Assembly (NCBI GenBank): GCA_018818835.1 | Contig: JAHIRD010000118.1 | Span: forward strand, 1-49,110 | DNA length: 49,110 nt | Source of the DNA: Pseudomonadota bacterium | Lineage (GTDB): Bacteria > Desulfobacterota > Desulfobacteria > Desulfobacterales > Desulfolunaceae | Direction: 5' to 3' | Shown here: piece by piece, positions 1-49,110 of the stretch | Numbering within the stretch: the first letter of the stretch is position 1 | Layout: every line of letters begins with the position of its first letter | Translations under genes and position numbers: made by a program | The notes under the pieces: generated by a model | What the model was told of the DNA's origin: nothing | Database searches by the model: none | The model's input: the letters and a program-made list of their open reading frames with translations, nothing else

Positions 1-1
1 A

Positions 2-499
2 CTGATATTTTCGCAGGTGAGCGGCGAAAACAGGCATATGGCTTATCGTAAAAAGGTTCAGGGCTACTCCGGTGAAGAGAAGAAGATGTCGGAAGATATT
101 CATATGGGCCTTGTTGCCGGGACAAAAACGTTCGCAGCATATATAAAAAAGAAATACATGCCTGAAAATCCGAACGAAGAGATCCCTCAGCAAAAAAAAG
201 AAAAGGACGATTATTATGATATTGAGTTTCTCTTTGAAAGAGCGTCTTCTTTACTTGGGTGCGACCCTGAGGTTTTTAGGGCTGGACGCAGAATCACCCA
301 GGTGGCTAAACGAAACCGTGATATTATGATCTATCTGTTATGGAAAACCGGAGCCTTCACCAATAAAGAAATCGCTGTATATTTTGGCTTGGGTTACTCT
401 GCCGTAAGCCGGTGCGTGAGTAACTGCAACGAAATGATAAAATCTGATAAGGCATTTAAAAAGGGGTATAATTCCGTTAAATCACTGATCAAGATGTGA
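2..499 (+). CDS. REP-associated Y1 transposase, C-terminal part (cut by window edge)
   Basis: The reading frame is open through the left edge, so the start lies outside the window. What is visible is the tail of a REP-associated tyrosine (Y1/IS200-like) transposase. The diagnostic part is a DnaA-C-like helix-turn-helix at about residues 75-145 of the visible chain, with the stretches VFRAGRRITQVAKRNRD and TNKEIAVYFGLGYSAVSR. The catalytic HUH domain would be upstream and cannot be judged. Several decayed pieces of the N-terminal half of the same family lie further along the window (1428-1790, 6357-6471, 14980-14995), so the family has been active here. The internal start at 17 is only the first in-frame GTG and is probably not real. 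Confidence 0.75.
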   Translation: MIFSQVSGENRHMAYRKKVQGYSGEEKKMSEDIHMGLVAGTKTFAAYIKKKYMPENPNEEIPQQKKEKDDYYDIEFLFERASSLLGCDPEVFRAGRRITQVAKRNRDIMIYLLWKTGAFTNKEIAVYFGLGYSAVSRCVSNCNEMIKSDKAFKKGYNSVKSLIKM

Positions 500-515
500 C
501 CGCGCTCCCCCAGAT

Positions 516-701
516 ATGGGGCGGCACATCTACAGCAGAAGAATGGGAACTGTTGAGCCGGTTTTCGCAAACATCCGCAATGCCATGGGCCTGGATCGGT
601 TCACCCTCCGGGGCAAAAAGAAGGTGGACATTCAATGGAAACTCTACTGCATGGTCTACAACATCGGAAAAATTGCAAAATTCGGAACAATCGGAGCATA
701 A
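516..701 (+). pseudogene. IS1182-type transposase, C-terminal remnant
   Basis: About 60 codons match the conserved end of IS1182-family DDE transposases: YSRRMGTVEPVFANIR, then GLDRFTLRGKKKVDIQWKLY and an N-x-x-K tail. The catalytic part is absent, so this is a relic. It starts 17 bases after the stop of the preceding transposase. A second copy of the last ~25 codons is at 48918-49000 near the other end of the window, with one base deleted. Confidence 0.75.
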
Positions 702-770
702 AAAATGAAACCCAAAGGAAAAAACGAATACAAGGGTCAAAAAGATATGCTAAGGAATCATAGTCATTCA

Positions 771-801
771 ATTTTTATCAATGAAACAATAACCTCTCCG
801 C
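771..801 (+). repeat. 31-bp dispersed repeat, copy 1
   Basis: 29 of 31 bases match positions 13960-13990. Both copies lie in gene-free DNA upstream of a small isolated gene (the STAS-like gene here, a membrane protein gene at the other site). The match ends at CCTCTCCGC in both. No function is evident; it may be the edge of an old duplicated or mobile segment. Confidence 0.7.
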
Positions 802-900
802 GGGATGATTGAAATTGACTTTGCCGATCCGAACCGGGGAGAAATGAAGTCCATTTTAAAAAGGGGTTTTTCTACAGACTCGTTAGACAGGAGCACAGCC

Positions 901-1275
901 ATGGAATACACGGTGACATTTATCGATGGTTACTTTGATGTTAAGTTGATCGGTAAATCTAACGTAGAAGAAAGCGCGGCATACCTTGACTTTCTAATAG
1001 CACATAAAGAGTGGAGCCCTGGATCATTAGTACTTTCCGATGAAACGGAAATAGAAATCGGGCATTTAACTGTAAATGATCTCAAGCAGATTTCGATAGT
1101 ATGTGAGGAAAGGCGCGCAGCAATTGGAGCGGCACGATTTGCAGCCGTTGTTCCAAAAGACTTACTTTTTGGAATGAATAGGATGTTTCAGGTATACGTC
1201 GAACCAAATTGGGATGCGACAATTTTTGCCTTTAGATCAAGAGATGAAGCACTTAAATGGTTATTTTCTGTCTAA
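901..1275 (+). CDS. SpoIIAA/STAS-like protein of unknown function
   Basis: 124 residues. The sequence has the alternating strand/helix pattern of the SpoIIAA-like (STAS/SEC14-type) family: an N-terminal strand pair (MEYTVTFIDGYFDVKLIG), a helix ending before a W-S-P-G turn, a strand with SHLT-like IGHLTVNDLKQI, and a C-terminal FRSRDEALKWL helix. It is a small soluble protein with no catalytic residues visible. The ATG at 901 is chosen over an upstream in-frame ATG because AGGAG at 889-893 sits 7 bases before it and homology-like sequence starts there. The gene stands alone between transposase relics, and an attC-like inverted core overlaps its stop codon. Confidence 0.7.
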   Translation: MEYTVTFIDGYFDVKLIGKSNVEESAAYLDFLIAHKEWSPGSLVLSDETEIEIGHLTVNDLKQISIVCEERRAAIGAARFAAVVPKDLLFGMNRMFQVYVEPNWDATIFAFRSRDEALKWLFSV

Positions 1276-1320
1276 CAAGGGCATTTCACACGGACCGGGC
1301 GGGAGCGTACCTTCGTTAAC
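1270..1320 (+). other. attC-like inverted core after the STAS-like gene
   Basis: GTCTAAC (1270-1276) fits the RYYYAAC core of integron attC sites and overlaps the stop codon of the preceding gene. TAACAAGG (1273-1280) pairs with CCTT-GTTA (1310-1318) leaving a single unpaired C, as attC stems often do. The 3' core GTTAACC departs from GTTRRRY at one place, and the site is shorter (51 bp) than most. No integrase gene is in the window, so this is only a candidate. Confidence 0.3.
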
Positions 1321-1427
1321 CGTTGTTTTTTATCAACCGTTTTATCCTTCTTACTGGAATTCGGGAATTCGCGGGACATCCATGATAAGTATTGTCAATC
1401 CCGAAAGAATTTGATTTTTAAAATTCT

Positions 1428-1790
1428 ATGGCACGAATAGCAAGGGCGGTGGCTTCTGGAATCCCCCATCATATCACACAGAGAGGGACGTCAGCAGACA
1501 TTTTTAAATGATGAAGATTACTAAGTCTATCTTGAAATGATGTCTGAATGGTGCATTAACTATGCTGTTTCGGTATGGGCTTACTGCCTGATGCCAAACC
1601 AAGTCCATCTCATCCTTATCCCTGAAACAAAAGACGGATTGAATCTTGCTGTTGGTGAAGCTCACAGGCGATAACACGGAGGGTAAATTTTCGTGAAGGG
1701 TGGCGGGGGCATATATGGCAGGGTCGGTTCTCATCATTTATCATGGACGAGCCATTTTATGAAACCTTGTGCCACCTGCTCAACTTTTGA
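1428..1790 (+). pseudogene. REP-associated Y1 transposase, N-terminal remnant
   Basis: Starts with an ATG and the family's usual opening (MARIARAVASGIPHHITQRG), continues after a frame change as RQQTFLNDEDY, and includes the HUH-type segment VWAYCLMPNQVHLI, EAHRR, and MDEPFYETL before a stop. Several frameshifts and stops make it non-functional. Part of it (about 1607-1736) is nearly identical to 6359-6471, and the 16-mer at 1487-1502 recurs at 14980-14995. It belongs to the same family as the partial gene at the left edge. Confidence 0.75.
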
Positions 1791-1934
1791 TAAAAATAGG
1801 GGACATGAAAATAATACATTGAACTCAGTTTAAAATTGTCCTGTACAGTGTATTTCGTCAATCAGAGTAATCTTCTTCGGTGGTCACAATACGTGCCCTG
1901 GCGTGGCTTGAAATCATCTGGAATATTTTTTTTT

Positions 1935-1985
1935 TAGACTCTTGAGTCTATTAAGCTTGACAAAAAACAAGTTACTGCCCTAATT
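1935..1985 (+). promoter_or_regulatory. Possible promoter with palindrome upstream of the GH123-like gene
   Basis: A perfect inverted repeat TAGACTC-TT-GAGTCTA (1935-1950) is followed by TTGACA (1957-1962). The -10 region at about 1980 is a poor match. The gene starts 70 bases further on at 2055. The palindrome just upstream of the -35 could be a regulator site. Confidence 0.3.
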
Positions 1986-2054
1986 CTGAATCGGGGAAGA
2001 GTTTAAAGACGATTGCTTGATTATTTACCTGACTTCAAAAATTAAGGATTTGGC

Positions 2055-4829
2055 ATGAAAAACGTCAGTAATAATGTTTTTGCTACTCTGGTGGTATTTG
2101 TTCTGTTTATATGCCCATGTTTTACAACCAGTACCTTTGCAGATGAAGACGACCAATGGTGGAATGGTGATTGGCCCTATCGGGTTCCTGTCACTGTCAG
2201 TGGGAGCGGAGTCGGCCAGGTCTCCATCGATTTCAGCGATGCATTCAGCCAACTGGGGTTGAATGGCGCTCTTCTGGACCTGCGTTCCATCAGGGTGGTT
2301 TCCTATAACGGCATGGTCCCCGGTACCTCTGTGCCCTATGAAGAAAGTTACAGCGTGATGCTCGACGATGCCGATAATCCGACAATCAACTATTCAGCAA
2401 CGGAAGATTGTTACTGGACGGCCAATGATGGCAGTCTTGAGTCTGACACGTCCCGTTTTTCGCAAGGGACGGGTTCGCTAAAAGCAACCATTGAGAACAA
2501 TGCAGGTGGCTACGGGTATCCCGGCATTGAATTCAGAATTAACGCCGGCGGCATCACGGACTGGCGTAATTATGAGGTTTTTATTTATGATGTCTGGCCG
2601 CAAGTCAATGCCAGTGCTCTGGATCAGTCCCCGGATCTCTATGATTTCAAACTTTACAATACCAATGGCTGTTCGTCTGCGAATATAACCCAGGGAGGCC
2701 CACCCCTTTCCCTCGATACATGGAATTATGTCAGTGTGTCGCTCAATCCTTGTTACACCTGCACAACACCAGATTTTGACGACATTACACGCATGGAATT
2801 TCATACCCGTGATAATGAGACGGTCAGCGGAAACAGCGGGTTATGGGATGATGGCGACCGTCTGACCATGTGGCTGGACAATCTGCAGCTTGTGGATCAA
2901 AACGGTGGTGGCGCCATTAAGTGGAACGTCGATGGGAGCACAACGAAATACTACATTTATTTCGACGTCCTGGAACACGAAGGGCATCCGCAGCCTGAAT
3001 TAACGACTCTGGGGGCAGCGACACTGACCGGATCTTCAGGAACACCCGAAGCCGGGGGATACCTCCATAAGATCACTGGAGCAAGTGCTCAGGGCCTGGC
3101 AGTGTGGACTGCACCAGTGGTTGAAAAAATCTTTAAAACCAACCAAACACCCGTTTCTACAACTGCCCTGCGCATCTATGGAGCAGGCAATGAATTTGAG
3201 CCTTTTCAACTGGTGGTCCGCTCTGAGACCACGCAAAACCTTGCGGTCAACATTTCCGACTTTGCCTGTGGCGATGAAACGATTCCGGCTTCCAATGTCA
3301 AACTGCACCGTGTGGACTACGTCACCTTGACCCAGATAAGCGATCATTTCGGACGCCTCGGTGACTGGCCTGATCCGCTTTATCCCGTATCCATGGGAGG
3401 CATCATCCCCTTTGTGGCCGATACAAACCAGCCCCTGTGGTTTACGGTCAGGATCCCAGCGGGAACTACCGCCGGCGTTTACACGGCCAACGTCTCCATC
3501 GGTTCGGCTGTGGTTCCGGTGGAACTGGAAGTCTGGAATTTCAATCTGCCTTCACAAATTCACCTGGCCGGAGAGTGGGGATTTGATTGGAACAGTGTGG
3601 TTGAATCCTACAAAGGTACCATCGGCGGAACCCCACAATCATGCTACTGGACTCTGGTGGATGCCCTTTATGAGGATTTTGCCGACCATCGCCTCACACC
3701 GAAAGGGGTTGGATGGCCTGCCGGTTTGAATTATCCGGGTGGCGTCGATTATGACTGTGCTGGAACCCTGGACGCCGATGCCTGGGGCGATTGGGATTTT
3801 CATACGCTGGCGTCCAAATATCTCAGCGGCAGTGAACTTGAAAACGGCACCGGATTTCCCAGCTTCCTGATTACAGGCCCCAGCAGCAATGTGCCTTCCG
3901 GCAGCAGGCCCTCATCATTCTGCGGGGAAAGCCGGGGAACCGAGCCTCCCGGCAATGCTGCATACAATACTGTATGGTTCCAGTACTGGACGGCTATCAG
4001 TGATTATCTTGGCGACACTTCCGATTTTGCTGATAAAGGCTATTACCACATTGTCAACGAGCCCCAGACATTTGACGACTACGATATCGTCGCATATCTG
4101 GCCCAGAAAACCAAGCAGGCAGCCCCCAACGTGAGGATTATGGTCAGCGAGCAGGTGGAACCGGATATTTATGACAATTCCACGTACTCGGATGCCAAGA
4201 TTGACATCTGGATGCCGACCATCAGTAACTATCAGTTAGAAAGAGCCCATGAACGACAACTCAATCATGACGAAGATGTTTGGTGGTACTTCCTGTACGG
4301 TGACAGGCCGCCACTACCCAATCCCACGGTTATGGACCGCACGGGGCTCGATGCACGGATTACCCCGTGGCTGGCCTGGCTCGAAAGGGTCGATGGCCTT
4401 TTCTACTATTCCACCACGGACTGGAGCCCCAACCCCTGGACCAATCCCTGGATTAACAACGGTAATGGCGATGGGTTTATGATGTATCCCCCAAAAGATA
4501 CCTCTATCGCATCTGACTCGTGCTCAAATGAAAGCAACCGACTGGTTCCGTCGATCCGGTGGGAGTTGTTGCGCGAAGGCATGGAAGACTATGAATATCT
4601 ATGGCTTTTGAACCAGGGGGGGCCGCAAATCGATGTGGCCAACAAAGCCGATGTACGAGCCAATCAATTTATTTTATCCCGAACCCGCTTCAGCCGGGTA
4701 CCCACCGATTTATTTAAAACACGTGCCGCCATTGCCTCAGACATAATAAATGGGAACTCGTTGGATAATGGCGGTGGCAGTGGCGGCGGAGGTGGAGGTG
4801 GGTGTTTTATCAACTCACTGGATAAATAA
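2055..4829 (+). CDS. Secreted GH123/DUF4091-like protein with C-terminal Gly-Cys-Phe-Ile tail
   Basis: 924 residues, start supported by AAGGA at 2045. A signal peptide (about 1-29, ending TFA-DED) is followed by a DUF2341-like opening (WWNGDWPYRVPVTV), which appears split by a jelly-roll, carbohydrate-binding-like insert ending in WLDNLQLVD (about 110-285). A strand-rich domain (about 360-500) and a barrel-like region end in the DUF4091 signature REGMEDYEYLWLLN (about 835-850), as in glycoside hydrolase family 123. Family knowledge suggests hydrolysis of N-acetylgalactosaminide-type glycans outside the cell. The Asp-Glu pair expected for GH123 reads Asn668-Glu669-Pro. The C-terminus is a glycine run followed by CFI and only six more residues, resembling a cut-off CFI-box sorting tail. 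The gene stands alone in a scrap-rich zone. Confidence 0.75.
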   Translation: MKNVSNNVFATLVVFVLFICPCFTTSTFADEDDQWWNGDWPYRVPVTVSGSGVGQVSIDFSDAFSQLGLNGALLDLRSIRVVSYNGMVPGTSVPYEESYSVMLDDADNPTINYSATEDCYWTANDGSLESDTSRFSQGTGSLKATIENNAGGYGYPGIEFRINAGGITDWRNYEVFIYDVWPQVNASALDQSPDLYDFKLYNTNGCSSANITQGGPPLSLDTWNYVSVSLNPCYTCTTPDFDDITRMEFHTRDNETVSGNSGLWDDGDRLTMWLDNLQLVDQNGGGAIKWNVDGSTTKYYIYFDVLEHEGHPQPELTTLGAATLTGSSGTPEAGGYLHKITGASAQGLAVWTAPVVEKIFKTNQTPVSTTALRIYGAGNEFEPFQLVVRSETTQNLAVNISDFACGDETIPASNVKLHRVDYVTLTQISDHFGRLGDWPDPLYPVSMGGIIPFVADTNQPLWFTVRIPAGTTAGVYTANVSIGSAVVPVELEVWNFNLPSQIHLAGEWGFDWNSVVESYKGTIGGTPQSCYWTLVDALYEDFADHRLTPKGVGWPAGLNYPGGVDYDCAGTLDADAWGDWDFHTLASKYLSGSELENGTGFPSFLITGPSSNVPSGSRPSSFCGESRGTEPPGNAAYNTVWFQYWTAISDYLGDTSDFADKGYYHIVNEPQTFDDYDIVAYLAQKTKQAAPNVRIMVSEQVEPDIYDNSTYSDAKIDIWMPTISNYQLERAHERQLNHDEDVWWYFLYGDRPPLPNPTVMDRTGLDARITPWLAWLERVDGLFYYSTTDWSPNPWTNPWINNGNGDGFMMYPPKDTSIASDSCSNESNRLVPSIRWELLREGMEDYEYLWLLNQGGPQIDVANKADVRANQFILSRTRFSRVPTDLFKTRAAIASDIINGNSLDNGGGSGGGGGGGCFINSLDK

Positions 4830-5131
4830 TGAAAAAACAAAAAGATAGACCTAACGAAAAACCTTTCTTTGGGTGATCCTCCCGGGAGGCCAGATTTTAT
4901 AAATCTGGACAAAGAGAGAAGAGTTAGGGCAATAAGGATGAGTTTTTATCCACGGATTTCGGTCTGGCAGGGTTCGGTGATTCTGATCAATTGATGAGAT
5001 GATGAGAACAAAGCGCTCCACCTGACCGGACTACAGTGGCGTAAATTGACCGTTGTGGCGTTGACAATCACTTTCGTTCATCTGGCTTTGTCACTGTTTG
5101 CCGCCCCTCAGGTGAGCTTATCGTTCTCAAT
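4830..5131. other. Gene-free stretch with two adjacent palindromes
   Basis: Holds CCTCCCGGGAGG (4878-4889) directly followed by CCAGATTT-TAT-AAATCTGG (4890-4908). Neither is followed by a T-run, so a terminator is uncertain. At 5031-5046 the phrase CTACAGTGGCG recurs at 14003-14013 beside the second 31-bp repeat, suggesting shared ancestry of these spacers. No gene seen. Confidence 0.5.
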
Positions 5132-5524
5132 ATGAAGATAACTTCGTTCATGACAGACAAATATTGTAGGGCTGGCAAAGTCATTATTAATGATACAGAA
5201 GAATATTTTGTGAGAGTGACTGAGCGCAAGCACGGTTTCGAGGTAATCAATACGAATAAGGACATTATCCTCACATCTTCTATTTATCAACCATCGCGCT
5301 TCAAAGCTTTTTTAGGCTGGGGAGAGCACCAATTAAAGGATGATGGCAAGATAATCGGTCGTATAAAATATCATGGGTTTTTAGGGCTTAGGCGTTCAGT
5401 GGATGTTGGTGGAAATATTTCGTCGTTGCCTCGCAAGCATATGACCTGGTCAGGCATTAAGAAGAAATATAGTAGAGGCCGAAGCCGGAGCATATCAACT
5501 TCGGGAGACTCAAGAACCTTATGA
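5132..5524 (+). CDS. Hypothetical protein, unrecognised
   Basis: 130 residues with no family recognised. The first ~100 residues have a regular strand-rich pattern (YFVRVTERKHGFEVI, then a Gly-rich FLGWGEHQLKDDGKIIGRIKYHGFLGLRR), while the last 30 are basic and serine-rich and look less constrained. No signal peptide or membrane segment. There is no clear ribosome site before the ATG. It stands alone ahead of the BrnTA pair on the opposite strand, so coding status rests mainly on length and composition. Confidence 0.4.
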   Translation: MKITSFMTDKYCRAGKVIINDTEEYFVRVTERKHGFEVINTNKDIILTSSIYQPSRFKAFLGWGEHQLKDDGKIIGRIKYHGFLGLRRSVDVGGNISSLPRKHMTWSGIKKKYSRGRSRSISTSGDSRTL

Positions 5525-5604
5525 CGACCAGGTTTAACTAACGGTTGCTGGCAACGAATATCCATGGGGATGATCTGGTTTCTTTAAGAAATGCCACGCC
5601 TACG

Positions 5605-5826
5605 CTAAGGGTGTTGGATTCGTTCTGACAGCCACATTTTGATAATAGCCTGTCTGGGCACACCAATTCGCTTGGATTCTTTGTCCAAGGCCTGAATCAT
5701 CCAGATCGGGAAGTCTACATTGACTCGTTTTTGCTTCTGGTTGGGGCGGGTAGCTTTTGATAGATCCACCTGATCAAGGACGTCCTGCCCATTGTCAAAC
5801 ATTTTATCCAAATCTTTAGCTTTCAT
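5605..5826 (-). CDS. brnA: BrnA-family antitoxin
   Basis: 73 residues from the ATG at 5826. The C-terminal half (RVNVDFPIWMIQALDKESK, then GVPRQAIIKMWLSERI) is a CopG/BrnA-type ribbon-helix-helix; the N-terminal part would bind the toxin. It overlaps the end of brnT by 11 bases, the usual toxin-first order of this system. An ATG six codons upstream is in frame but lies further inside the toxin gene. BrnA neutralises BrnT and, as a dimer, represses the shared promoter; a palindrome suited to this is at 6077-6093. Confidence 0.85.
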   Translation of the reverse strand: MKAKDLDKMFDNGQDVLDQVDLSKATRPNQKQKRVNVDFPIWMIQALDKESKRIGVPRQAIIKMWLSERIQHP

Positions 5827-6076
5827 AAATGGCGATTTCCTCAATTCTTGCCCGGCGAACCGAGATTATTCTTGTATTTCCCACCCGATACGTGATGATC
5901 CCCGCCCAGTGTTTTTCTTCGATTTTCCCAATAACAAGAAATCGTTGTTCATCGGTCGTCTTGGCTGGGATTTCAAGAAGATCCGGGTCATCCCAAAGCG
6001 CTTGGGCTTCCATGAAATCTATCCCATGTTTATGCTTATTCGTTTTGGACTTTTCCGGGTTGTATTCAAATTTCAT
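5816..6076 (-). CDS. brnT: BrnT-family ribonuclease toxin
   Basis: 86 residues with the BrnT pattern: MKFEYNPEKSKTNKHKHGIDF at the start (one basic His-Gly motif), a WDDPDLLEI strand, then RFLVIGKIEEKHWAGIITYR and the closing RIISVRRARIEEIAIYE. BrnT is a RelE-fold mRNA-cleaving toxin of the type II BrnTA system. The start is typical for the family even though no Shine-Dalgarno sequence precedes it: the -10 box ends only 9 bases upstream, so the message would be almost leaderless. Full length and intact. Confidence 0.88.
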   Translation of the reverse strand: MKFEYNPEKSKTNKHKHGIDFMEAQALWDDPDLLEIPAKTTDEQRFLVIGKIEEKHWAGIITYRVGNTRIISVRRARIEEIAIYES

Positions 6077-6113
6077 GGTATAATAAATATACCAAATATA
6101 TATATTTTGTCAA
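6077..6113 (-). promoter_or_regulatory. brnTA promoter and operator
   Basis: On the minus strand TTGACA (6113-6108), a 16-base spacer and TATATT (6091-6086) form a good promoter. GGTATA-ATAAA-TATACC (6077-6093) is a perfect inverted repeat covering the -10 and reaching the base before the brnT ATG. It is the natural candidate for BrnA autoregulation. Confidence 0.7.
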
Positions 6114-6245
6114 TATATTGCAAAAAATCAGCTTAAAACAGCCCCAACTAAAATTCAAGAGGGGAGCTTAATACCTATCTTATCCATAGGTTCCAATACG
6201 TCTACATCCAAATGCATGCCAAATGGGGTCGGGCCACGGGAACCA

Positions 6246-6356
6246 ATTGAATCAAAGAGATATCACTTTGAAGGATCGGTACATCGCGACCCGAAACATT
6301 GATGCTGCGGGCAAACTTGTCATGCCCGGTCTGGTGAATAGCCACACCCAGTTCCG
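6246..6356 (+). pseudogene. Amidohydrolase fragment
   Basis: A run of about 36 codons reads RYIATRNIDAAGKLVMPGLV then NSHTQF, the first strand and metal-binding H-x-H region of amidohydrolases of the cytosine/SAH deaminase type (here H-T-Q in place of H-x-H). No start, and it breaks into a transposase fragment at about 6357. Clearly a relic. Confidence 0.6.
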
Positions 6357-6471
6357 GATACAAAAGACGGATTGAATCTTGCTGTTGGTGAAGCTCACAA
6401 GCGATAACACGGAGGGTAAATTTTCGTGAAGGGTGGCGGGGGCATATATGGCAGGGTCGGTTCTCATCATT
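6357..6471 (+). pseudogene. REP-associated Y1 transposase fragment
   Basis: Nearly identical to 1607-1736 (KTDGLNLAVGEAH, then the frame-broken equivalent of the WRGHIWQGRF region). It joins directly to the amidohydrolase fragment. The 25 bases spanning the joint (6351-6375) recur at 13106-13130, so this joined scrap was itself copied. Confidence 0.65.
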
Positions 6472-6616
6472 TCTTAAATAAATCACAAATAAGGCAAAAA
6501 TGCTTTCTCAATGGTTGATATGGGGAGAAATAGTTCGTGCAGGGAAATGTGGTCACATCTTGAATAGTGAATAAATGCTTGATATTCAAAAAACCTTGCA
6601 TTTGTTCTATTTTTGA

Positions 6617-6632
6617 TACATACTGATATGTA
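6617..6632 (+). promoter_or_regulatory. Palindrome upstream of vapBC, candidate operator
   Basis: TACATA-CTGA-TATGTA is a perfect inverted repeat ending 34 bases before the antitoxin start. Antitoxins of this family usually repress their own operon through such sites. The promoter itself is not clear. Confidence 0.45.
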
Positions 6633-6666
6633 CGTTTTAGCCATATGATTGAATAGGAGAGCGTAT

Positions 6667-6861
6667 ATGCGAACAACTTTAAACATCGAAGATGACCTTA
6701 TTGAAAAGGCATCAAAACTAACCGGAATTATGGAAAAAACAGCCTTGGTTCGAAAGGGGCTTGAGACTTTGATTAGTCTGGAGAGCAGTCGGCGCTTAGC
6801 TGAATTAGGCGGAACTGAGAAAAAAATTGATATACCAAGACGCAGAAAGTCAGCGTGTTGA
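6667..6861 (+). CDS. vapB: VapB-type antitoxin (ribbon-helix-helix)
   Basis: 64 residues beginning MRTTLNIEDDLIEKASKLTG, the canonical VapB ribbon-helix-helix opening, followed by KTALVRKGLETLI and a basic tail (GGTEKKIDIPRRRKS) that would occupy the toxin's active site. AGGAGA at 6655 gives good spacing to the ATG at 6667; an in-frame ATG at 6649 lies before that site and is not preferred. The stop is one base before the vapC start, so the two are translationally coupled. Role: neutralise VapC and repress the operon. Confidence 0.9.
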   Translation: MRTTLNIEDDLIEKASKLTGIMEKTALVRKGLETLISLESSRRLAELGGTEKKIDIPRRRKSAC

Positions 6862-6862
6862 G

Positions 6863-7228
6863 ATGATTCTTGTAGATACAAGTGTTTGGATCCACCATTT
6901 CAGGGAAATTGATAATGACCTTGTTGAACATTTGAATACTGGATCGATTGCAAGTCATCCTTTTATTGTAGGAGAATTAGCGTGCGGCAACTTGTCTAAT
7001 CGTGCAGAAATTTTAATACTGTTACAAGCGTTACCTTTAACACCAATTCTTGAGCCAGACGAAATCCTTTATTTTATTGAAGAGAATTCACTTATGGGCC
7101 GCGGCCTTGGATATGTAGATATTTATTTATTGGCCTCCGCAATTCTTGGTAATGTCGTTCTATGGACTACTGATCGTCGTCTCCGCGAAGTTGCAACAGA
7201 ATTTGGGCATTCATATTTGAACGGCTAA
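6863..7228 (+). CDS. vapC: VapC-type PIN-domain ribonuclease toxin
   Basis: 121 residues, full PIN domain. The acidic metal-binding set is present: Asp in ILVDTSVWI near the start, Glu in FIVGELACGN, Asp in GYVDIYLLASA and Asp in TTDRRL. VapC toxins cleave specific RNAs, often tRNA or rRNA. The start at 6863 gives the standard MILVDTSVW opening; the longer frame overlapping vapB is not preferred. Intact and paired with the antitoxin just upstream. Confidence 0.9.
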   Translation: MILVDTSVWIHHFREIDNDLVEHLNTGSIASHPFIVGELACGNLSNRAEILILLQALPLTPILEPDEILYFIEENSLMGRGLGYVDIYLLASAILGNVVLWTTDRRLREVATEFGHSYLNG

Positions 7229-7410
7229 CAATCGGCTGTTTGCGGACTTGCTTCTCTCGCCGCTTTCGTGATTCGCCGCCCGGCCCGTGTTTTGTGGGTT
7301 TATGATTAAAAAACTCGGCTACACCATTAAACGGGCAGGGGGGTGGTTCATCAAACCACTTCCCGTGGGGATCAGGACTATCGATCAATTCCCATGGAAT
7401 CATGAGTGCC

Positions 7411-7542
7411 TTAACGATTTGTGGTTGTATCAGGTTTGCTTTTGGGTTGTTTGTCCTTCTTGATCTTGTCTTTTTGCTTCTGTTTTGCATCATCCTGTTT
7501 CTGGCCTTTTTCCTTATCCTTCTTTCCGCCCTTGTCTCCCAT
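7411..7542 (-). CDS. Small lysine-rich protein, 43 residues
   Basis: A short gene read from ATG at 7542 to TAA at 7411, with a strong AAAGGAG ribosome site 8 bases upstream. The product starts MGDKGGKKDKEKGQKQDDAK and is more than a third lysine, with Gln and Asp making up most of the rest and a KQPKSKP end. I recall similar tiny Lys/Gln-rich proteins annotated as hypothetical in sulfate reducers, but no function is known to me. It is likely unstructured; nucleic-acid binding is a guess. The strong ribosome site and codon-wise clean composition argue for a real gene. Confidence 0.6.
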   Translation of the reverse strand: MGDKGGKKDKEKGQKQDDAKQKQKDKIKKDKQPKSKPDTTTNR

Positions 7543-7894
7543 GGTGAAGCTCCTTTTTTTGCGTTATCATATTTTATAACGTATCTGATGCCAGCCGATA
7601 TAGCAAATACCATTTCACCCGGATCCGTCAAATGGGCCGTCAATTTTACACCCTAAATTGACGTTTTAAGGTTTGAAACGGTGCATTCTCCTTTAGTTAG
7701 TGTCATCAGGAATTCAATCAACGTAAAAAAGAAAAGGGGCTTTCTGGGTGGACCGGTATCACGCCACAGCCATTTATAAACCGATCACTCTGCGCCCTGC
7801 TGTAACCCAACGCCCGACAGACCCTTTTTTTGTCTTTTTTTATTTCGTCCAAAAGCACTCCAAAGGTTTCGGGTAAATTATTTTTTCCGTAGCC
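7543..7894. other. Gene-free stretch
   Basis: No gene is supported here. The first ~50 bases hold the ribosome site and probable promoter of the small lysine-rich gene. Around 7820-7850 there is a T-rich run (CCTTTTTTTGTCTTTTTTT). The 7600s contain short frames in several phases without homology. Confidence 0.4.
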
Positions 7895-8538
7895 CTAACG
7901 GACACTGAAAACAGGTTCGGAGGAGGGGTCGTTCTCCGTTTCCGGTATTTGCCGGTTTTTTGTGGCCACCGTTATCAGGGCGGGGGCCAGTAATAAATCG
8001 GCCAGCAGAGCCAGAAGGATAACGATTCCCGTTTCCGCAAATGAGAAGGACAACAGTCCGGCTGCCGTGGTGACACTGGTCATAAAAACGGCTAAGCCTT
8101 AGTGGCCCATGGCATAACAGATGGCGTCTTCTTTTTCGCTCCCTTGGTCGAACTGTTTGTAGAAAATGGCGAGAATATGAATGGCATCGGCAACCCCCAC
8201 AGCCAAGATAAAACTTGGGACCACCATGGTCATATCGGATATGGGGGTTTGGGATAGAGCCATCAAGCCGATAGTGCATATCGTGGCATTTGTAACAATA
8301 ACCAAGGGATAAACAACCCCGGAAATCCGCCTGAGAAGAAGCAATAAGAAGATGATGATCGTTAGATCCGTCAAGGCCACAAATTTCTTCATATCCGAGT
8401 CCGAGGTGCGGTTAAACGTATCAACCATGACGTCAGTGCCCGTGAAAGACAGTTTAAAATCATTGGACTGCCTGATATCTGACATAAGCATCTCCTTAAA
8501 TTCAAAAGATTCGAGGGCCTTTGGAATCTGTGTAATTG
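7895..8538 (-). pseudogene. MMPL/RND-family exporter, C-terminal remnant
   Basis: The frame reads as the last third of an MMPL-type RND transporter: a periplasmic end (FKLSFTGTDVMVDTFNRT), a membrane helix (LTDLTIIIFLLLLLRRISG), the PSFILAVGVADAIHIL segment with its functional Asp, then FMTSVTTAAGLLSF and a last helix ending LLADLLLAPALITV. A single in-frame TAA at 8101-8099 follows CYAMGH and interrupts it, and a short stretch seems missing after SFAET. The N-terminal two thirds are absent and it joins directly onto the nitroreductase remnant. Confidence 0.75.
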
Positions 8539-8539
8539 A

Positions 8540-8800
8540 ATAAAGAACATGAAGAATTTAGCCACCATAACGGCGTCTTTTTCCATTCGGGCAATGATCT
8601 CCCGGCTGTTGATTTCCCGTTGACGGTGCAAATCTCCCGGCTTCCAATATTCGTTTGATCAATGACTCCGGCAGGGTCTTGTTTTTGAACTTCCGGATGC
8701 TGCGCCGTTCCATAATGACCTTTTCCACGGCATTCCAGGGTATCCCTTCCTCGTAGACATAGCAGGGCGACATCTCATCTTTCGGTTGTTTTATAAGCAT
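8540..8800 (-). pseudogene. Nitroreductase, truncated and frameshifted
   Basis: Starts well: AAAAGGAG, spacing 6, ATG at 8800, then the nitroreductase signature ERRSIRKFKNKTLPESLIKR and EAGRFAPSTGNQQP, which forms the FMN-binding site. A frame change at about 8635 follows; the next frame continues with EIIARMEKDAVMVAKFF before merging into the MMPL remnant. So the gene has lost its second half. It is the last member of the minus-strand Fe-S operon, 54 bases after the Cys-rich membrane protein gene. Confidence 0.7.
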
Positions 8801-8854
8801 GTGTCGCTCCTTTTAATCACGTCTTCATATGAACCAACTTGTAACCCCGGACGT

Positions 8855-9376
8855 TCAATGTTTCCTGTTCGAATTCCCTATGCAATTCGTGTTTTTGCAA
8901 CGTGGGCAGCTGTATTCGTGGATGAGGAACAGGGCGGAAGCCCCAGGCGCGAGAACGATCAAAGCTTTGCCTAAAAACACCGGGAAACTGTTTGCAAAAT
9001 AGATGACGATGGCTGGAAACACTAAATGGACAATCAAAATGATTACCCATGCCCTCATTTTAAGGGCTGTGCTGGGTTCTTCCACCTTTTCTGTTATAAA
9101 CGGAACCACAAGGCCTACGGCCAGATAACATCTCTTGCCGTAGTAATAACAATGACGGCATGTTGCGTAACAGGCAAAGGCAAAATTCAACAAACCGATC
9201 AGCAAAAAAAGAACCAGGGGCAAAACTCCGGTTTCAAAGGTGTAATAGGCCCCCAGGATAACAAAACCGGATACAAGCGCCACGATTAAAGAGACAAACG
9301 ATAAGGGCCATTCTTCGTATTTTTCACATCTTCCGTTACGGTTTACACAATGTCTCGCCAGCATGTCAGCTGCCAT
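8855..9376 (-). CDS. Cysteine-rich four-helix membrane protein, unknown
   Basis: 173 residues from the ATG at 9376, which has AAGGAG 8 bases upstream; the ATG two codons earlier is only 2 bases from that site. Four hydrophobic segments are visible (about 24-45, 48-68, 105-128, 130-150). Cysteines come in sets: one near the N-terminus (ARHC...GRC), CYATCRHCYYYGKRC between helices 2 and 3, and CPRCKNTNC at the C-terminus, the last looking like a metal or Fe-S ligand set. The family is not recognised. It lies downstream of two paralogous Fe-S proteins in one direction, suggesting a redox or metal-linked role. Confidence 0.65.
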   Translation of the reverse strand: MAADMLARHCVNRNGRCEKYEEWPLSFVSLIVALVSGFVILGAYYTFETGVLPLVLFLLIGLLNFAFACYATCRHCYYYGKRCYLAVGLVVPFITEKVEEPSTALKMRAWVIILIVHLVFPAIVIYFANSFPVFLGKALIVLAPGASALFLIHEYSCPRCKNTNCIGNSNRKH

Positions 9377-9452
9377 CTGCATAGCTCCTTATTTCAAAAG
9401 GTAAAACCAAAACAGACAGGATCTATAGTGCCTGGCCGGGTGCCCTTAACAT

Positions 9453-10640
9453 TTACGGTTTCAAACCAACAATCCCCTTGGCTGTGGAGAAAAGCTTGCC
9501 CACGGCACCTTTTTTCCCGTCCATGATGATTTGGAACTTTTCCTCCATGGTATTGGGAGGCACGGTCTCCGTGTCTTTTTTGACCAGTTTCAGCGCCCCG
9601 GCCTTGCAGGTGGTGACACACAAGCCGCAGCCGATGCATTTCCCGGTATTTAAGACCGCCATTTTACCTTTCTTTTTGTTTTTCAATGTAAACGCGTCTG
9701 TCTGGCAGCGTTTCACACACGTGCCACAGCCGTTGCATAATTTTGTATCGAGCGCGGCGTAGTAATTACTGGCCACGAAATCCGCCGGATGGGGAAAAGA
9801 TTTCAGCAATTCGACGATACCGCAGCAGCAGCCGCAGCAGAAGCAAATGGCCTCCGGGTTCTTCTCGTTAAACGGATGAATGATGAGTCCTTCTTTTTCA
9901 CAAAGATCAATATGTTCAAGGGCTTCCTCTCTCGTAATGACCCGTGCCCAGCCGTTTCGCGCATACTGGGCGCCGAAATCACCCAATCCCATACACGTTT
10001 CTTTTCTGTCTGTGCGTTCACACGACTTACCGACCAGGTTGCTTGCCTTGCGGCAAATACATTCGGCAATGCAGATCTCTTGTTCCGTATGTTTGATGAT
10101 GTGCCTGATTTCGTCATAGGCAGCGATGTTGTGTTCGGGAGTGACGCTTTTTTCCACCGGAATGACACGCATCTGGGGAATGGCCGAGGTCATGTACTCA
10201 ATGAGAAAGTAGGGAACGACATATTTCCGCATATCCAGCCACAGGCCGGGAGTCAGAGCATCAAGATGCATTTCAAACATGCCCAAAATCAGGGGGTGCA
10301 AAGCATACTTCCATATGCCGTCACCGTTTTTTGCAAAGATAGCGCCCTTCTTTTCCATGCTTTCGAGCAGGCTCCCCACCTTTTCCCTTTCCATGCCCAA
10401 GGGGCCGCCGGCTTTTTCAAAAATGGTGTCCGCGGTTTCAAAACGCCAGTCCATGTAAACAGCCACGCGGGCTTCGTCAACGCTGAACATATCCTTTAAA
10501 ATCCGCCGTTCCACACCGGTGATAGTGGCTGGAAAACCCACCGGCATGGTGTTCAAATGCTTTCTAAGAGCTTTGTAAGACTTGTCTGAATTGTGCAAAT
10601 AATTGATACTATGAGTAAGGCTCTTTATGGTTGTTTTCAT
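9453..10640 (-). CDS. Winged-helix / multi-cluster 4Fe-4S protein, paralogue 2
   Basis: 395 residues. Residues about 25-150 look like a winged-helix region (TMPVGFPATITGVERRILK, then a segment typical of DNA- or protein-binding wings). A middle Cys domain has C190, C194, C196, C207 and C216, followed by the unusual ICFCCGCCCG (C266, C268, C269, C271-273). Two standard [4Fe-4S] motifs follow: C302-x2-C305-x2-C308-x3-C312 and C335-x2-C338-x2-C341-x3-C345. It is a close paralogue of the preceding gene, 18 bases away, with AGGGGG before its ATG. Likely a cytoplasmic electron-transfer or redox-sensing protein; the substrate is unknown. Confidence 0.8.
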   Translation of the reverse strand: MKTTIKSLTHSINYLHNSDKSYKALRKHLNTMPVGFPATITGVERRILKDMFSVDEARVAVYMDWRFETADTIFEKAGGPLGMEREKVGSLLESMEKKGAIFAKNGDGIWKYALHPLILGMFEMHLDALTPGLWLDMRKYVVPYFLIEYMTSAIPQMRVIPVEKSVTPEHNIAAYDEIRHIIKHTEQEICIAECICRKASNLVGKSCERTDRKETCMGLGDFGAQYARNGWARVITREEALEHIDLCEKEGLIIHPFNEKNPEAICFCCGCCCGIVELLKSFPHPADFVASNYYAALDTKLCNGCGTCVKRCQTDAFTLKNKKKGKMAVLNTGKCIGCGLCVTTCKAGALKLVKKDTETVPPNTMEEKFQIIMDGKKGAVGKLFSTAKGIVGLKP

Positions 10641-10658
10641 GCAACCCCCTTCTCAGGT

Positions 10659-11834
10659 TTATGGTTTCAATCCAAAGGCCCCCTTGGCAGCCGACATAAG
10701 TTTGCCCACAGTGCCTTTTTTCCCGTCCATAATGATTTCATACTTTTCTTCCATGGTATCGGGCGGTACGGTTTCAGTGTCTTTTTTGACCAGTTTTAGA
10801 GAACCGGTTTTGCACGTGGTGACACACAACCCGCAGCCAATGCATTTACCGAGATTCAATACCGCCTTTTTGTCTTTCAACTCTATGGCATTCATCTGGC
10901 AACGCTTCAGGCACTTGCCGCATCCGTTGCATGATTCTTCATCGAGTGCGGCGTAAAAATTACTGGCTACGAAATCCGCTGGCCGGGGAAAGCTACTCAG
11001 TGCTTCGATGACCCCGCAGCAACAGCCGCAGCAGAAGCAGATGCCATCCGGGTTTTTTTCATTAAACGGTTGTATGACGCACCCCTCTTTTTCACACAGA
11101 TCAAGATGTTTAAAGGCTTCTTCTTTTGTGATGGAACGTCCCCAGCCGTTTCGGGTATACGCGGCGCCGAAATCACCGAATCCCAGACAGAATTCTTTTC
11201 TGTCCGTGGCTTTGCACGGCTCTCCTGTCATCCGGTGCGCCTTGCGGCAAATGCATTCGGCGATGCAGATGTCTTTATCCGTATGCTCGATGATATGCCT
11301 GATTTCATCATAGGAGGCGATGGCGTGCTCGGTAGTGATACTTTTTTCCACCGGAATGACTCGCAGTTGGGGAATAGCAGAGGTCAGGTATTCGATGGAA
11401 AGGGTTGGAACGAAATATTTCCGCATGTCCAGCCACAAAGCCGGAGTAAGGGTGGTGACTTGAAATTCAAACATACCGATGACAAGCGGGTGCAAAGCAT
11501 ACTTCCAAACGCCGTCACCGTTTTTGGCATAAATGGACCCTTGTTTATCCATGGCGGAGAGCAGGTTGTCCACCTCTTCCCTTGTCATGGAAAGGGGGCC
11601 GCCAGCCTTGTTGAAGATGGTTTCCGCAGTTTCAAAGCGCCAGTCCATATACAGGGCCAAACGAGCCTCGTCAACGCTGAACATGGCTTTCAATATCCGC
11701 CGCTCAACACCGGATAAGGTGGCCGGTAATCCCACCGGCATGGTGTCCAAATGCTTTCGGAGTTTTTTGTAGGTTTTGTCATAATGTCTTGCTTTGACAA
11801 CCTTATTTTTCAGACTCAGGGCGACATGTTTCAT
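10659..11834 (-). CDS. Winged-helix / multi-cluster 4Fe-4S protein, paralogue 1
   Basis: 391 residues, first gene of the operon, with GAGGAGG before its ATG. The layout matches the next gene along the whole length: winged-helix-like N-terminal third (TMPVGLPATLSGVERRILK), middle Cys domain (AECICRKAH and later cysteines), ICFCCGCCCG, two C-x2-C-x2-C-x3-C ferredoxin motifs and a common tail (TMEEKYEIIMDGKKG). The N-terminal ~20 residues and the last few differ most. A tandem duplication that kept all cysteines in both copies suggests that both are used, perhaps as a heteromer. I know this type only as uncharacterised 4Fe-4S binding proteins of anaerobes. Confidence 0.8.
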   Translation of the reverse strand: MKHVALSLKNKVVKARHYDKTYKKLRKHLDTMPVGLPATLSGVERRILKAMFSVDEARLALYMDWRFETAETIFNKAGGPLSMTREEVDNLLSAMDKQGSIYAKNGDGVWKYALHPLVIGMFEFQVTTLTPALWLDMRKYFVPTLSIEYLTSAIPQLRVIPVEKSITTEHAIASYDEIRHIIEHTDKDICIAECICRKAHRMTGEPCKATDRKEFCLGFGDFGAAYTRNGWGRSITKEEAFKHLDLCEKEGCVIQPFNEKNPDGICFCCGCCCGVIEALSSFPRPADFVASNFYAALDEESCNGCGKCLKRCQMNAIELKDKKAVLNLGKCIGCGLCVTTCKTGSLKLVKKDTETVPPDTMEEKYEIIMDGKKGTVGKLMSAAKGAFGLKP

Positions 11835-11937
11835 GGAACCTCCTCATTCGGTTCGTTCGATTGAATTATATGCTGTCGTAAAATCATTGAAACAGGTAAG
11901 AAAAATCACGTGCCTTGCCAAGACGCTTTTCCATCTT

Positions 11938-12087
11938 TGAAGAACTCGAAAAAGGCGTCGGATGGCTATGGAAAAAGGTCCATAGGCAAGGCATAGTGTT
12001 TGGCCGGGGTTACGGCATACACGAGCGTATGTCGACTGTCCGGCTAAACACTATAACGTCCCATATGGGACTTTTTACGACGCCATC
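11938..12087. repeat. MITE-like palindromic repeat, copy a (full length)
   Basis: One end reads GAACTCG, the other CATATGGGACTTTTTACGAC followed by GCCATC. The centre TAGTGTTTGGCCGG pairs with CCGGCTAAACACTATA (12040-12055). Shared blocks include GATGGCTATGGAAAAAGGTC. Three other copies occur in this window. It carries no gene, as expected for a non-autonomous element. It lies upstream of the Fe-S operon. Confidence 0.8.
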
Positions 12088-12368
12088 ATCTTTGTGTGAT
12101 TCGGTCATGGGCTGGCCGATGTCATCATCTCGATAAAAATAGTAAAAAGTAAGACTCTTAACTTTCATAATGTCATTGGGGTCCATGAGTCAAGAAAAAA
12201 AATAGTAAAGATATTTCACGGTCAATAGATTAACGTCTCAATGGGTCAAAAGGGGTCCAAATGGGCAAATGGCACAAACGGGGTTGTCCAAATGGCAAAG
12301 GGGGGCGAGACACGGTAACATACTGCATACTGAAATAAAATTAAATGACATCAAAAATGCCGAAGCCC
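12088..12368. other. Gene-free stretch with short direct repeats
   Basis: Low-complexity-like DNA with near-repeats: AAATAGTAAA at about 12139 and 12203, and GTCCAAATGG at about 12257 and 12288. No gene, no hairpin with T-run seen. It separates the MITE copy from the end of the nucleotidyltransferase gene. Confidence 0.4.
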
Positions 12369-12872
12369 TTATTCCTCCAATTGTTTTAACGTCTCTTCCA
12401 GAACGTCGAGACGTTGTCGGTCTTTGGGGGCGCGGGATTTTTTTTTAAGTTCGACCAATGTTTTGAGGTCAAGAACGTGTAGGGTGTGACTTCTGAAGGG
12501 TATGTCAACGGTGTGACTAATGAGATCGTCAAAGGTTTTTCCTTGTTCTATAAAGGCAAGAACATCGAGCGGCCCCAAGCGGGTGGAGGAAAGGATGTGC
12601 CCCATGCCCGACAGGTCTTCCTTTTTCAGCGGTATAATTTTGTCATCCGGGCGGCGGTGGACGGCCTCAATGGACGTTAAAAAAGAAAAGAGTTTGGATA
12701 TGTTGTCCCAAGACTGTTGATGAACGATGTCCACATCCATGGTCGTGACAGGTGCACCCTGGATCACCGCCGCAAGCCCTCCCACAAGAATAAATTGAAT
12801 GTCCGCCGTTAACAGACCTTCAATGATTGCGCTTAGATCCGGACTTGGTGATGTGTTGTTGTTTGTAGGCAT
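12369..12872 (-). CDS. Nucleotidyltransferase-fold protein
   Basis: 167 residues with the minimal nucleotidyltransferase core: ILVGGLAAVIQGAP (residues 28-41, the GG(S/A) turn) and TTMDVDIV with Asp46 and Asp48 as metal ligands, plus a later PLDVLAFI that could give a third acidic residue. The C-terminal KTLVELKKKSRAPKDRQRLD is typical of AbiEii-like and related enzymes that modify RNA or proteins. It overlaps a small upstream gene by 53 bases. Such pairs are often proposed toxin-antitoxin modules. Start chosen at 12872 because of GGAGATGAGAT directly before the ATG. Confidence 0.75.
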   Translation of the reverse strand: MPTNNNTSPSPDLSAIIEGLLTADIQFILVGGLAAVIQGAPVTTMDVDIVHQQSWDNISKLFSFLTSIEAVHRRPDDKIIPLKKEDLSGMGHILSSTRLGPLDVLAFIEQGKTFDDLISHTVDIPFRSHTLHVLDLKTLVELKKKSRAPKDRQRLDVLEETLKQLEE

Positions 12873-13005
12873 ATCTCATCTCCACAATGGCACGGACGGC
12901 ATTGTCATTGGCAAGCATTCTCTCTTCCGGTGACATCTTTAAAAACATGGCAACCAGGCTTTTATCCACACGTGATTTGTTTGGAGTTTTTACATCGTCT
13001 TCCAT
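12820..13005 (-). CDS. Small partner protein of the nucleotidyltransferase
   Basis: 61 residues; the core VDKSLVAMFLKMSPEERMLANDNAVR and following AIVEMRYAYK is a pattern I recognise from small proteins encoded directly before nucleotidyltransferase genes in many bacteria. No function is established to my knowledge; a regulatory or antitoxin role is inferred from position. Its last ~17 codons overlap the next gene in another frame, so those residues may be little constrained. AAAGG precedes the ATG. Confidence 0.6.
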   Translation of the reverse strand: MEDDVKTPNKSRVDKSLVAMFLKMSPEERMLANDNAVRAIVEMRYAYKQQHITKSGSKRNH

Positions 13006-13105
13006 GGCTTGCCTTTATGTTAATGAGTTTCTATCTGTCAACCGGGACGTTTATGTCTTTCATACACCCTAATAGGTTTGATTTCAATCATGGAATCTTA
13101 TCCTT

Positions 13106-13130
13106 GTTCCGGATACAAAAGACGGATTGA
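13106..13130 (+). repeat. 25-bp copy of the amidohydrolase/transposase joint
   Basis: Identical over 25 bases to 6351-6375, which spans the join between an amidohydrolase fragment and a Y1 transposase fragment. The flanks differ. It shows that the joined scrap, not the parent genes, was duplicated. Confidence 0.65.
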
Positions 13131-13227
13131 TCCTTGATAGAAATCTGAGGCACCAAAAAATAAGTCCAAATGGCCAAGATAAGTAAGATGTCTCCGGCCG
13201 GAATTATAAATTCATGCTCTTTTTAGC

Positions 13228-13270
13228 ATAACGCTTGACGTTATTATCGGGTTGCGTTATTGTACTGGCC
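13228..13270 (+). promoter_or_regulatory. higBA promoter and operator
   Basis: TTGACG (13235-13240), 17-base spacer and TATTGT (13258-13263) form a promoter whose expected transcription start is at or just before the higB ATG at 13271, so the message would be leaderless. The inverted repeat ATAACGC (13228-13234) / GCGTTAT (13254-13260) brackets the -35 and touches the -10, a fitting HigA operator. Confidence 0.6.
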
Positions 13271-13552
13271 ATGTTAAAATCATTCCATGATAAAGAGACA
13301 GAAAAAATTTTCAACAGGCAAACCTCAAGAAAGTTGCCACAGGATATTCAGCGTATTGCAAGGAAAAAATTGGTAATTCTTGATGCTGCGGTCCAACTGA
13401 ATGATTTGCGAACGCCACCGGGTAATCGATTGGAGGCATTAGAACGAGACCGGAAAGGTCAACACAGCATACGCATTAATGACCAATGGCGGATTTGTTT
13501 TAAGTGGCGCAATGGTGATGCGTATGATGCTGAAATAACAGATTATCATTAG
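13271..13552 (+). CDS. higB: HigB-family mRNA-cleaving toxin
   Basis: 93 residues from the ATG at 13271, which gives the family's standard opening ([14 protein letters not shown]). The RelE/HigB fold is recognisable from [48 protein letters not shown] and the closing DYH. HigB cleaves mRNA on the translating ribosome. No Shine-Dalgarno sequence precedes the ATG. The antitoxin gene follows 8 bases after the stop: the toxin-first order typical of HigBA. Confidence 0.9.
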
Positions 13553-13560
13553 GAGTTGAT

Positions 13561-13857
13561 ATGAACAAACAGCTTCCACCTATCCATCCTGGCGAAATTC
13601 TTATGGAGGAGTTTTTAGAACCCATGGGAATCAGTCAGTATCGTTTGGCAAAAAACATAAGTGTTTCTCCAAGACGTATAAATGAAATTGTACATGGGAA
13701 AAGGTCCATTACCGCAGATACAGCTCTTCGACTCGGACGTTTTTTCGGAATGTCCCCTCAATTTTGGCTAAACCTCCAAAATCGATACGATCTTGAGATG
13801 ACCGAAGATTTTTTAGCGGGCAGACTTGATAACGAGGTTCATGCCCTTCAAACTTAG
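13561..13857 (+). CDS. higA: HigA-family antitoxin (XRE helix-turn-helix)
   Basis: 98 residues with the HigA signature: [20 protein letters not shown], then the XRE helix-turn-helix ([36 protein letters not shown]) and [15 protein letters not shown]. It would bind HigB and repress the operon through the palindrome overlapping the promoter. AGGAG with 5-base spacing precedes its ATG, a much stronger ribosome site than that of higB, which would favour antitoxin excess. Intact. Confidence 0.92.
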
Positions 13858-13959
13858 ACTTGCTAAAATGAGAAGTAGTTATAACCTCAGAGTTCAGGAA
13901 ATTCAGAAATTCGAAATTCAGGGGACTTACTAAATTATTGACAACAAACGAACAATTTA

Positions 13960-13990
13960 ATTTTTATCAACGAAACGATAACCTCTCCGC
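13960..13990 (+). repeat. 31-bp dispersed repeat, copy 2
   Basis: Matches 771-801 at 29 of 31 bases. Just beyond it, CTACAGTGGCG is shared with the spacer at about 5031. Located between higA and the membrane protein gene. Confidence 0.7.
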
Positions 13991-14105
13991 CAGACTGGGC
14001 TACAGTGGCGAACTTTTGAACGCTGTTTTTATTCAAACTTTTTCGCTCTTCAGCCCGGTGTCGATATGCACTGACGGCCGGTGAAGGGTTAGGAGGAAAT
14101 AAAAA

Positions 14106-14546
14106 TTGCAAGATATTAAAAACAACGAATGGATTATGAATGAATATAAACTCTTATCTGAACATTATTTTCATGAAGATAATTTTTATTTAAAAACTAA
14201 CTCGATATTCATGACATTAAATGCTGTCATGGTCGGTTTCCTTGGTAGGAAACCAGGCGATACCTCCATTAACTTTACAGATGATTTTTTAATAATGTTT
14301 TCCATTATAGGCTTTATATCAGTTATTTCATGGGGGCTAACACTGATGAGAACCCATGTTTATAGAATGAAAATTGAAGAAAGGATTGCCGAAATAGAAC
14401 ATAACTTTTGTGATATTCTGAAAATAAGAACAAAGCGTAGTCCATTGCCATTCTATGCAAAGATTCCATCTTCAATAATTATTCTAATTCTCCCTGCTGT
14501 ATTTTCTTTTGTATGGCTTTATCACTTATATGTTGCAATCTCATAA
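14106..14546 (+). CDS. Small three-helix membrane protein, unknown
   Basis: 146 residues from TTG at 14106, which has AGGAGG 9 bases upstream; the alternative ATG at 14136 has no ribosome site. Three hydrophobic segments are visible (about 33-52, 62-82, 118-143), with a charged cytoplasmic-type stretch (RMKIEERIAEIEHNFCDI) between the second and third. The layout resembles small membrane proteins found as stand-alone cargo genes in mobile regions, but no family is assigned. It follows the second 31-bp repeat. Confidence 0.55.
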   Translation: MQDIKNNEWIMNEYKLLSEHYFHEDNFYLKTNSIFMTLNAVMVGFLGRKPGDTSINFTDDFLIMFSIIGFISVISWGLTLMRTHVYRMKIEERIAEIEHNFCDILKIRTKRSPLPFYAKIPSSIIILILPAVFSFVWLYHLYVAIS

Positions 14547-14647
14547 CAAATAAGGATAAGTCGTTTGAGATAAGGGCCTGACCTGACGGAAGTACGAAGC
14601 CCGCAAAGGAAACTCGTGTCGGCCAAGTAACATGTACGGCTGGATAA

Positions 14648-14926
14648 TACGAGTCAATCTCACTGAGAGACCGAGCTGAATACCGTGACTGGGTCTTGAT
14701 ATGTTCGCGTGAATATCTACGTCTCAAACACGACATTGAAAAGGGTAAGAAATCTTTTATGGATGTCTATGCTGCGACTAACGAAGCAGAATTCTTCGCC
14801 GTCGCAACTGAGCAATTCTTCGATCAACCGCGGCTGATGATTGATCATGCACCGGACCTTTATCGCGTTTTGAAAGAATACTACCGTCAGAATCCTTCAG
14901 AACGTGTTTCCAGGATAACTGTGTGA
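14648..14926 (+). pseudogene. MtfA-like zinc peptidase, C-terminal fragment
   Basis: The open frame reads LRDRAEYRDWVLICSREY, then DVYAATNEAEFFAVATEQFF and LKEYYRQNP, the C-terminal part of MtfA/M90 zinc-dependent peptidases. The E-F-F-A-V segment holds the conserved third metal-site Glu region. The N-terminal two thirds including HExxH are missing: a TAA lies at 14645 and no related frame is seen before it. Relic. Confidence 0.65.
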
Positions 14927-14979
14927 TGAAAGAGAAAGTAACAGGGGCAAAGTTTCATCATTGGCAGAAATCAAAAAAA

Positions 14980-14995
14980 GACGTCAGCAGACATT
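14980..14995 (+). repeat. 16-bp scrap of the Y1 transposase
   Basis: Identical to 1487-1502 within the transposase relic (the RRQQT segment). Lies between the MtfA-like fragment and the flavodoxin-like gene. Only its match to the relic makes it notable. Confidence 0.45.
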
Positions 14996-15031
14996 AAACA
15001 TAAACGACGACTCAAATGGAGAGAAATATTT

Positions 15032-15613
15032 ATGAAAATAGTAGCACTTTTTGGCAGCCCAAGGGCTAATGGAAATACGGCAACCCTCACTAAAACATTT
15101 AACAAGACCGCAGAGGAGTTAGGGGCAGATGTTCAAACTTTTTTTTTGAATAAACTTGATGCGAAAGGGTGCCAGGCATGTGACACATGTAAAACAAAAA
15201 CAGACCATTGTGTTATTAAGGACGATCTATCAGACGTTTTGGAATCTGTAAAAACTACTGATATTCTAGTCCTGGCAACGCCCATTTATTTTGCTGATAT
15301 TTCTGCCCAGTTAAAAATTTTTGTTGACCGTTGTTACTCGTATTTGGAACCATTTGTGACAATGCCGGAAACCAGCCGGTTGAAGGCGGGAAAGAAGTTG
15401 GTGCTCATTACCGCTCAGAACCGAGGGGAGGAACTGTTTGCTGAAGTGTGTACCAAGTACCGCATGATATTTGAGTTTCTTGGTTTTAAGGAAACGCATC
15501 TTATCCGGGGGTGTGATCTTATGAAAGCGGATGCGCTAAAAACAAAAAATCGTCAGGATCTTATTGACCTATCAAAGGAAACGGCAATGAAGGTGGTCAA
15601 TCCCGTGGGTTAA
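15032..15613 (+). CDS. Flavodoxin-like NAD(P)H-dependent FMN reductase
   Basis: 193 residues. The FMN phosphate loop GSPRANGNTATLT follows the first strand, and ATPIYFADISAQLK is the second flavin-contacting segment. CQACDTCKTKTDHCVIKDD (about 46-66) is the Cys-containing stretch common to the iron-sulfur flavoprotein-like subgroup. Members are soluble flavin-dependent quinone or general reductases. GGAG lies 10 bases before the ATG. It stands alone and is the first intact gene after the scrap-rich zone. Confidence 0.85.
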   Translation: MKIVALFGSPRANGNTATLTKTFNKTAEELGADVQTFFLNKLDAKGCQACDTCKTKTDHCVIKDDLSDVLESVKTTDILVLATPIYFADISAQLKIFVDRCYSYLEPFVTMPETSRLKAGKKLVLITAQNRGEELFAEVCTKYRMIFEFLGFKETHLIRGCDLMKADALKTKNRQDLIDLSKETAMKVVNPVG

Positions 15614-15615
15614 CC

Positions 15616-15789
15616 ATGCTTTTCACCTGGACGGAAATTCCACTACTCGACCAAAGGGTTGGCAAATGTTTCATTGCTGTCACAGGCTTGATCCTGCTTG
15701 TTGGTCACGTTGTTTTTGCCGAGGCAGAACCTGAACCTTATCAGAAGATCAAGATCATAAGTGATCTGCAACAATTTTGTGGACACTAA
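15616..15789 (+). CDS. Possible small membrane-anchored peptide, 57 residues
   Basis: Begins two bases after the preceding stop codon. It has one hydrophobic stretch (FIAVTGLILLVGHVVFAEAE) followed by a short polar tail. No ribosome site and no family recognised. It could be translated by termination-reinitiation or be chance; it could also be the remnant of a longer membrane protein. Confidence 0.25.
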   Translation: MLFTWTEIPLLDQRVGKCFIAVTGLILLVGHVVFAEAEPEPYQKIKIISDLQQFCGH

Positions 15790-15875
15790 GTTAAGCCACT
15801 TTCTGATAATCCCTCCAATCCTTTTAGAAAAGAGCAGGGACCTTATTTACGACTCTTGCTTTGGGCGAAACCGTG

Positions 15876-15992
15876 CTACTCAAGTATGGCTCGGAATTCC
15901 GTGCCGTCTTCCGATACGTTCCCTTCAAGGCGGCAACCGGCCAGTGAAAGAACAAAAAAGATGATAATTAAAATGGACGGTTTGATTTTCAT
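15876..15992 (-). pseudogene. Lipoprotein signal region, truncated gene
   Basis: A clear ribosome site (GGGAG, 4 bases before the ATG at 15992) leads into MKIKPSILIIIFFVLSLAGC, a textbook lipoprotein signal with an LAGC lipobox, followed by RLEGNVSEDGTEFRAILE and a TAG stop. 38 residues is too short for the usual mature protein, whose start resembles small carboxypeptidase-regulatory-like lipoproteins. Most likely a gene cut by a stop or rearrangement, although a tiny lipoprotein cannot be excluded. Confidence 0.5.
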
Positions 15993-16027
15993 GGATCTCC
16001 CTTTCAAAAAAATAGGATTAAATACGT

Positions 16028-16112
16028 GAGGGCTTGGCCCCGCAGGGCTGCCAGAGCCGTTTGTTGCCCTTCTTCGTGTTTTTCAGTGATCACCGGGAGA
16101 GGGTGGTTATTG
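16028..16112 (+). repeat. GC-rich REP-like repeat, copy 1
   Basis: Shares ordered blocks with 21190-21296 and with the reverse complement of 48617-48740: a CCCCG-rich start, GGGCTGCC, CTTCTTCGTGTTTTTCAGTG, and GAGGGTGGTTA at the end. The main hairpin seen in the other copies is degenerate here. Confidence 0.6.
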
Positions 16113-16117
16113 CCCAG

Positions 16118-16597
16118 TTACCTGTTCCGTTCGTATAATCTGAATGTATAGGGTATGGGCCCAGTCACCTGCTTTGTTTCGATTTCTTTGAAATCCTTAA
16201 CATTGAATTCCGGAAAAAAGGTATCACCTTTAACGTGGATCTGAACGGTGGTCAGATAAATCCGGTCTGCAAGGCATAGAGCCTCCCTGAACAGGCCTTC
16301 TCCTCCGATTACAAACAATTCTTCAGAGACGCCTTGTTTTTTATCTATGGCTTGTGAGAGAGAGTTTACAACAAGACATCCTGGGGCATCGTATTCCTGC
16401 TGCCGGGTGACCACGATATTGCATCGGCTGTCCAAGGCTTTGCCGATGCTTTCATAGGTAATGCGACCCATGACCACACAATGCCCAAGAGTATAGTGTC
16501 TGAAAAGCTTCTGCTCTTCGGGAATGTGCCAGGGGATATCCTTTCCTTTTCCGATCACCCTGTCAAGAGACATGGCTGCTATCAATGAAATACCCAT
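16118..16597 (-). CDS. folA: Dihydrofolate reductase
   Basis: 159 residues, the usual length. Reduces dihydrofolate to tetrahydrofolate with NADPH. Key parts: ISLIAAMSLDRVIGKGKDIPW (Met-20-type loop), the catalytic acidic residue region IPEEQKLFRHYTLG, VVMGRITYESIGKAL (NADPH site) and ELFVIGGEGLFREAL (GG motif), followed by the conserved strand ending in FFPEF. It is a single gene, with a REP-like repeat directly downstream and a 256-base divergent spacer to the VKOR fusion gene. The ribosome site is weak (AGGA about 14 bases upstream). Confidence 0.92.
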   Translation of the reverse strand: MGISLIAAMSLDRVIGKGKDIPWHIPEEQKLFRHYTLGHCVVMGRITYESIGKALDSRCNIVVTRQQEYDAPGCLVVNSLSQAIDKKQGVSEELFVIGGEGLFREALCLADRIYLTTVQIHVKGDTFFPEFNVKDFKEIETKQVTGPIPYTFRLYERNR

Positions 16598-16853
16598 GAA
16601 TAATGGTTGATCCTTTCTTGATGGCTTTGGTTTCGTTTGAGCACAATTGGCTGGTCAAGCTATATCTATTTTTACCCTGGTTGCACAAGCAAATTTTCAA
16701 GAAACCGCATTATGGGGTTGTACAGGATGGCTATTTACTTTTTTATCATCCTGTGAAAGATTGAATGTTTCAAAATGTTCAGAGGGGTGTCCCGGATCTG
16801 CATGATCGGGTTATGCCATGTTGGGTTGATAATTTGCTTTATGGAGGTGCGTA

Positions 16854-18284
16854 ATGATGATTTCCAGGGAAGCTCAGGACAGATTTCTTAAAATTATATT
16901 TATTGCAGGACTGGGATGTGCTGTATTATCTGCCCTGGAAAGCCAGGTTGATTGGATTGCCTCTTTCTGCTCTTTCTGGGGTGAGGGTTGCAGGGAAACA
17001 GGAAAAATAAGCCTTTTTCACCTTCCTGTCCCTATCTGGGGCATCATCTATTATCTTATTCTTGTTGTTTCTTCGTTTATAGCCCCACGGTTTCTTTTTT
17101 ATATCGTGATGGCCGGTGTCGGCGTTGAACTGACCCTGGTTTCCATGATGCTTGAAATGAAATGGGCCTGTCTGTTCTGTTTAGCCAATTTATTGCTGGT
17201 CATTCTTTCCGTTGCTTTATTATTTGATCATAAACGTATCTGGCAGGCTCTGGCTTTGAGTGCTTTGTGCTTTATGGTCTCGGACCATATGCTTACCACG
17301 GATTCCATGAAATCGATTCAAGAGAAAGTCAGGGCTCCGGAACTCTCTGTGCTTGCCCAGGTGGGTGATGATATGATTCGGGAAAGTGAGGTCACTGAAC
17401 CCCTTTCAAGCCGGATTTATAAACTTCAAAGACAGATTTATGAACTTAAAAAAGAACGTTTGGACTTTCTTATTGATCGGCGTTTGATTAATCTGGAGGC
17501 TGCTGAAAAAGGATTGTCTCCGGAAGTGCATACGTACAAAGTGTTCAATGACGATACGCAGGTCTCCGAAGAAGAGGTTGAACAGTACATTCAGGCCTCG
17601 CCTGGAATCCTTGAAAGCTGGAAAGGGCCTGAGCAGGAGCTTAAAAAAAGACTTAGACAATACCTGCAAGACCAGAAAACCAAGAATAAGATTGCAGAAT
17701 ATACAAAGCCCCTGAAACAAAAATACACGGTCCGGATATTTCTTGAACCTCCGTCCCTTCCGGCCACATCGGTCAAAGTAGGGGCAAGCCCATCCCTGGG
17801 CCCCGAGGATGCGGCAGTGGTTGTTTTTGAATATTCTGATTATCAGTGCCCATCCTGTCGGAATGCCCATGGTGTATCCGTGAAAATTCGTGACAGATTC
17901 AAAGGGAAAATCAGGTGGGTATTCAAGGACTATCCCCTTGAACGTCACAGAGAGGCCCGACTTATGGCTCAGGCTGCCCGGTGTGCAGGGGAACAAGGGA
18001 AATTTTGGGAATATCAGGATCTTTTATATTCATCCCAGGATCATCCTGATGTTGAAGTTCTGAAGGGATTTGCCAAACAATTGAATCTGGATGTGGAACG
18101 TTTTACCCGGAGTCTTGAAAGCGGAAAATTCGATGCCATCATTGAAAAAGAAAAACAAAGTGCCAAAGAGGCAGGGGTAAGTTCCACACCGACGTTTGTC
18201 ATCAACGGCCGTTTGAGTCCCGGTTTTATGAGCTTTGAGAAGATGTCCGAATTGATTGAACGTGAACTGGAAAAAAATTATTAA
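16854..18284 (+). CDS. VKOR / SurA-like / DsbA-like thioredoxin fusion
   Basis: 476 residues. Residues 1-145 are a vitamin K epoxide reductase-type membrane domain with four or five helices, loop cysteines C39 and C46 and the CxxC site C106-LF-C109. Residues about 165-295 form a helical, lysine-rich region resembling a SurA N-domain (ERLDFLIDRRLINLEAAEKG). Residues about 305-476 are a DsbA-like thioredoxin domain with active site C332-PS-C335 and the cis-Pro loop TPTF (Pro446). The expected reaction is disulfide formation in exported proteins, with electrons passed from the DsbA part to the VKOR part and then to quinone. A fused middle domain suggests binding of unfolded clients. It lies 77 bases before the dehydroquinate synthase gene. 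Confidence 0.88.
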   Translation: MMISREAQDRFLKIIFIAGLGCAVLSALESQVDWIASFCSFWGEGCRETGKISLFHLPVPIWGIIYYLILVVSSFIAPRFLFYIVMAGVGVELTLVSMMLEMKWACLFCLANLLLVILSVALLFDHKRIWQALALSALCFMVSDHMLTTDSMKSIQEKVRAPELSVLAQVGDDMIRESEVTEPLSSRIYKLQRQIYELKKERLDFLIDRRLINLEAAEKGLSPEVHTYKVFNDDTQVSEEEVEQYIQASPGILESWKGPEQELKKRLRQYLQDQKTKNKIAEYTKPLKQKYTVRIFLEPPSLPATSVKVGASPSLGPEDAAVVVFEYSDYQCPSCRNAHGVSVKIRDRFKGKIRWVFKDYPLERHREARLMAQAARCAGEQGKFWEYQDLLYSSQDHPDVEVLKGFAKQLNLDVERFTRSLESGKFDAIIEKEKQSAKEAGVSSTPTFVINGRLSPGFMSFEKMSELIERELEKNY

Positions 18285-18361
18285 CGAGATTGTACGGCGA
18301 AAGGCCATGATCTGCCCGCCTTAGAATCAAGGCAAATGGAAAAGACACCAAGGAGTATCAT

Positions 18362-19387
18362 GTGAAAAAAATTGACATCCAAGGCCGTTCGGGCAAATCC
18401 ACCATTATGGTGGGTGAATATCTGGATCGGCTTACACGCTATATTCCATCCGACAATGTGGTTCTGATTACGGATGAAAATGTTTCCAGGCTTTATAGAA
18501 AACAGTTTCCCCATGCCCCGGTGATTACCATTGGCACCGGGGAAAAAATAAAAACCCTGGACACAGCCGGGGAAATCTATCAGGCACTTCTTGATATGGA
18601 TGCCCAGCGTTCAAGTTTTATTGTGGGTATTGGCGGAGGGATTGTTTGCGATATCACAGGCTTTATTGCATCAACCTATTTACGTGGGGTCCCTTTTGGC
18701 TTTGTTTCATCAACACTTCTTTCCCAGGTGGATGCCAGTGTGGGGGGAAAAAACGGGGTGAACTTCAAGGGCTTTAAAAATATGGTGGGTGTTTTTAACC
18801 AGCCTGATTTTGTGATCTGCGATTTGAACCTGTTGAAAACCTTGCCCCAAAGGGAGCTTTTGTGTGGTTTTGCTGAAATTGTGAAACATGCAGCCATCGA
18901 AGATGCAGGAATGTTCGACTATCTTGAGAAAAACAATGAAAAAGCGCTTAAGCTTGACGTGGATGTGATTGAAAAACTGGTTTACGATTCCGTACGTATC
19001 AAATCCGGTGTGGTCAACAGGGATGAAAAGGAAAAAGGAGAACGGCGTAAGCTCAATTTTGGTCATACCTTTGGCCATGCCATTGAAAAGACCCTGGGCC
19101 TTCCCCATGGCGAATCCGTCAGCCTGGGTATGGTCATGGCCGCATCTCTGTCCGTACAAAAAGGTCTTTTGTCCCAAAAAGACGCACGACGTATCACAGA
19201 GCTTCTGAATTGTTATAACCTTCCCACTCGGATTGATTTTGATCGCAGGCAGATTCTTGATGCCCTGAAAAAGGATAAAAAAAGGAAAGGGGATCATATC
19301 CATTTTGTCCTGCTGAACGGAATTGGATCCTGTTTGATTGAGGATATCGCCATTGAAGAGCTGGATCGGGTCATGGACAGCCTATAA
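18362..19387 (+). CDS. aroB: 3-dehydroquinate synthase
   Basis: 341 residues, GTG start with AGGAG 6 bases upstream. NAD and substrate sites are intact: IVGIGGGIVCDITGFIAST, the Lys-Asn run VGGKNGVNF...KNMVG, FAEIVKHAAIE (metal Glu), and RRKLNFGHTFGHAIE (metal His pair with Arg/Asn), then LKKDKKRK near the C-terminus. It should convert DAHP to 3-dehydroquinate. It is slightly short for the family (usually ~350-370). What is notable is the company: a KDPG-type aldolase 9 bases downstream and an HMGL-type aldolase next, with no other aro genes, so this may be a second, specialised copy. Confidence 0.88.
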   Translation: MKKIDIQGRSGKSTIMVGEYLDRLTRYIPSDNVVLITDENVSRLYRKQFPHAPVITIGTGEKIKTLDTAGEIYQALLDMDAQRSSFIVGIGGGIVCDITGFIASTYLRGVPFGFVSSTLLSQVDASVGGKNGVNFKGFKNMVGVFNQPDFVICDLNLLKTLPQRELLCGFAEIVKHAAIEDAGMFDYLEKNNEKALKLDVDVIEKLVYDSVRIKSGVVNRDEKEKGERRKLNFGHTFGHAIEKTLGLPHGESVSLGMVMAASLSVQKGLLSQKDARRITELLNCYNLPTRIDFDRRQILDALKKDKKRKGDHIHFVLLNGIGSCLIEDIAIEELDRVMDSL

Positions 19388-19396
19388 GGGGATGAC

Positions 19397-20017
19397 ATGC
19401 TGACGGAAAATGCACCGGTCATTGGCATCGTGAGGGGAGTCAGGCCAGATTATTTCGGTGGGATCATGGAGGTTTCTTTTGAAGCCGGCCTTGACGCCAT
19501 GGAAGTAACCATAAACACACCCGGGGCGCTTTCCATTGTTTCAAACAGCAGGGATAAGGTCCCCAAGGGTAAGTGGCTGGGCATGGGAACCATTCGAAAT
19601 ATTTCCGAGGCAATGTCGGCCTGGGATGCCGGGGCCATGTTCTTTGTTACGCCCAATCTTGATCTGGCTGTGATTGATTTTGCCGTATCCCGTAAAATAC
19701 CTATTATTGCAGGTGCTTTGACACCCACGGAAGTCTATGCGGCAAAAAACGCCGGGGCAGATATGGTCAAAGTGTTTCCAGCCAGTGTTTTTGGGCCCCG
19801 GTATTTTAAGGATCTTCATGGCCCGTTTGACACGGTTCCCCTTGTGGCTGTGGGAGGCGTGTCCCTTGAAAATGTCCGGGACTATCTGGACGCAGGCGCT
19901 TCTGCCGTGGGGGTAGGAGATACTTTGTTTGGACGGTCCGCTATGGATCAGGGCCAGTTTCAGGCTATCGGTAAACAGGTTCGATTGTTTATGGAACAGT
20001 GCCAAAAGAACATTTAA
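19397..20017 (+). CDS. eda: KDPG/KDPGal-type class I aldolase
   Basis: 206 residues of the Eda family. Motifs: IGIVRG with Arg14, MEVTIN with Glu36, LGMGTIRN, FFVTPNLD, IAGALTPTEV, and VKVFPAS with the Schiff-base Lys125, then VAVGGVSLENVRDYL for phosphate binding. The family makes or cleaves bonds between pyruvate and an aldehyde (KDPG to pyruvate + glyceraldehyde 3-phosphate). No Entner-Doudoroff dehydratase is nearby; instead aroB is 9 bases upstream. Engineered KDPGal aldolases are known to join pyruvate and erythrose 4-phosphate to DAHP, the AroB substrate, which raises that possibility here. The actual substrate is not shown by the sequence. Confidence 0.85.
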   Translation: MLTENAPVIGIVRGVRPDYFGGIMEVSFEAGLDAMEVTINTPGALSIVSNSRDKVPKGKWLGMGTIRNISEAMSAWDAGAMFFVTPNLDLAVIDFAVSRKIPIIAGALTPTEVYAAKNAGADMVKVFPASVFGPRYFKDLHGPFDTVPLVAVGGVSLENVRDYLDAGASAVGVGDTLFGRSAMDQGQFQAIGKQVRLFMEQCQKNI

Positions 20018-20101
20018 GGGTTGTAAATCGTTCATAAAAACGGTAATGACAATTTTCGTTTTATAAACTATTTTTATTATTTACATAATCGGAGAGATAC
20101 T

Positions 20102-21052
20102 ATGTTCAGGCCAGAAATTAAAGTGATAGATTGCACGGTCCGTGATGGAGGACTGATGAATAAATGGCAGTTTGACACGGCATTTGTTCAAAACGTTTAC
20201 CAAGCAACAGCAGCCGCCGGTATTGATTATATGGAAATCGGTTATCTCAGTTCTGAAAGTGCCTTTTCCAGGGAAGAATTCGGTCCCTGGAAGTTTTGTG
20301 CTGAAGCGGATCTGAAAAAAATAATCGGATCGGAAGATAAAAAAATCAAATTGTCAGCCATGGCCGATATCGGGCGAATCGATTATGCAGATATTCCGCT
20401 TCGATCCGAGAGTTCCATTGATATGATCAGGGTGGCCTGCTATGTTCATCAGGTTGATAAGGCTGTTGCCCTTGCACACCACTGCATGGACAAGGGCTAC
20501 GAAACCACCATCAACCTGATGGCCGTTTCCACGGTGGGTATCAGGGATCTTAACGAGGCCCTGGAAGACCTGTCTAAAAGCCGGGTTCCCATCATCTATC
20601 TTGTTGACAGTTTCGGAGCCTTTTACTCCGAAGATATTGATATGCTGGCCGCCAAATATATGGAACGACTTCCGGGAAAGACCATTGGTATCCACACCCA
20701 TAACAATCAACAGCTGGCTTTTTCAAATACCATTACCGCCATCATCAATGGTGTTAATTATCTTGATGGCAGCCTTTACGGGATTGGCAGGGGGGCAGGG
20801 AACTGCCCCATGGAGCTGCTTTTATCTTTTCTGAAAAACCCTAAATTCAAGGTGAGGCCGCTGATTGAGGTGATTGAAAAAGATATTTTTCCGTGGCGGG
20901 ATAAAATTGACTGGGGCTATTTTATTCCGTATATGGTCACAGGGGTTCTGAACGAACATCCCCGGTCAGCCATGGCACACATGGAGTCGGATCGAAAGAA
21001 CCAGGTGGTTGAATATTTTGATAAGATGAATGGCGAACTGGGCTACGTGTAG
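20102..21052 (+). CDS. HMGL-like aldolase (4-hydroxy-2-oxovalerate aldolase type)
   Basis: 316 residues forming an HMG-CoA lyase-like TIM barrel. VIDCTVRDGGLMNKW carries the catalytic Arg14-Asp15 pair; IGIHTHNNQQLAF gives metal ligands His198 and His200 with Asn202 nearby; GIGRGAGNCPMELLL is the conserved Gly-rich loop. Members split or join pyruvate-type substrates with a divalent metal. It lacks the C-terminal DmpG communication domain and no acylating dehydrogenase is adjacent, so a channelled DmpFG pair is unlikely. It follows the eda-like gene by 84 bases in the same direction; GGAGAGATACT precedes the ATG. Substrate unknown. Confidence 0.8.
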   Translation: MFRPEIKVIDCTVRDGGLMNKWQFDTAFVQNVYQATAAAGIDYMEIGYLSSESAFSREEFGPWKFCAEADLKKIIGSEDKKIKLSAMADIGRIDYADIPLRSESSIDMIRVACYVHQVDKAVALAHHCMDKGYETTINLMAVSTVGIRDLNEALEDLSKSRVPIIYLVDSFGAFYSEDIDMLAAKYMERLPGKTIGIHTHNNQQLAFSNTITAIINGVNYLDGSLYGIGRGAGNCPMELLLSFLKNPKFKVRPLIEVIEKDIFPWRDKIDWGYFIPYMVTGVLNEHPRSAMAHMESDRKNQVVEYFDKMNGELGYV

Positions 21053-21056
21053 AGAT

Positions 21057-21165
21057 GATGGCGTCGTAAAAAGTCCCATATAAAGCATTATAGTGTTTGA
21101 CCGGCCGTTCGACATACCATTTGTATGCCGCAACCCCGGCCAAACACTATGCCTTGCCTATGGAC
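21057..21165. repeat. MITE-like palindromic repeat, copy b (one end missing)
   Basis: Starts GATGGCGTCGTAAAAAGTCC at 21057, five bases after the aldolase stop, and contains the central hairpin TATAGTGTTTGACCGG / CCCGGCCAAACACTATG. It is in the opposite orientation to copy a and breaks off after CCTATGGAC, where the REP-like repeat region begins. Confidence 0.8.
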
Positions 21166-21189
21166 GAAAAGAAAGACCCCAACCCATTT

Positions 21190-21296
21190 GCCCAGCTTTT
21201 TAAAGCTTGTCCCCGCGAAGGCGGGGAGCTGGCTGCCGGAGGCATGCTTTTCTTCGTGTTCTTGAACGACCAAAGGGAGTGGGTGGTTAATAAAAA
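21190..21296 (+). repeat. GC-rich REP-like repeat, copy 2
   Basis: Holds a perfect hairpin CCCCGC-GAAG-GCGGGG (21211-21226), then CTGCCGGAGGCATG, TTCTTCGTGTTCTTG and GAGTGGGTGGTTA. The same block order occurs at 16028 and, reversed, at 48617. It sits between convergent genes and could also act as a terminator. Confidence 0.7.
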
Positions 21297-21352
21297 ACCA
21301 AGTTACCAGGCTTAGTGCCTGGGAATGAGTATGGTTTACCCCGTGAAAGCCT

Positions 21353-23062
21353 TCAGTTTTTTCTGTGTTGTTTGCGGTACTGGTCTGGAGTCTGTCCCAT
21401 ATACTTGGGAAAAATGCGTTGAAAGGTCCGGATGCTTTCGAATCCCACATCAAAGGCAATATCAATGATATTGGTGTCTTCCTCTTTCAAACGGCGCGCT
21501 GCTTCCTTGATGCGTAGTTCATAGATGTAGTCTCCCAGTTTTTTCCCGGTGAATGTTTTGAATTTTTTGCCCAGGCTATCCGGGTGAATCCCAAAGGAAT
21601 CAGCTAACTTCAACCGGCTGATTTCAGTGGAATAATTCTCGTCAATAAAGTGCATCACCTTGACGATTTTTTCCTGTGCTCTGGAAGAAATTTTTTTATC
21701 GTCAGTTTTTGAAAAGACAGTTGGCTCATCTTCTTTTTCAGTTGAGATGGTTAATTTTTTGCTAAGAATAGTGTTTTCAATGATATAGTTTTCAAGACTG
21801 GCGTTTAAATCTTCAACTTCGTCCATGATATGGATCAGGCGTTTAACCAGGACCAGTGCCGTCCCGAGATATAGCAGAACAGTCGCAAGATTGGATGTCA
21901 TTCCGGGTTTGTAGGCTGAAAAATAGACATCAAAGGATGAAAGTTTTGAAAGATAAACAAAACAATCGTGAGTGACAAACAGCAAAAAACCGATGCCGAA
22001 CAATCCGAAAAATCGGGAATATGGTTTTTTTCTTATGATTGCCTCAATATTGCAGGTCAGGCTGTAAAGAAAGATCCCTATTGAAAAGATGATGATGACA
22101 GGAGCGTAGGTTCTTATATTGTTGGTATTTATAACCAATAAAGAAAATAAAATATCAATGATAAAGTAAACCTTAAGAAAGGCTTCGATCCCTTTTCTTT
22201 CGAATTCATAAATTCTGTGCAGAAAGATAGTGTGCGTCACGCAAAGACCTGTCAAGGTAATGGAAAGGATTTTTATACGCCAAAGGGTGTTATGATAGAC
22301 GTTCCAGTACGTGCATATCTCGAAGATAATGGGTTGGCCGAAGAAGAGGGGCAGGCAATAGTAATAGTATTCTTCTGAGCTCGGCCGCACCAGATAAAAA
22401 ATACAGAAAATGATCAGAAGAACCTGCCCAATGGCAATGGCGATATATCCTGCCGTGATGGTTGAAAAGGTCGTGGCGGTTTTGAAGTGTTTAAAATTTT
22501 TATAGTCTGAGATGGCAAGCCGACCAAGGATTTCACAAAAGTTGTTATAGGAAATCCGGATGGCAATCATGTTATTTTCGCCATAACGAAGATCAGACGC
22601 ATGAATAAGATAGTTTCTCGGGTGGTTCCACATGGAAAATTCATGGGGAGGGAAACCGCCCATGCCACCAACCATGACTCCGTTTACATACGTCATATCC
22701 GCATTTCCGATCCTTCCCAGAATCAGGCCCAGACGTGTTTTTTCTATATCGGATGGGAGATAAAACTGTTTCCTGAGCCAAAGGACCCCCTCGACCCGGC
22801 CTTTTTTGCTCAAAGAATAGTGGATCATACTCCCGGGGAGATTGACAGAATCCCAGGATGAATCATCAAAATTCGGATCAAGGAAACGCTCATCGTCATC
22901 GAGGCTTATTCTCCAATTTCCTTCAAGAGATACGATTTCATTGATGTTGGGGCCTTTCCCATAGAAAAAAATCAGAATGCAAATCATCGACACGAAACCC
23001 ATAAGGAGACAGGTGAAGAATAATCGTCTGAAGGTCGTGATAATGAGGGCTTTGTCGATCAT
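21353..23062 (-). CDS. Membrane-embedded AraC-family regulator with sugar-binding-like sensor
   Basis: 569 residues. An N-terminal anchor (about 12-34) leads to an exported jelly-roll domain like the sugar-binding domain of glycoside hydrolase family 2 (SLEGNWRISLDDD, SSWDSVNLPGS, VLWLRKQFYLP, VNGVMVG; about 43-190). Seven or so membrane helices follow (about 205-415, 7TMR-DISM-like), then a short coiled coil and an AraC-type DNA-binding domain (last ~100 residues, LKLADSFGIHPDSLGKKFK and FESIRTFQRIFPKYMGQTPDQY). Reading: an outside carbohydrate-like ligand is sensed and the signal passes to DNA binding at the membrane. AGG with 6-base spacing precedes the ATG. No obvious target operon adjoins it; the next gene upstream is 300 bases away. 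Confidence 0.85.
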   Translation of the reverse strand: MIDKALIITTFRRLFFTCLLMGFVSMICILIFFYGKGPNINEIVSLEGNWRISLDDDERFLDPNFDDSSWDSVNLPGSMIHYSLSKKGRVEGVLWLRKQFYLPSDIEKTRLGLILGRIGNADMTYVNGVMVGGMGGFPPHEFSMWNHPRNYLIHASDLRYGENNMIAIRISYNNFCEILGRLAISDYKNFKHFKTATTFSTITAGYIAIAIGQVLLIIFCIFYLVRPSSEEYYYYCLPLFFGQPIIFEICTYWNVYHNTLWRIKILSITLTGLCVTHTIFLHRIYEFERKGIEAFLKVYFIIDILFSLLVINTNNIRTYAPVIIIFSIGIFLYSLTCNIEAIIRKKPYSRFFGLFGIGFLLFVTHDCFVYLSKLSSFDVYFSAYKPGMTSNLATVLLYLGTALVLVKRLIHIMDEVEDLNASLENYIIENTILSKKLTISTEKEDEPTVFSKTDDKKISSRAQEKIVKVMHFIDENYSTEISRLKLADSFGIHPDSLGKKFKTFTGKKLGDYIYELRIKEAARRLKEEDTNIIDIAFDVGFESIRTFQRIFPKYMGQTPDQYRKQHRKN

Positions 23063-23323
23063 AGAAGCCTGATTTTTAACAGAGTTTCAGATAAAAAACG
23101 TGATTTCAAGTTTAAAATAAAAGGCATTGAAGTCCGGAACCCCATACATGATGCTACCTGTAAAATAAATAAATTACTGTTTTATAGCCCATTTTGGCGT
23201 GAAAGAAAAATGCTTTTGATGGTTTTTTTAAATATATGGTGAAATGTATTGGATTTGGAAAGGATGATTCCGAAAAAAACAAGCCCCATCAAAAAATTGA
23301 CAGAGCTTGCATTTTATCAGATG

Positions 23324-23353
23324 ATGCCTGCTTTTAAAGAAAAAAACAGGCAT
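23324..23353. other. Hairpin downstream of a cold shock gene
   Basis: ATGCCTG (23324-23330) pairs with CAGGCAT (23347-23353) around a 16-base A-rich loop, 19 bases after the cold shock gene's stop (read on the minus strand). There is no T-run after the stem, so it is at most a weak terminator or an RNA-stabilising end. Confidence 0.4.
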
Positions 23354-23371
23354 AGGTGCATCGGATGGGCG

Positions 23372-23572
23372 TTAGATTTTTGTTACATTGACTGCTGAGG
23401 GGCCTTTGGCACCTTGCTCAATGTCAAAACGAACGCGATCACCTTCATTCAGTGATTTAAAACCGGAAGAGTTGATTCCTGAGTGATGAACAAATACGTC
23501 AGGTCCGTTTGACTGCTCAATAAAACCAAAACCTTTTTGATCATTAAACCATTTTACGATTCCTTCAGCCAT
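23372..23572 (-). CDS. Cold shock protein, CspA family, copy 2
   Basis: 66 residues: one complete cold shock domain with RNP1 KGFGFIEQ and RNP2 VFVHHSGI, starting [12 protein letters not shown]. It is a single-stranded nucleic-acid-binding RNA chaperone. It is a close paralogue of the next gene upstream, differing mainly in the middle ([16 protein letters not shown] versus [16 protein letters not shown]). Good ribosome site (AAAGGAG, spacing about 8). The two csp genes are in one direction with a small possible peptide gene between them. Confidence 0.92.
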
Positions 23573-23618
23573 GATGACATTCTCCTTTATTATTGATTTT
23601 GATATATAGTTCCTTACT

Positions 23619-23669
23619 TCAGGGTGGTGCCACGCTGGCGAAAAAATCTTTCCTGAAAAGCGAAACCAT
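23619..23669 (-). CDS. Possible 16-residue peptide between the csp genes
   Basis: AGGAGG lies 4 bases before an ATG at 23669, followed by [16 protein letters not shown] and a stop. The strong ribosome site in the spacer between two cold shock genes is the only evidence. It might be a leader peptide for the downstream csp gene, or chance. Confidence 0.3.
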
Positions 23670-23710
23670 CACGCCTCCTTCGAGACGCATTGACATTAGT
23701 TATTAACTAA

Positions 23711-23914
23711 TTATTCAAATTTTACGACATTAACGGCCGCAGGTCCTTTGGGGCCCTGCTCGATATCAAAGGTAACAGCCTGTCCTTCGGCCAGGGATCT
23801 GAACCCGGACGTGCTGATGCCTGAATGATGGACAAATACATCCGGTCCATTTTCCTGCTCGATAAAACCAAAACCTTTTTGATCGTTAAACCATTTTACA
23901 GTGCCTTTTGCCAT
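23711..23914 (-). CDS. Cold shock protein, CspA family, copy 1
   Basis: 67 residues from the ATG at 23914 ([12 protein letters not shown]), preceded by AAAAGGAG; an in-frame ATG 11 codons upstream lies before that site and gives a non-family extension. RNP1 (KGFGFIEQ) and RNP2 (VFVHHSGI) are intact. Role as for the paralogue downstream. More than 600 bases of gene-free DNA lie upstream, so a long 5' leader as known for csp genes fits. The perfect palindrome TTAGTTA-T-TAACTAA (23697-23711) overlaps its end. Confidence 0.92.
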
Positions 23915-24551
23915 TGTGTTGATCTCCTTTTCAAGTGTTGCTTCCATTTAGTTACAGACCAAGATCATGCATCACGATGACACTAGGCATATCATCAGAA
24001 ACATAAGAGTCACCAAACCATATGACGTCACCATTTTTGCCACAGAAAAAACATCTGAAGTGTTGTTCTTTTCTGATAGAGATAAATGATAAAGGCATTT
24101 TTGGCCGATGGCTTGTCGCATGTTATTTATTATAAAATCGTATTTTCTTAGCTTTGAAATAAAAAACAAATCGTGTGATTTTTAGTTTAGAGGCTAAATC
24201 GTAGATTTTGACGGTGTCTGATTGATAACTAAATTGGTACAATAAAATTTTCCTGCAACGGTTTCCCGTCGTTTTTTTGTGCCCCTGATACAATCAGGGC
24301 TGAAATTTATAGCGGTTGCCATTTTGAGTGCTCTGAATGCAGATCAATTGAACAACCAATTTCGGTCACTATATCAAATAAAAAATAAATAACAACACTT
24401 ATTTTCATTCTCCCTGTAAAATTTCATAGAGATTCGCCTTAACCGATGTCCTTGCATCATACGACGAGTGACATTCGGCTATATGGATTGATAAACTTTT
24501 AAAATGTCTTCTAAATCATATAACACAGCAGATAGAGCGGTTACCTGTATA
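23915..24551. other. Gene-free, AT-rich stretch upstream of the csp genes
   Basis: No credible gene: the only longer frame starts with TTG and lacks a ribosome site. On the minus strand a TATAAT at 24134-24129 could serve as a -10 with a poor -35; it would give a leader of about 210 bases for csp copy 1, consistent with temperature-responsive leaders of this family. The left of the stretch could also hold the end signals of the GTPase gene, but no terminator was recognised. Confidence 0.4.
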
Positions 24552-25979
24552 TCATGAACCAAGAGGGAGGCTGTTCAGGATGTTTTTCAGAGTTTTCAAG
24601 ACGCTTTTTTTTGCGGTTTCTTTTTTTTCGGGATCTTTTGATTTCAATGCTGAAAAGAAGGTCAGGAAGTCATTCCGGACATCTTGGGGCCAGTGAGCCG
24701 TATAGCTCATACTTTTTTCATCAGGGGATATCCCCGGGGCCATAGAGGTTTCAGTGTCTCTCTTGCCATGGGCCCAGTTAATCACATGGGTGTAGAAAAG
24801 CAGGGCCCTGTCCAGGAGAATGGACATGAAAAGGACATTATGATGGGGTCCCACCTTGACTTTGAATCCCCCCAACGTTTTACCCATCACCTTGACCCGG
24901 GCTATTTGGTTTGCACCCAGAAGGGCAGATCCCGCACCGGCAACGCCTCCCAAAAGTGCGAACAAACCCAGGGAATGTCCGGCCACGGCAATGTCCAGAA
25001 TGGCAGCTGTTGCACCTCCAATTGTGGCGGCTGTGGTGGCTAACTGAACTTTGGTAAGGCCCAGGACTTTCCAGGTTTCCGAATCAAAAAGCTCCTTGGA
25101 TAATATGGAGTGCCCGGGCAGCATGATGTTGAAAATATTGTGTTTGAAAAGACTGCGTATGCGTTGATAGGCGTCTTTTTCAAAAGAACTGATATCCTTG
25201 TTCCATTGTTCAATGAGTTGCTTTTTATCGGACGTTTTTCGGGAAGCGTCACGGATTGTCTTTTTGACAGTGTGGGTCAGGCATGTTTCGATCAGGTTCA
25301 AGATGATTTCCGACGTCAGGGCATTTCGATGGCTCCAGTCGTCTTTGAAGGCTTTGATAACTCTGGAAAGTGTTTCCTGGAGCCTCTGGTCAATGGTGCC
25401 GAGTTGTTCCAGAAGGAATAGCCGCTCACGGTAACTTGCAAGATGGGCATTGAAATAGATCACCTTATCGAAATGACTGGCAAAGGCTTGTTCCCATTCC
25501 GGGTTAAAACGGTTTTCATCTGTCTTGTTATTGATGATGCCGATTCGTGGCCTTTTGATCAGACTGAGGATCTCCATCTCCGCACGATCATTGCTTCGAA
25601 GAGGGCGCGAGCCATTGGCAACATAGATGATTCCCGCCCCCCGTCCAATGGGCGATAATAATTCAACTTCGTCTTTGAATGTTGGATTGTCACGGTTCTC
25701 GATTATGAAATCCTGCACCATGTTTTCCTGGGGGCCTGTGTATTTCTCGAACCATGAAAGGGTCTGGCGGGGTACCTGGAAACCCGGTGTGTCTGTGAAC
25801 CGTATGATTTCGATTCCATCAATGGTTACGGGAAAGATTCGGCATTCGGTGGTTTCACCCGGATAGGAGCTGATTTTTACGCTGTCATCTTCGGTCAGAG
25901 TTGAGACCAGTGACGATTTCCCTTCATTGGGGTGGCCAAGTACGGCAAATTCCGGGATGGGGGCAGGCTCTATGATCAT
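24552..25979 (-). CDS. DUF3482-type GTPase
   Basis: 475 residues from the ATG at 25979 (AAGGA upstream). An N-terminal GTPase domain has Walker A GHPNEGKSS (15-23), DTPG (63-66) and NKTD (150-153). The later part matches the DUF3482 layout: a charged helical region, a hydrophobic, small-residue-rich stretch (about 317-360, LATTAATIGGATAAILDIAV) able to contact or enter the membrane, and a C-terminal helical tail. The function of the family is not known to me beyond a GTPase paired with DUF2868 membrane proteins. The partner gene is directly upstream, separated only by a MITE copy. Confidence 0.85.
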   Translation of the reverse strand: MIIEPAPIPEFAVLGHPNEGKSSLVSTLTEDDSVKISSYPGETTECRIFPVTIDGIEIIRFTDTPGFQVPRQTLSWFEKYTGPQENMVQDFIIENRDNPTFKDEVELLSPIGRGAGIIYVANGSRPLRSNDRAEMEILSLIKRPRIGIINNKTDENRFNPEWEQAFASHFDKVIYFNAHLASYRERLFLLEQLGTIDQRLQETLSRVIKAFKDDWSHRNALTSEIILNLIETCLTHTVKKTIRDASRKTSDKKQLIEQWNKDISSFEKDAYQRIRSLFKHNIFNIMLPGHSILSKELFDSETWKVLGLTKVQLATTAATIGGATAAILDIAVAGHSLGLFALLGGVAGAGSALLGANQIARVKVMGKTLGGFKVKVGPHHNVLFMSILLDRALLFYTHVINWAHGKRDTETSMAPGISPDEKSMSYTAHWPQDVRNDFLTFFSALKSKDPEKKETAKKSVLKTLKNILNSLPLGS

Positions 25980-26052
25980 GAATTGGTATTCCTTAAGCAC
26001 ATTGGATATTATTAGGACTTATAGCCCCATCTCTTTTTTCGTCTTTTAAATG

Positions 26053-26122
26053 TGATGAACTCGTAAAAAGTCAACGGATGGCTATGGAAAAAGGTCCAAA
26101 GGCCAATTTTACGACGCCATCA
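26053..26122. repeat. MITE-like palindromic repeat, copy c (internally deleted)
   Basis: 70 bases: GTGATGAACTCGTAAAAAGT at one end, AATTTTACGACGCCATCAC at the other, forming terminal inverted repeats. The block GATGGCTATGGAAAAAGGTC is present but the central hairpin is gone. It sits in the spacer between the DUF2868 and DUF3482 genes, inside what is normally one operon. Confidence 0.8.
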
Positions 26123-26135
26123 CATGTCATCGACC

Positions 26136-27707
26136 CTAAAGTGATTCTATGCTGATATTGGGATCGGCCAGGGCATTGATGGCTTGTTTCCAGACACGGA
26201 GATCATCATCCTCCGGTTTTGTAAATATCGTCTGGTCCTCGGGTTTTCCTGCTAATAATAGATGAAGCCTGAAATTCTGTCCACCGCGTTGTTTGAGAGC
26301 CCTAATATAATGGATGATTTCCCGGATAGGGGGTTGCCAGGCTTCCATGAGAAGGACCATCCGGCAATTCGCCTGGGGAAAGAGGGCATCAATTATTTTT
26401 TCATCATGATCCATGCGAAGACTGACTGCTGCTTTTTGATGGAAAGGCGAACGGAAAAGGGCTTCTATATGTTTTTTCAGCTCAAGGTCATGGCAGGATT
26501 CAATAATATCCTCTGGTACAAGGACAATGATCGGGCCTCCATGGGGGCTCATGGACACAGGGGCTTGGGGATTCAGGTCGTATGAATGATGCATCGGCGT
26601 GTGTTCAGGCTGTCCATGGGTATCCAGTGAAGGAGAACGAAGCCTGATGAGGAGTCTGTCAAAGGCAATGCTTTGAAAGTTTATCCGTTTGAGGGCCCGT
26701 TGTTTCATGATATGGGCGCCTGTCAGGAACACGAGTCTTGGAATAAGGCCGTAGAAAAGCACGGCAAAACACAAAAAAGGCCACCAGGCAATAAGATCCG
26801 GTGTCCCCAGCCGGGCGATTCCGTCTTTGAGAATAATCCGTGATCCTTCAATTTGGGATAATGAGGGGTGGGCCAGATAATCGGGCACAAACCAGGCCCA
26901 GGGATAAGATAGAAATACGGTGGCTTTGTGGACTGCCGCAGCACTGAGCTGCAGGGTGGACTGCCAGCCAAACGCAAGGTCGGATCCGATCACCCTGAGC
27001 AGAGTGGCGATAAGGACTCCGATATTAAAAAAAATGGCAAACACCTGGGTGAGGATAAACACGGGCCAGGGAAAGAGATGGGAGTAATGGCGGCTTTTCC
27101 CCTGGATGACACCCAGTGCAGCCTTGAATTCACTGCGTTTTTCCACTGAAAAATGACGTTCCGATCTTTTTTTTATCCACATGGACAGTTTTACAAGGAT
27201 AGAGTAGACACCCATCCTGATCAGGGAAAAATTGTTGATTTTGAACGTGAAACGAGCGAAAATCAGGTAAAGCAGAACAAGGAAAATCAGAAACACCTGG
27301 GTGAGGACAAAAAGACCCAGATAAGAGGAAATGTTTAAGGGAGCACTTCCCTTGTAGATGAGAAAGGAAAAGGACAGGCCCGACCCTGAGCAGAACCCCA
27401 GAATGATGAACATCAATGTCATGAATGCATAGATTTGTTTGAATACATCACCCGGGAGCGTGGGATGATCAAGAGGCGGACGTCTTTTTTCCGATTTGCG
27501 TCGGAACTCCAGCCAGTGTCTGATCACAACGTTGTCCGGAACATGGCTTTCCGAAATCATGGGTTCAATGGATTCCAGGTAGAACGACCGGTCCAATTTA
27601 TTCTGTTCGGTCTTTTCCTGGCCGTTCGGAAGGTTCTGGTCACGATGAAGAAAATATTCCAGGTCAATCAGATCTTCGATGGTCCATGAACTTGTTTTGG
27701 GGGTCAT
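26136..27707 (-). CDS. DUF2868-type membrane protein
   Basis: 523 residues from the ATG at 27707 (GAGG just upstream; a TTG six codons earlier is possible). N-terminal cytoplasmic part (TIEDLIDLEYFLHRDQ), then about six membrane helices: two at about 105-165, one or two at 225-260, and one at 310-340 (numbers approximate), with a long soluble C-terminal domain (PIIVLVPEDIIESC and SLRMDHDEKIIDALFP). The domain order matches the DUF2868 family, which is found next to DUF3482 GTPases. Together they probably form a GTP-driven membrane module of unknown purpose. Another MITE copy is directly upstream. Confidence 0.82.
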   Translation of the reverse strand: MTPKTSSWTIEDLIDLEYFLHRDQNLPNGQEKTEQNKLDRSFYLESIEPMISESHVPDNVVIRHWLEFRRKSEKRRPPLDHPTLPGDVFKQIYAFMTLMFIILGFCSGSGLSFSFLIYKGSAPLNISSYLGLFVLTQVFLIFLVLLYLIFARFTFKINNFSLIRMGVYSILVKLSMWIKKRSERHFSVEKRSEFKAALGVIQGKSRHYSHLFPWPVFILTQVFAIFFNIGVLIATLLRVIGSDLAFGWQSTLQLSAAAVHKATVFLSYPWAWFVPDYLAHPSLSQIEGSRIILKDGIARLGTPDLIAWWPFLCFAVLFYGLIPRLVFLTGAHIMKQRALKRINFQSIAFDRLLIRLRSPSLDTHGQPEHTPMHHSYDLNPQAPVSMSPHGGPIIVLVPEDIIESCHDLELKKHIEALFRSPFHQKAAVSLRMDHDEKIIDALFPQANCRMVLLMEAWQPPIREIIHYIRALKQRGGQNFRLHLLLAGKPEDQTIFTKPEDDDLRVWKQAINALADPNISIESL

Positions 27708-27735
27708 TGTCCTCGTTTCCGTCAAAAAAAACTGT

Positions 27736-27864
27736 GATGAACTCGTAAAAAGTCGACAGATGGCTATGGCAAAAGGTCCATAGTCAAGAATGCATACTTT
27801 TAAGCGTATGCGAACGTCCGGCTATACACTATAACGACGCATATGGGACTTTTTACAACGCCAT
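27736..27864. repeat. MITE-like palindromic repeat, copy d
   Basis: 129 bases: GATGAACTCGTAAAAAGTCG at one end and CATATGGGACTTTTTACAAC followed by GCCAT at the other, with the shared block GATGGCTATGGCAAAAGGTC. The centre has diverged but keeps GTCCGGCTATACACTATA. It lies between the DUF2868 gene and the Old Yellow Enzyme gene. Confidence 0.8.
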
Positions 27865-28079
27865 AAACGTTGGTCAGCGAATGTGCACGGACATAAACCT
27901 AACGCATATTCCCCTTCCTTTGCAAGCAAAAGGGCGATTAAGAGTATCAAAACCATGATTCGGATGTTGCTAAACCAAATAAAAGACCTATATTATCTAA
28001 GTATTGTTTTTAAAAGACCCTTCTTGTCATATTAATAATATCTCACTCTATCATATTGAGACAGAAAAGGAGAAAAACC

Positions 28080-29150
28080 ATGGAATCATACGATGTGTTT
28101 TCACCTGTTACGATTGGAACCTTGAACCTTAAAAATCGTCTTGTCATGGCACCATTGACCCGGAATCGTGCCGGTGAGGGAAATGTGCCCCAGGATTTGA
28201 ATGCCAAATATTACGCCCAACGGGCAAATGCCGGCCTTATTATTACCGAGGCCAGTCAGATTTCCGCCCAGGGGGTAGGCTATCCAGCCACACCGGGAAT
28301 CCATTCACAGGCACAGGTCCAAGGATGGAAAAAGGTCACCCGTGACGTCCATGAAAAGGGAGGCCTGATTATTATTCAACTCTGGCATGTGGGACGTATC
28401 TCCCATCCCAGTCTCCAGCCAGGGAATGCCAAACCCGTGGCCCCATCGGCAATCAAGCCCGAGGGCAATGCGTTTACGCTCCAGGGGCTGGTCCCCTTTG
28501 AGACCCCCAGGGCACTTGAAACCGATGAAATTCCAGGTATTGTGGATCAGTATGAAACCGCTTCGGAAATGGCCATGGACGCAGGGTTTGATGGTGTAGA
28601 GATCCATGCTGCAAACGGTTATCTCCTGGATCAGTTTATCCGGGATGGGAGTAACCATCGCAAGGATCAGTATGGCGGGATCCTGGAAAACCGCTTGAGA
28701 CTGCTCAAAGAGGTCACTGACACGGTGACCAGGGCTCTCGGGGCTGACCGGGTGGGTGTCAGAATTTCACCTGAAAATACTTTTAATGATATTAAAGACA
28801 GCAATCCCCAGGCCACATTCAATGCTGTGGCTGATATGCTTAGGGCTTATGGCCTCGCTTACCTCCATGTGGTTGAAGGTGATTTTGTCACAGGCAAAGC
28901 CCTGTTGAATTATCGCGAAATCAAAGACCGTTTCAAGGGACCCTATATGGCCAATGGCGGGTATGATTTTGAACGTGCGCAGAAAAGTCTTAAAAACAAG
29001 GATGCAGATTTGATATCCTTGGGTAAACTTTTCCTTGCAAACCCCGATCTGGTCAATCGCTTCAAAAAAGGAGCTCCTTTGAATACGCCAGATGAAACCA
29101 CATTTTACGGGGGGGATGCAAAAGGATATACGGATTATCCAACCCTGTGA
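28080..29150 (+). CDS. Old Yellow Enzyme-family alkene reductase
   Basis: 356 residues from the ATG at 28080 (AAAAGGAG upstream). FMN-dependent TIM barrel reducing activated double bonds or nitro compounds with NAD(P)H. Motifs: LKNRLVMAPLTRNRAGEGNV, IIITEASQIS (LIITEASQ), IQLWHVGRISHPS, VEIHAANGYLLDQFIRDGSN with the substrate His and Asn (HAAN), NRLRLLKEV and VGVRISPENTF, then ANGGYDFERA and SLGKLFLANPDLV (phosphate site). No Fe-S cysteines, so it is the short NemA/OYE type rather than dienoyl-CoA reductase. Single gene. Confidence 0.92.
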   Translation: MESYDVFSPVTIGTLNLKNRLVMAPLTRNRAGEGNVPQDLNAKYYAQRANAGLIITEASQISAQGVGYPATPGIHSQAQVQGWKKVTRDVHEKGGLIIIQLWHVGRISHPSLQPGNAKPVAPSAIKPEGNAFTLQGLVPFETPRALETDEIPGIVDQYETASEMAMDAGFDGVEIHAANGYLLDQFIRDGSNHRKDQYGGILENRLRLLKEVTDTVTRALGADRVGVRISPENTFNDIKDSNPQATFNAVADMLRAYGLAYLHVVEGDFVTGKALLNYREIKDRFKGPYMANGGYDFERAQKSLKNKDADLISLGKLFLANPDLVNRFKKGAPLNTPDETTFYGGDAKGYTDYPTL

Positions 29151-29160
29151 TTGGCATTTG

Positions 29161-29197
29161 CATAATCTTTTCACATTTGCTTCATAATTTTTGCACA
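29161..29197 (+). promoter_or_regulatory. Direct repeats, candidate response-regulator site
   Basis: CATAATCTTTTCACA (29161-29175) and CATAATTTTTGCACA (29183-29197) match at 13 of 15 bases and are spaced 22 bp start to start, two helical turns. They lie 75-110 bases before the Spy-like gene, which leads an operon with an OmpR-type response regulator. This type of regulator binds such direct repeats, so autoregulation is the simplest reading. Confidence 0.5.
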
Positions 29198-29270
29198 CCT
29201 TCATGGTTATATGGGACTTAAAAGAGTTTGTGATTGTCAATTAATGTTTAAATTTATTACGGAGGTTCAT

Positions 29271-29813
29271 ATGAAATCAAAACGAATTTACATGCTCGCA
29301 GGAATACTAACGCTTATGGTGCTTGGATTGGGTCAGGCCTATGCCCAGGGAACCTGTCTTTCTTTTATTGATCGCATACCCGGTATCACACTGGATGATG
29401 CCCAGAAAACAACGATCAGTGCAAAGGAAACCGAGCAAAGGAAAAAGATGATTCAGCTTAAGGCTGATCATGAATTGGCGCTACTTGATAAGGATGCCCT
29501 TCTCAAAGACAAGAATTTTAAAAAAGATGCTGTTGAAAAACAGGTCCGGAAAATTATGGCCATTGAGTCAGATATGGAGATGGCAAAGCTTGACGGGTTA
29601 GATGAGCTCCGCAAGGTTTTGACTGACGAGCAGTGGGCCATGTTCAGCAAACATATGGGACAGCGTGGACCCGGTATGGGAAAACACTGCATGGGCAAAG
29701 CGTCCAAGGGTGCCCATCGCATGGGAAATGGGCCTGGGATGGGTTCAGATGATGCCCCAAACCGAATGGGTATGAAGAATTGTCCTTATTCGGGAAAGGC
29801 CGTTCAGGAATAG
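29271..29813 (+). CDS. Spy/CpxP-like periplasmic protein
   Basis: 180 residues with a signal peptide (about 1-25, ending QAYA-QGT) and GGAGG before the ATG. The body is helical with two LTxxQ-like motifs (ITLDDAQ, LTDEQWAMF), as in Spy and CpxP, periplasmic chaperones or metal-responsive proteins. The last ~45 residues are rich in Met, His and Gly (HMGQRGPGMGKHCMGK, HRMGNGPGMG), suggesting metal binding, possibly copper or silver. The gene is followed by a terminator-like hairpin and then the kinase gene, so it is probably made in excess over the two-component proteins. Confidence 0.82.
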   Translation: MKSKRIYMLAGILTLMVLGLGQAYAQGTCLSFIDRIPGITLDDAQKTTISAKETEQRKKMIQLKADHELALLDKDALLKDKNFKKDAVEKQVRKIMAIESDMEMAKLDGLDELRKVLTDEQWAMFSKHMGQRGPGMGKHCMGKASKGAHRMGNGPGMGSDDAPNRMGMKNCPYSGKAVQE

Positions 29814-29819
29814 AATATA

Positions 29820-29862
29820 TCACGCCCGGGAGCGATGGCTTCCGGGCGTGAAAAACCATTTT
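29820..29862 (+). terminator. Hairpin between the Spy-like gene and the kinase
   Basis: CACGCCCGG (29821-29829) pairs with CCGGGCGTG (29842-29850), with further pairing towards the loop, and is followed by AAAAACCATTTTTT. It begins just after the Spy-like gene. A leaky terminator here would lower expression of the downstream kinase and regulator. Confidence 0.7.
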
Positions 29863-29890
29863 TTAGGGCTTATCCTTCGGGGAGTGACAT

Positions 29891-31387
29891 GTGCGTGTTG
29901 GCATAAGATACAAACTGTTTTTAATTCTTCTCTCGGCAAGTGTTCTGATTATCACCACCATGTTTATCTTCACCCGGATCAGTTTTGAGCATGGCCTGAT
30001 CAGTTATATGGACACCATGCAGATGAAACATCTGGAGACCATGTGTCAGATTCTTGGGGAAAACTACGAACAGGAAGGCAGTTGGCAGTTTTTAAAAGAC
30101 AATCCCGAGATCTGGGATAATTTCCAGCGCTATACCTTCAGGAAATGGCGGCGCATGATCCGAAGAGCAAACAGCCCCCATCATATGAAAGAAATGCCCA
30201 TGGACCGGAATATGGTCTATAATAACAATGAGTCCCTGGCTCCGATTCCTCCCCATAGGGATAAGGGCATGGGAATGGCCGGGGATAAGGATAAACACCC
30301 CAGTTTTACACTGCTTGACCGCAATAAGGAACTTATTGTGGGCAAAGACGATGAAATCATGTCTGAACGTTTGATGCCCGTGATCGTTAATACAGAAACA
30401 GTGGGTTATCTTGGGATGAGTCACCCCACGTCCGTTATTCAGGAAGAGGAGCTTCTTTTTTTTGAGGGACAGACACGGGTTTTTCTTATGATTGCCTTTA
30501 CCATGATCATTATCTCCACCATTGTGGCTGTCTGGACAGCCTTTTATCTGGAGGGGCCTATTAAAATTCTTACCAAAGGAACACGGGCATTGGCATGTGG
30601 GGATTATAAAACCCGGATACCTGTCAGGTCCAAGGATGAACTGGGTCAATTGTCAAAGGATTTCAATGCCCTTGCCTGTGTTCTCGAGGAAAACGAAGCT
30701 GATCGGAAGAAATGGGTGGAGGATATCGCCCATGACCTGCGAACGCCTTTGACCCTCTTGAGCGGTGAGCTGGAAGCGGTGGAAGATGGAGTTCGTGAAT
30801 TAACTCCGGAAACCATTGAACGCCTCCAGGCAGATATCCAGCATTTGATCCGTCTGGTCAATGATTTGAACGAACTGTCACGGACAGACAAGAGTGCATT
30901 GGCTTATAAAAAGGTGAATACGGATCTGACAACATTGATAAAGGGTGTCACGGATCGTTATGGGGAGGCTATGAAAAAACAGGGCATTCATATGGAATAC
31001 ATGGATAAGTCCGGGAGCCCTGTTGTGGTTTTTGCTGATCCTGAACGGTTGAAACAATTGTTTGGAAATATCATCCAAAACTCTCTGGACTACACCTATC
31101 CCGGTGGACATCTGAGGGTATGCATAGATGCCCTGGGGACAGAGGCCCGAGTTGCTATTGAAGATTCAAAGCCGGGTGTGCCTGATGACGCTCTTCCTCG
31201 GGTTTTTGACCGTCTATACAGGGTTGAAGGATCGAGAAACAGGCGTTTTGGGGGCACGGGTCTGGGGCTTTCCATCTGCCGAAATATTGTTGAAGCCCAT
31301 GGAGGACTCATTTTTGCATCCCACTCCCCCCTGGGAGGATTGGGAATACATGTCACACTCCCCCTTCAATCACGAGGTTTGGTCTAA
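29891..31387 (+). CDS. Sensor histidine kinase (BaeS/CpxA type)
   Basis: 498 residues, GTG start after GGGGAG. Two membrane helices (about 8-30 and 198-220) bound a periplasmic sensor rich in Met and His (PHHMKEMPMDRNM, KGMGMAGDKDKH), then a HAMP domain (EGPIKILTKGTRALACGDYK), the phosphoacceptor helix AHDLRTPLTLL with His281, and an ATPase domain with N397 (GNIIQNSLDY), a diverged first G box (IEDSKPGVPDD, where D-x-G-x-G is D-S-K-P-G) and GGTGLGLSI. The Met/His-rich sensor parallels the tail of the Spy-like protein, suggesting the same metal or stress is sensed. The next gene is the cognate regulator, 13 bases on. Confidence 0.9.
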   Translation: MRVGIRYKLFLILLSASVLIITTMFIFTRISFEHGLISYMDTMQMKHLETMCQILGENYEQEGSWQFLKDNPEIWDNFQRYTFRKWRRMIRRANSPHHMKEMPMDRNMVYNNNESLAPIPPHRDKGMGMAGDKDKHPSFTLLDRNKELIVGKDDEIMSERLMPVIVNTETVGYLGMSHPTSVIQEEELLFFEGQTRVFLMIAFTMIIISTIVAVWTAFYLEGPIKILTKGTRALACGDYKTRIPVRSKDELGQLSKDFNALACVLEENEADRKKWVEDIAHDLRTPLTLLSGELEAVEDGVRELTPETIERLQADIQHLIRLVNDLNELSRTDKSALAYKKVNTDLTTLIKGVTDRYGEAMKKQGIHMEYMDKSGSPVVVFADPERLKQLFGNIIQNSLDYTYPGGHLRVCIDALGTEARVAIEDSKPGVPDDALPRVFDRLYRVEGSRNRRFGGTGLGLSICRNIVEAHGGLIFASHSPLGGLGIHVTLPLQSRGLV

Positions 31388-31400
31388 CTAAACAGGGATA

Positions 31401-32090
31401 ATGGTTGAATTGATGAATGAACGCATATTAATTGTTGAAGATGAAGAACGGCTTGCATCCCTTCTCAGTGATTATTTGAAAAAATCGGGCTATGAAACCA
31501 TATTGATCAGTGACGGACGAGACGTGCTGCCCTATGTCAAGAATAACAGGCCGGATCTTATACTTCTTGATCTGATGCTTCCGGGAAAGGATGGCCTTGA
31601 AATTGTTCGGGAATTGCGAGCCTTTTCCCAGGTTCCCGTCATTATGATCACAGCCCGGGTTGAGGAAATTGACCGCCTTCTGGGCCTTGAACTGGGAGCC
31701 GATGACTATATCTGTAAACCCTTCAGTTTCAGGGAGGTGGTTGCCCGCGTCAAAGCGGTACTCAGACGGTCCATGGCCCTTGTGGAAGAAGATGAACTCC
31801 GGGGGATATCCTTGGACAGATCCAGGCATCAGGCCACAATTTTGGACAAGACAATCGAATTTACAGCCATTGAATTCACATTACTTGAAGTCATGTCCTC
31901 ACGGCCGGGGCGGATATTCACCCGTGACCTTTTAATGGAATCCATTTATCAGGATGGACGTGTGGTCAGTGACCGGACCATTGACAGTCATATCCGTAAA
32001 TTGAGAAAAAAGGTTCATGATATTCTTCCCGAAAAGGAGATTATTTTGTCGGTCTACAGCGTGGGCTATAAATTTGAGAATCCCATGTGA
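31401..32090 (+). CDS. OmpR-family response regulator (BaeR/CpxR type)
   Basis: 229 residues. Receiver domain with the acidic pocket (VEDEE), phosphoacceptor Asp57 in LILLDLMLPGKDG, Thr/Ser position MITARVEE and Lys in YICKPFSFREV; C-terminal winged helix with FTAIEFTLLEVMSS, GRIFTRDLL, VVSDRTIDSHIRKLRKK and VYSVGYKF. It would be phosphorylated by the kinase encoded just upstream and probably controls this operon through the direct repeats at 29161-29197. An internal ATG four codons later (MNERIL) is an equally plausible start. Confidence 0.92.
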   Translation: MVELMNERILIVEDEERLASLLSDYLKKSGYETILISDGRDVLPYVKNNRPDLILLDLMLPGKDGLEIVRELRAFSQVPVIMITARVEEIDRLLGLELGADDYICKPFSFREVVARVKAVLRRSMALVEEDELRGISLDRSRHQATILDKTIEFTAIEFTLLEVMSSRPGRIFTRDLLMESIYQDGRVVSDRTIDSHIRKLRKKVHDILPEKEIILSVYSVGYKFENPM

Positions 32091-32265
32091 CACATGTTTA
32101 TTGATTTTGTAGCCAGCTTTGTTATACTTATTTTTTAATCAGTATTCGCTTCATTTCTTTTTGAAAAATCATACAATCTATTTGGAATGAACCATGAACA
32201 CATGGCGTGATCATCATTGAATCATAATTGCTATAGTTGAAACACACTGAAAAAGGAGGGTAACC

Positions 32266-32802
32266 ATGTCCAGAGAAGATCGGGAAAAACGCAGAAGCAA
32301 CGTTATCGAGGTGTTGAACAAAGCACGGGCCATGGAACTTAAGGCCATCCATCAATACATGAATCAGCATTTCAACATGGATGACATGGATTATGGAGAA
32401 CTGGCGGTTAAACTCAAATTGATTGCCATTGACGAAATGCGACATTCCGAGATGTTCGCCGAACGTATCAAAGAACTGGGTGGCGAGCCAACGGCTGATC
32501 CGACCGGGCCCATTGAAAAACGCCAGAAGGTCGAGGCCGTCTACTCCTTTAATGCTCAGTTGGAAGACGATACCGTGGATACCTATAACCAGTTTGTCCA
32601 GGTTTGCCGGGAAAATGGTGACAGTATCAGTATGAAACTCTTTGAAACCATTATCGACGAAGAACAGCTTCATTATAATTATTTTGATAATGTGGCTGAA
32701 CACATTGAAAATCTGGGGAATACCTATCTGGCCAATATTGCGGGAACTCCATCGGCCAGTGGGCTTCAACCCAGCGGCTTTGTTGTTTCCCAGAAAGCCT
32801 GA
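32266..32802 (+). CDS. bfr: Bacterioferritin
   Basis: 178 residues, AAAAAGGAGGG before the ATG. Four-helix ferritin-like protein with all diiron ligands in place: Glu24 (AMELKAIHQY), Glu57 and His60 (IDEMRHSEMF), Glu100 (NAQLEDDTVD), Glu133 and His136 (DEEQLHYNYF). Met58 matches the heme-ligating Met of bacterioferritins, so the 24-mer with inter-subunit heme is likely. The family in Desulfovibrio binds iron-coproporphyrin III. Role: iron storage and removal of oxygen species in an anaerobe. Single gene. Confidence 0.9.
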   Translation: MSREDREKRRSNVIEVLNKARAMELKAIHQYMNQHFNMDDMDYGELAVKLKLIAIDEMRHSEMFAERIKELGGEPTADPTGPIEKRQKVEAVYSFNAQLEDDTVDTYNQFVQVCRENGDSISMKLFETIIDEEQLHYNYFDNVAEHIENLGNTYLANIAGTPSASGLQPSGFVVSQKA

Positions 32803-32843
32803 TCCCGGATCCATAAAATATATTTATGCCCCTTGATCAAGCA

Positions 32844-32876
32844 GACACACTTCCCGGCAGAGCCTGGGAGTGTGTC
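32844..32876 (+). terminator. Hairpin after bacterioferritin gene
   Basis: GACACACTTCCC (32844-32855) pairs with GGGAGTGTGTC (32866-32876) with one bulged T. No T-run follows, so termination may be weak or Rho-assisted. It starts 42 bases after the bfr stop. Confidence 0.45.
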
Positions 32877-33181
32877 AGAAATAGTATAGCTATGACGTGC
32901 ATGAAGAAAAAGAATAAACAAATTTACCACCCGCTCCCGGTGATGGACAATGTTTAATTCTTTTTTAAACGCTGAATGTTAATCGGACATATAAGTCCCA
33001 TAGGTTGTATAAGTCCCATATTTTTTTGATTGTGGCTTTGCCGCGCTGTGTTCTTCGTGTTCGTCAGTGAGTTATGCGAACAGGTCATGAGTAAAAAATT
33101 TACGCGATTCCATTCCGAAGCCTGGAACGAACTTGTGTACACATACCCTAAAATAAAAAATCCCTGGGTGACGTCCTGTCC
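32877..33181. other. Spacer with repeat scraps
   Basis: Contains a minus-strand scrap of the REP-like family (ACCACCCGCTCCCGGTGATG at about 32927-32946), a second plus-strand scrap (TTCTTCGTGTTCGTCAGTGA at 33052-33071) and two direct copies of TATAAGTCCCATA (32990-33002 and 33008-33020). No gene was found. The promoter of the VanZ-like gene must lie here but is not clear. Confidence 0.5.
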
Positions 33182-34384
33182 ATGAAAGCAGGCGCTATAA
33201 ACAAAACCGTTTCCATTGGATATATGCCTCTGGGCTATATGGCCATGGTTGTTCTGGCGTTGACCCTCGAACCTTTCCAGTTCAGAATCCCTGGGAATTA
33301 TCATATGGCCCTGAGGGGCTCTTTGTGGGATATTATCGAGAATGTCATTCTTTTTATGCCCCTTGGATTTCTTTACCGGACAGGCAGTAAAAGGTCTTAT
33401 TCACGGCAGGGAATGGATGCCCTTTGTCTTGGCCTTATTTTCAGTCTGGGCATAGAGGTGCTACAGTATTATCTCCCCCAGCGTTTCACCACCTTTTCCG
33501 ATATCCTTGCCAATGGAACCGGAGCTTGTCTTGGAGCTCTTCTTTACGACAGACTAACCCGGAAAATTGATGAGCGCAGACTGGTTAAGGTGCTTTCCTT
33601 GGACTTACCCCTTTCCACCTTGATGTATCTGTTGATTCCTCTTTTATGGTTGAATGATTTGGAGACCTTTCAAGACCCGGCCCGAAATTTTCTCAGTGTG
33701 CTTCCGGTCATGATGGCAAGCATGATCATGTCTTCTGTGTATATCCACCGTTTGAATGAATATCCAGGAACCTCCGTGGCAGGCGTAATCCTGGTTTCCC
33801 TTTGTTTTCTGGTTTTGTCCATGATGCCAATTTTAAAAGAGCATCCAATCGTTGTCATTGAACTGGGCGTTTTCATGACAGGCTTGACTTTCTACCAGGT
33901 CATGAAGGGAAAGCGATTACCCCCAGGGGAAAAACGTTTTGAACGCCTTGTTTTAAAAAAAGTGCTGCCATTATTTGGTCTTTACCTTCTTCTTCTATCC
34001 CTTTGGCCCTTTTCCTTCACGACAAACACCTTTATGTTTAGCTGGTGGGGGATACCCTCCGTTCAGGCCCGAGGTGCACCTGCATTCTATCACTTATTTG
34101 AAATGACCGTGGCCTTTTCCGTTTTGGGATACATTTCAGCAGAGGCCCGTTCACGAATGAAAGAGACTCAAGCAGCCTGTCTGGGGCTGGTTTTATTGTT
34201 TTTGATTTTTAGTGCTTCGGGGGTGGAATTGCTCAAAGGATTCCGGCCAGGTGGATTTTGCAGCCCCATGGAAGGACTGATGTTTACCCTTGCGGGAATT
34301 TATGGAGGGATTATGTATCTGAGGATCGCCCAGTCTTTTCTCCTTGAAAAAGGCGTTATGGAATCTAAGGCAACTGACCATTGA
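33182..34384 (+). CDS. VanZ-like multi-helix membrane protein
   Basis: 400 residues with about ten hydrophobic segments. The first ~130 residues are a standard VanZ-like domain: LALTLEPFQFRIP, WDIIENVILFMPLGFLY, GLIFSLGIEVLQYYLPQRFT, and TTFSDILANGTGACLGALLY. The second half repeats elements of it (LSLWPFSFTTNTF, later SASGVELLKGF), suggesting a duplicated, diverged second unit. VanZ-like proteins are linked to envelope or glycopeptide phenotypes but their biochemical role is not settled. Alone in its direction until the beta-propeller gene 145 bases downstream. Confidence 0.8.
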   Translation: MKAGAINKTVSIGYMPLGYMAMVVLALTLEPFQFRIPGNYHMALRGSLWDIIENVILFMPLGFLYRTGSKRSYSRQGMDALCLGLIFSLGIEVLQYYLPQRFTTFSDILANGTGACLGALLYDRLTRKIDERRLVKVLSLDLPLSTLMYLLIPLLWLNDLETFQDPARNFLSVLPVMMASMIMSSVYIHRLNEYPGTSVAGVILVSLCFLVLSMMPILKEHPIVVIELGVFMTGLTFYQVMKGKRLPPGEKRFERLVLKKVLPLFGLYLLLLSLWPFSFTTNTFMFSWWGIPSVQARGAPAFYHLFEMTVAFSVLGYISAEARSRMKETQAACLGLVLLFLIFSASGVELLKGFRPGGFCSPMEGLMFTLAGIYGGIMYLRIAQSFLLEKGVMESKATDH

Positions 34385-34529
34385 TATCTTGAAAGCTTTA
34401 CGGGCATGTGGTATGGACATAAAATGTTTCGAATCGTACGATCCGCAAATCAATGAAGCCCATTTATTCCTAAGGGTATTTTGGGACATCATAAAAGGCA
34501 AAATTAACAGCATATTCGGGAGGTACTAT

Positions 34530-35408
34530 ATGAAAGGTTTCGTATACATTCTTCTTTTGGTGGTATGTGTATTAACCATGTCGGGGCTTAGCCAGGCCGT
34601 GAGTGAGTCCACGGAAAAAAAAGAAACCCTGGTCAGGATGTGGGAAACAAAGCCAGGTCTTCTGGTCCCTGAATCGGTTCTTTACCACAAGGAAAGTCAG
34701 ATACTTTTTGTGTCAAATATCAATGGCAAGCCCACGGAAAAGAATGGAGAAGGATTCATTTCCCGGCTGTCCCTTGACGGTAAGATCCTTGATCTGAAAT
34801 GGGCCGTGGGATTGAATGCCCCCAAGGGGTCAGTCATATATAAAAACAGATTTTATGTCAGTGATATCGACAGGTTGGCTGAAATTGACCTTGAAACAGG
34901 ACAGGTCCTGGCCATGTATCCGGCACCCGGGTCCGCGTTTCTGAATGATGTGACTGCGGATAATATGGGAAATATCTATGTGTCGGATATGGACGAAAAA
35001 GCCAGTGCTATCTGGAGGCTGTCCGGAGGTAAATTCGACGTATGGTTCAATGGGCCTGAAATCCGTTCCCCCAATGGACTTTATATGGAGGAAAACAAAC
35101 TGATGGTGGGTAATTCCGGTGATGGTAAAATAAAATCCATACGGATTTCCGATAAGGCAATTGTTGATTTTGCAACGGTTGGATCGGGGATTGACGGCCT
35201 TCGGCCCGATGGTAAAGGAAATTATATTGTTTCAGACTGGCAGGGAAAAACCAGCGTGGTTTCACCTGAAAGAAAACCGGTGCTTTTGATGGACACAAGC
35301 GCCTCACAGATAAACTCGGCCGATCTTGAATATGTGGTCGAAAAACAGCTCCTTTTAATCCCCACCTTTTTCCATAACACAGTGGTGGCCTATCAATTCA
35401 AATCATGA
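34530..35408 (+). CDS. Exported beta-propeller (SMP-30/NHL-like) protein
   Basis: 292 residues from the ATG at 34530 (GGGAGG upstream). Signal peptide (about 1-25, ending SQA-VSE). The rest is a repeating four-strand pattern typical of SMP-30/gluconolactonase-like propellers: VPESVLYHKESQILFVSNIN, APKGSVIYKNRFYVSDID, FLNDVTADNMGNIYVSDMD, SPNGLYMEENKLMVGN and GLRPDGKGNYIVSDWQG. Conserved Glu/Asn/Asp positions on the top face suggest calcium or small-ligand binding. No catalytic assignment is possible. Followed 44 bases later by a solute-binding protein gene. Confidence 0.75.
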   Translation: MKGFVYILLLVVCVLTMSGLSQAVSESTEKKETLVRMWETKPGLLVPESVLYHKESQILFVSNINGKPTEKNGEGFISRLSLDGKILDLKWAVGLNAPKGSVIYKNRFYVSDIDRLAEIDLETGQVLAMYPAPGSAFLNDVTADNMGNIYVSDMDEKASAIWRLSGGKFDVWFNGPEIRSPNGLYMEENKLMVGNSGDGKIKSIRISDKAIVDFATVGSGIDGLRPDGKGNYIVSDWQGKTSVVSPERKPVLLMDTSASQINSADLEYVVEKQLLLIPTFFHNTVVAYQFKS

Positions 35409-35452
35409 ATGGATTAAGTTTTAAATTGATTTTTAAAGCCGGATTATAAACA

Positions 35453-36178
35453 ATGCGCTGTTTTACTATTCGAATCATCGGTGTTGTCCTTTTTATCGTT
35501 TCGATGACAGTCTCTGTCTCCTTTGGAACACAAATATACCAAGTAGGCGTTCTTGATTTTCCGCCTTTCTTTATCGTTAAAAATGACAATGAGGTGGGCG
35601 GAACCCTGGCTGATCTTCTCCGCAGGATTCTGGACAAGGCCGGTTTGAATTATGAGATACACGGCTATCCTCCCAAGCGATCATTTAAAAACCTGAAAGA
35701 TGGGGTGACCCATATCACCATCGGCATTAAGGCCGTGCCTGGCTATGAAGGTCATGTCCTCTATGGTGACAGTGTCATTGATCAGATTGAAATATGCCTT
35801 TATTGTCGTGAAAATTACCCCCTGCTGAATTCCCAGGATGATATGAAAGGAAAAAAAATAATTACAATCCGTGGCTATGGTTATGGCGGAATGGCTGCCT
35901 TTCTCACCGATCCGATGAACAACATCACCCTTGATCAGACAGACTCCCATGAACTGGCTCTAAAAACCCTTTTGATTGGAAGGGGGGACTATGCTCTTGA
36001 TTATAAGCGTCCGGCAGAAGAAACGATTAAGACCTATTCCATGAGCGGTTTAAAATACAGTGTCATGAAAAAACTCAAAATCCATCTGATTGTATCCAAA
36101 AAAACACCGGATGCGGAAAATGTTTTGAAAAAGCTTGAAGAGGCTTATAATACCCTGCAAAACGAAGAGGTCAAGTGA
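35453..36178 (+). CDS. Periplasmic solute-binding-like protein (SBP family 3)
   Basis: 241 residues with a signal peptide (about 1-25, ending SFG-TQI). The fold pattern is that of family 3 solute-binding proteins: VGVLDFPPFFIVKNDNEVGG, LADLLRRILDKAGLNYEI, NLKDGVTHITIGIKAVPGY, then a hinge and LKGKKIITIRGYGYGG-like second lobe (MKGKKIITIRGYGYGG). No ABC transporter genes are near, so it may be a stand-alone periplasmic binding or sensing protein, as is common for this type in sulfate reducers. Ligand unknown. Confidence 0.75.
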   Translation: MRCFTIRIIGVVLFIVSMTVSVSFGTQIYQVGVLDFPPFFIVKNDNEVGGTLADLLRRILDKAGLNYEIHGYPPKRSFKNLKDGVTHITIGIKAVPGYEGHVLYGDSVIDQIEICLYCRENYPLLNSQDDMKGKKIITIRGYGYGGMAAFLTDPMNNITLDQTDSHELALKTLLIGRGDYALDYKRPAEETIKTYSMSGLKYSVMKKLKIHLIVSKKTPDAENVLKKLEEAYNTLQNEEVK

Positions 36179-36181
36179 TTT

Positions 36182-36724
36182 TTAAGCCCTGTTGTCGCAT
36201 GCCTTCACGGGACAGGGATTGCTTTCAACCTTTTTTATCATATCTCGGATACTGTCTTTGAATTCATTGAACTGACTATGGGAAAAATCCCCGGTTAGAA
36301 TCCATTCCAGAGCGTAATTGACCCCCAGGTAATCATAGGCGAAAATAGAGTAGGTCTTCCTCAAAAAATCAATACTTTCCCGGCACATGAATGCGAGACA
36401 GATGGGGCTTTTGTGGGTCGCAAGAACACAGCCTGTTACCGGGCTGTGGTATTCACACGGCGACACAGGATCTGGCCAGTGATGATCTTCGGGTTTTCCA
36501 TAACGGATTTCCCGTTCTTGTTTCAGACGATCAAAGGCCGGATGATCCAGATCGTAGAGCATATAATATTTGTTTTTGCAGCAGGCGGCAACAGGTTGGT
36601 TTCCGTTTTTTTCAATCTCGGGTTTGATGCATTGATCAAAACAGAAATTGAAAACCCTGAAGAAATCATTAAGAATGCCTTCCATTTCAAGGTATCGGGC
36701 CAGGTTTTTTTCAGTATCATTCAT
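36182..36724 (-). CDS. Cysteine-rich hypothetical protein
   Basis: 180 residues. Ten cysteines are spread along the chain: C28 and C32 (FNFCFDQCIKPEIE), a CC pair near 48, one in SPCEYHSPVTGCVLATH, CLAFMCRE and a final NPCPVKACDN. The spacing recalls small zinc/iron-cluster-binding proteins of the YkgJ type but the match is not close. No signal peptide or membrane segment. It is convergent with the solute-binding gene and 75 bases before the spermidine-synthase-like gene end in the same direction. Function unknown. Confidence 0.65.
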   Translation of the reverse strand: MNDTEKNLARYLEMEGILNDFFRVFNFCFDQCIKPEIEKNGNQPVAACCKNKYYMLYDLDHPAFDRLKQEREIRYGKPEDHHWPDPVSPCEYHSPVTGCVLATHKSPICLAFMCRESIDFLRKTYSIFAYDYLGVNYALEWILTGDFSHSQFNEFKDSIRDMIKKVESNPCPVKACDNRA

Positions 36725-36798
36725 ATATCGTTCAACATTTCGGTAAAATGATCATTAATTCTGGCCGTATATATTATACATGAACTGATCTGTAAATC

Positions 36799-38913
36799 CT
36801 ATTCAGAGTGCAGGGGAAACAAAAAAAGCAGGGAGCTTATGACCTTGAGCAGTCCAAGAAGACAGGTGGCATAAATTAATCCGCAAAGGGGAACCAGGAT
36901 AACACTTGTCACAAGGATTCCAAAGGCGGCGCCGACCAGATCGGCGGAAAATGCACGCCCTGCAGCTGAATTGCTGTCTTTGCGGTTGGCAAGAGCCAGG
37001 GGAAACTGAAATCCGCATAAAAAAGACAGGGACAGGCCAAAGAGAACGTAAAAGGCCATATGGCTTTTGATCATGGGCATCCAGATACAGATGGCAAATA
37101 AAACGATCAGAACAATAAGACCTGCGTCCGACAATTTGAGATAGCGTATCTTTTTATTGGGGTGATTTATTTTCATGGCAAAAAAGGCTCCTGGAAGAAG
37201 CCCGGACAGAAACACCGTGACAAGGACTCCAATCTGGTAATAGATGTAGCCAAAAACAATCTGAAAACAAAAAATCATTAGAAGTTCACTACCCATGGTA
37301 CTGAACCCTGTGGTGAAAATCAGAAATTCCGTTCTGGACAGATGGGGGAGGTATAGTCCAAGAAACAGGAAAAGTGAGACGATGAAGAACACCGGGCGGG
37401 TCTTGAATTTGGAAAACCATTGGGTAAACATGAAGGCCATGAGACGGGGCTGGGTATCGGTATTGGCAGGGGACACGGGTTGAATCTTGGCTGCCAGCTC
37501 CTTGATGCGCTGGGGACTGACATCTCCCTTAAAATAGTTGCCAATATAGTGTGTCGGGATGTTTTTAAGTGATAGACGAGAGGGAATATTAGGGTCCAGA
37601 GGGCTTTGGGAACAAAGAAAATAGATACGCTGTCCCGGTATAAGAAGGAGGTGATCAAAGGCCAGATCTGCTGTGCTATAGAGGCAGTCCAGGATGGTCT
37701 GTCGGTCCGTGTCCAGATAGCTGTCATAACCTTCGATGGAAAAGGATAAGACACCGTAAGGATTCAAATGATCCCGGATGAGATTGAAGCATTCCCGTGT
37801 ATAAAACCGGTTGACCTGAAATGTGGTTGGCTCAGGGAGATTGAGGATGATCGCGTCATAGGTCCGGGATGTTCGGGAAAGATATGCCCGTGCATCCTGG
37901 TGGATCAGAGACAGGCCCGGAATATTTTCCATCAGGCCAAAGGATAGAAGGCTTGTGGTGAGTTCGGGATCGATTTCCACATAATCCACAGTCTGGGGTT
38001 TGTATTTGGCGATTTCTGAGAAAATTCCGCTCTGGGCTGAAATCAGAAGAATGGATTTTGGACTGGGGACCTGGCATAGGGCATAATGCGTGCTTTCTTC
38101 TGCCCGTGCAGGGTCATAGGATGAATACACCGGTTCGCCATCCTGGAAAAGAGTGTGCTGGCCCTTGTCTTCAATGACAGTGATACGTCCGTATCGGGAT
38201 TCAAGGTATTGGGCCAGATTTCCCATGGGCGGCTCAAGGGATGTAATTTCAAAATGGAGGCTTGCCCCAAGAATCCCGCAAGTTGCCAAAATCATAAGGG
38301 CGGAAACCGGTAAAAAGGGTTTTTGAACCAGAAGAATTCCGGCCAGAAAAAGGGGGAGACCTGCCAGGGCAATGGCCTGAACAGGATGAAATACCTGAAC
38401 CAGCACAAAGGAAAATAGTAAACCCCCAAGAATATCACCCACATTGTCCGTGATGTATATCAAGGCTCCTTTCGCTTCCGGGTCTTGGGAACGCATCACA
38501 CGAAGGCTGAAGGGGAGAATAAATCCCACCAGGCCCGCATAGGGAAGAAGTGAAAAAAAACTGAAAAAAAAGGTGGCATAAAAACCAGGGGAACTACCGT
38601 ATATAAAAAAAAGATTTCGTAACAGACGGATTAAAAAAATTTGGCCAAGGGACAGGGCACAGAGAACAAGGGACAATCGGCCCAGTATGATTCGGGCTTT
38701 TATCGGGTCTGCAGGTGATTGATCCAGGACAAGAAAGGCCAGGGAGCCAAGCCCTCCGGCAATCAGCCAGTTGAAGAGAACCATGGCAATGAAAAATTCA
38801 TTGCCTGAAAAAAGGGCCAGAAATTCCCGTACAATAACCAGCTGGCTGGTCACCGATGAGATTCCTGTGGCGATAACCGTATAAAGAACCAGATTCTTAT
38901 TTTTTTTCTTCAA
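36799..38913 (-). CDS. Polytopic membrane protein with spermidine-synthase-like domain
   Basis: About 704 residues from a TTG at 38913; an ATG at 38964 would overlap the previous gene by 68 bases and lacks a ribosome site. The first ~220 residues form about seven membrane helices, the middle (about 225-460) is a spermidine synthase-like methyltransferase fold (SRYGRITVIEDKGQHTLFQD, VDYVEIDPELTTSLLSFG, LIHQDARAYLSRTSRTYDAI), and the last ~190 residues add about six helices. The Gly-rich nucleotide loop reads ISAQSG, not the usual GGGDG, so aminopropyl transfer is doubtful. Membrane-bound fusions of this kind are widespread but uncharacterised. Follows the MEMO-AMMECR1 gene, overlapping it by about 17 bases. 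Confidence 0.78.
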   Translation of the reverse strand: MKKKNKNLVLYTVIATGISSVTSQLVIVREFLALFSGNEFFIAMVLFNWLIAGGLGSLAFLVLDQSPADPIKARIILGRLSLVLCALSLGQIFLIRLLRNLFFIYGSSPGFYATFFFSFFSLLPYAGLVGFILPFSLRVMRSQDPEAKGALIYITDNVGDILGGLLFSFVLVQVFHPVQAIALAGLPLFLAGILLVQKPFLPVSALMILATCGILGASLHFEITSLEPPMGNLAQYLESRYGRITVIEDKGQHTLFQDGEPVYSSYDPARAEESTHYALCQVPSPKSILLISAQSGIFSEIAKYKPQTVDYVEIDPELTTSLLSFGLMENIPGLSLIHQDARAYLSRTSRTYDAIILNLPEPTTFQVNRFYTRECFNLIRDHLNPYGVLSFSIEGYDSYLDTDRQTILDCLYSTADLAFDHLLLIPGQRIYFLCSQSPLDPNIPSRLSLKNIPTHYIGNYFKGDVSPQRIKELAAKIQPVSPANTDTQPRLMAFMFTQWFSKFKTRPVFFIVSLFLFLGLYLPHLSRTEFLIFTTGFSTMGSELLMIFCFQIVFGYIYYQIGVLVTVFLSGLLPGAFFAMKINHPNKKIRYLKLSDAGLIVLIVLFAICIWMPMIKSHMAFYVLFGLSLSFLCGFQFPLALANRKDSNSAAGRAFSADLVGAAFGILVTSVILVPLCGLIYATCLLGLLKVISSLLFLFPLHSE

Positions 38914-40390
38914 AGTATTGAACCTGATAGGTTGAAACCATAAGGTCCGGCGATGACCAGGCATCGGCTGTAAGACCTGCTTTCATGCACAGATGGCGCA
39001 TAAAATCTTCGGCATTGGGGAGCTGTTCCCAGACCTGGGGAAGAAAGGTCGCGCCTGACCGTCCCTGGCGGATGATGACCCCGTCCACCTTGGGTCTGAG
39101 CTTGGCTAAAAGATCTTTGCCTCCTTTATGGGGTAATATCTGAGGTTCTGTGAGGATGCTTACTTCAATGTCGATGTCCGCAAGCTCATCTTCTGAAAGT
39201 GGGCTGAACCGGTAATCGTTGAAGGCTGCATTGAGGGCGTTTTCTTTGACACCGTCAATCACGGTATCATTCGATGATAAATTACCGATACAGCCCCTTA
39301 GCTGGTCATTGATTTTAAGGGTCACGAAGGTTCCCCGTCTGGCTTTGAAAACCGGGTCATCGGGAATGTCAACCTGTGGGGAAGGTTTGCCCAGTTTTTT
39401 TGAAATACTTGACCGGGCGAGATTGATAAGAACCTTGCCCTGTTTTGTATTAAAGGTGTCCGAAAGGTTTTTTTTTGTTTTTTTCATGGGATAATCTCCG
39501 TAAAAGGCTATGGCTGCGTAACCCACCACCTTGTTTTTATCGCCCTTTGTGTCCCCGCTATTTGCATAATGGATCAAGACAGGTTCCCATCCGTAACGAT
39601 CTGCCATAACCATCAGACTCAAAATGGGCAGGCGGCCGCAGGCAGCATTGTTCTTGTTCATCAAGGCATCAGGCTTTTGATTGAGGATCAGATCAAGGGT
39701 TTCTTTGTCGGTTTTGACTGCCGTGTCATAGGGTAGATAGTGTGATAGATCCGAACTTGCCACCCAAAGGGTGCTTGGATCTGTACCGGGTACCACCTTA
39801 AGGAGATCGTCAGCAAAGACCGTTGGATCAATCTGGCCAAGGGTAATGGGAATGATTGAAAATTCGGTGAGATAGCTTTGGAGAAACGGAAGAATCACTT
39901 CCAGGGAATGCTCAAGACGATCCGAATCCTCGACGATTTTAAACTGCTGGGGGAATTCACGGGCCAGACGTTTTGAATCACTGTGGATGGGAACACCTCC
40001 CAGTGGGCTATCCCAGACATCGGCATGGGTCAGGGACGCTCCGGTGAATCCCACCTTGTGATCCGGTCCCATGAGGATGATCCGCTTGAAATGCTGCCCC
40101 CCAAGGACCCTGGATGCATGGGCAGCGGTCAGACCCGAATAGGGATACCCGGCATGGGGCAGAATCAGGGCCTTAAGCGGATGATTACCGTGGGGGGGAC
40201 TGAACTGTGTTTTAAGAGCCTCTGCTGTCAGGGCCTCTATGGTTTGTTTAAGGGCCACGGGATCCCGGGGATAAAATGACCCTGCATAGGCCGGTTCCCG
40301 GACAGACTCAGCCCGTGTATGTCCCATGCTGACAAACAAAATTCCAAAAAGAGTAAATAAGACCACCCGCCGAACTGTCATGGTTTTCAT
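38897..40390 (-). CDS. Exported MEMO-AMMECR1 fusion (AmmeMemoRadiSam system proteins B and A)
   Basis: 497 residues from the ATG at 40390 (GGAGGG upstream; a longer frame to 40486 is not supported). It opens with a signal sequence (MKTMTVRRVVLFTLFGILFV, cleavage probably after GHTRA). Residues about 30-305 are a MEMO-like domain with ILPHAGYPYSG, MGPDHKVGF and VASSDLSHYLPYD, which supply the metal-ligand histidines. Residues about 315-497 are an AMMECR1 domain with the invariant LRGCIGNL. In the AmmeMemoRadiSam set these partner with a radical SAM enzyme, which is not in this window. Export of the fusion is unexpected for such a role. Upstream is the DUF6485 gene, 44 bases away. Confidence 0.88.
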   Translation of the reverse strand: MKTMTVRRVVLFTLFGILFVSMGHTRAESVREPAYAGSFYPRDPVALKQTIEALTAEALKTQFSPPHGNHPLKALILPHAGYPYSGLTAAHASRVLGGQHFKRIILMGPDHKVGFTGASLTHADVWDSPLGGVPIHSDSKRLAREFPQQFKIVEDSDRLEHSLEVILPFLQSYLTEFSIIPITLGQIDPTVFADDLLKVVPGTDPSTLWVASSDLSHYLPYDTAVKTDKETLDLILNQKPDALMNKNNAACGRLPILSLMVMADRYGWEPVLIHYANSGDTKGDKNKVVGYAAIAFYGDYPMKKTKKNLSDTFNTKQGKVLINLARSSISKKLGKPSPQVDIPDDPVFKARRGTFVTLKINDQLRGCIGNLSSNDTVIDGVKENALNAAFNDYRFSPLSEDELADIDIEVSILTEPQILPHKGGKDLLAKLRPKVDGVIIRQGRSGATFLPQVWEQLPNAEDFMRHLCMKAGLTADAWSSPDLMVSTYQVQYFEEKK

Positions 40391-40433
40391 GATGCCCTCC
40401 GTGATGGTTGATTGAAAAAGAGTCCTTTGGGGT

Positions 40434-40637
40434 TCAGACTTTATTTTGCGTAACCAGCCTGGCAAAATGCTCAAAGGACCGATCAAAGGTTTTTTCTGCC
40501 TCCTGTGTGAAACAGCATGCCGGAAGTTCTCTGTTTTTCAGGTGATAACTCAGGCAGTCACAGCAGACACCTTTCCTGGGGCATGATGAATAGGTGCAGA
40601 CGCAGGCAGACAGATTTTTTTCTTTTTTACATTCCAT
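40434..40637 (-). CDS. DUF6485-like cysteine-rich small protein
   Basis: 67 residues. Cysteines: MECKKEKNLSACVCTYSSC, PRKGVCCDCLSYH and PACCF; nine in the first 45 residues, spaced like a metal or Fe-S site. Followed by EAEKTFDRSFEHFARL. This matches the short DUF6485 family of anaerobes, whose role I do not know. It lies between the U32 gene (16 bases upstream) and the MEMO-AMMECR1 gene, all in one direction. Confidence 0.8.
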   Translation of the reverse strand: MECKKEKNLSACVCTYSSCPRKGVCCDCLSYHLKNRELPACCFTQEAEKTFDRSFEHFARLVTQNKV

Positions 40638-40653
40638 GGTGCCTCAGTGTTTT

Positions 40654-42651
40654 TTAAAGAAGTTTTAGATCCCAGTTCCATGTTCCGGGTCTGTTTCTCA
40701 GGGTGATTGATGGCGGAACATGCTCATCCATATGGGCGAACAGGGTATAGCCTGCCCGGATAAGTTCATCTTTTTTTGTGTTAAGGTCCAGTATCCAGTT
40801 GGGATAAATCCAGACATCCGACCCATACCGGGCGGCCCAGGAGTCTTCGCCCTTGGGGCTGGTAAAGGGGCTGAACGCCTTTAAATCCGGGTGCAGGGTC
40901 CGCGAAATAACCATGGGAACATGGCCGGATAAAATTATTCCCAGGGGCAGGGGGCTCTGGCTTGCCAGATCAAGATAATCGTCCTTGGATAGCTCCTGGC
41001 TGGCAAAGATTCCTTTAAATCCCATGGAGGCCAATACCTGGGCCGATATGGCGTTAGATATATTGCAATAGGGTCCGGCCCAGAGGTCCAGAGACTCTGG
41101 GCGAGGGAAAAAACTGATCTGTGACGGGGCATTCAAGACAAAGTTGCGCCCCCCTTTTTTCAGAGTCCGCTCGATCAGTTCAGCCCAGCGCGCCTCGTCA
41201 TCGGGCCATATCACCGGTGGCAACCACCACCAGCATCCGGGGGTGAATTTCCCCGGGATCGTGTTCAGAACCTCTTCGGAAAGCCAGAGACCTTCATTGG
41301 GCTGGATGCGTTTGGGCATCTGACGCATGACCCGGATGTCCGTAATCTGCCCTTTGCCCCGTGATTTTTTTCGTGATGTGCCGCCGGGTTTTGTCATCTG
41401 ACCTGTGGAGGGCTGAACAGGCTCCGGGACGATGGCCTCCAGTTTTTTGGAAAGGCCGTTGATCAGAACTTCCAGTTCCTTTTCCCGTCGATCGATTAGA
41501 AAAACAGGACTGTCCTTGGCCGGGCTTTTCTGACCGCTGAATTTCAGGTGGAGACGCCCTTTTTTAGGGACGGATTTGAATACCTTCTGAATGGCATGCC
41601 CTTCGGCGTCTTCATACCCGATGCGGAGAAGGTCCCCTGCCATCAGTTCGATTCTCGGTATCAGGTAGGGGGCGGCATGGGAACCTTTGATACTGCCCAC
41701 AAGAAGACCGGACCCGGTTTGAATATCTGTATTTACAGGGTTCTGGGGCCGCTGGGATAAAAACCCGTAATGGGTCACGGGGCGTCCAAGGGCCTGGGAA
41801 AGAAGACCCAAAGCCGTTTTTTTGGCTTGGGGGTCCTGGCCCTGATCCCTGAGCATCTGATAGGCTTTGACCGTGTAATAGACGTAATGGGGGCCTTTTT
41901 TTCGGCCTTCGATTTTCCAGGTGCTGACACGCGGGATGGATAACAGGACTTTTACCAGCACATCCAAACTCAGGTCCTGACAGGAAAAAAAACGTTTTGA
42001 TTCGTTGTTCTGACGGTAGACCCTTCGGCAGGGCTGCACACAGCGCCCCCGCAGGCTGCTTTTCCCGCCCAGGAAACTGCTCCAGTAACAACGGCCGGAT
42101 ACCCCATAACACAGGGCACCATGAATAAAGACCTCAAGGTCCAGCCCCGGAGGACAACCCTCGGCCATCAGTTTGATTTCATCCACACTCAATTCACGGG
42201 GCAGAACCACCCGTGAGATCCCCAGTTTTTCATGGGCAAGGGCAAGGCCCTTGGGAAAACTCATGTTGGCCAGAGTGGAAAGATGAATCTCTCCTTTAAA
42301 TCCTGCCTCACGTGCAATGGGTACAAAGGCCAGGTCGGCAATGATCAGGGCATCGGGGCCCACATGTCGGACAAGCTTGTCCACCAGGTTGAACGCCTTG
42401 TCCACATCATCGGGCTTCAGGACCGAATTCAGGGTGATATATACCTGGACCCCGTGACCATGGGCAAGCTCGGTCAAGGCTGAAAGCTCTTCGGTACCGA
42501 AGTTGTCTGCCTCCATCCGTGCGGAAAAAAGTTTAAGGCCACAATAGATCGCATCGGCACCCGCTGCAATGGCCGCAAGAAAAGAGGCCCTGTTACCGGC
42601 CGGAGCTAGAATTTTTGGAATATGTCTGTTTTCTGGTTTATTTTCAATCAT
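40654..42651 (-). CDS. U32-family protein (RlhA/TrhP type)
   Basis: 665 residues from the ATG at 42651 (MIENKPENRHIPKILAPAGN); a frame to 42702 exists but adds a non-family extension. N-terminal TIM-barrel-like U32 domain: LAPAGNRASFLAAIAAGADAIYCG, HLSTLANMSF, VVLPRELSVDEI, then the four-Cys set in ALCYGVSGRCYWSSFLGG and RGRCVQPCRR, followed by KIEGRKKGPHYV. Well-studied members (RlhA, TrhP) hydroxylate rRNA or tRNA bases in an Fe-S and prephenate-dependent way, so RNA hydroxylation is more likely than peptidase action. The C-terminal ~250 residues include a second U32-like half. First gene of the row U32 - DUF6485 - MEMO/AMMECR1 - SpeE-like. Confidence 0.85.
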   Translation of the reverse strand: MIENKPENRHIPKILAPAGNRASFLAAIAAGADAIYCGLKLFSARMEADNFGTEELSALTELAHGHGVQVYITLNSVLKPDDVDKAFNLVDKLVRHVGPDALIIADLAFVPIAREAGFKGEIHLSTLANMSFPKGLALAHEKLGISRVVLPRELSVDEIKLMAEGCPPGLDLEVFIHGALCYGVSGRCYWSSFLGGKSSLRGRCVQPCRRVYRQNNESKRFFSCQDLSLDVLVKVLLSIPRVSTWKIEGRKKGPHYVYYTVKAYQMLRDQGQDPQAKKTALGLLSQALGRPVTHYGFLSQRPQNPVNTDIQTGSGLLVGSIKGSHAAPYLIPRIELMAGDLLRIGYEDAEGHAIQKVFKSVPKKGRLHLKFSGQKSPAKDSPVFLIDRREKELEVLINGLSKKLEAIVPEPVQPSTGQMTKPGGTSRKKSRGKGQITDIRVMRQMPKRIQPNEGLWLSEEVLNTIPGKFTPGCWWWLPPVIWPDDEARWAELIERTLKKGGRNFVLNAPSQISFFPRPESLDLWAGPYCNISNAISAQVLASMGFKGIFASQELSKDDYLDLASQSPLPLGIILSGHVPMVISRTLHPDLKAFSPFTSPKGEDSWAARYGSDVWIYPNWILDLNTKKDELIRAGYTLFAHMDEHVPPSITLRNRPGTWNWDLKLL

Positions 42652-42716
42652 AGGGCACAGAGTATCATAAAAATTGAATGGGGAGAAACGGGTTTTTTTC
42701 ATACCCTTGGAATTGA

Positions 42717-42935
42717 TTAAAGACTATCTGCAATTCCGGTCACTTCCCGCCATGGAACAACCTGACACTCTTTTCTTTTCTGGCCATCATCGCCGCCGTA
42801 TATTACATAGGGGGTTTTGGCTTCGGGTGCTGCCCAGCCAATCCATTTCCGCAGCCCGGAGAAGTAATCATTAGTGACTGTCTGGCCTGATTTGATCTCA
42901 ATGGGGATAGTGCGAAAGAAAACGGCGATGAGCAT
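42717..42935 (-). pseudogene. AAA ATPase/DUF4143 C-terminal fragment
   Basis: The frame reads IPIEIKSGQTVTNDYFSGLRKW, then PYVIYGGDDGQKRKECQVVPW, the end of ATP-binding proteins with a DUF4143 nuclease-like domain (E-I-K-S-G is the conserved E-x-K motif). The rest is missing; the PIN toxin gene stop is just upstream. Relic. Confidence 0.65.
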
Positions 42936-42944
42936 TTATAAAAA

Positions 42945-43343
42945 TTACCAGAGGCTCCGGACATGGTCATAGGAAAGAATTTTTTCGTCTTTGGTGAGTA
43001 TTGTTGCATTTTCTTCACGTGCTGTAGCTACGATGATTTGATCTGCCGGGTCCTGATGGAACGGTTGGGGGAGTACGGTTGAGCGGTATGATAAAACAGG
43101 TGAAAGGGCGACCAGCCTGAGCTTGGGCATATCAAGTGCCGTACTAATCCAATCCTCCGGGGCACACGAAATCCCCAGTCTTTGTTTTTCAAGAAGCTTG
43201 CTGAATTCCCAGGGTGAAATCGCAGATAAGAGTATCTCATCATACATGCTTGTATTGCCGATAATATCTTGAACCCGTTGAGATAATTTTTGCGGATTCA
43301 TATTCCACCAAATCCATGTATGCGTATCAAGTAGATATTTCAC
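42945..43343 (-). CDS. PIN-domain toxin, VapC type
   Basis: 132 residues from a GTG at 43343 that overlaps the antitoxin stop (GTGA); an ATG two codons earlier is also possible. PIN motifs: KYLLDTHTWIWW (first Asp), SPWEFSKLLEK (Glu), DPADQIIVATAREENATILTKDEKI (later Asp residues). The D-T-H-x-x-x-W-W opening is typical of PIN toxins paired with Phd/YefM antitoxins. An RNase role is expected. Intact. Confidence 0.88.
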   Translation of the reverse strand: MKYLLDTHTWIWWNMNPQKLSQRVQDIIGNTSMYDEILLSAISPWEFSKLLEKQRLGISCAPEDWISTALDMPKLRLVALSPVLSYRSTVLPQPFHQDPADQIIVATAREENATILTKDEKILSYDHVRSLW

Positions 43344-43573
43344 GTGCATGCATCCCACATGTCCTCACCCAAAGGTGCTACTATGTCCTTTTCAAAGACA
43401 AGCGCATCCGAAAGTATGCCGGGCTTAGGATTTATGTCGGCGTTTCTATAAGGCGTTATTTGGGCCAATGGTATACCACGCTTTGTTACGACAATAATTT
43501 CCTGCGTTTTGGCAACCTGATCCAGAATTTTCAAGGCATGAGTTTTAAATTTGCTGATTCCCATGGTTTTCAT
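43340..43573 (-). CDS. Phd/YefM-family antitoxin
   Basis: 77 residues from the ATG at 43573 (AAGGAG upstream). MGISKFKTHALKILDQVAK, then QEIIVVTKRGIPLAQITPYR is the Phd/YefM DNA-binding fold; the C-terminal acidic part would wrap the PIN toxin. It overlaps the toxin gene by 4 bases. A promoter with a perfect palindrome in its spacer is directly upstream, well placed for autorepression. Confidence 0.9.
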   Translation of the reverse strand: MKTMGISKFKTHALKILDQVAKTQEIIVVTKRGIPLAQITPYRNADINPKPGILSDALVFEKDIVAPLGEDMWDACT

Positions 43574-43595
43574 AAGTAAGGTCTCCTTATTCAGT

Positions 43596-43624
43596 AGAAT
43601 AGTCATTTTAAATGACCATGTCAA
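43596..43624 (-). promoter_or_regulatory. Promoter and operator of the Phd/PIN operon
   Basis: On the minus strand TTGACA (43624-43619), 17-base spacer, TATTCT (43601-43596). The spacer contains the perfect palindrome GTCATTT-A-AAATGAC (43616-43602), filling it almost exactly. A repressor bound there would block RNA polymerase. The start codon is 23 bases beyond the -10. Confidence 0.75.
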
Positions 43625-43698
43625 GAATGAGCTTTGCTGTGGCTGGATAAAAATCCTATTGTGGAATCGACATGAAGGTGTTGTGAGAAAATGGAATT

Positions 43699-43959
43699 TT
43701 ATGCTTTATGGCGCATGGCCGTGGCGGCTTTGGCCACATAGGCCATTTCGATGTTTTCCTTCCACTCCACACGGCTGATGTTCCAGGCCGAGCATTCATC
43801 CGGGTCAGCATCACGGTGAAAGGCCGATTTAAGATTTCGTAAGGTAAGCTTGTCATAGCAATGGGCTGCAAAGGAACTATCCATGATAAAGCTCGATGGC
43901 AGGTCCTCCGGGTTTTTGAGGATTAACGCTCTGAGTTCGTTGGCATTTTTAGCGTACAT
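43699..43959 (-). CDS. Hypothetical protein, unrecognised
   Basis: 86 residues, AAGGACAG before the ATG. Helical, with MYAKNANELRALILKNPEDL at the start and a Met/Ala-rich end; Cys at SSFAAHCYD and DECSAW. No family recognised. It follows the next gene upstream by 8 bases, so the two are co-transcribed, below cmoB. Confidence 0.55.
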   Translation of the reverse strand: MYAKNANELRALILKNPEDLPSSFIMDSSFAAHCYDKLTLRNLKSAFHRDADPDECSAWNISRVEWKENIEMAYVAKAATAMRHKA

Positions 43960-43967
43960 ATCTGTCC

Positions 43968-44492
43968 TTAATGGATGCTCAGGCCAACAGACCCGAGATA
44001 TTCCTTAACGGCATGGGAGGAATAATTGAAGATCCGGGCTCCGGTGATGGTGATGAAGGGATTGTCCGTATCCTTGCATGATTCGGCAAAGGCTGGGCCG
44101 ATGGCCGATGCCGGATCATCGTTTTTCACGGCCTGGTCAAGGCAGGATACATAATAGTCGAACCGGTCTTTGATCAGCTGGAAATAGTCGATGGTGTGAC
44201 CGATCATCATGCCCGTGACATTTGAAATATCCTTGGAAAAATCCCTGATCAGGCTCCAGAATACTTCGGCGGCCTGATTCTTTTTTGGGTGGTCTGCCAT
44301 GAAGACCGAGAAACTCCATCCCACAGAGATGATCTTGAGCAACTGGAGTTCATATGAGAGCGTGACGGTGTTGATGTTCATGTCTGTTGGCAGGCTCTGG
44401 ACCAGGTCATTGATGTCATCACGCTCCACGGCGTATTCAGCAAGGCTTTTGCAAATGGTTTCCAGACTGTGTTCGACTTTTTCAGGCTCCAT
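43968..44492 (-). CDS. Hypothetical helical protein, unrecognised
   Basis: 174 residues, AAGGAATTC before the ATG. Mostly helical (VEHSLETICKSLAEYAVERD, NTVTLSYELQLLKIISVGW), soluble, with no known motif. It is placed between cmoB (65 bases upstream) and the 86-residue gene in the same direction. A link to tRNA modification cannot be claimed from sequence. Confidence 0.6.
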   Translation of the reverse strand: MEPEKVEHSLETICKSLAEYAVERDDINDLVQSLPTDMNINTVTLSYELQLLKIISVGWSFSVFMADHPKKNQAAEVFWSLIRDFSKDISNVTGMMIGHTIDYFQLIKDRFDYYVSCLDQAVKNDDPASAIGPAFAESCKDTDNPFITITGARIFNYSSHAVKEYLGSVGLSIH

Positions 44493-44557
44493 AATGAATT
44501 CCTTGGTTTTTTTAAAGTGAAAAACCTAATACAAAAAGCTCTCTTTGTACAGCCTTA

Positions 44558-45529
44558 TTACGTGGCCCGGGCAGTGATGATTGCCCTGACCGGTGCGGGA
44601 TAGCCTTCCACGGTTTTGGACGGGTCCCGGGGATCAAGAAAATCATCCAGGGATTCGGTGTTGATCCACTCGGTTTTTCTCTGCTCCAGAAGGCTTGTTT
44701 TTGAAATATCCAGACAGTGGATGTTGTCAAACCCTGACCGTTTCAGCCAGGCCTCAAGACAGGGCACCGAGGGGATAAAAAAGACGTTTCTCATTTTGGC
44801 GTACCGGTCCACGGGGAAAAGGGCATGGGGCGACTCGTCTTCGATGATCAGGGTTTCAAGAACCAGTTCTCCGCCGGTTTTCATGCTTTCCCGAATCTCG
44901 TTCAGGCTGTCCACAGGTGATTTTCGGTGATAGATAATCCCCATGAAAAATACCGTGTCAAAATATCTGCCAAAGGGAGGAAGTTCTTCAAGCTTGGCTG
45001 GAAGATAGTACAATTTGTCTGACCGGATATATTTCTGAAGGGCTTTGAACTGATAATAAAAGAGCAACTGGGGGTCTATGCCCAGAATCATTTCAGGGTG
45101 ATGGTCCAGCATTTTGAACATGTAATAACCGGAACTGCATCCAATATCCAGGATGCGCCGCCCTTCAAGGGGGGCGATGGCGTCTTTGAGTCGGTTCCAC
45201 TTGATATAGGAGGCCCATTCCGAATCCACGGTGATGCCGAACACATTAAAGGGGCCTTTGCGCCAGGGGTTCATGGCCTTGAGGGTCTGAAGAAGGGCAC
45301 CAATTTCCGGGGCATGGGCATCTGAGCTGCAGCCGATGCGAATCCAGTCTCCTGAAAAATCAAGGTCGGACGGCGCGATATCCGGCAGGCTCTGATAAAG
45401 ATCCCGCCATTTTTTTTCATTTCCGAAATCAAGGTCCAATCGGTTTTTCAGGGAATGGATCAGCGCTTCAAGGTCATTGCGGCAGTGGTCCAGTTTAAGT
45501 CGGTGAAGGTGATCGTAAAATCGTTCCAT
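44558..45529 (-). CDS. cmoB: tRNA U34 carboxymethyltransferase CmoB
   Basis: 323 residues, the usual length. Transfers the carboxymethyl group of carboxy-SAM to 5-hydroxyuridine at tRNA position 34 to make cmo5U. Motifs: the SAM-binding GRRILDIGCSSGYYMFKM and GIDPQLLFYYQF, VFFMGIIYHRKSPVDSL and ELVLETLIIEDE, with the N-terminal helical domain and W-rich stretch NPWRKGPFNVFGI conserved. It follows cmoA by 15 bases, the standard pair. Confidence 0.94.
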   Translation of the reverse strand: MERFYDHLHRLKLDHCRNDLEALIHSLKNRLDLDFGNEKKWRDLYQSLPDIAPSDLDFSGDWIRIGCSSDAHAPEIGALLQTLKAMNPWRKGPFNVFGITVDSEWASYIKWNRLKDAIAPLEGRRILDIGCSSGYYMFKMLDHHPEMILGIDPQLLFYYQFKALQKYIRSDKLYYLPAKLEELPPFGRYFDTVFFMGIIYHRKSPVDSLNEIRESMKTGGELVLETLIIEDESPHALFPVDRYAKMRNVFFIPSVPCLEAWLKRSGFDNIHCLDISKTSLLEQRKTEWINTESLDDFLDPRDPSKTVEGYPAPVRAIITARAT

Positions 45530-45544
45530 ATTAAATAGTCGTCT

Positions 45545-46273
45545 TTAGTGTTTTATGCAGATAAATGATGTGAAATTGAACCATTTCTGCCAGACATCCA
45601 TGGTTGTAAAACCTGCCCGGGAAAAGCGTGACAGATGGGCTTTGACGCTTTCGGGAATCAGTACGGTTTCAAGGGCATCACGTTTTTGACTGATTTCCAG
45701 ATTGGAGTAGCCGTTTTCCATTTTAAAACGGTAATAATAATTCTGGAAAAGTTCGGTCATCTCTATGTTTTCATGTCTTGTTTTTTCCGTGATCAGAAGG
45801 ACCCCCGAAGGACTGAGGGATTCAAAGACCGATTTAATCAGCCCGTCACGTTCATGGACAGGAAGAAACTGGAGGGTCAGATTGATAATCACCACTGATG
45901 CGTTTTTAAGGGGGACCTCCTGGATGTTGGCCAGGGTCAGATGAATATGCTCTCCCATGGGTCTGTTTTCAAGTCGTACCGCGTAGGTGTCCAACATGGG
46001 ACGAGAATTATCCACGGCGATCATGTGAAATGGTTTTTTCCCCATGGTGTCGAGAAATTTCAAACCGAAATTCCCATTGGAACACCCCAGGTCATACAGG
46101 GTGGTTCCCGGCTGGTAAAATTGTTCTGCCAGCTGGGACTGCCGGAGGATGGTTTCATGGTACAGGGGGACCGACCTGTGGATCATGTCATCAAACACGT
46201 CCACCACCTTTTTGTTGAACTCAAAGGGAAGGATCGTGTTGTGCTTTTCTGAATAAATGTTATCTTTTCCCAT
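45545..46273 (-). CDS. cmoA: Carboxy-SAM synthase CmoA
   Basis: 242 residues. Makes carboxy-S-adenosyl-methionine from SAM and prephenate for CmoB. Motifs: YSEKHNTILPFEFNKKVVDVF (N-terminal lid), MIHRSVPLYHETI, YDLGCSNGNFGLKF (SAM site), AVDNSRPML, LTLQFLPVHERDGLI and ITEKTRH. AGGGAAATCACC precedes the ATG. First gene of a minus-strand row cmoA-cmoB-unknown-unknown; the prephenate need connects it loosely to the shikimate pathway. Confidence 0.94.
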   Translation of the reverse strand: MGKDNIYSEKHNTILPFEFNKKVVDVFDDMIHRSVPLYHETILRQSQLAEQFYQPGTTLYDLGCSNGNFGLKFLDTMGKKPFHMIAVDNSRPMLDTYAVRLENRPMGEHIHLTLANIQEVPLKNASVVIINLTLQFLPVHERDGLIKSVFESLSPSGVLLITEKTRHENIEMTELFQNYYYRFKMENGYSNLEISQKRDALETVLIPESVKAHLSRFSRAGFTTMDVWQKWFNFTSFICIKH

Positions 46274-46487
46274 GGTGATTTCCCTTGTTATTGTACTTCA
46301 TGTACTGGTTATAACTGATTGAATGCACCTTTAGATTCTCTGACCGTTCGGTAGGGAATCGTGTCCATTATTGTTTCGTTTTGTGTCTGATGAACGAAAA
46401 CAGTTATTGATTTGAGGCCAGATATGTCTTAAAACTCACTTTCATGTCAAGTGTAAAGGTTTTGAAAAATGAAGTTAGGAGGTTTTG

Positions 46488-46937
46488 ATGGGCAGGATTT
46501 GGTTCCCATTGTATGACACGGTGAGCTTTGAGCAGTTGATGAGTTTTATTGAAGTGAATATGTTGAAGCATCTTGGTATTCGGATCATGGGTATGTCGCC
46601 TGATTCCTTGACCGCCAATATGCCGGTAGATCACAGGACACAACAGCCCTTAGGGCTTCTTCACGGCGGGGCATCCTGCGTCCTTGCCGAATCCCTGGGG
46701 AGCACCGCATCCTATCTTTGCATTGATCCGGACAAGTATAATGTGGTGGGCCTTGAAATCAACGCCAACCATATACGAAGTGTCAAGCAAGGTCTGGTCA
46801 CGGGAACCTGCACGCCGGTTCATCTTGGACGGTCAAGTCATATCTGGGATATTCGGATACTGGACGAGGAAGATCGGCTGGTCTGCGCCAGCCGCATGAC
46901 AAATGCAATCCTTGATAAGGAGAGGGGACATGTCTGA
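46488..46937 (+). CDS. Hotdog-fold acyl-CoA thioesterase (PaaI/MenI type)
   Basis: 149 residues from the ATG at 46488 (AGGAGG, spacing 5). The hotdog signature LLHGGASCVLAESLGSTAS carries the catalytic His/Glu region (HGG, AE), and KYNVVGLEINANHIRSVKQG and VHLGRSSHIWDIRI complete the fold. Similar to 1,4-dihydroxy-2-naphthoyl-CoA hydrolase and PaaI; the exact acyl-CoA is not decided by sequence. It overlaps the acylphosphatase gene by 8 bases, so they form one operon, divergent from cmoA. Confidence 0.85.
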   Translation: MGRIWFPLYDTVSFEQLMSFIEVNMLKHLGIRIMGMSPDSLTANMPVDHRTQQPLGLLHGGASCVLAESLGSTASYLCIDPDKYNVVGLEINANHIRSVKQGLVTGTCTPVHLGRSSHIWDIRILDEEDRLVCASRMTNAILDKERGHV

Positions 46938-47211
46938 CAAGGTTAGAGCCCGAGTGAACATCAGGGGGTGGGTTCAAGGCGTGGCTTTCAGGTACAAAAC
47001 CAAATCAGCTGCCTGTGAACACCAGGTGAACGGATGGGTGAGAAACAGGGCGGATGGTAGTGTGGAAGCTGTTTTCGAAGGGGATAAAGAACAGGTGGAT
47101 GCCCTTCTGACCTGGTGTGAAAAAGGCCCGAAAATGGCGGTGGTCAAAGAGGTTAAGGTGTCTTGGGAAACATTTACAGGGGAGTTTTCAGAGTTTGATA
47201 TTCGGTTTTAA
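46930..47211 (+). CDS. acyP: Acylphosphatase
   Basis: 93 residues from the ATG at 46930. Hydrolyses acyl phosphates. The phosphate loop RGWVQGVAFRYKTKSAA holds the catalytic Arg and the second motif VNGWVRNRADGSVEAVFEGD the catalytic Asn. Translationally coupled to the thioesterase upstream. A strong bidirectional terminator follows. Confidence 0.92.
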   Translation: MSDKVRARVNIRGWVQGVAFRYKTKSAACEHQVNGWVRNRADGSVEAVFEGDKEQVDALLTWCEKGPKMAVVKEVKVSWETFTGEFSEFDIRF

Positions 47212-47244
47212 TCCCTCGTGAATCGTTGAATGACACACAGAAAA

Positions 47245-47286
47245 CAGGCGGCCGGTCCCATATAAAGGGGCCGGCCGCCTTGTTTT
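47245..47286. terminator. Bidirectional Rho-independent terminator
   Basis: AGGCGGCCGG (47246-47255) pairs with CCGGCCGCCT (47271-47280), extended by CCC/GGG near the loop; TTGTTTT follows on the plus strand and TGTTTT on the minus strand. It serves the acylphosphatase gene and the converging Hsp20 gene. Confidence 0.88.
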
Positions 47287-47326
47287 AGGGCCGGGATTTC
47301 AAAGAGGCATCACACACTGCCTGTGA

Positions 47327-47770
47327 TCAGTGAACTGCGATACTCTTAGGCTTTTTTTCTTCGGGTTTGGGGATTTCAATCCTCAGAACACCATCCTTGA
47401 ATTCAGCCTTGATTTTTTCGTGATCCACGGTTGAGGGCATGGTAAATTCTCGTTTGAACATCCCATAAATCCTTTCCCTCCGGTAAACTTTTTCCTTTTT
47501 AACCTCTTCATCCTGGCTTCTTTCTCCGGAAAGTGAAAGGGTGTTTCCTTCCACATTGATGGTGATATCCTCCTTTTTAAGGCCCGGTAGATCAGCTTTG
47601 ATGACGGTGGCATTTTCAGTATCGAAAATATCGACCACCGGATTCCATGTTCCGCTTTGACCCATAAACTCACCCAGTGATCTTTCCGGAAAGAAATCAT
47701 CAAATAACCGGTTAATTCTGTTCTGGAGTACGGGTACTTCTCGTAATGGGTTCCATCTTACAAGTGTCAT
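47327..47770 (-). CDS. Hsp20 family small heat shock protein
   Basis: 147 residues, AGGAGG before the ATG. Alpha-crystallin domain (about 45-135): WNPVVDIFDTENATVIKADL, PGLKKEDITINVEGNTLSLSG, REFTMPSTVDHEKIKAEFKDGVLRI with the closing A-x-x-x-n-G-V-L signature, then the I-x-I-like RIEIPKPEEKKPK tail. Acts as an ATP-independent chaperone oligomer. Diverges from the ribbon-helix-helix gene across a 187-base AT-rich spacer. Confidence 0.93.
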   Translation of the reverse strand: MTLVRWNPLREVPVLQNRINRLFDDFFPERSLGEFMGQSGTWNPVVDIFDTENATVIKADLPGLKKEDITINVEGNTLSLSGERSQDEEVKKEKVYRRERIYGMFKREFTMPSTVDHEKIKAEFKDGVLRIEIPKPEEKKPKSIAVH

Positions 47771-47957
47771 CGTTATGTCCTCCTGTGTTATGTGTTTATT
47801 TATTTTTTCATTGCATTATGTCTTGTTTGAAAATAAATTAGTCACTATATTTAAACTGTCAATAATTATCATATGATTTTTTATCTGCATTACTAAAATA
47901 TTTTTTAGCTTAAAAAGTAATGCGACGGCAACACCCGAATCGTCAAGGAGGTGGTTT

Positions 47958-48554
47958 ATGGGCGACAATGATCAATCAAATAATGACGAGAGGTATGCCA
48001 TCCCCGAGGCATCGTTTTCAGACCTTCTGGGCAAACAATCGGTCCGTGCGACATTCCGTTTGTCCGAGCGGGCCATTGATGCCATCAGTCTTGTGGCCGG
48101 CCATCTGGGAATCAAAAAAAAATCCTTGTTCGACCATTTAATAGAGGATTCCAAAGCCCTACATACGATTGCAAGAAATTTTTCATCCCTTAAAGTCATT
48201 GAACTGCCAAGGGTTCAGAAGACCTTTGTGCTGAGTCGCCGAACCCTTATTGCCCTTGAACAGATATCCAAAACTTTTGATACACCCAGGGATGCCCTGG
48301 TCGAACACTCCATCCAGCGTCTGGACGCCATTATCCGGTCGGAACGCCATAAGCACGAATTGAGAAAACAATTAATCGGTGAGCTTGAGGCCCATATTGT
48401 CGAATCCAAGGCTCTTCTTGACAAGGCCAGGGATATGCTGGGGCATGATGATGCCGTGTGTGTAAGTCTTGAAAAACTCATGGCCTCGGATTTGCTGGCG
48501 TACCGAGAACTTGAAGACATTCTTGAGAAAGGCAGGCTCCTCGAAGAGTTTTGA
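47958..48554 (+). CDS. Single-chain double ribbon-helix-helix protein
   Basis: 198 residues, AGGAGG with 6-base spacing. Two similar units follow each other: VRATFRLSERAIDAISLVAG with KKKSLFDHLIED (about 29-65) and VQKTFVLSRRTLIALEQISK with PRDALVEHSIQRL (about 86-122). Each fits a ribbon-helix-helix (strand, helix, turn, helix), normally a dimer of separate chains, so one chain could form the dimer by itself. A charged helical C-terminal part (about 125-198) may oligomerise it. No toxin gene is adjacent, and it diverges from hsp20. Reading: a DNA-binding regulator, possibly of hsp20; function not established. Confidence 0.65.
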   Translation: MGDNDQSNNDERYAIPEASFSDLLGKQSVRATFRLSERAIDAISLVAGHLGIKKKSLFDHLIEDSKALHTIARNFSSLKVIELPRVQKTFVLSRRTLIALEQISKTFDTPRDALVEHSIQRLDAIIRSERHKHELRKQLIGELEAHIVESKALLDKARDMLGHDDAVCVSLEKLMASDLLAYRELEDILEKGRLLEEF

Positions 48555-48616
48555 TAAGTTGTTATTCTTGCGTAAAAACACGTCTCTAATATTTTTGTAA
48601 GGCCAAAATTTCTTTT

Positions 48617-48740
48617 TTACCACCCGTTCGCTGCGCTCTCTGAAGGACACGAAGGGCACGAAGACAGACAGAACATGCCTCCGGCGGCCCTGCCGGGGGC
48701 CAACCCCAGCCTTCGCTGGGGCAGGCTCTTTTAAAAAGGT
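48617..48740 (-). repeat. GC-rich REP-like repeat, copy 3 (reverse orientation)
   Basis: Read on the minus strand the block order equals 21190-21296. It has the hairpin CCCCAGC-CTTC-GCTGGGG (48704-48721), a second CCGGC/GCCGG stem (48681-48696), then CGAAGGGCACGAAG and ACCACCCG at the other end. Lies after the ribbon-helix-helix gene. Confidence 0.7.
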
Positions 48741-48815
48741 TGCCAAACAGGTTTTTTAAAAGCCCCCAATCATTTCGAATAGCGAAAGCCTCATAAATCC
48801 AGTAACTTATATTAG

Positions 48816-48832
48816 GGTGGGCTGTGCCCACC
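48816..48832. repeat. GGTGGGC hairpin, REP-type
   Basis: GGTGGGC-TGT-GCCCACC is a perfect short stem. Sequences of this type are common dispersed elements linked to Y1 transposases in many bacteria (established for REP elements in general; this copy is only pattern-matched). Confidence 0.5.
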
Positions 48833-48917
48833 AATCTGGCCGACTCCTTATATAATATAAAAGCATCCAATTTGGGAAAAGGCAAACTTTAAAGGTTAAA
48901 GCGTAATGGTGGCTGGT

Positions 48918-49000
48918 GAGCAAAAAAAGGTGGACATTCAATGGAAACTCTACTGCATGGTCCAAAACATCGGGAAACTCGCAAAATTCGGAACAGAGGA
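48918..49000 (+). pseudogene. IS1182-type transposase tail, second copy
   Basis: About 80 bases nearly identical to 613-690 of the left-hand relic (KVDIQWKLYCMVQNIGKLAK); a base missing in the A-run shifts the frame relative to the upstream part. No other part of the element is present on this side. Confidence 0.65.
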
Positions 49001-49035
49001 CAAAATCGGGGACCAAAACCGGGGACAGGCCAATT

Positions 49036-49110
49036 GTGCGGCCGGGCAAGGTCGTGTAATCGAGCGGGTGAGAATCCCGTCCCGGAAGGAAGGCCATCCA
49101 CCGGGTAGCG
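49036..49110 (+). other. Probable 5' end of a group II intron (cut by window edge)
   Basis: From 49036 the sequence GTGCGGCCGGGCAAGGTCGT and the following TAATCGAGCGGGTGAGAATC, then CCCGTCCCGG, look like domain I of a bacterial group II intron, which starts GTGCG/GTGYG. The rest, including the reverse transcriptase gene, would lie beyond the window. It would be inserted just behind the transposase relic. Confidence 0.55.

Follow-up and report, generated by a model that had tools for sequence, protein, structure and literature searches.

A conserved aroB, class I aldolase and HMGL gene trio in a Desulfobacterales genome lacking DAHP synthase: a possible second branch to dehydroquinate

The window analysed here is the whole 49,110-nucleotide stretch of contig C46 in a Desulfolunaceae draft genome (G000; 6.75 Mb, completeness 97.96%). 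It carries a module of three genes, all on the forward strand and in a single direction, comprising aroB, a class I aldolase (KDPGA) gene and an HMGL gene (Table 1). An earlier note on this DNA had described aroB as followed after 9 bases by the aldolase gene and then by the HMGL gene, and the coordinates confirmed this arrangement; the second spacer, between the aldolase and HMGL genes, comprises 84 bases and is A+T-rich. Ribosome-binding-like motifs were recognized by eye 5' of all three starts, and promoter and terminator scans of the locus yielded nothing richer than shuffled sequences. The VKOR/DsbA-like gene upstream adjoins the module also in one related genome (G035) and not in the other module loci compared, and at L087 a 38% match stands some 3.5 kb away from the aldolase gene; this upstream gene is probably outside the pathway. 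Elsewhere, the window holds a HigB-like toxin gene followed by an HTH antitoxin-like gene (13235-13857), a tandem pair of paralogous ferredoxin-domain proteins of 391-395 aa (9453-11834, reverse strand), and a DUF2868 gene adjoining a GTPase-DUF3482 gene (24552-27725, reverse strand).

Table 1. Features of the module and its upstream neighbor, in window coordinates
Feature	Position	Strand	Remarks
VKOR/DsbA-like gene	16854..18284	+	thioredoxin/DSBA domains; VKOR part by eye
aroB, 3-dehydroquinate synthase	18362..19387	+	GTG start; 341 aa; TIGR01357
Class I pyruvate aldolase, KDPG/KHG/KDPGal family	19397..20017	+	206 aa; PF01081; DgoA-like motifs
Codon of Schiff-base Lys125	19769..19771	+	calculated with 19397 as gene start
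HMGL/DmpG-fold protein, commonly paired with the aldolase	20102..21052	+	316 aa; PF00682

Judged by its sequence, the first protein is a canonical AroB (3-dehydroquinate synthase), which passes the AroB equivalog model TIGR01357 with 350.1 bits against a cut-off of 305. Fourteen residues that we take to be DAHP, NAD and metal contacts (R120, D136, K142, K151, N152, E184, K187, K226, R240, N244, H247, H251, H264 and K323) are invariant in an alignment of 10 sequences that includes E. coli AroB. Because these canonical residues are kept, the product is probably ordinary dehydroquinate (DHQ). Membership in the AroB-related putative cyclase family TIGR04425 was ruled out (273.6 against a cut-off of 400). 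In the AroB tree, one clade unites the module AroBs with those from 20 further fetched loci, almost all belonging to the same order, and the module-linked AroBs themselves fall into two clades. DAHP synthase adjoins AroB in 17 of these 20 loci (15 from the comparison, L062 and L068 by eye), leaving L065, L160 and L164 with an AroB of the module clade and no adjacent DAHP synthase. An import of aroB from Bacteroidota is unsupported, as four of the five Bacteroidota AroBs examined lie far away in the tree; the fifth, L202, forms a long branch near the module AroBs.

The second protein is assigned to the KDPG/KHG/KDPGal aldolase family (PF01081, 112.8 bits; cut-off 27.8). The intact Schiff-base Lys125 reported in the earlier note was borne out by an alignment of 19 aldolases, Eda included, in which this column is invariant and corresponds to K126 of E. 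coli DgoA. Further motifs common to the window aldolase and DgoA are N[ST]P in the region of the catalytic Glu, VTPN, FGPxY and AVGGV, whereas Eda carries RT, ISPG, a GG loop and PTGG at the aligned sites; the Val/Thr position of the aldolase motif presumably bears on C4 stereochemistry. Among the other aldolases aligned, that of G035 departs from DgoA at VTPN (VTPI), those of G087 and G146 have incomplete DgoA-like motifs (VSPI/ILPV, ACGG), and those of Nitrospirota show a different motif type. The strict KDPGal aldolase model for DgoA, PRK09140, was not passed (145.2 against a cut-off of 207), and of the NCBIfam models listed, none was passed at its cut-off by the aldolase or by the HMGL protein. 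The predicted aldolase structure (pLDDT 93.8) reached its top Z score, 30.6, with the KDPGal aldolase complex 2v82, which is tied with the KDPG/KHG aldolase 8di1 at 30.1, and the top Foldseek ranks were occupied by Thermotoga-type KDPG aldolases and nanocages on that fold. On its motifs, the protein looks KDPGal-like.

The third protein is a DmpG-fold member of the HMGL-like superfamily (PF00682, 83.1 bits; cut-off 29), and it does not pass the 4-hydroxy-2-oxovalerate aldolase model TIGR03217 (102.5 against a cut-off of 286). Its predicted structure (pLDDT 86.2) best matched the putative aldolase 3dxi and DmpG-type aldolases. In the alignment, Leu18 stands at the place of DmpG His21, which we take to be the catalytic base of DmpG, and the aligned Asp and His-x-His presumably represent the metal site. 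Origins on mobile elements were rejected: one scan of viral contigs found no relative, the strongest of four phage records reached 50.9% with 67% of the query covered, and plasmid relatives reached at most 49.2%; neither AroB nor KDPGA had a match in the stretches surrounding the top two plasmid HMGL hits.

The absence of DAHP synthase, claimed in the earlier note, extends to the whole genome for both type I and type II enzymes. The sole PF00793 match is KdsA, encoded by a kdsA-kdsC-lptC-like row as read by eye, and PF01474 (type II DAHP synthase) has no match in the genome. A second aroB with its own DAHP synthase, which the note had named as evidence against its proposal, does not occur elsewhere either, the window AroB being the one PF01761 match in the whole genome. 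However, the genome encodes an AroB' of the ADTH route (PF01959), and contig C137 carries the row aroA'-aroB'-pheA-aroE-aroA-aroK-aroC-tyrA (names other than aroB' by eye). Since aroA'-aroB' lies within this aromatic operon, DHQ for the aromatic amino acids can come from ADTH chemistry without the module, and the module as sole entry to the shikimate pathway is ruled out. The proposal of a natural pyruvate-fed shikimate entry is consequently retained in part: it is favored by the conserved linkage described below, the missing DAHP synthase, the canonical AroB and the KDPGal-like aldolase, but it fails as a sole entry because aroA'-aroB' also gives DHQ.

Conservation was examined in a sample of 291 genomes, in which every listed row is labelled as the own genome, the same family or the same order. 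An HMGL match at E <= 1e-50 was found in 17 of the 291, and 14 of these are close (48-100% identity, own genome included). The aldolase adjoins HMGL in 12 of the 14 close genomes; the exceptions, G027 and G066, hold HMGL and DAHPS-like proteins and no such KDPGA. The search for the same neighborhood in other genomes, suggested by the earlier note, located AroB beside HMGL in seven of the 14 (G000, G035, G047, G161, G177, G087 and G146), with the three genes linked in more than one gene order. This recurrence of the same gene adjacency in other genomes makes a chance neighborhood unlikely. In G146, a second PF00793 protein falls in the DAHPS range and AroB' is missing, so its linked AroB may be an ordinary shikimate AroB. 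The aldolase-HMGL pair occurs together with DAHPS-like proteins in G022, G056, G153 and G180, and in G255 (77% complete) it accompanies AroB' and a DAHPS-like protein, with no AroB found. The remaining three of the 17 HMGL matches are 35-47% identical and lie within long open frames. At L036, an HMGL domain (47% identical) is fused to a thioesterase and adjoins a salicylate-synthase/aryl-AMP-ligase fusion, as checked with HMMs. This locus of the same order (3424-12319) also encodes a PPTase, a methyltransferase and two receptor-like proteins (receptors by eye), and is a probable salicyl-capped siderophore cluster.

The retention of AroB was tabulated by hand, with cut-offs for AroB and DAHPS alike chosen after the lists had been seen. 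AroB was called strong at E below 1e-36. A genome was counted as having a DAHPS-like protein if it gave at least two PF00793 matches or a single match at E below 1e-77, and as lacking one if it gave no match or just one weaker hit. AroB' was present in 130 of the 291 genomes. Among these, 79 also held a DAHPS-like PF00793 protein, and 70 of the 79 had a strong AroB; these 70 of the 130 AroB'-bearing genomes therefore have two apparent DHQ routes. Where AroB' was lacking, strong AroB was found in 145 of 161 genomes. Strong AroB thus mostly goes with DAHP synthase in the sampled relatives. The remaining 51 genomes combine AroB' with the absence of a DAHPS-like PF00793 protein; 40 have no AroB match, five have a weak one (G083, G200, G211, G264 and G276), and six have a strong AroB. 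These six are G000, G035, G047, G087, G161 and G177, and in all six AroB lies beside KDPGA-HMGL (Fisher p 5.6e-8, uncorrected for kinship). Among AroB'-bearing sampled genomes, strong AroB without type I DAHPS therefore occurs only beside the module. One genome outside the AroB' set, G281 (74% complete), which also lacks the module, combines a strong AroB with one low PF00793 match.

The earlier note had also asked for DAHP synthase to be sought in genomes sharing the linkage; six of the seven have no DAHPS-like PF00793 protein, G146 being the exception, and these six, the only ones of the 51 covered by the type II search, have no type II enzyme either. The absence of type I in G035, G047, G161, G177 and G087 is called from an E-value range of 1e-72 to 1e-75, and the PF00793 protein was read as KdsA in G000 alone among the six. 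A DAHP synthase that escaped detection, in an assembly gap or as a new family, could feed the window AroB. All six genomes are drafts, with 87-99% completeness for the five besides G000, which leaves room for such an enzyme; nevertheless, the same gap recurs in six genomes from three families, some of them 98-99% complete, and we consider this explanation improbable.

The association between AroB and the module is not confined to one clade, because the module-linked HMGLs occupy three separate positions in their tree and the AroBs belong to two clades. Given the DAHPS-AroB arrangement that prevails in the AroB clade, the aldolase in these six genomes takes the usual place of DAHP synthase beside AroB. 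Alternatively, a catabolic or promiscuous aldolase pair could stand by happenstance beside a relict AroB, with no joint pathway. The KDPGA tree, which is poorly resolved, has long branches for G000 and G035, suggesting a fast-evolving aldolase; AroB is, moreover, adjacent in only half of the close HMGL genomes and in none of the named loci described below. Against a relict, the AroB'-bearing genomes that keep a strong AroB in the absence of type I DAHPS coincide exactly with those carrying the AroB-linked module (six of six), and the linkage is found with differing gene orders and spans two clades of AroB; this alternative appears unlikely.

Besides the sampled genomes, the analysis covered named loci, that is, the best 80 of at least 585 HMGL relatives in a GTDB-based collection, some of them on short contigs. 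Among these best 80, KDPGA adjoins HMGL in 30, among whose titles or labels are Desulfobacterota, Nitrospirota, Nitrospinota and Auribacterota, and AroB lies beside HMGL in none. Another 23 carry an isochorismate-lyase/chorismate-mutase-like ORF of about 100 aa upstream of HMGL (L105-L109, L113, L114, L116-L119, L123, L125, L127-L129, L131, L132, L134, L135, L137, L138 and L156), all labelled Bacteroidota except one MAG labelled Chlorobiota. This ORF ends about 10 to 100 bases 5' of HMGL, the position of the aldolase in other phyla, and in the two such ORFs scanned the isochorismate lyase model scored best, below its cut-off. The remaining 27 have neither gene beside HMGL. At L124, as read by eye, the genes after HMGL are pheA-, aminotransferase- and DAHPS-like. 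Eight loci, mostly Nitrospina (L142, L144, L148-L152 and L154), encode a conserved protein of about 90 aa directly 3' of HMGL-KDPGA. Of 48 named-locus genomes, two of which apparently repeat sampled ones by matching coordinates (G291 = G022, G300 = G066), 42 have AroB, one has AroB', and 43 have PF00793 matches, many in the KdsA range. Type II DAHPS was found in 16 of 62 genomes searched, several with Desulfobulbaceae or Desulfocapsaceae names, and the aldolase lies beside HMGL in 14 of the 16.

This distribution lends weight to the main competing explanation, in which KDPGA and HMGL constitute, across several phyla, a pathway of their own to a dedicated cyclic or hydroxybenzoate-type product and AroB was recruited to perform a single cyclization. 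The shikimate AroB would then serve in trans where present, and genomes with only the ADTH route would need an operon-borne copy. The frequency of the pair in loci without an adjacent AroB is consistent with such a pathway, as are the lyase/mutase-like ORFs, the gene row at L124 and the HMGL-thioesterase fusion at L036. Nevertheless, the loci compared show no tailoring, transport or regulatory gene that recurs alongside the trio, the product cannot be named, and an AroB with canonical residues probably makes ordinary DHQ. We regard this explanation as a serious possibility, slightly less likely than the branch described next.

The most likely function of the operon, with a probability of roughly 0.4, is a second, DAHP-synthase-independent branch to DHQ beside ADTH. 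The KDPGal-type aldolase would form a Schiff base with pyruvate, which would add to erythrose 4-phosphate to give DAHP or a close stereoisomer; AroB would cyclize this product to DHQ, and HMGL may act on a compound derived from pyruvate, within this same short pathway. We infer the aldolase substrates, the stereochemistry of the product and everything concerning the HMGL reaction. The restriction of strong AroB to the module among AroB'-bearing genomes without type I DAHPS supports an aldolase that may supply the AroB substrate, adding a DHQ branch rather than the sole shikimate entry. Against this branch, the KDPGA-HMGL pair is common where DAHP synthase is present, and an extra DAHP source is not needed in those genomes for that reason; AroB' already provides DHQ, and the proposal leaves HMGL unexplained. 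The KDPGA tree, moreover, groups the DAHPS-less genomes into no clade, and the incomplete DgoA-like motifs in G035, G087 and G146, the lack of such a KDPGA in G027 and G066, the second PF00793 protein of G146 and the strong AroB of G281 speak against the branch as well. A broader version, in which PEP-independent natural DAHP synthesis by a class I aldolase forms the second DHQ branch and is coupled to an HMGL step that connects the chemistry of pyruvate with products of shikimate or hydroxybenzoate type across several phyla, is conceivable and somewhat doubtful.

Should DAHP prove to be a natural product of the aldolase, the module would be an exception found in nature to the textbook rule that canonical AroB needs DAHP synthase, the engineered pyruvate-fed shikimate route would gain a natural model, and the odd distribution of AroB without DAHP synthase would be explained. 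The analysis also marks a widespread, uncharacterized aldolase-HMGL pair as a target. Passages of a survey (Zucko et al. 2010; PMC3018139) credit the KDPGal aldolase of E. coli with forming DAHP in place of DAHP synthase, naming PEP as donor, and record an HMM-based detection of KDPGal aldolase for 14 of 108 prokaryotic proteomes without DAHP synthase; those passages contain no gene-neighborhood evidence. Among the titles and abstract openings listed from the open-licence literature, none describes such a gene set, and no open-licence paper was found on a gene cluster of KDPG aldolase and dehydroquinate synthase or on an aldolase catalytic domain combined with a chorismate mutase. What the present analysis adds is the conservation of the operon, a lack of DAHP synthase across the whole genome and the pattern in which AroB is retained; the engineered route was already known.

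That route, a pyruvate-based shikimate entry with KDPGal aldolase, was reportedly engineered by Ran, Draths and Frost in 2004. Like the module, it combines a KDPGal-type aldolase with AroB to obtain DHQ from pyruvate and erythrose 4-phosphate; the module differs in being a natural operon that joins AroB and HMGL in a genome without DAHPS, and in that its activity is putative. The ADTH pair AroA'/AroB', encoded in the same genome, resembles the proposed module as an aldolase and cyclase that reach DHQ without DAHPS, but it belongs to unrelated protein families and uses aspartate semialdehyde and a deoxyketo sugar phosphate, unlike the substrates proposed here. The GriI/GriH-type pair likewise unites an aldolase with a DHQS-type cyclase, with other enzyme families and substrates. 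HMGL shares with DmpG the fold and the aligned Asp and His-x-His, but lacks an adjacent dehydrogenase partner. Finally, the DAHPS-AroB pair of related genomes employs an AroB of the module clade, whose neighbor there is DAHP synthase (17/20) and here is a class I aldolase.
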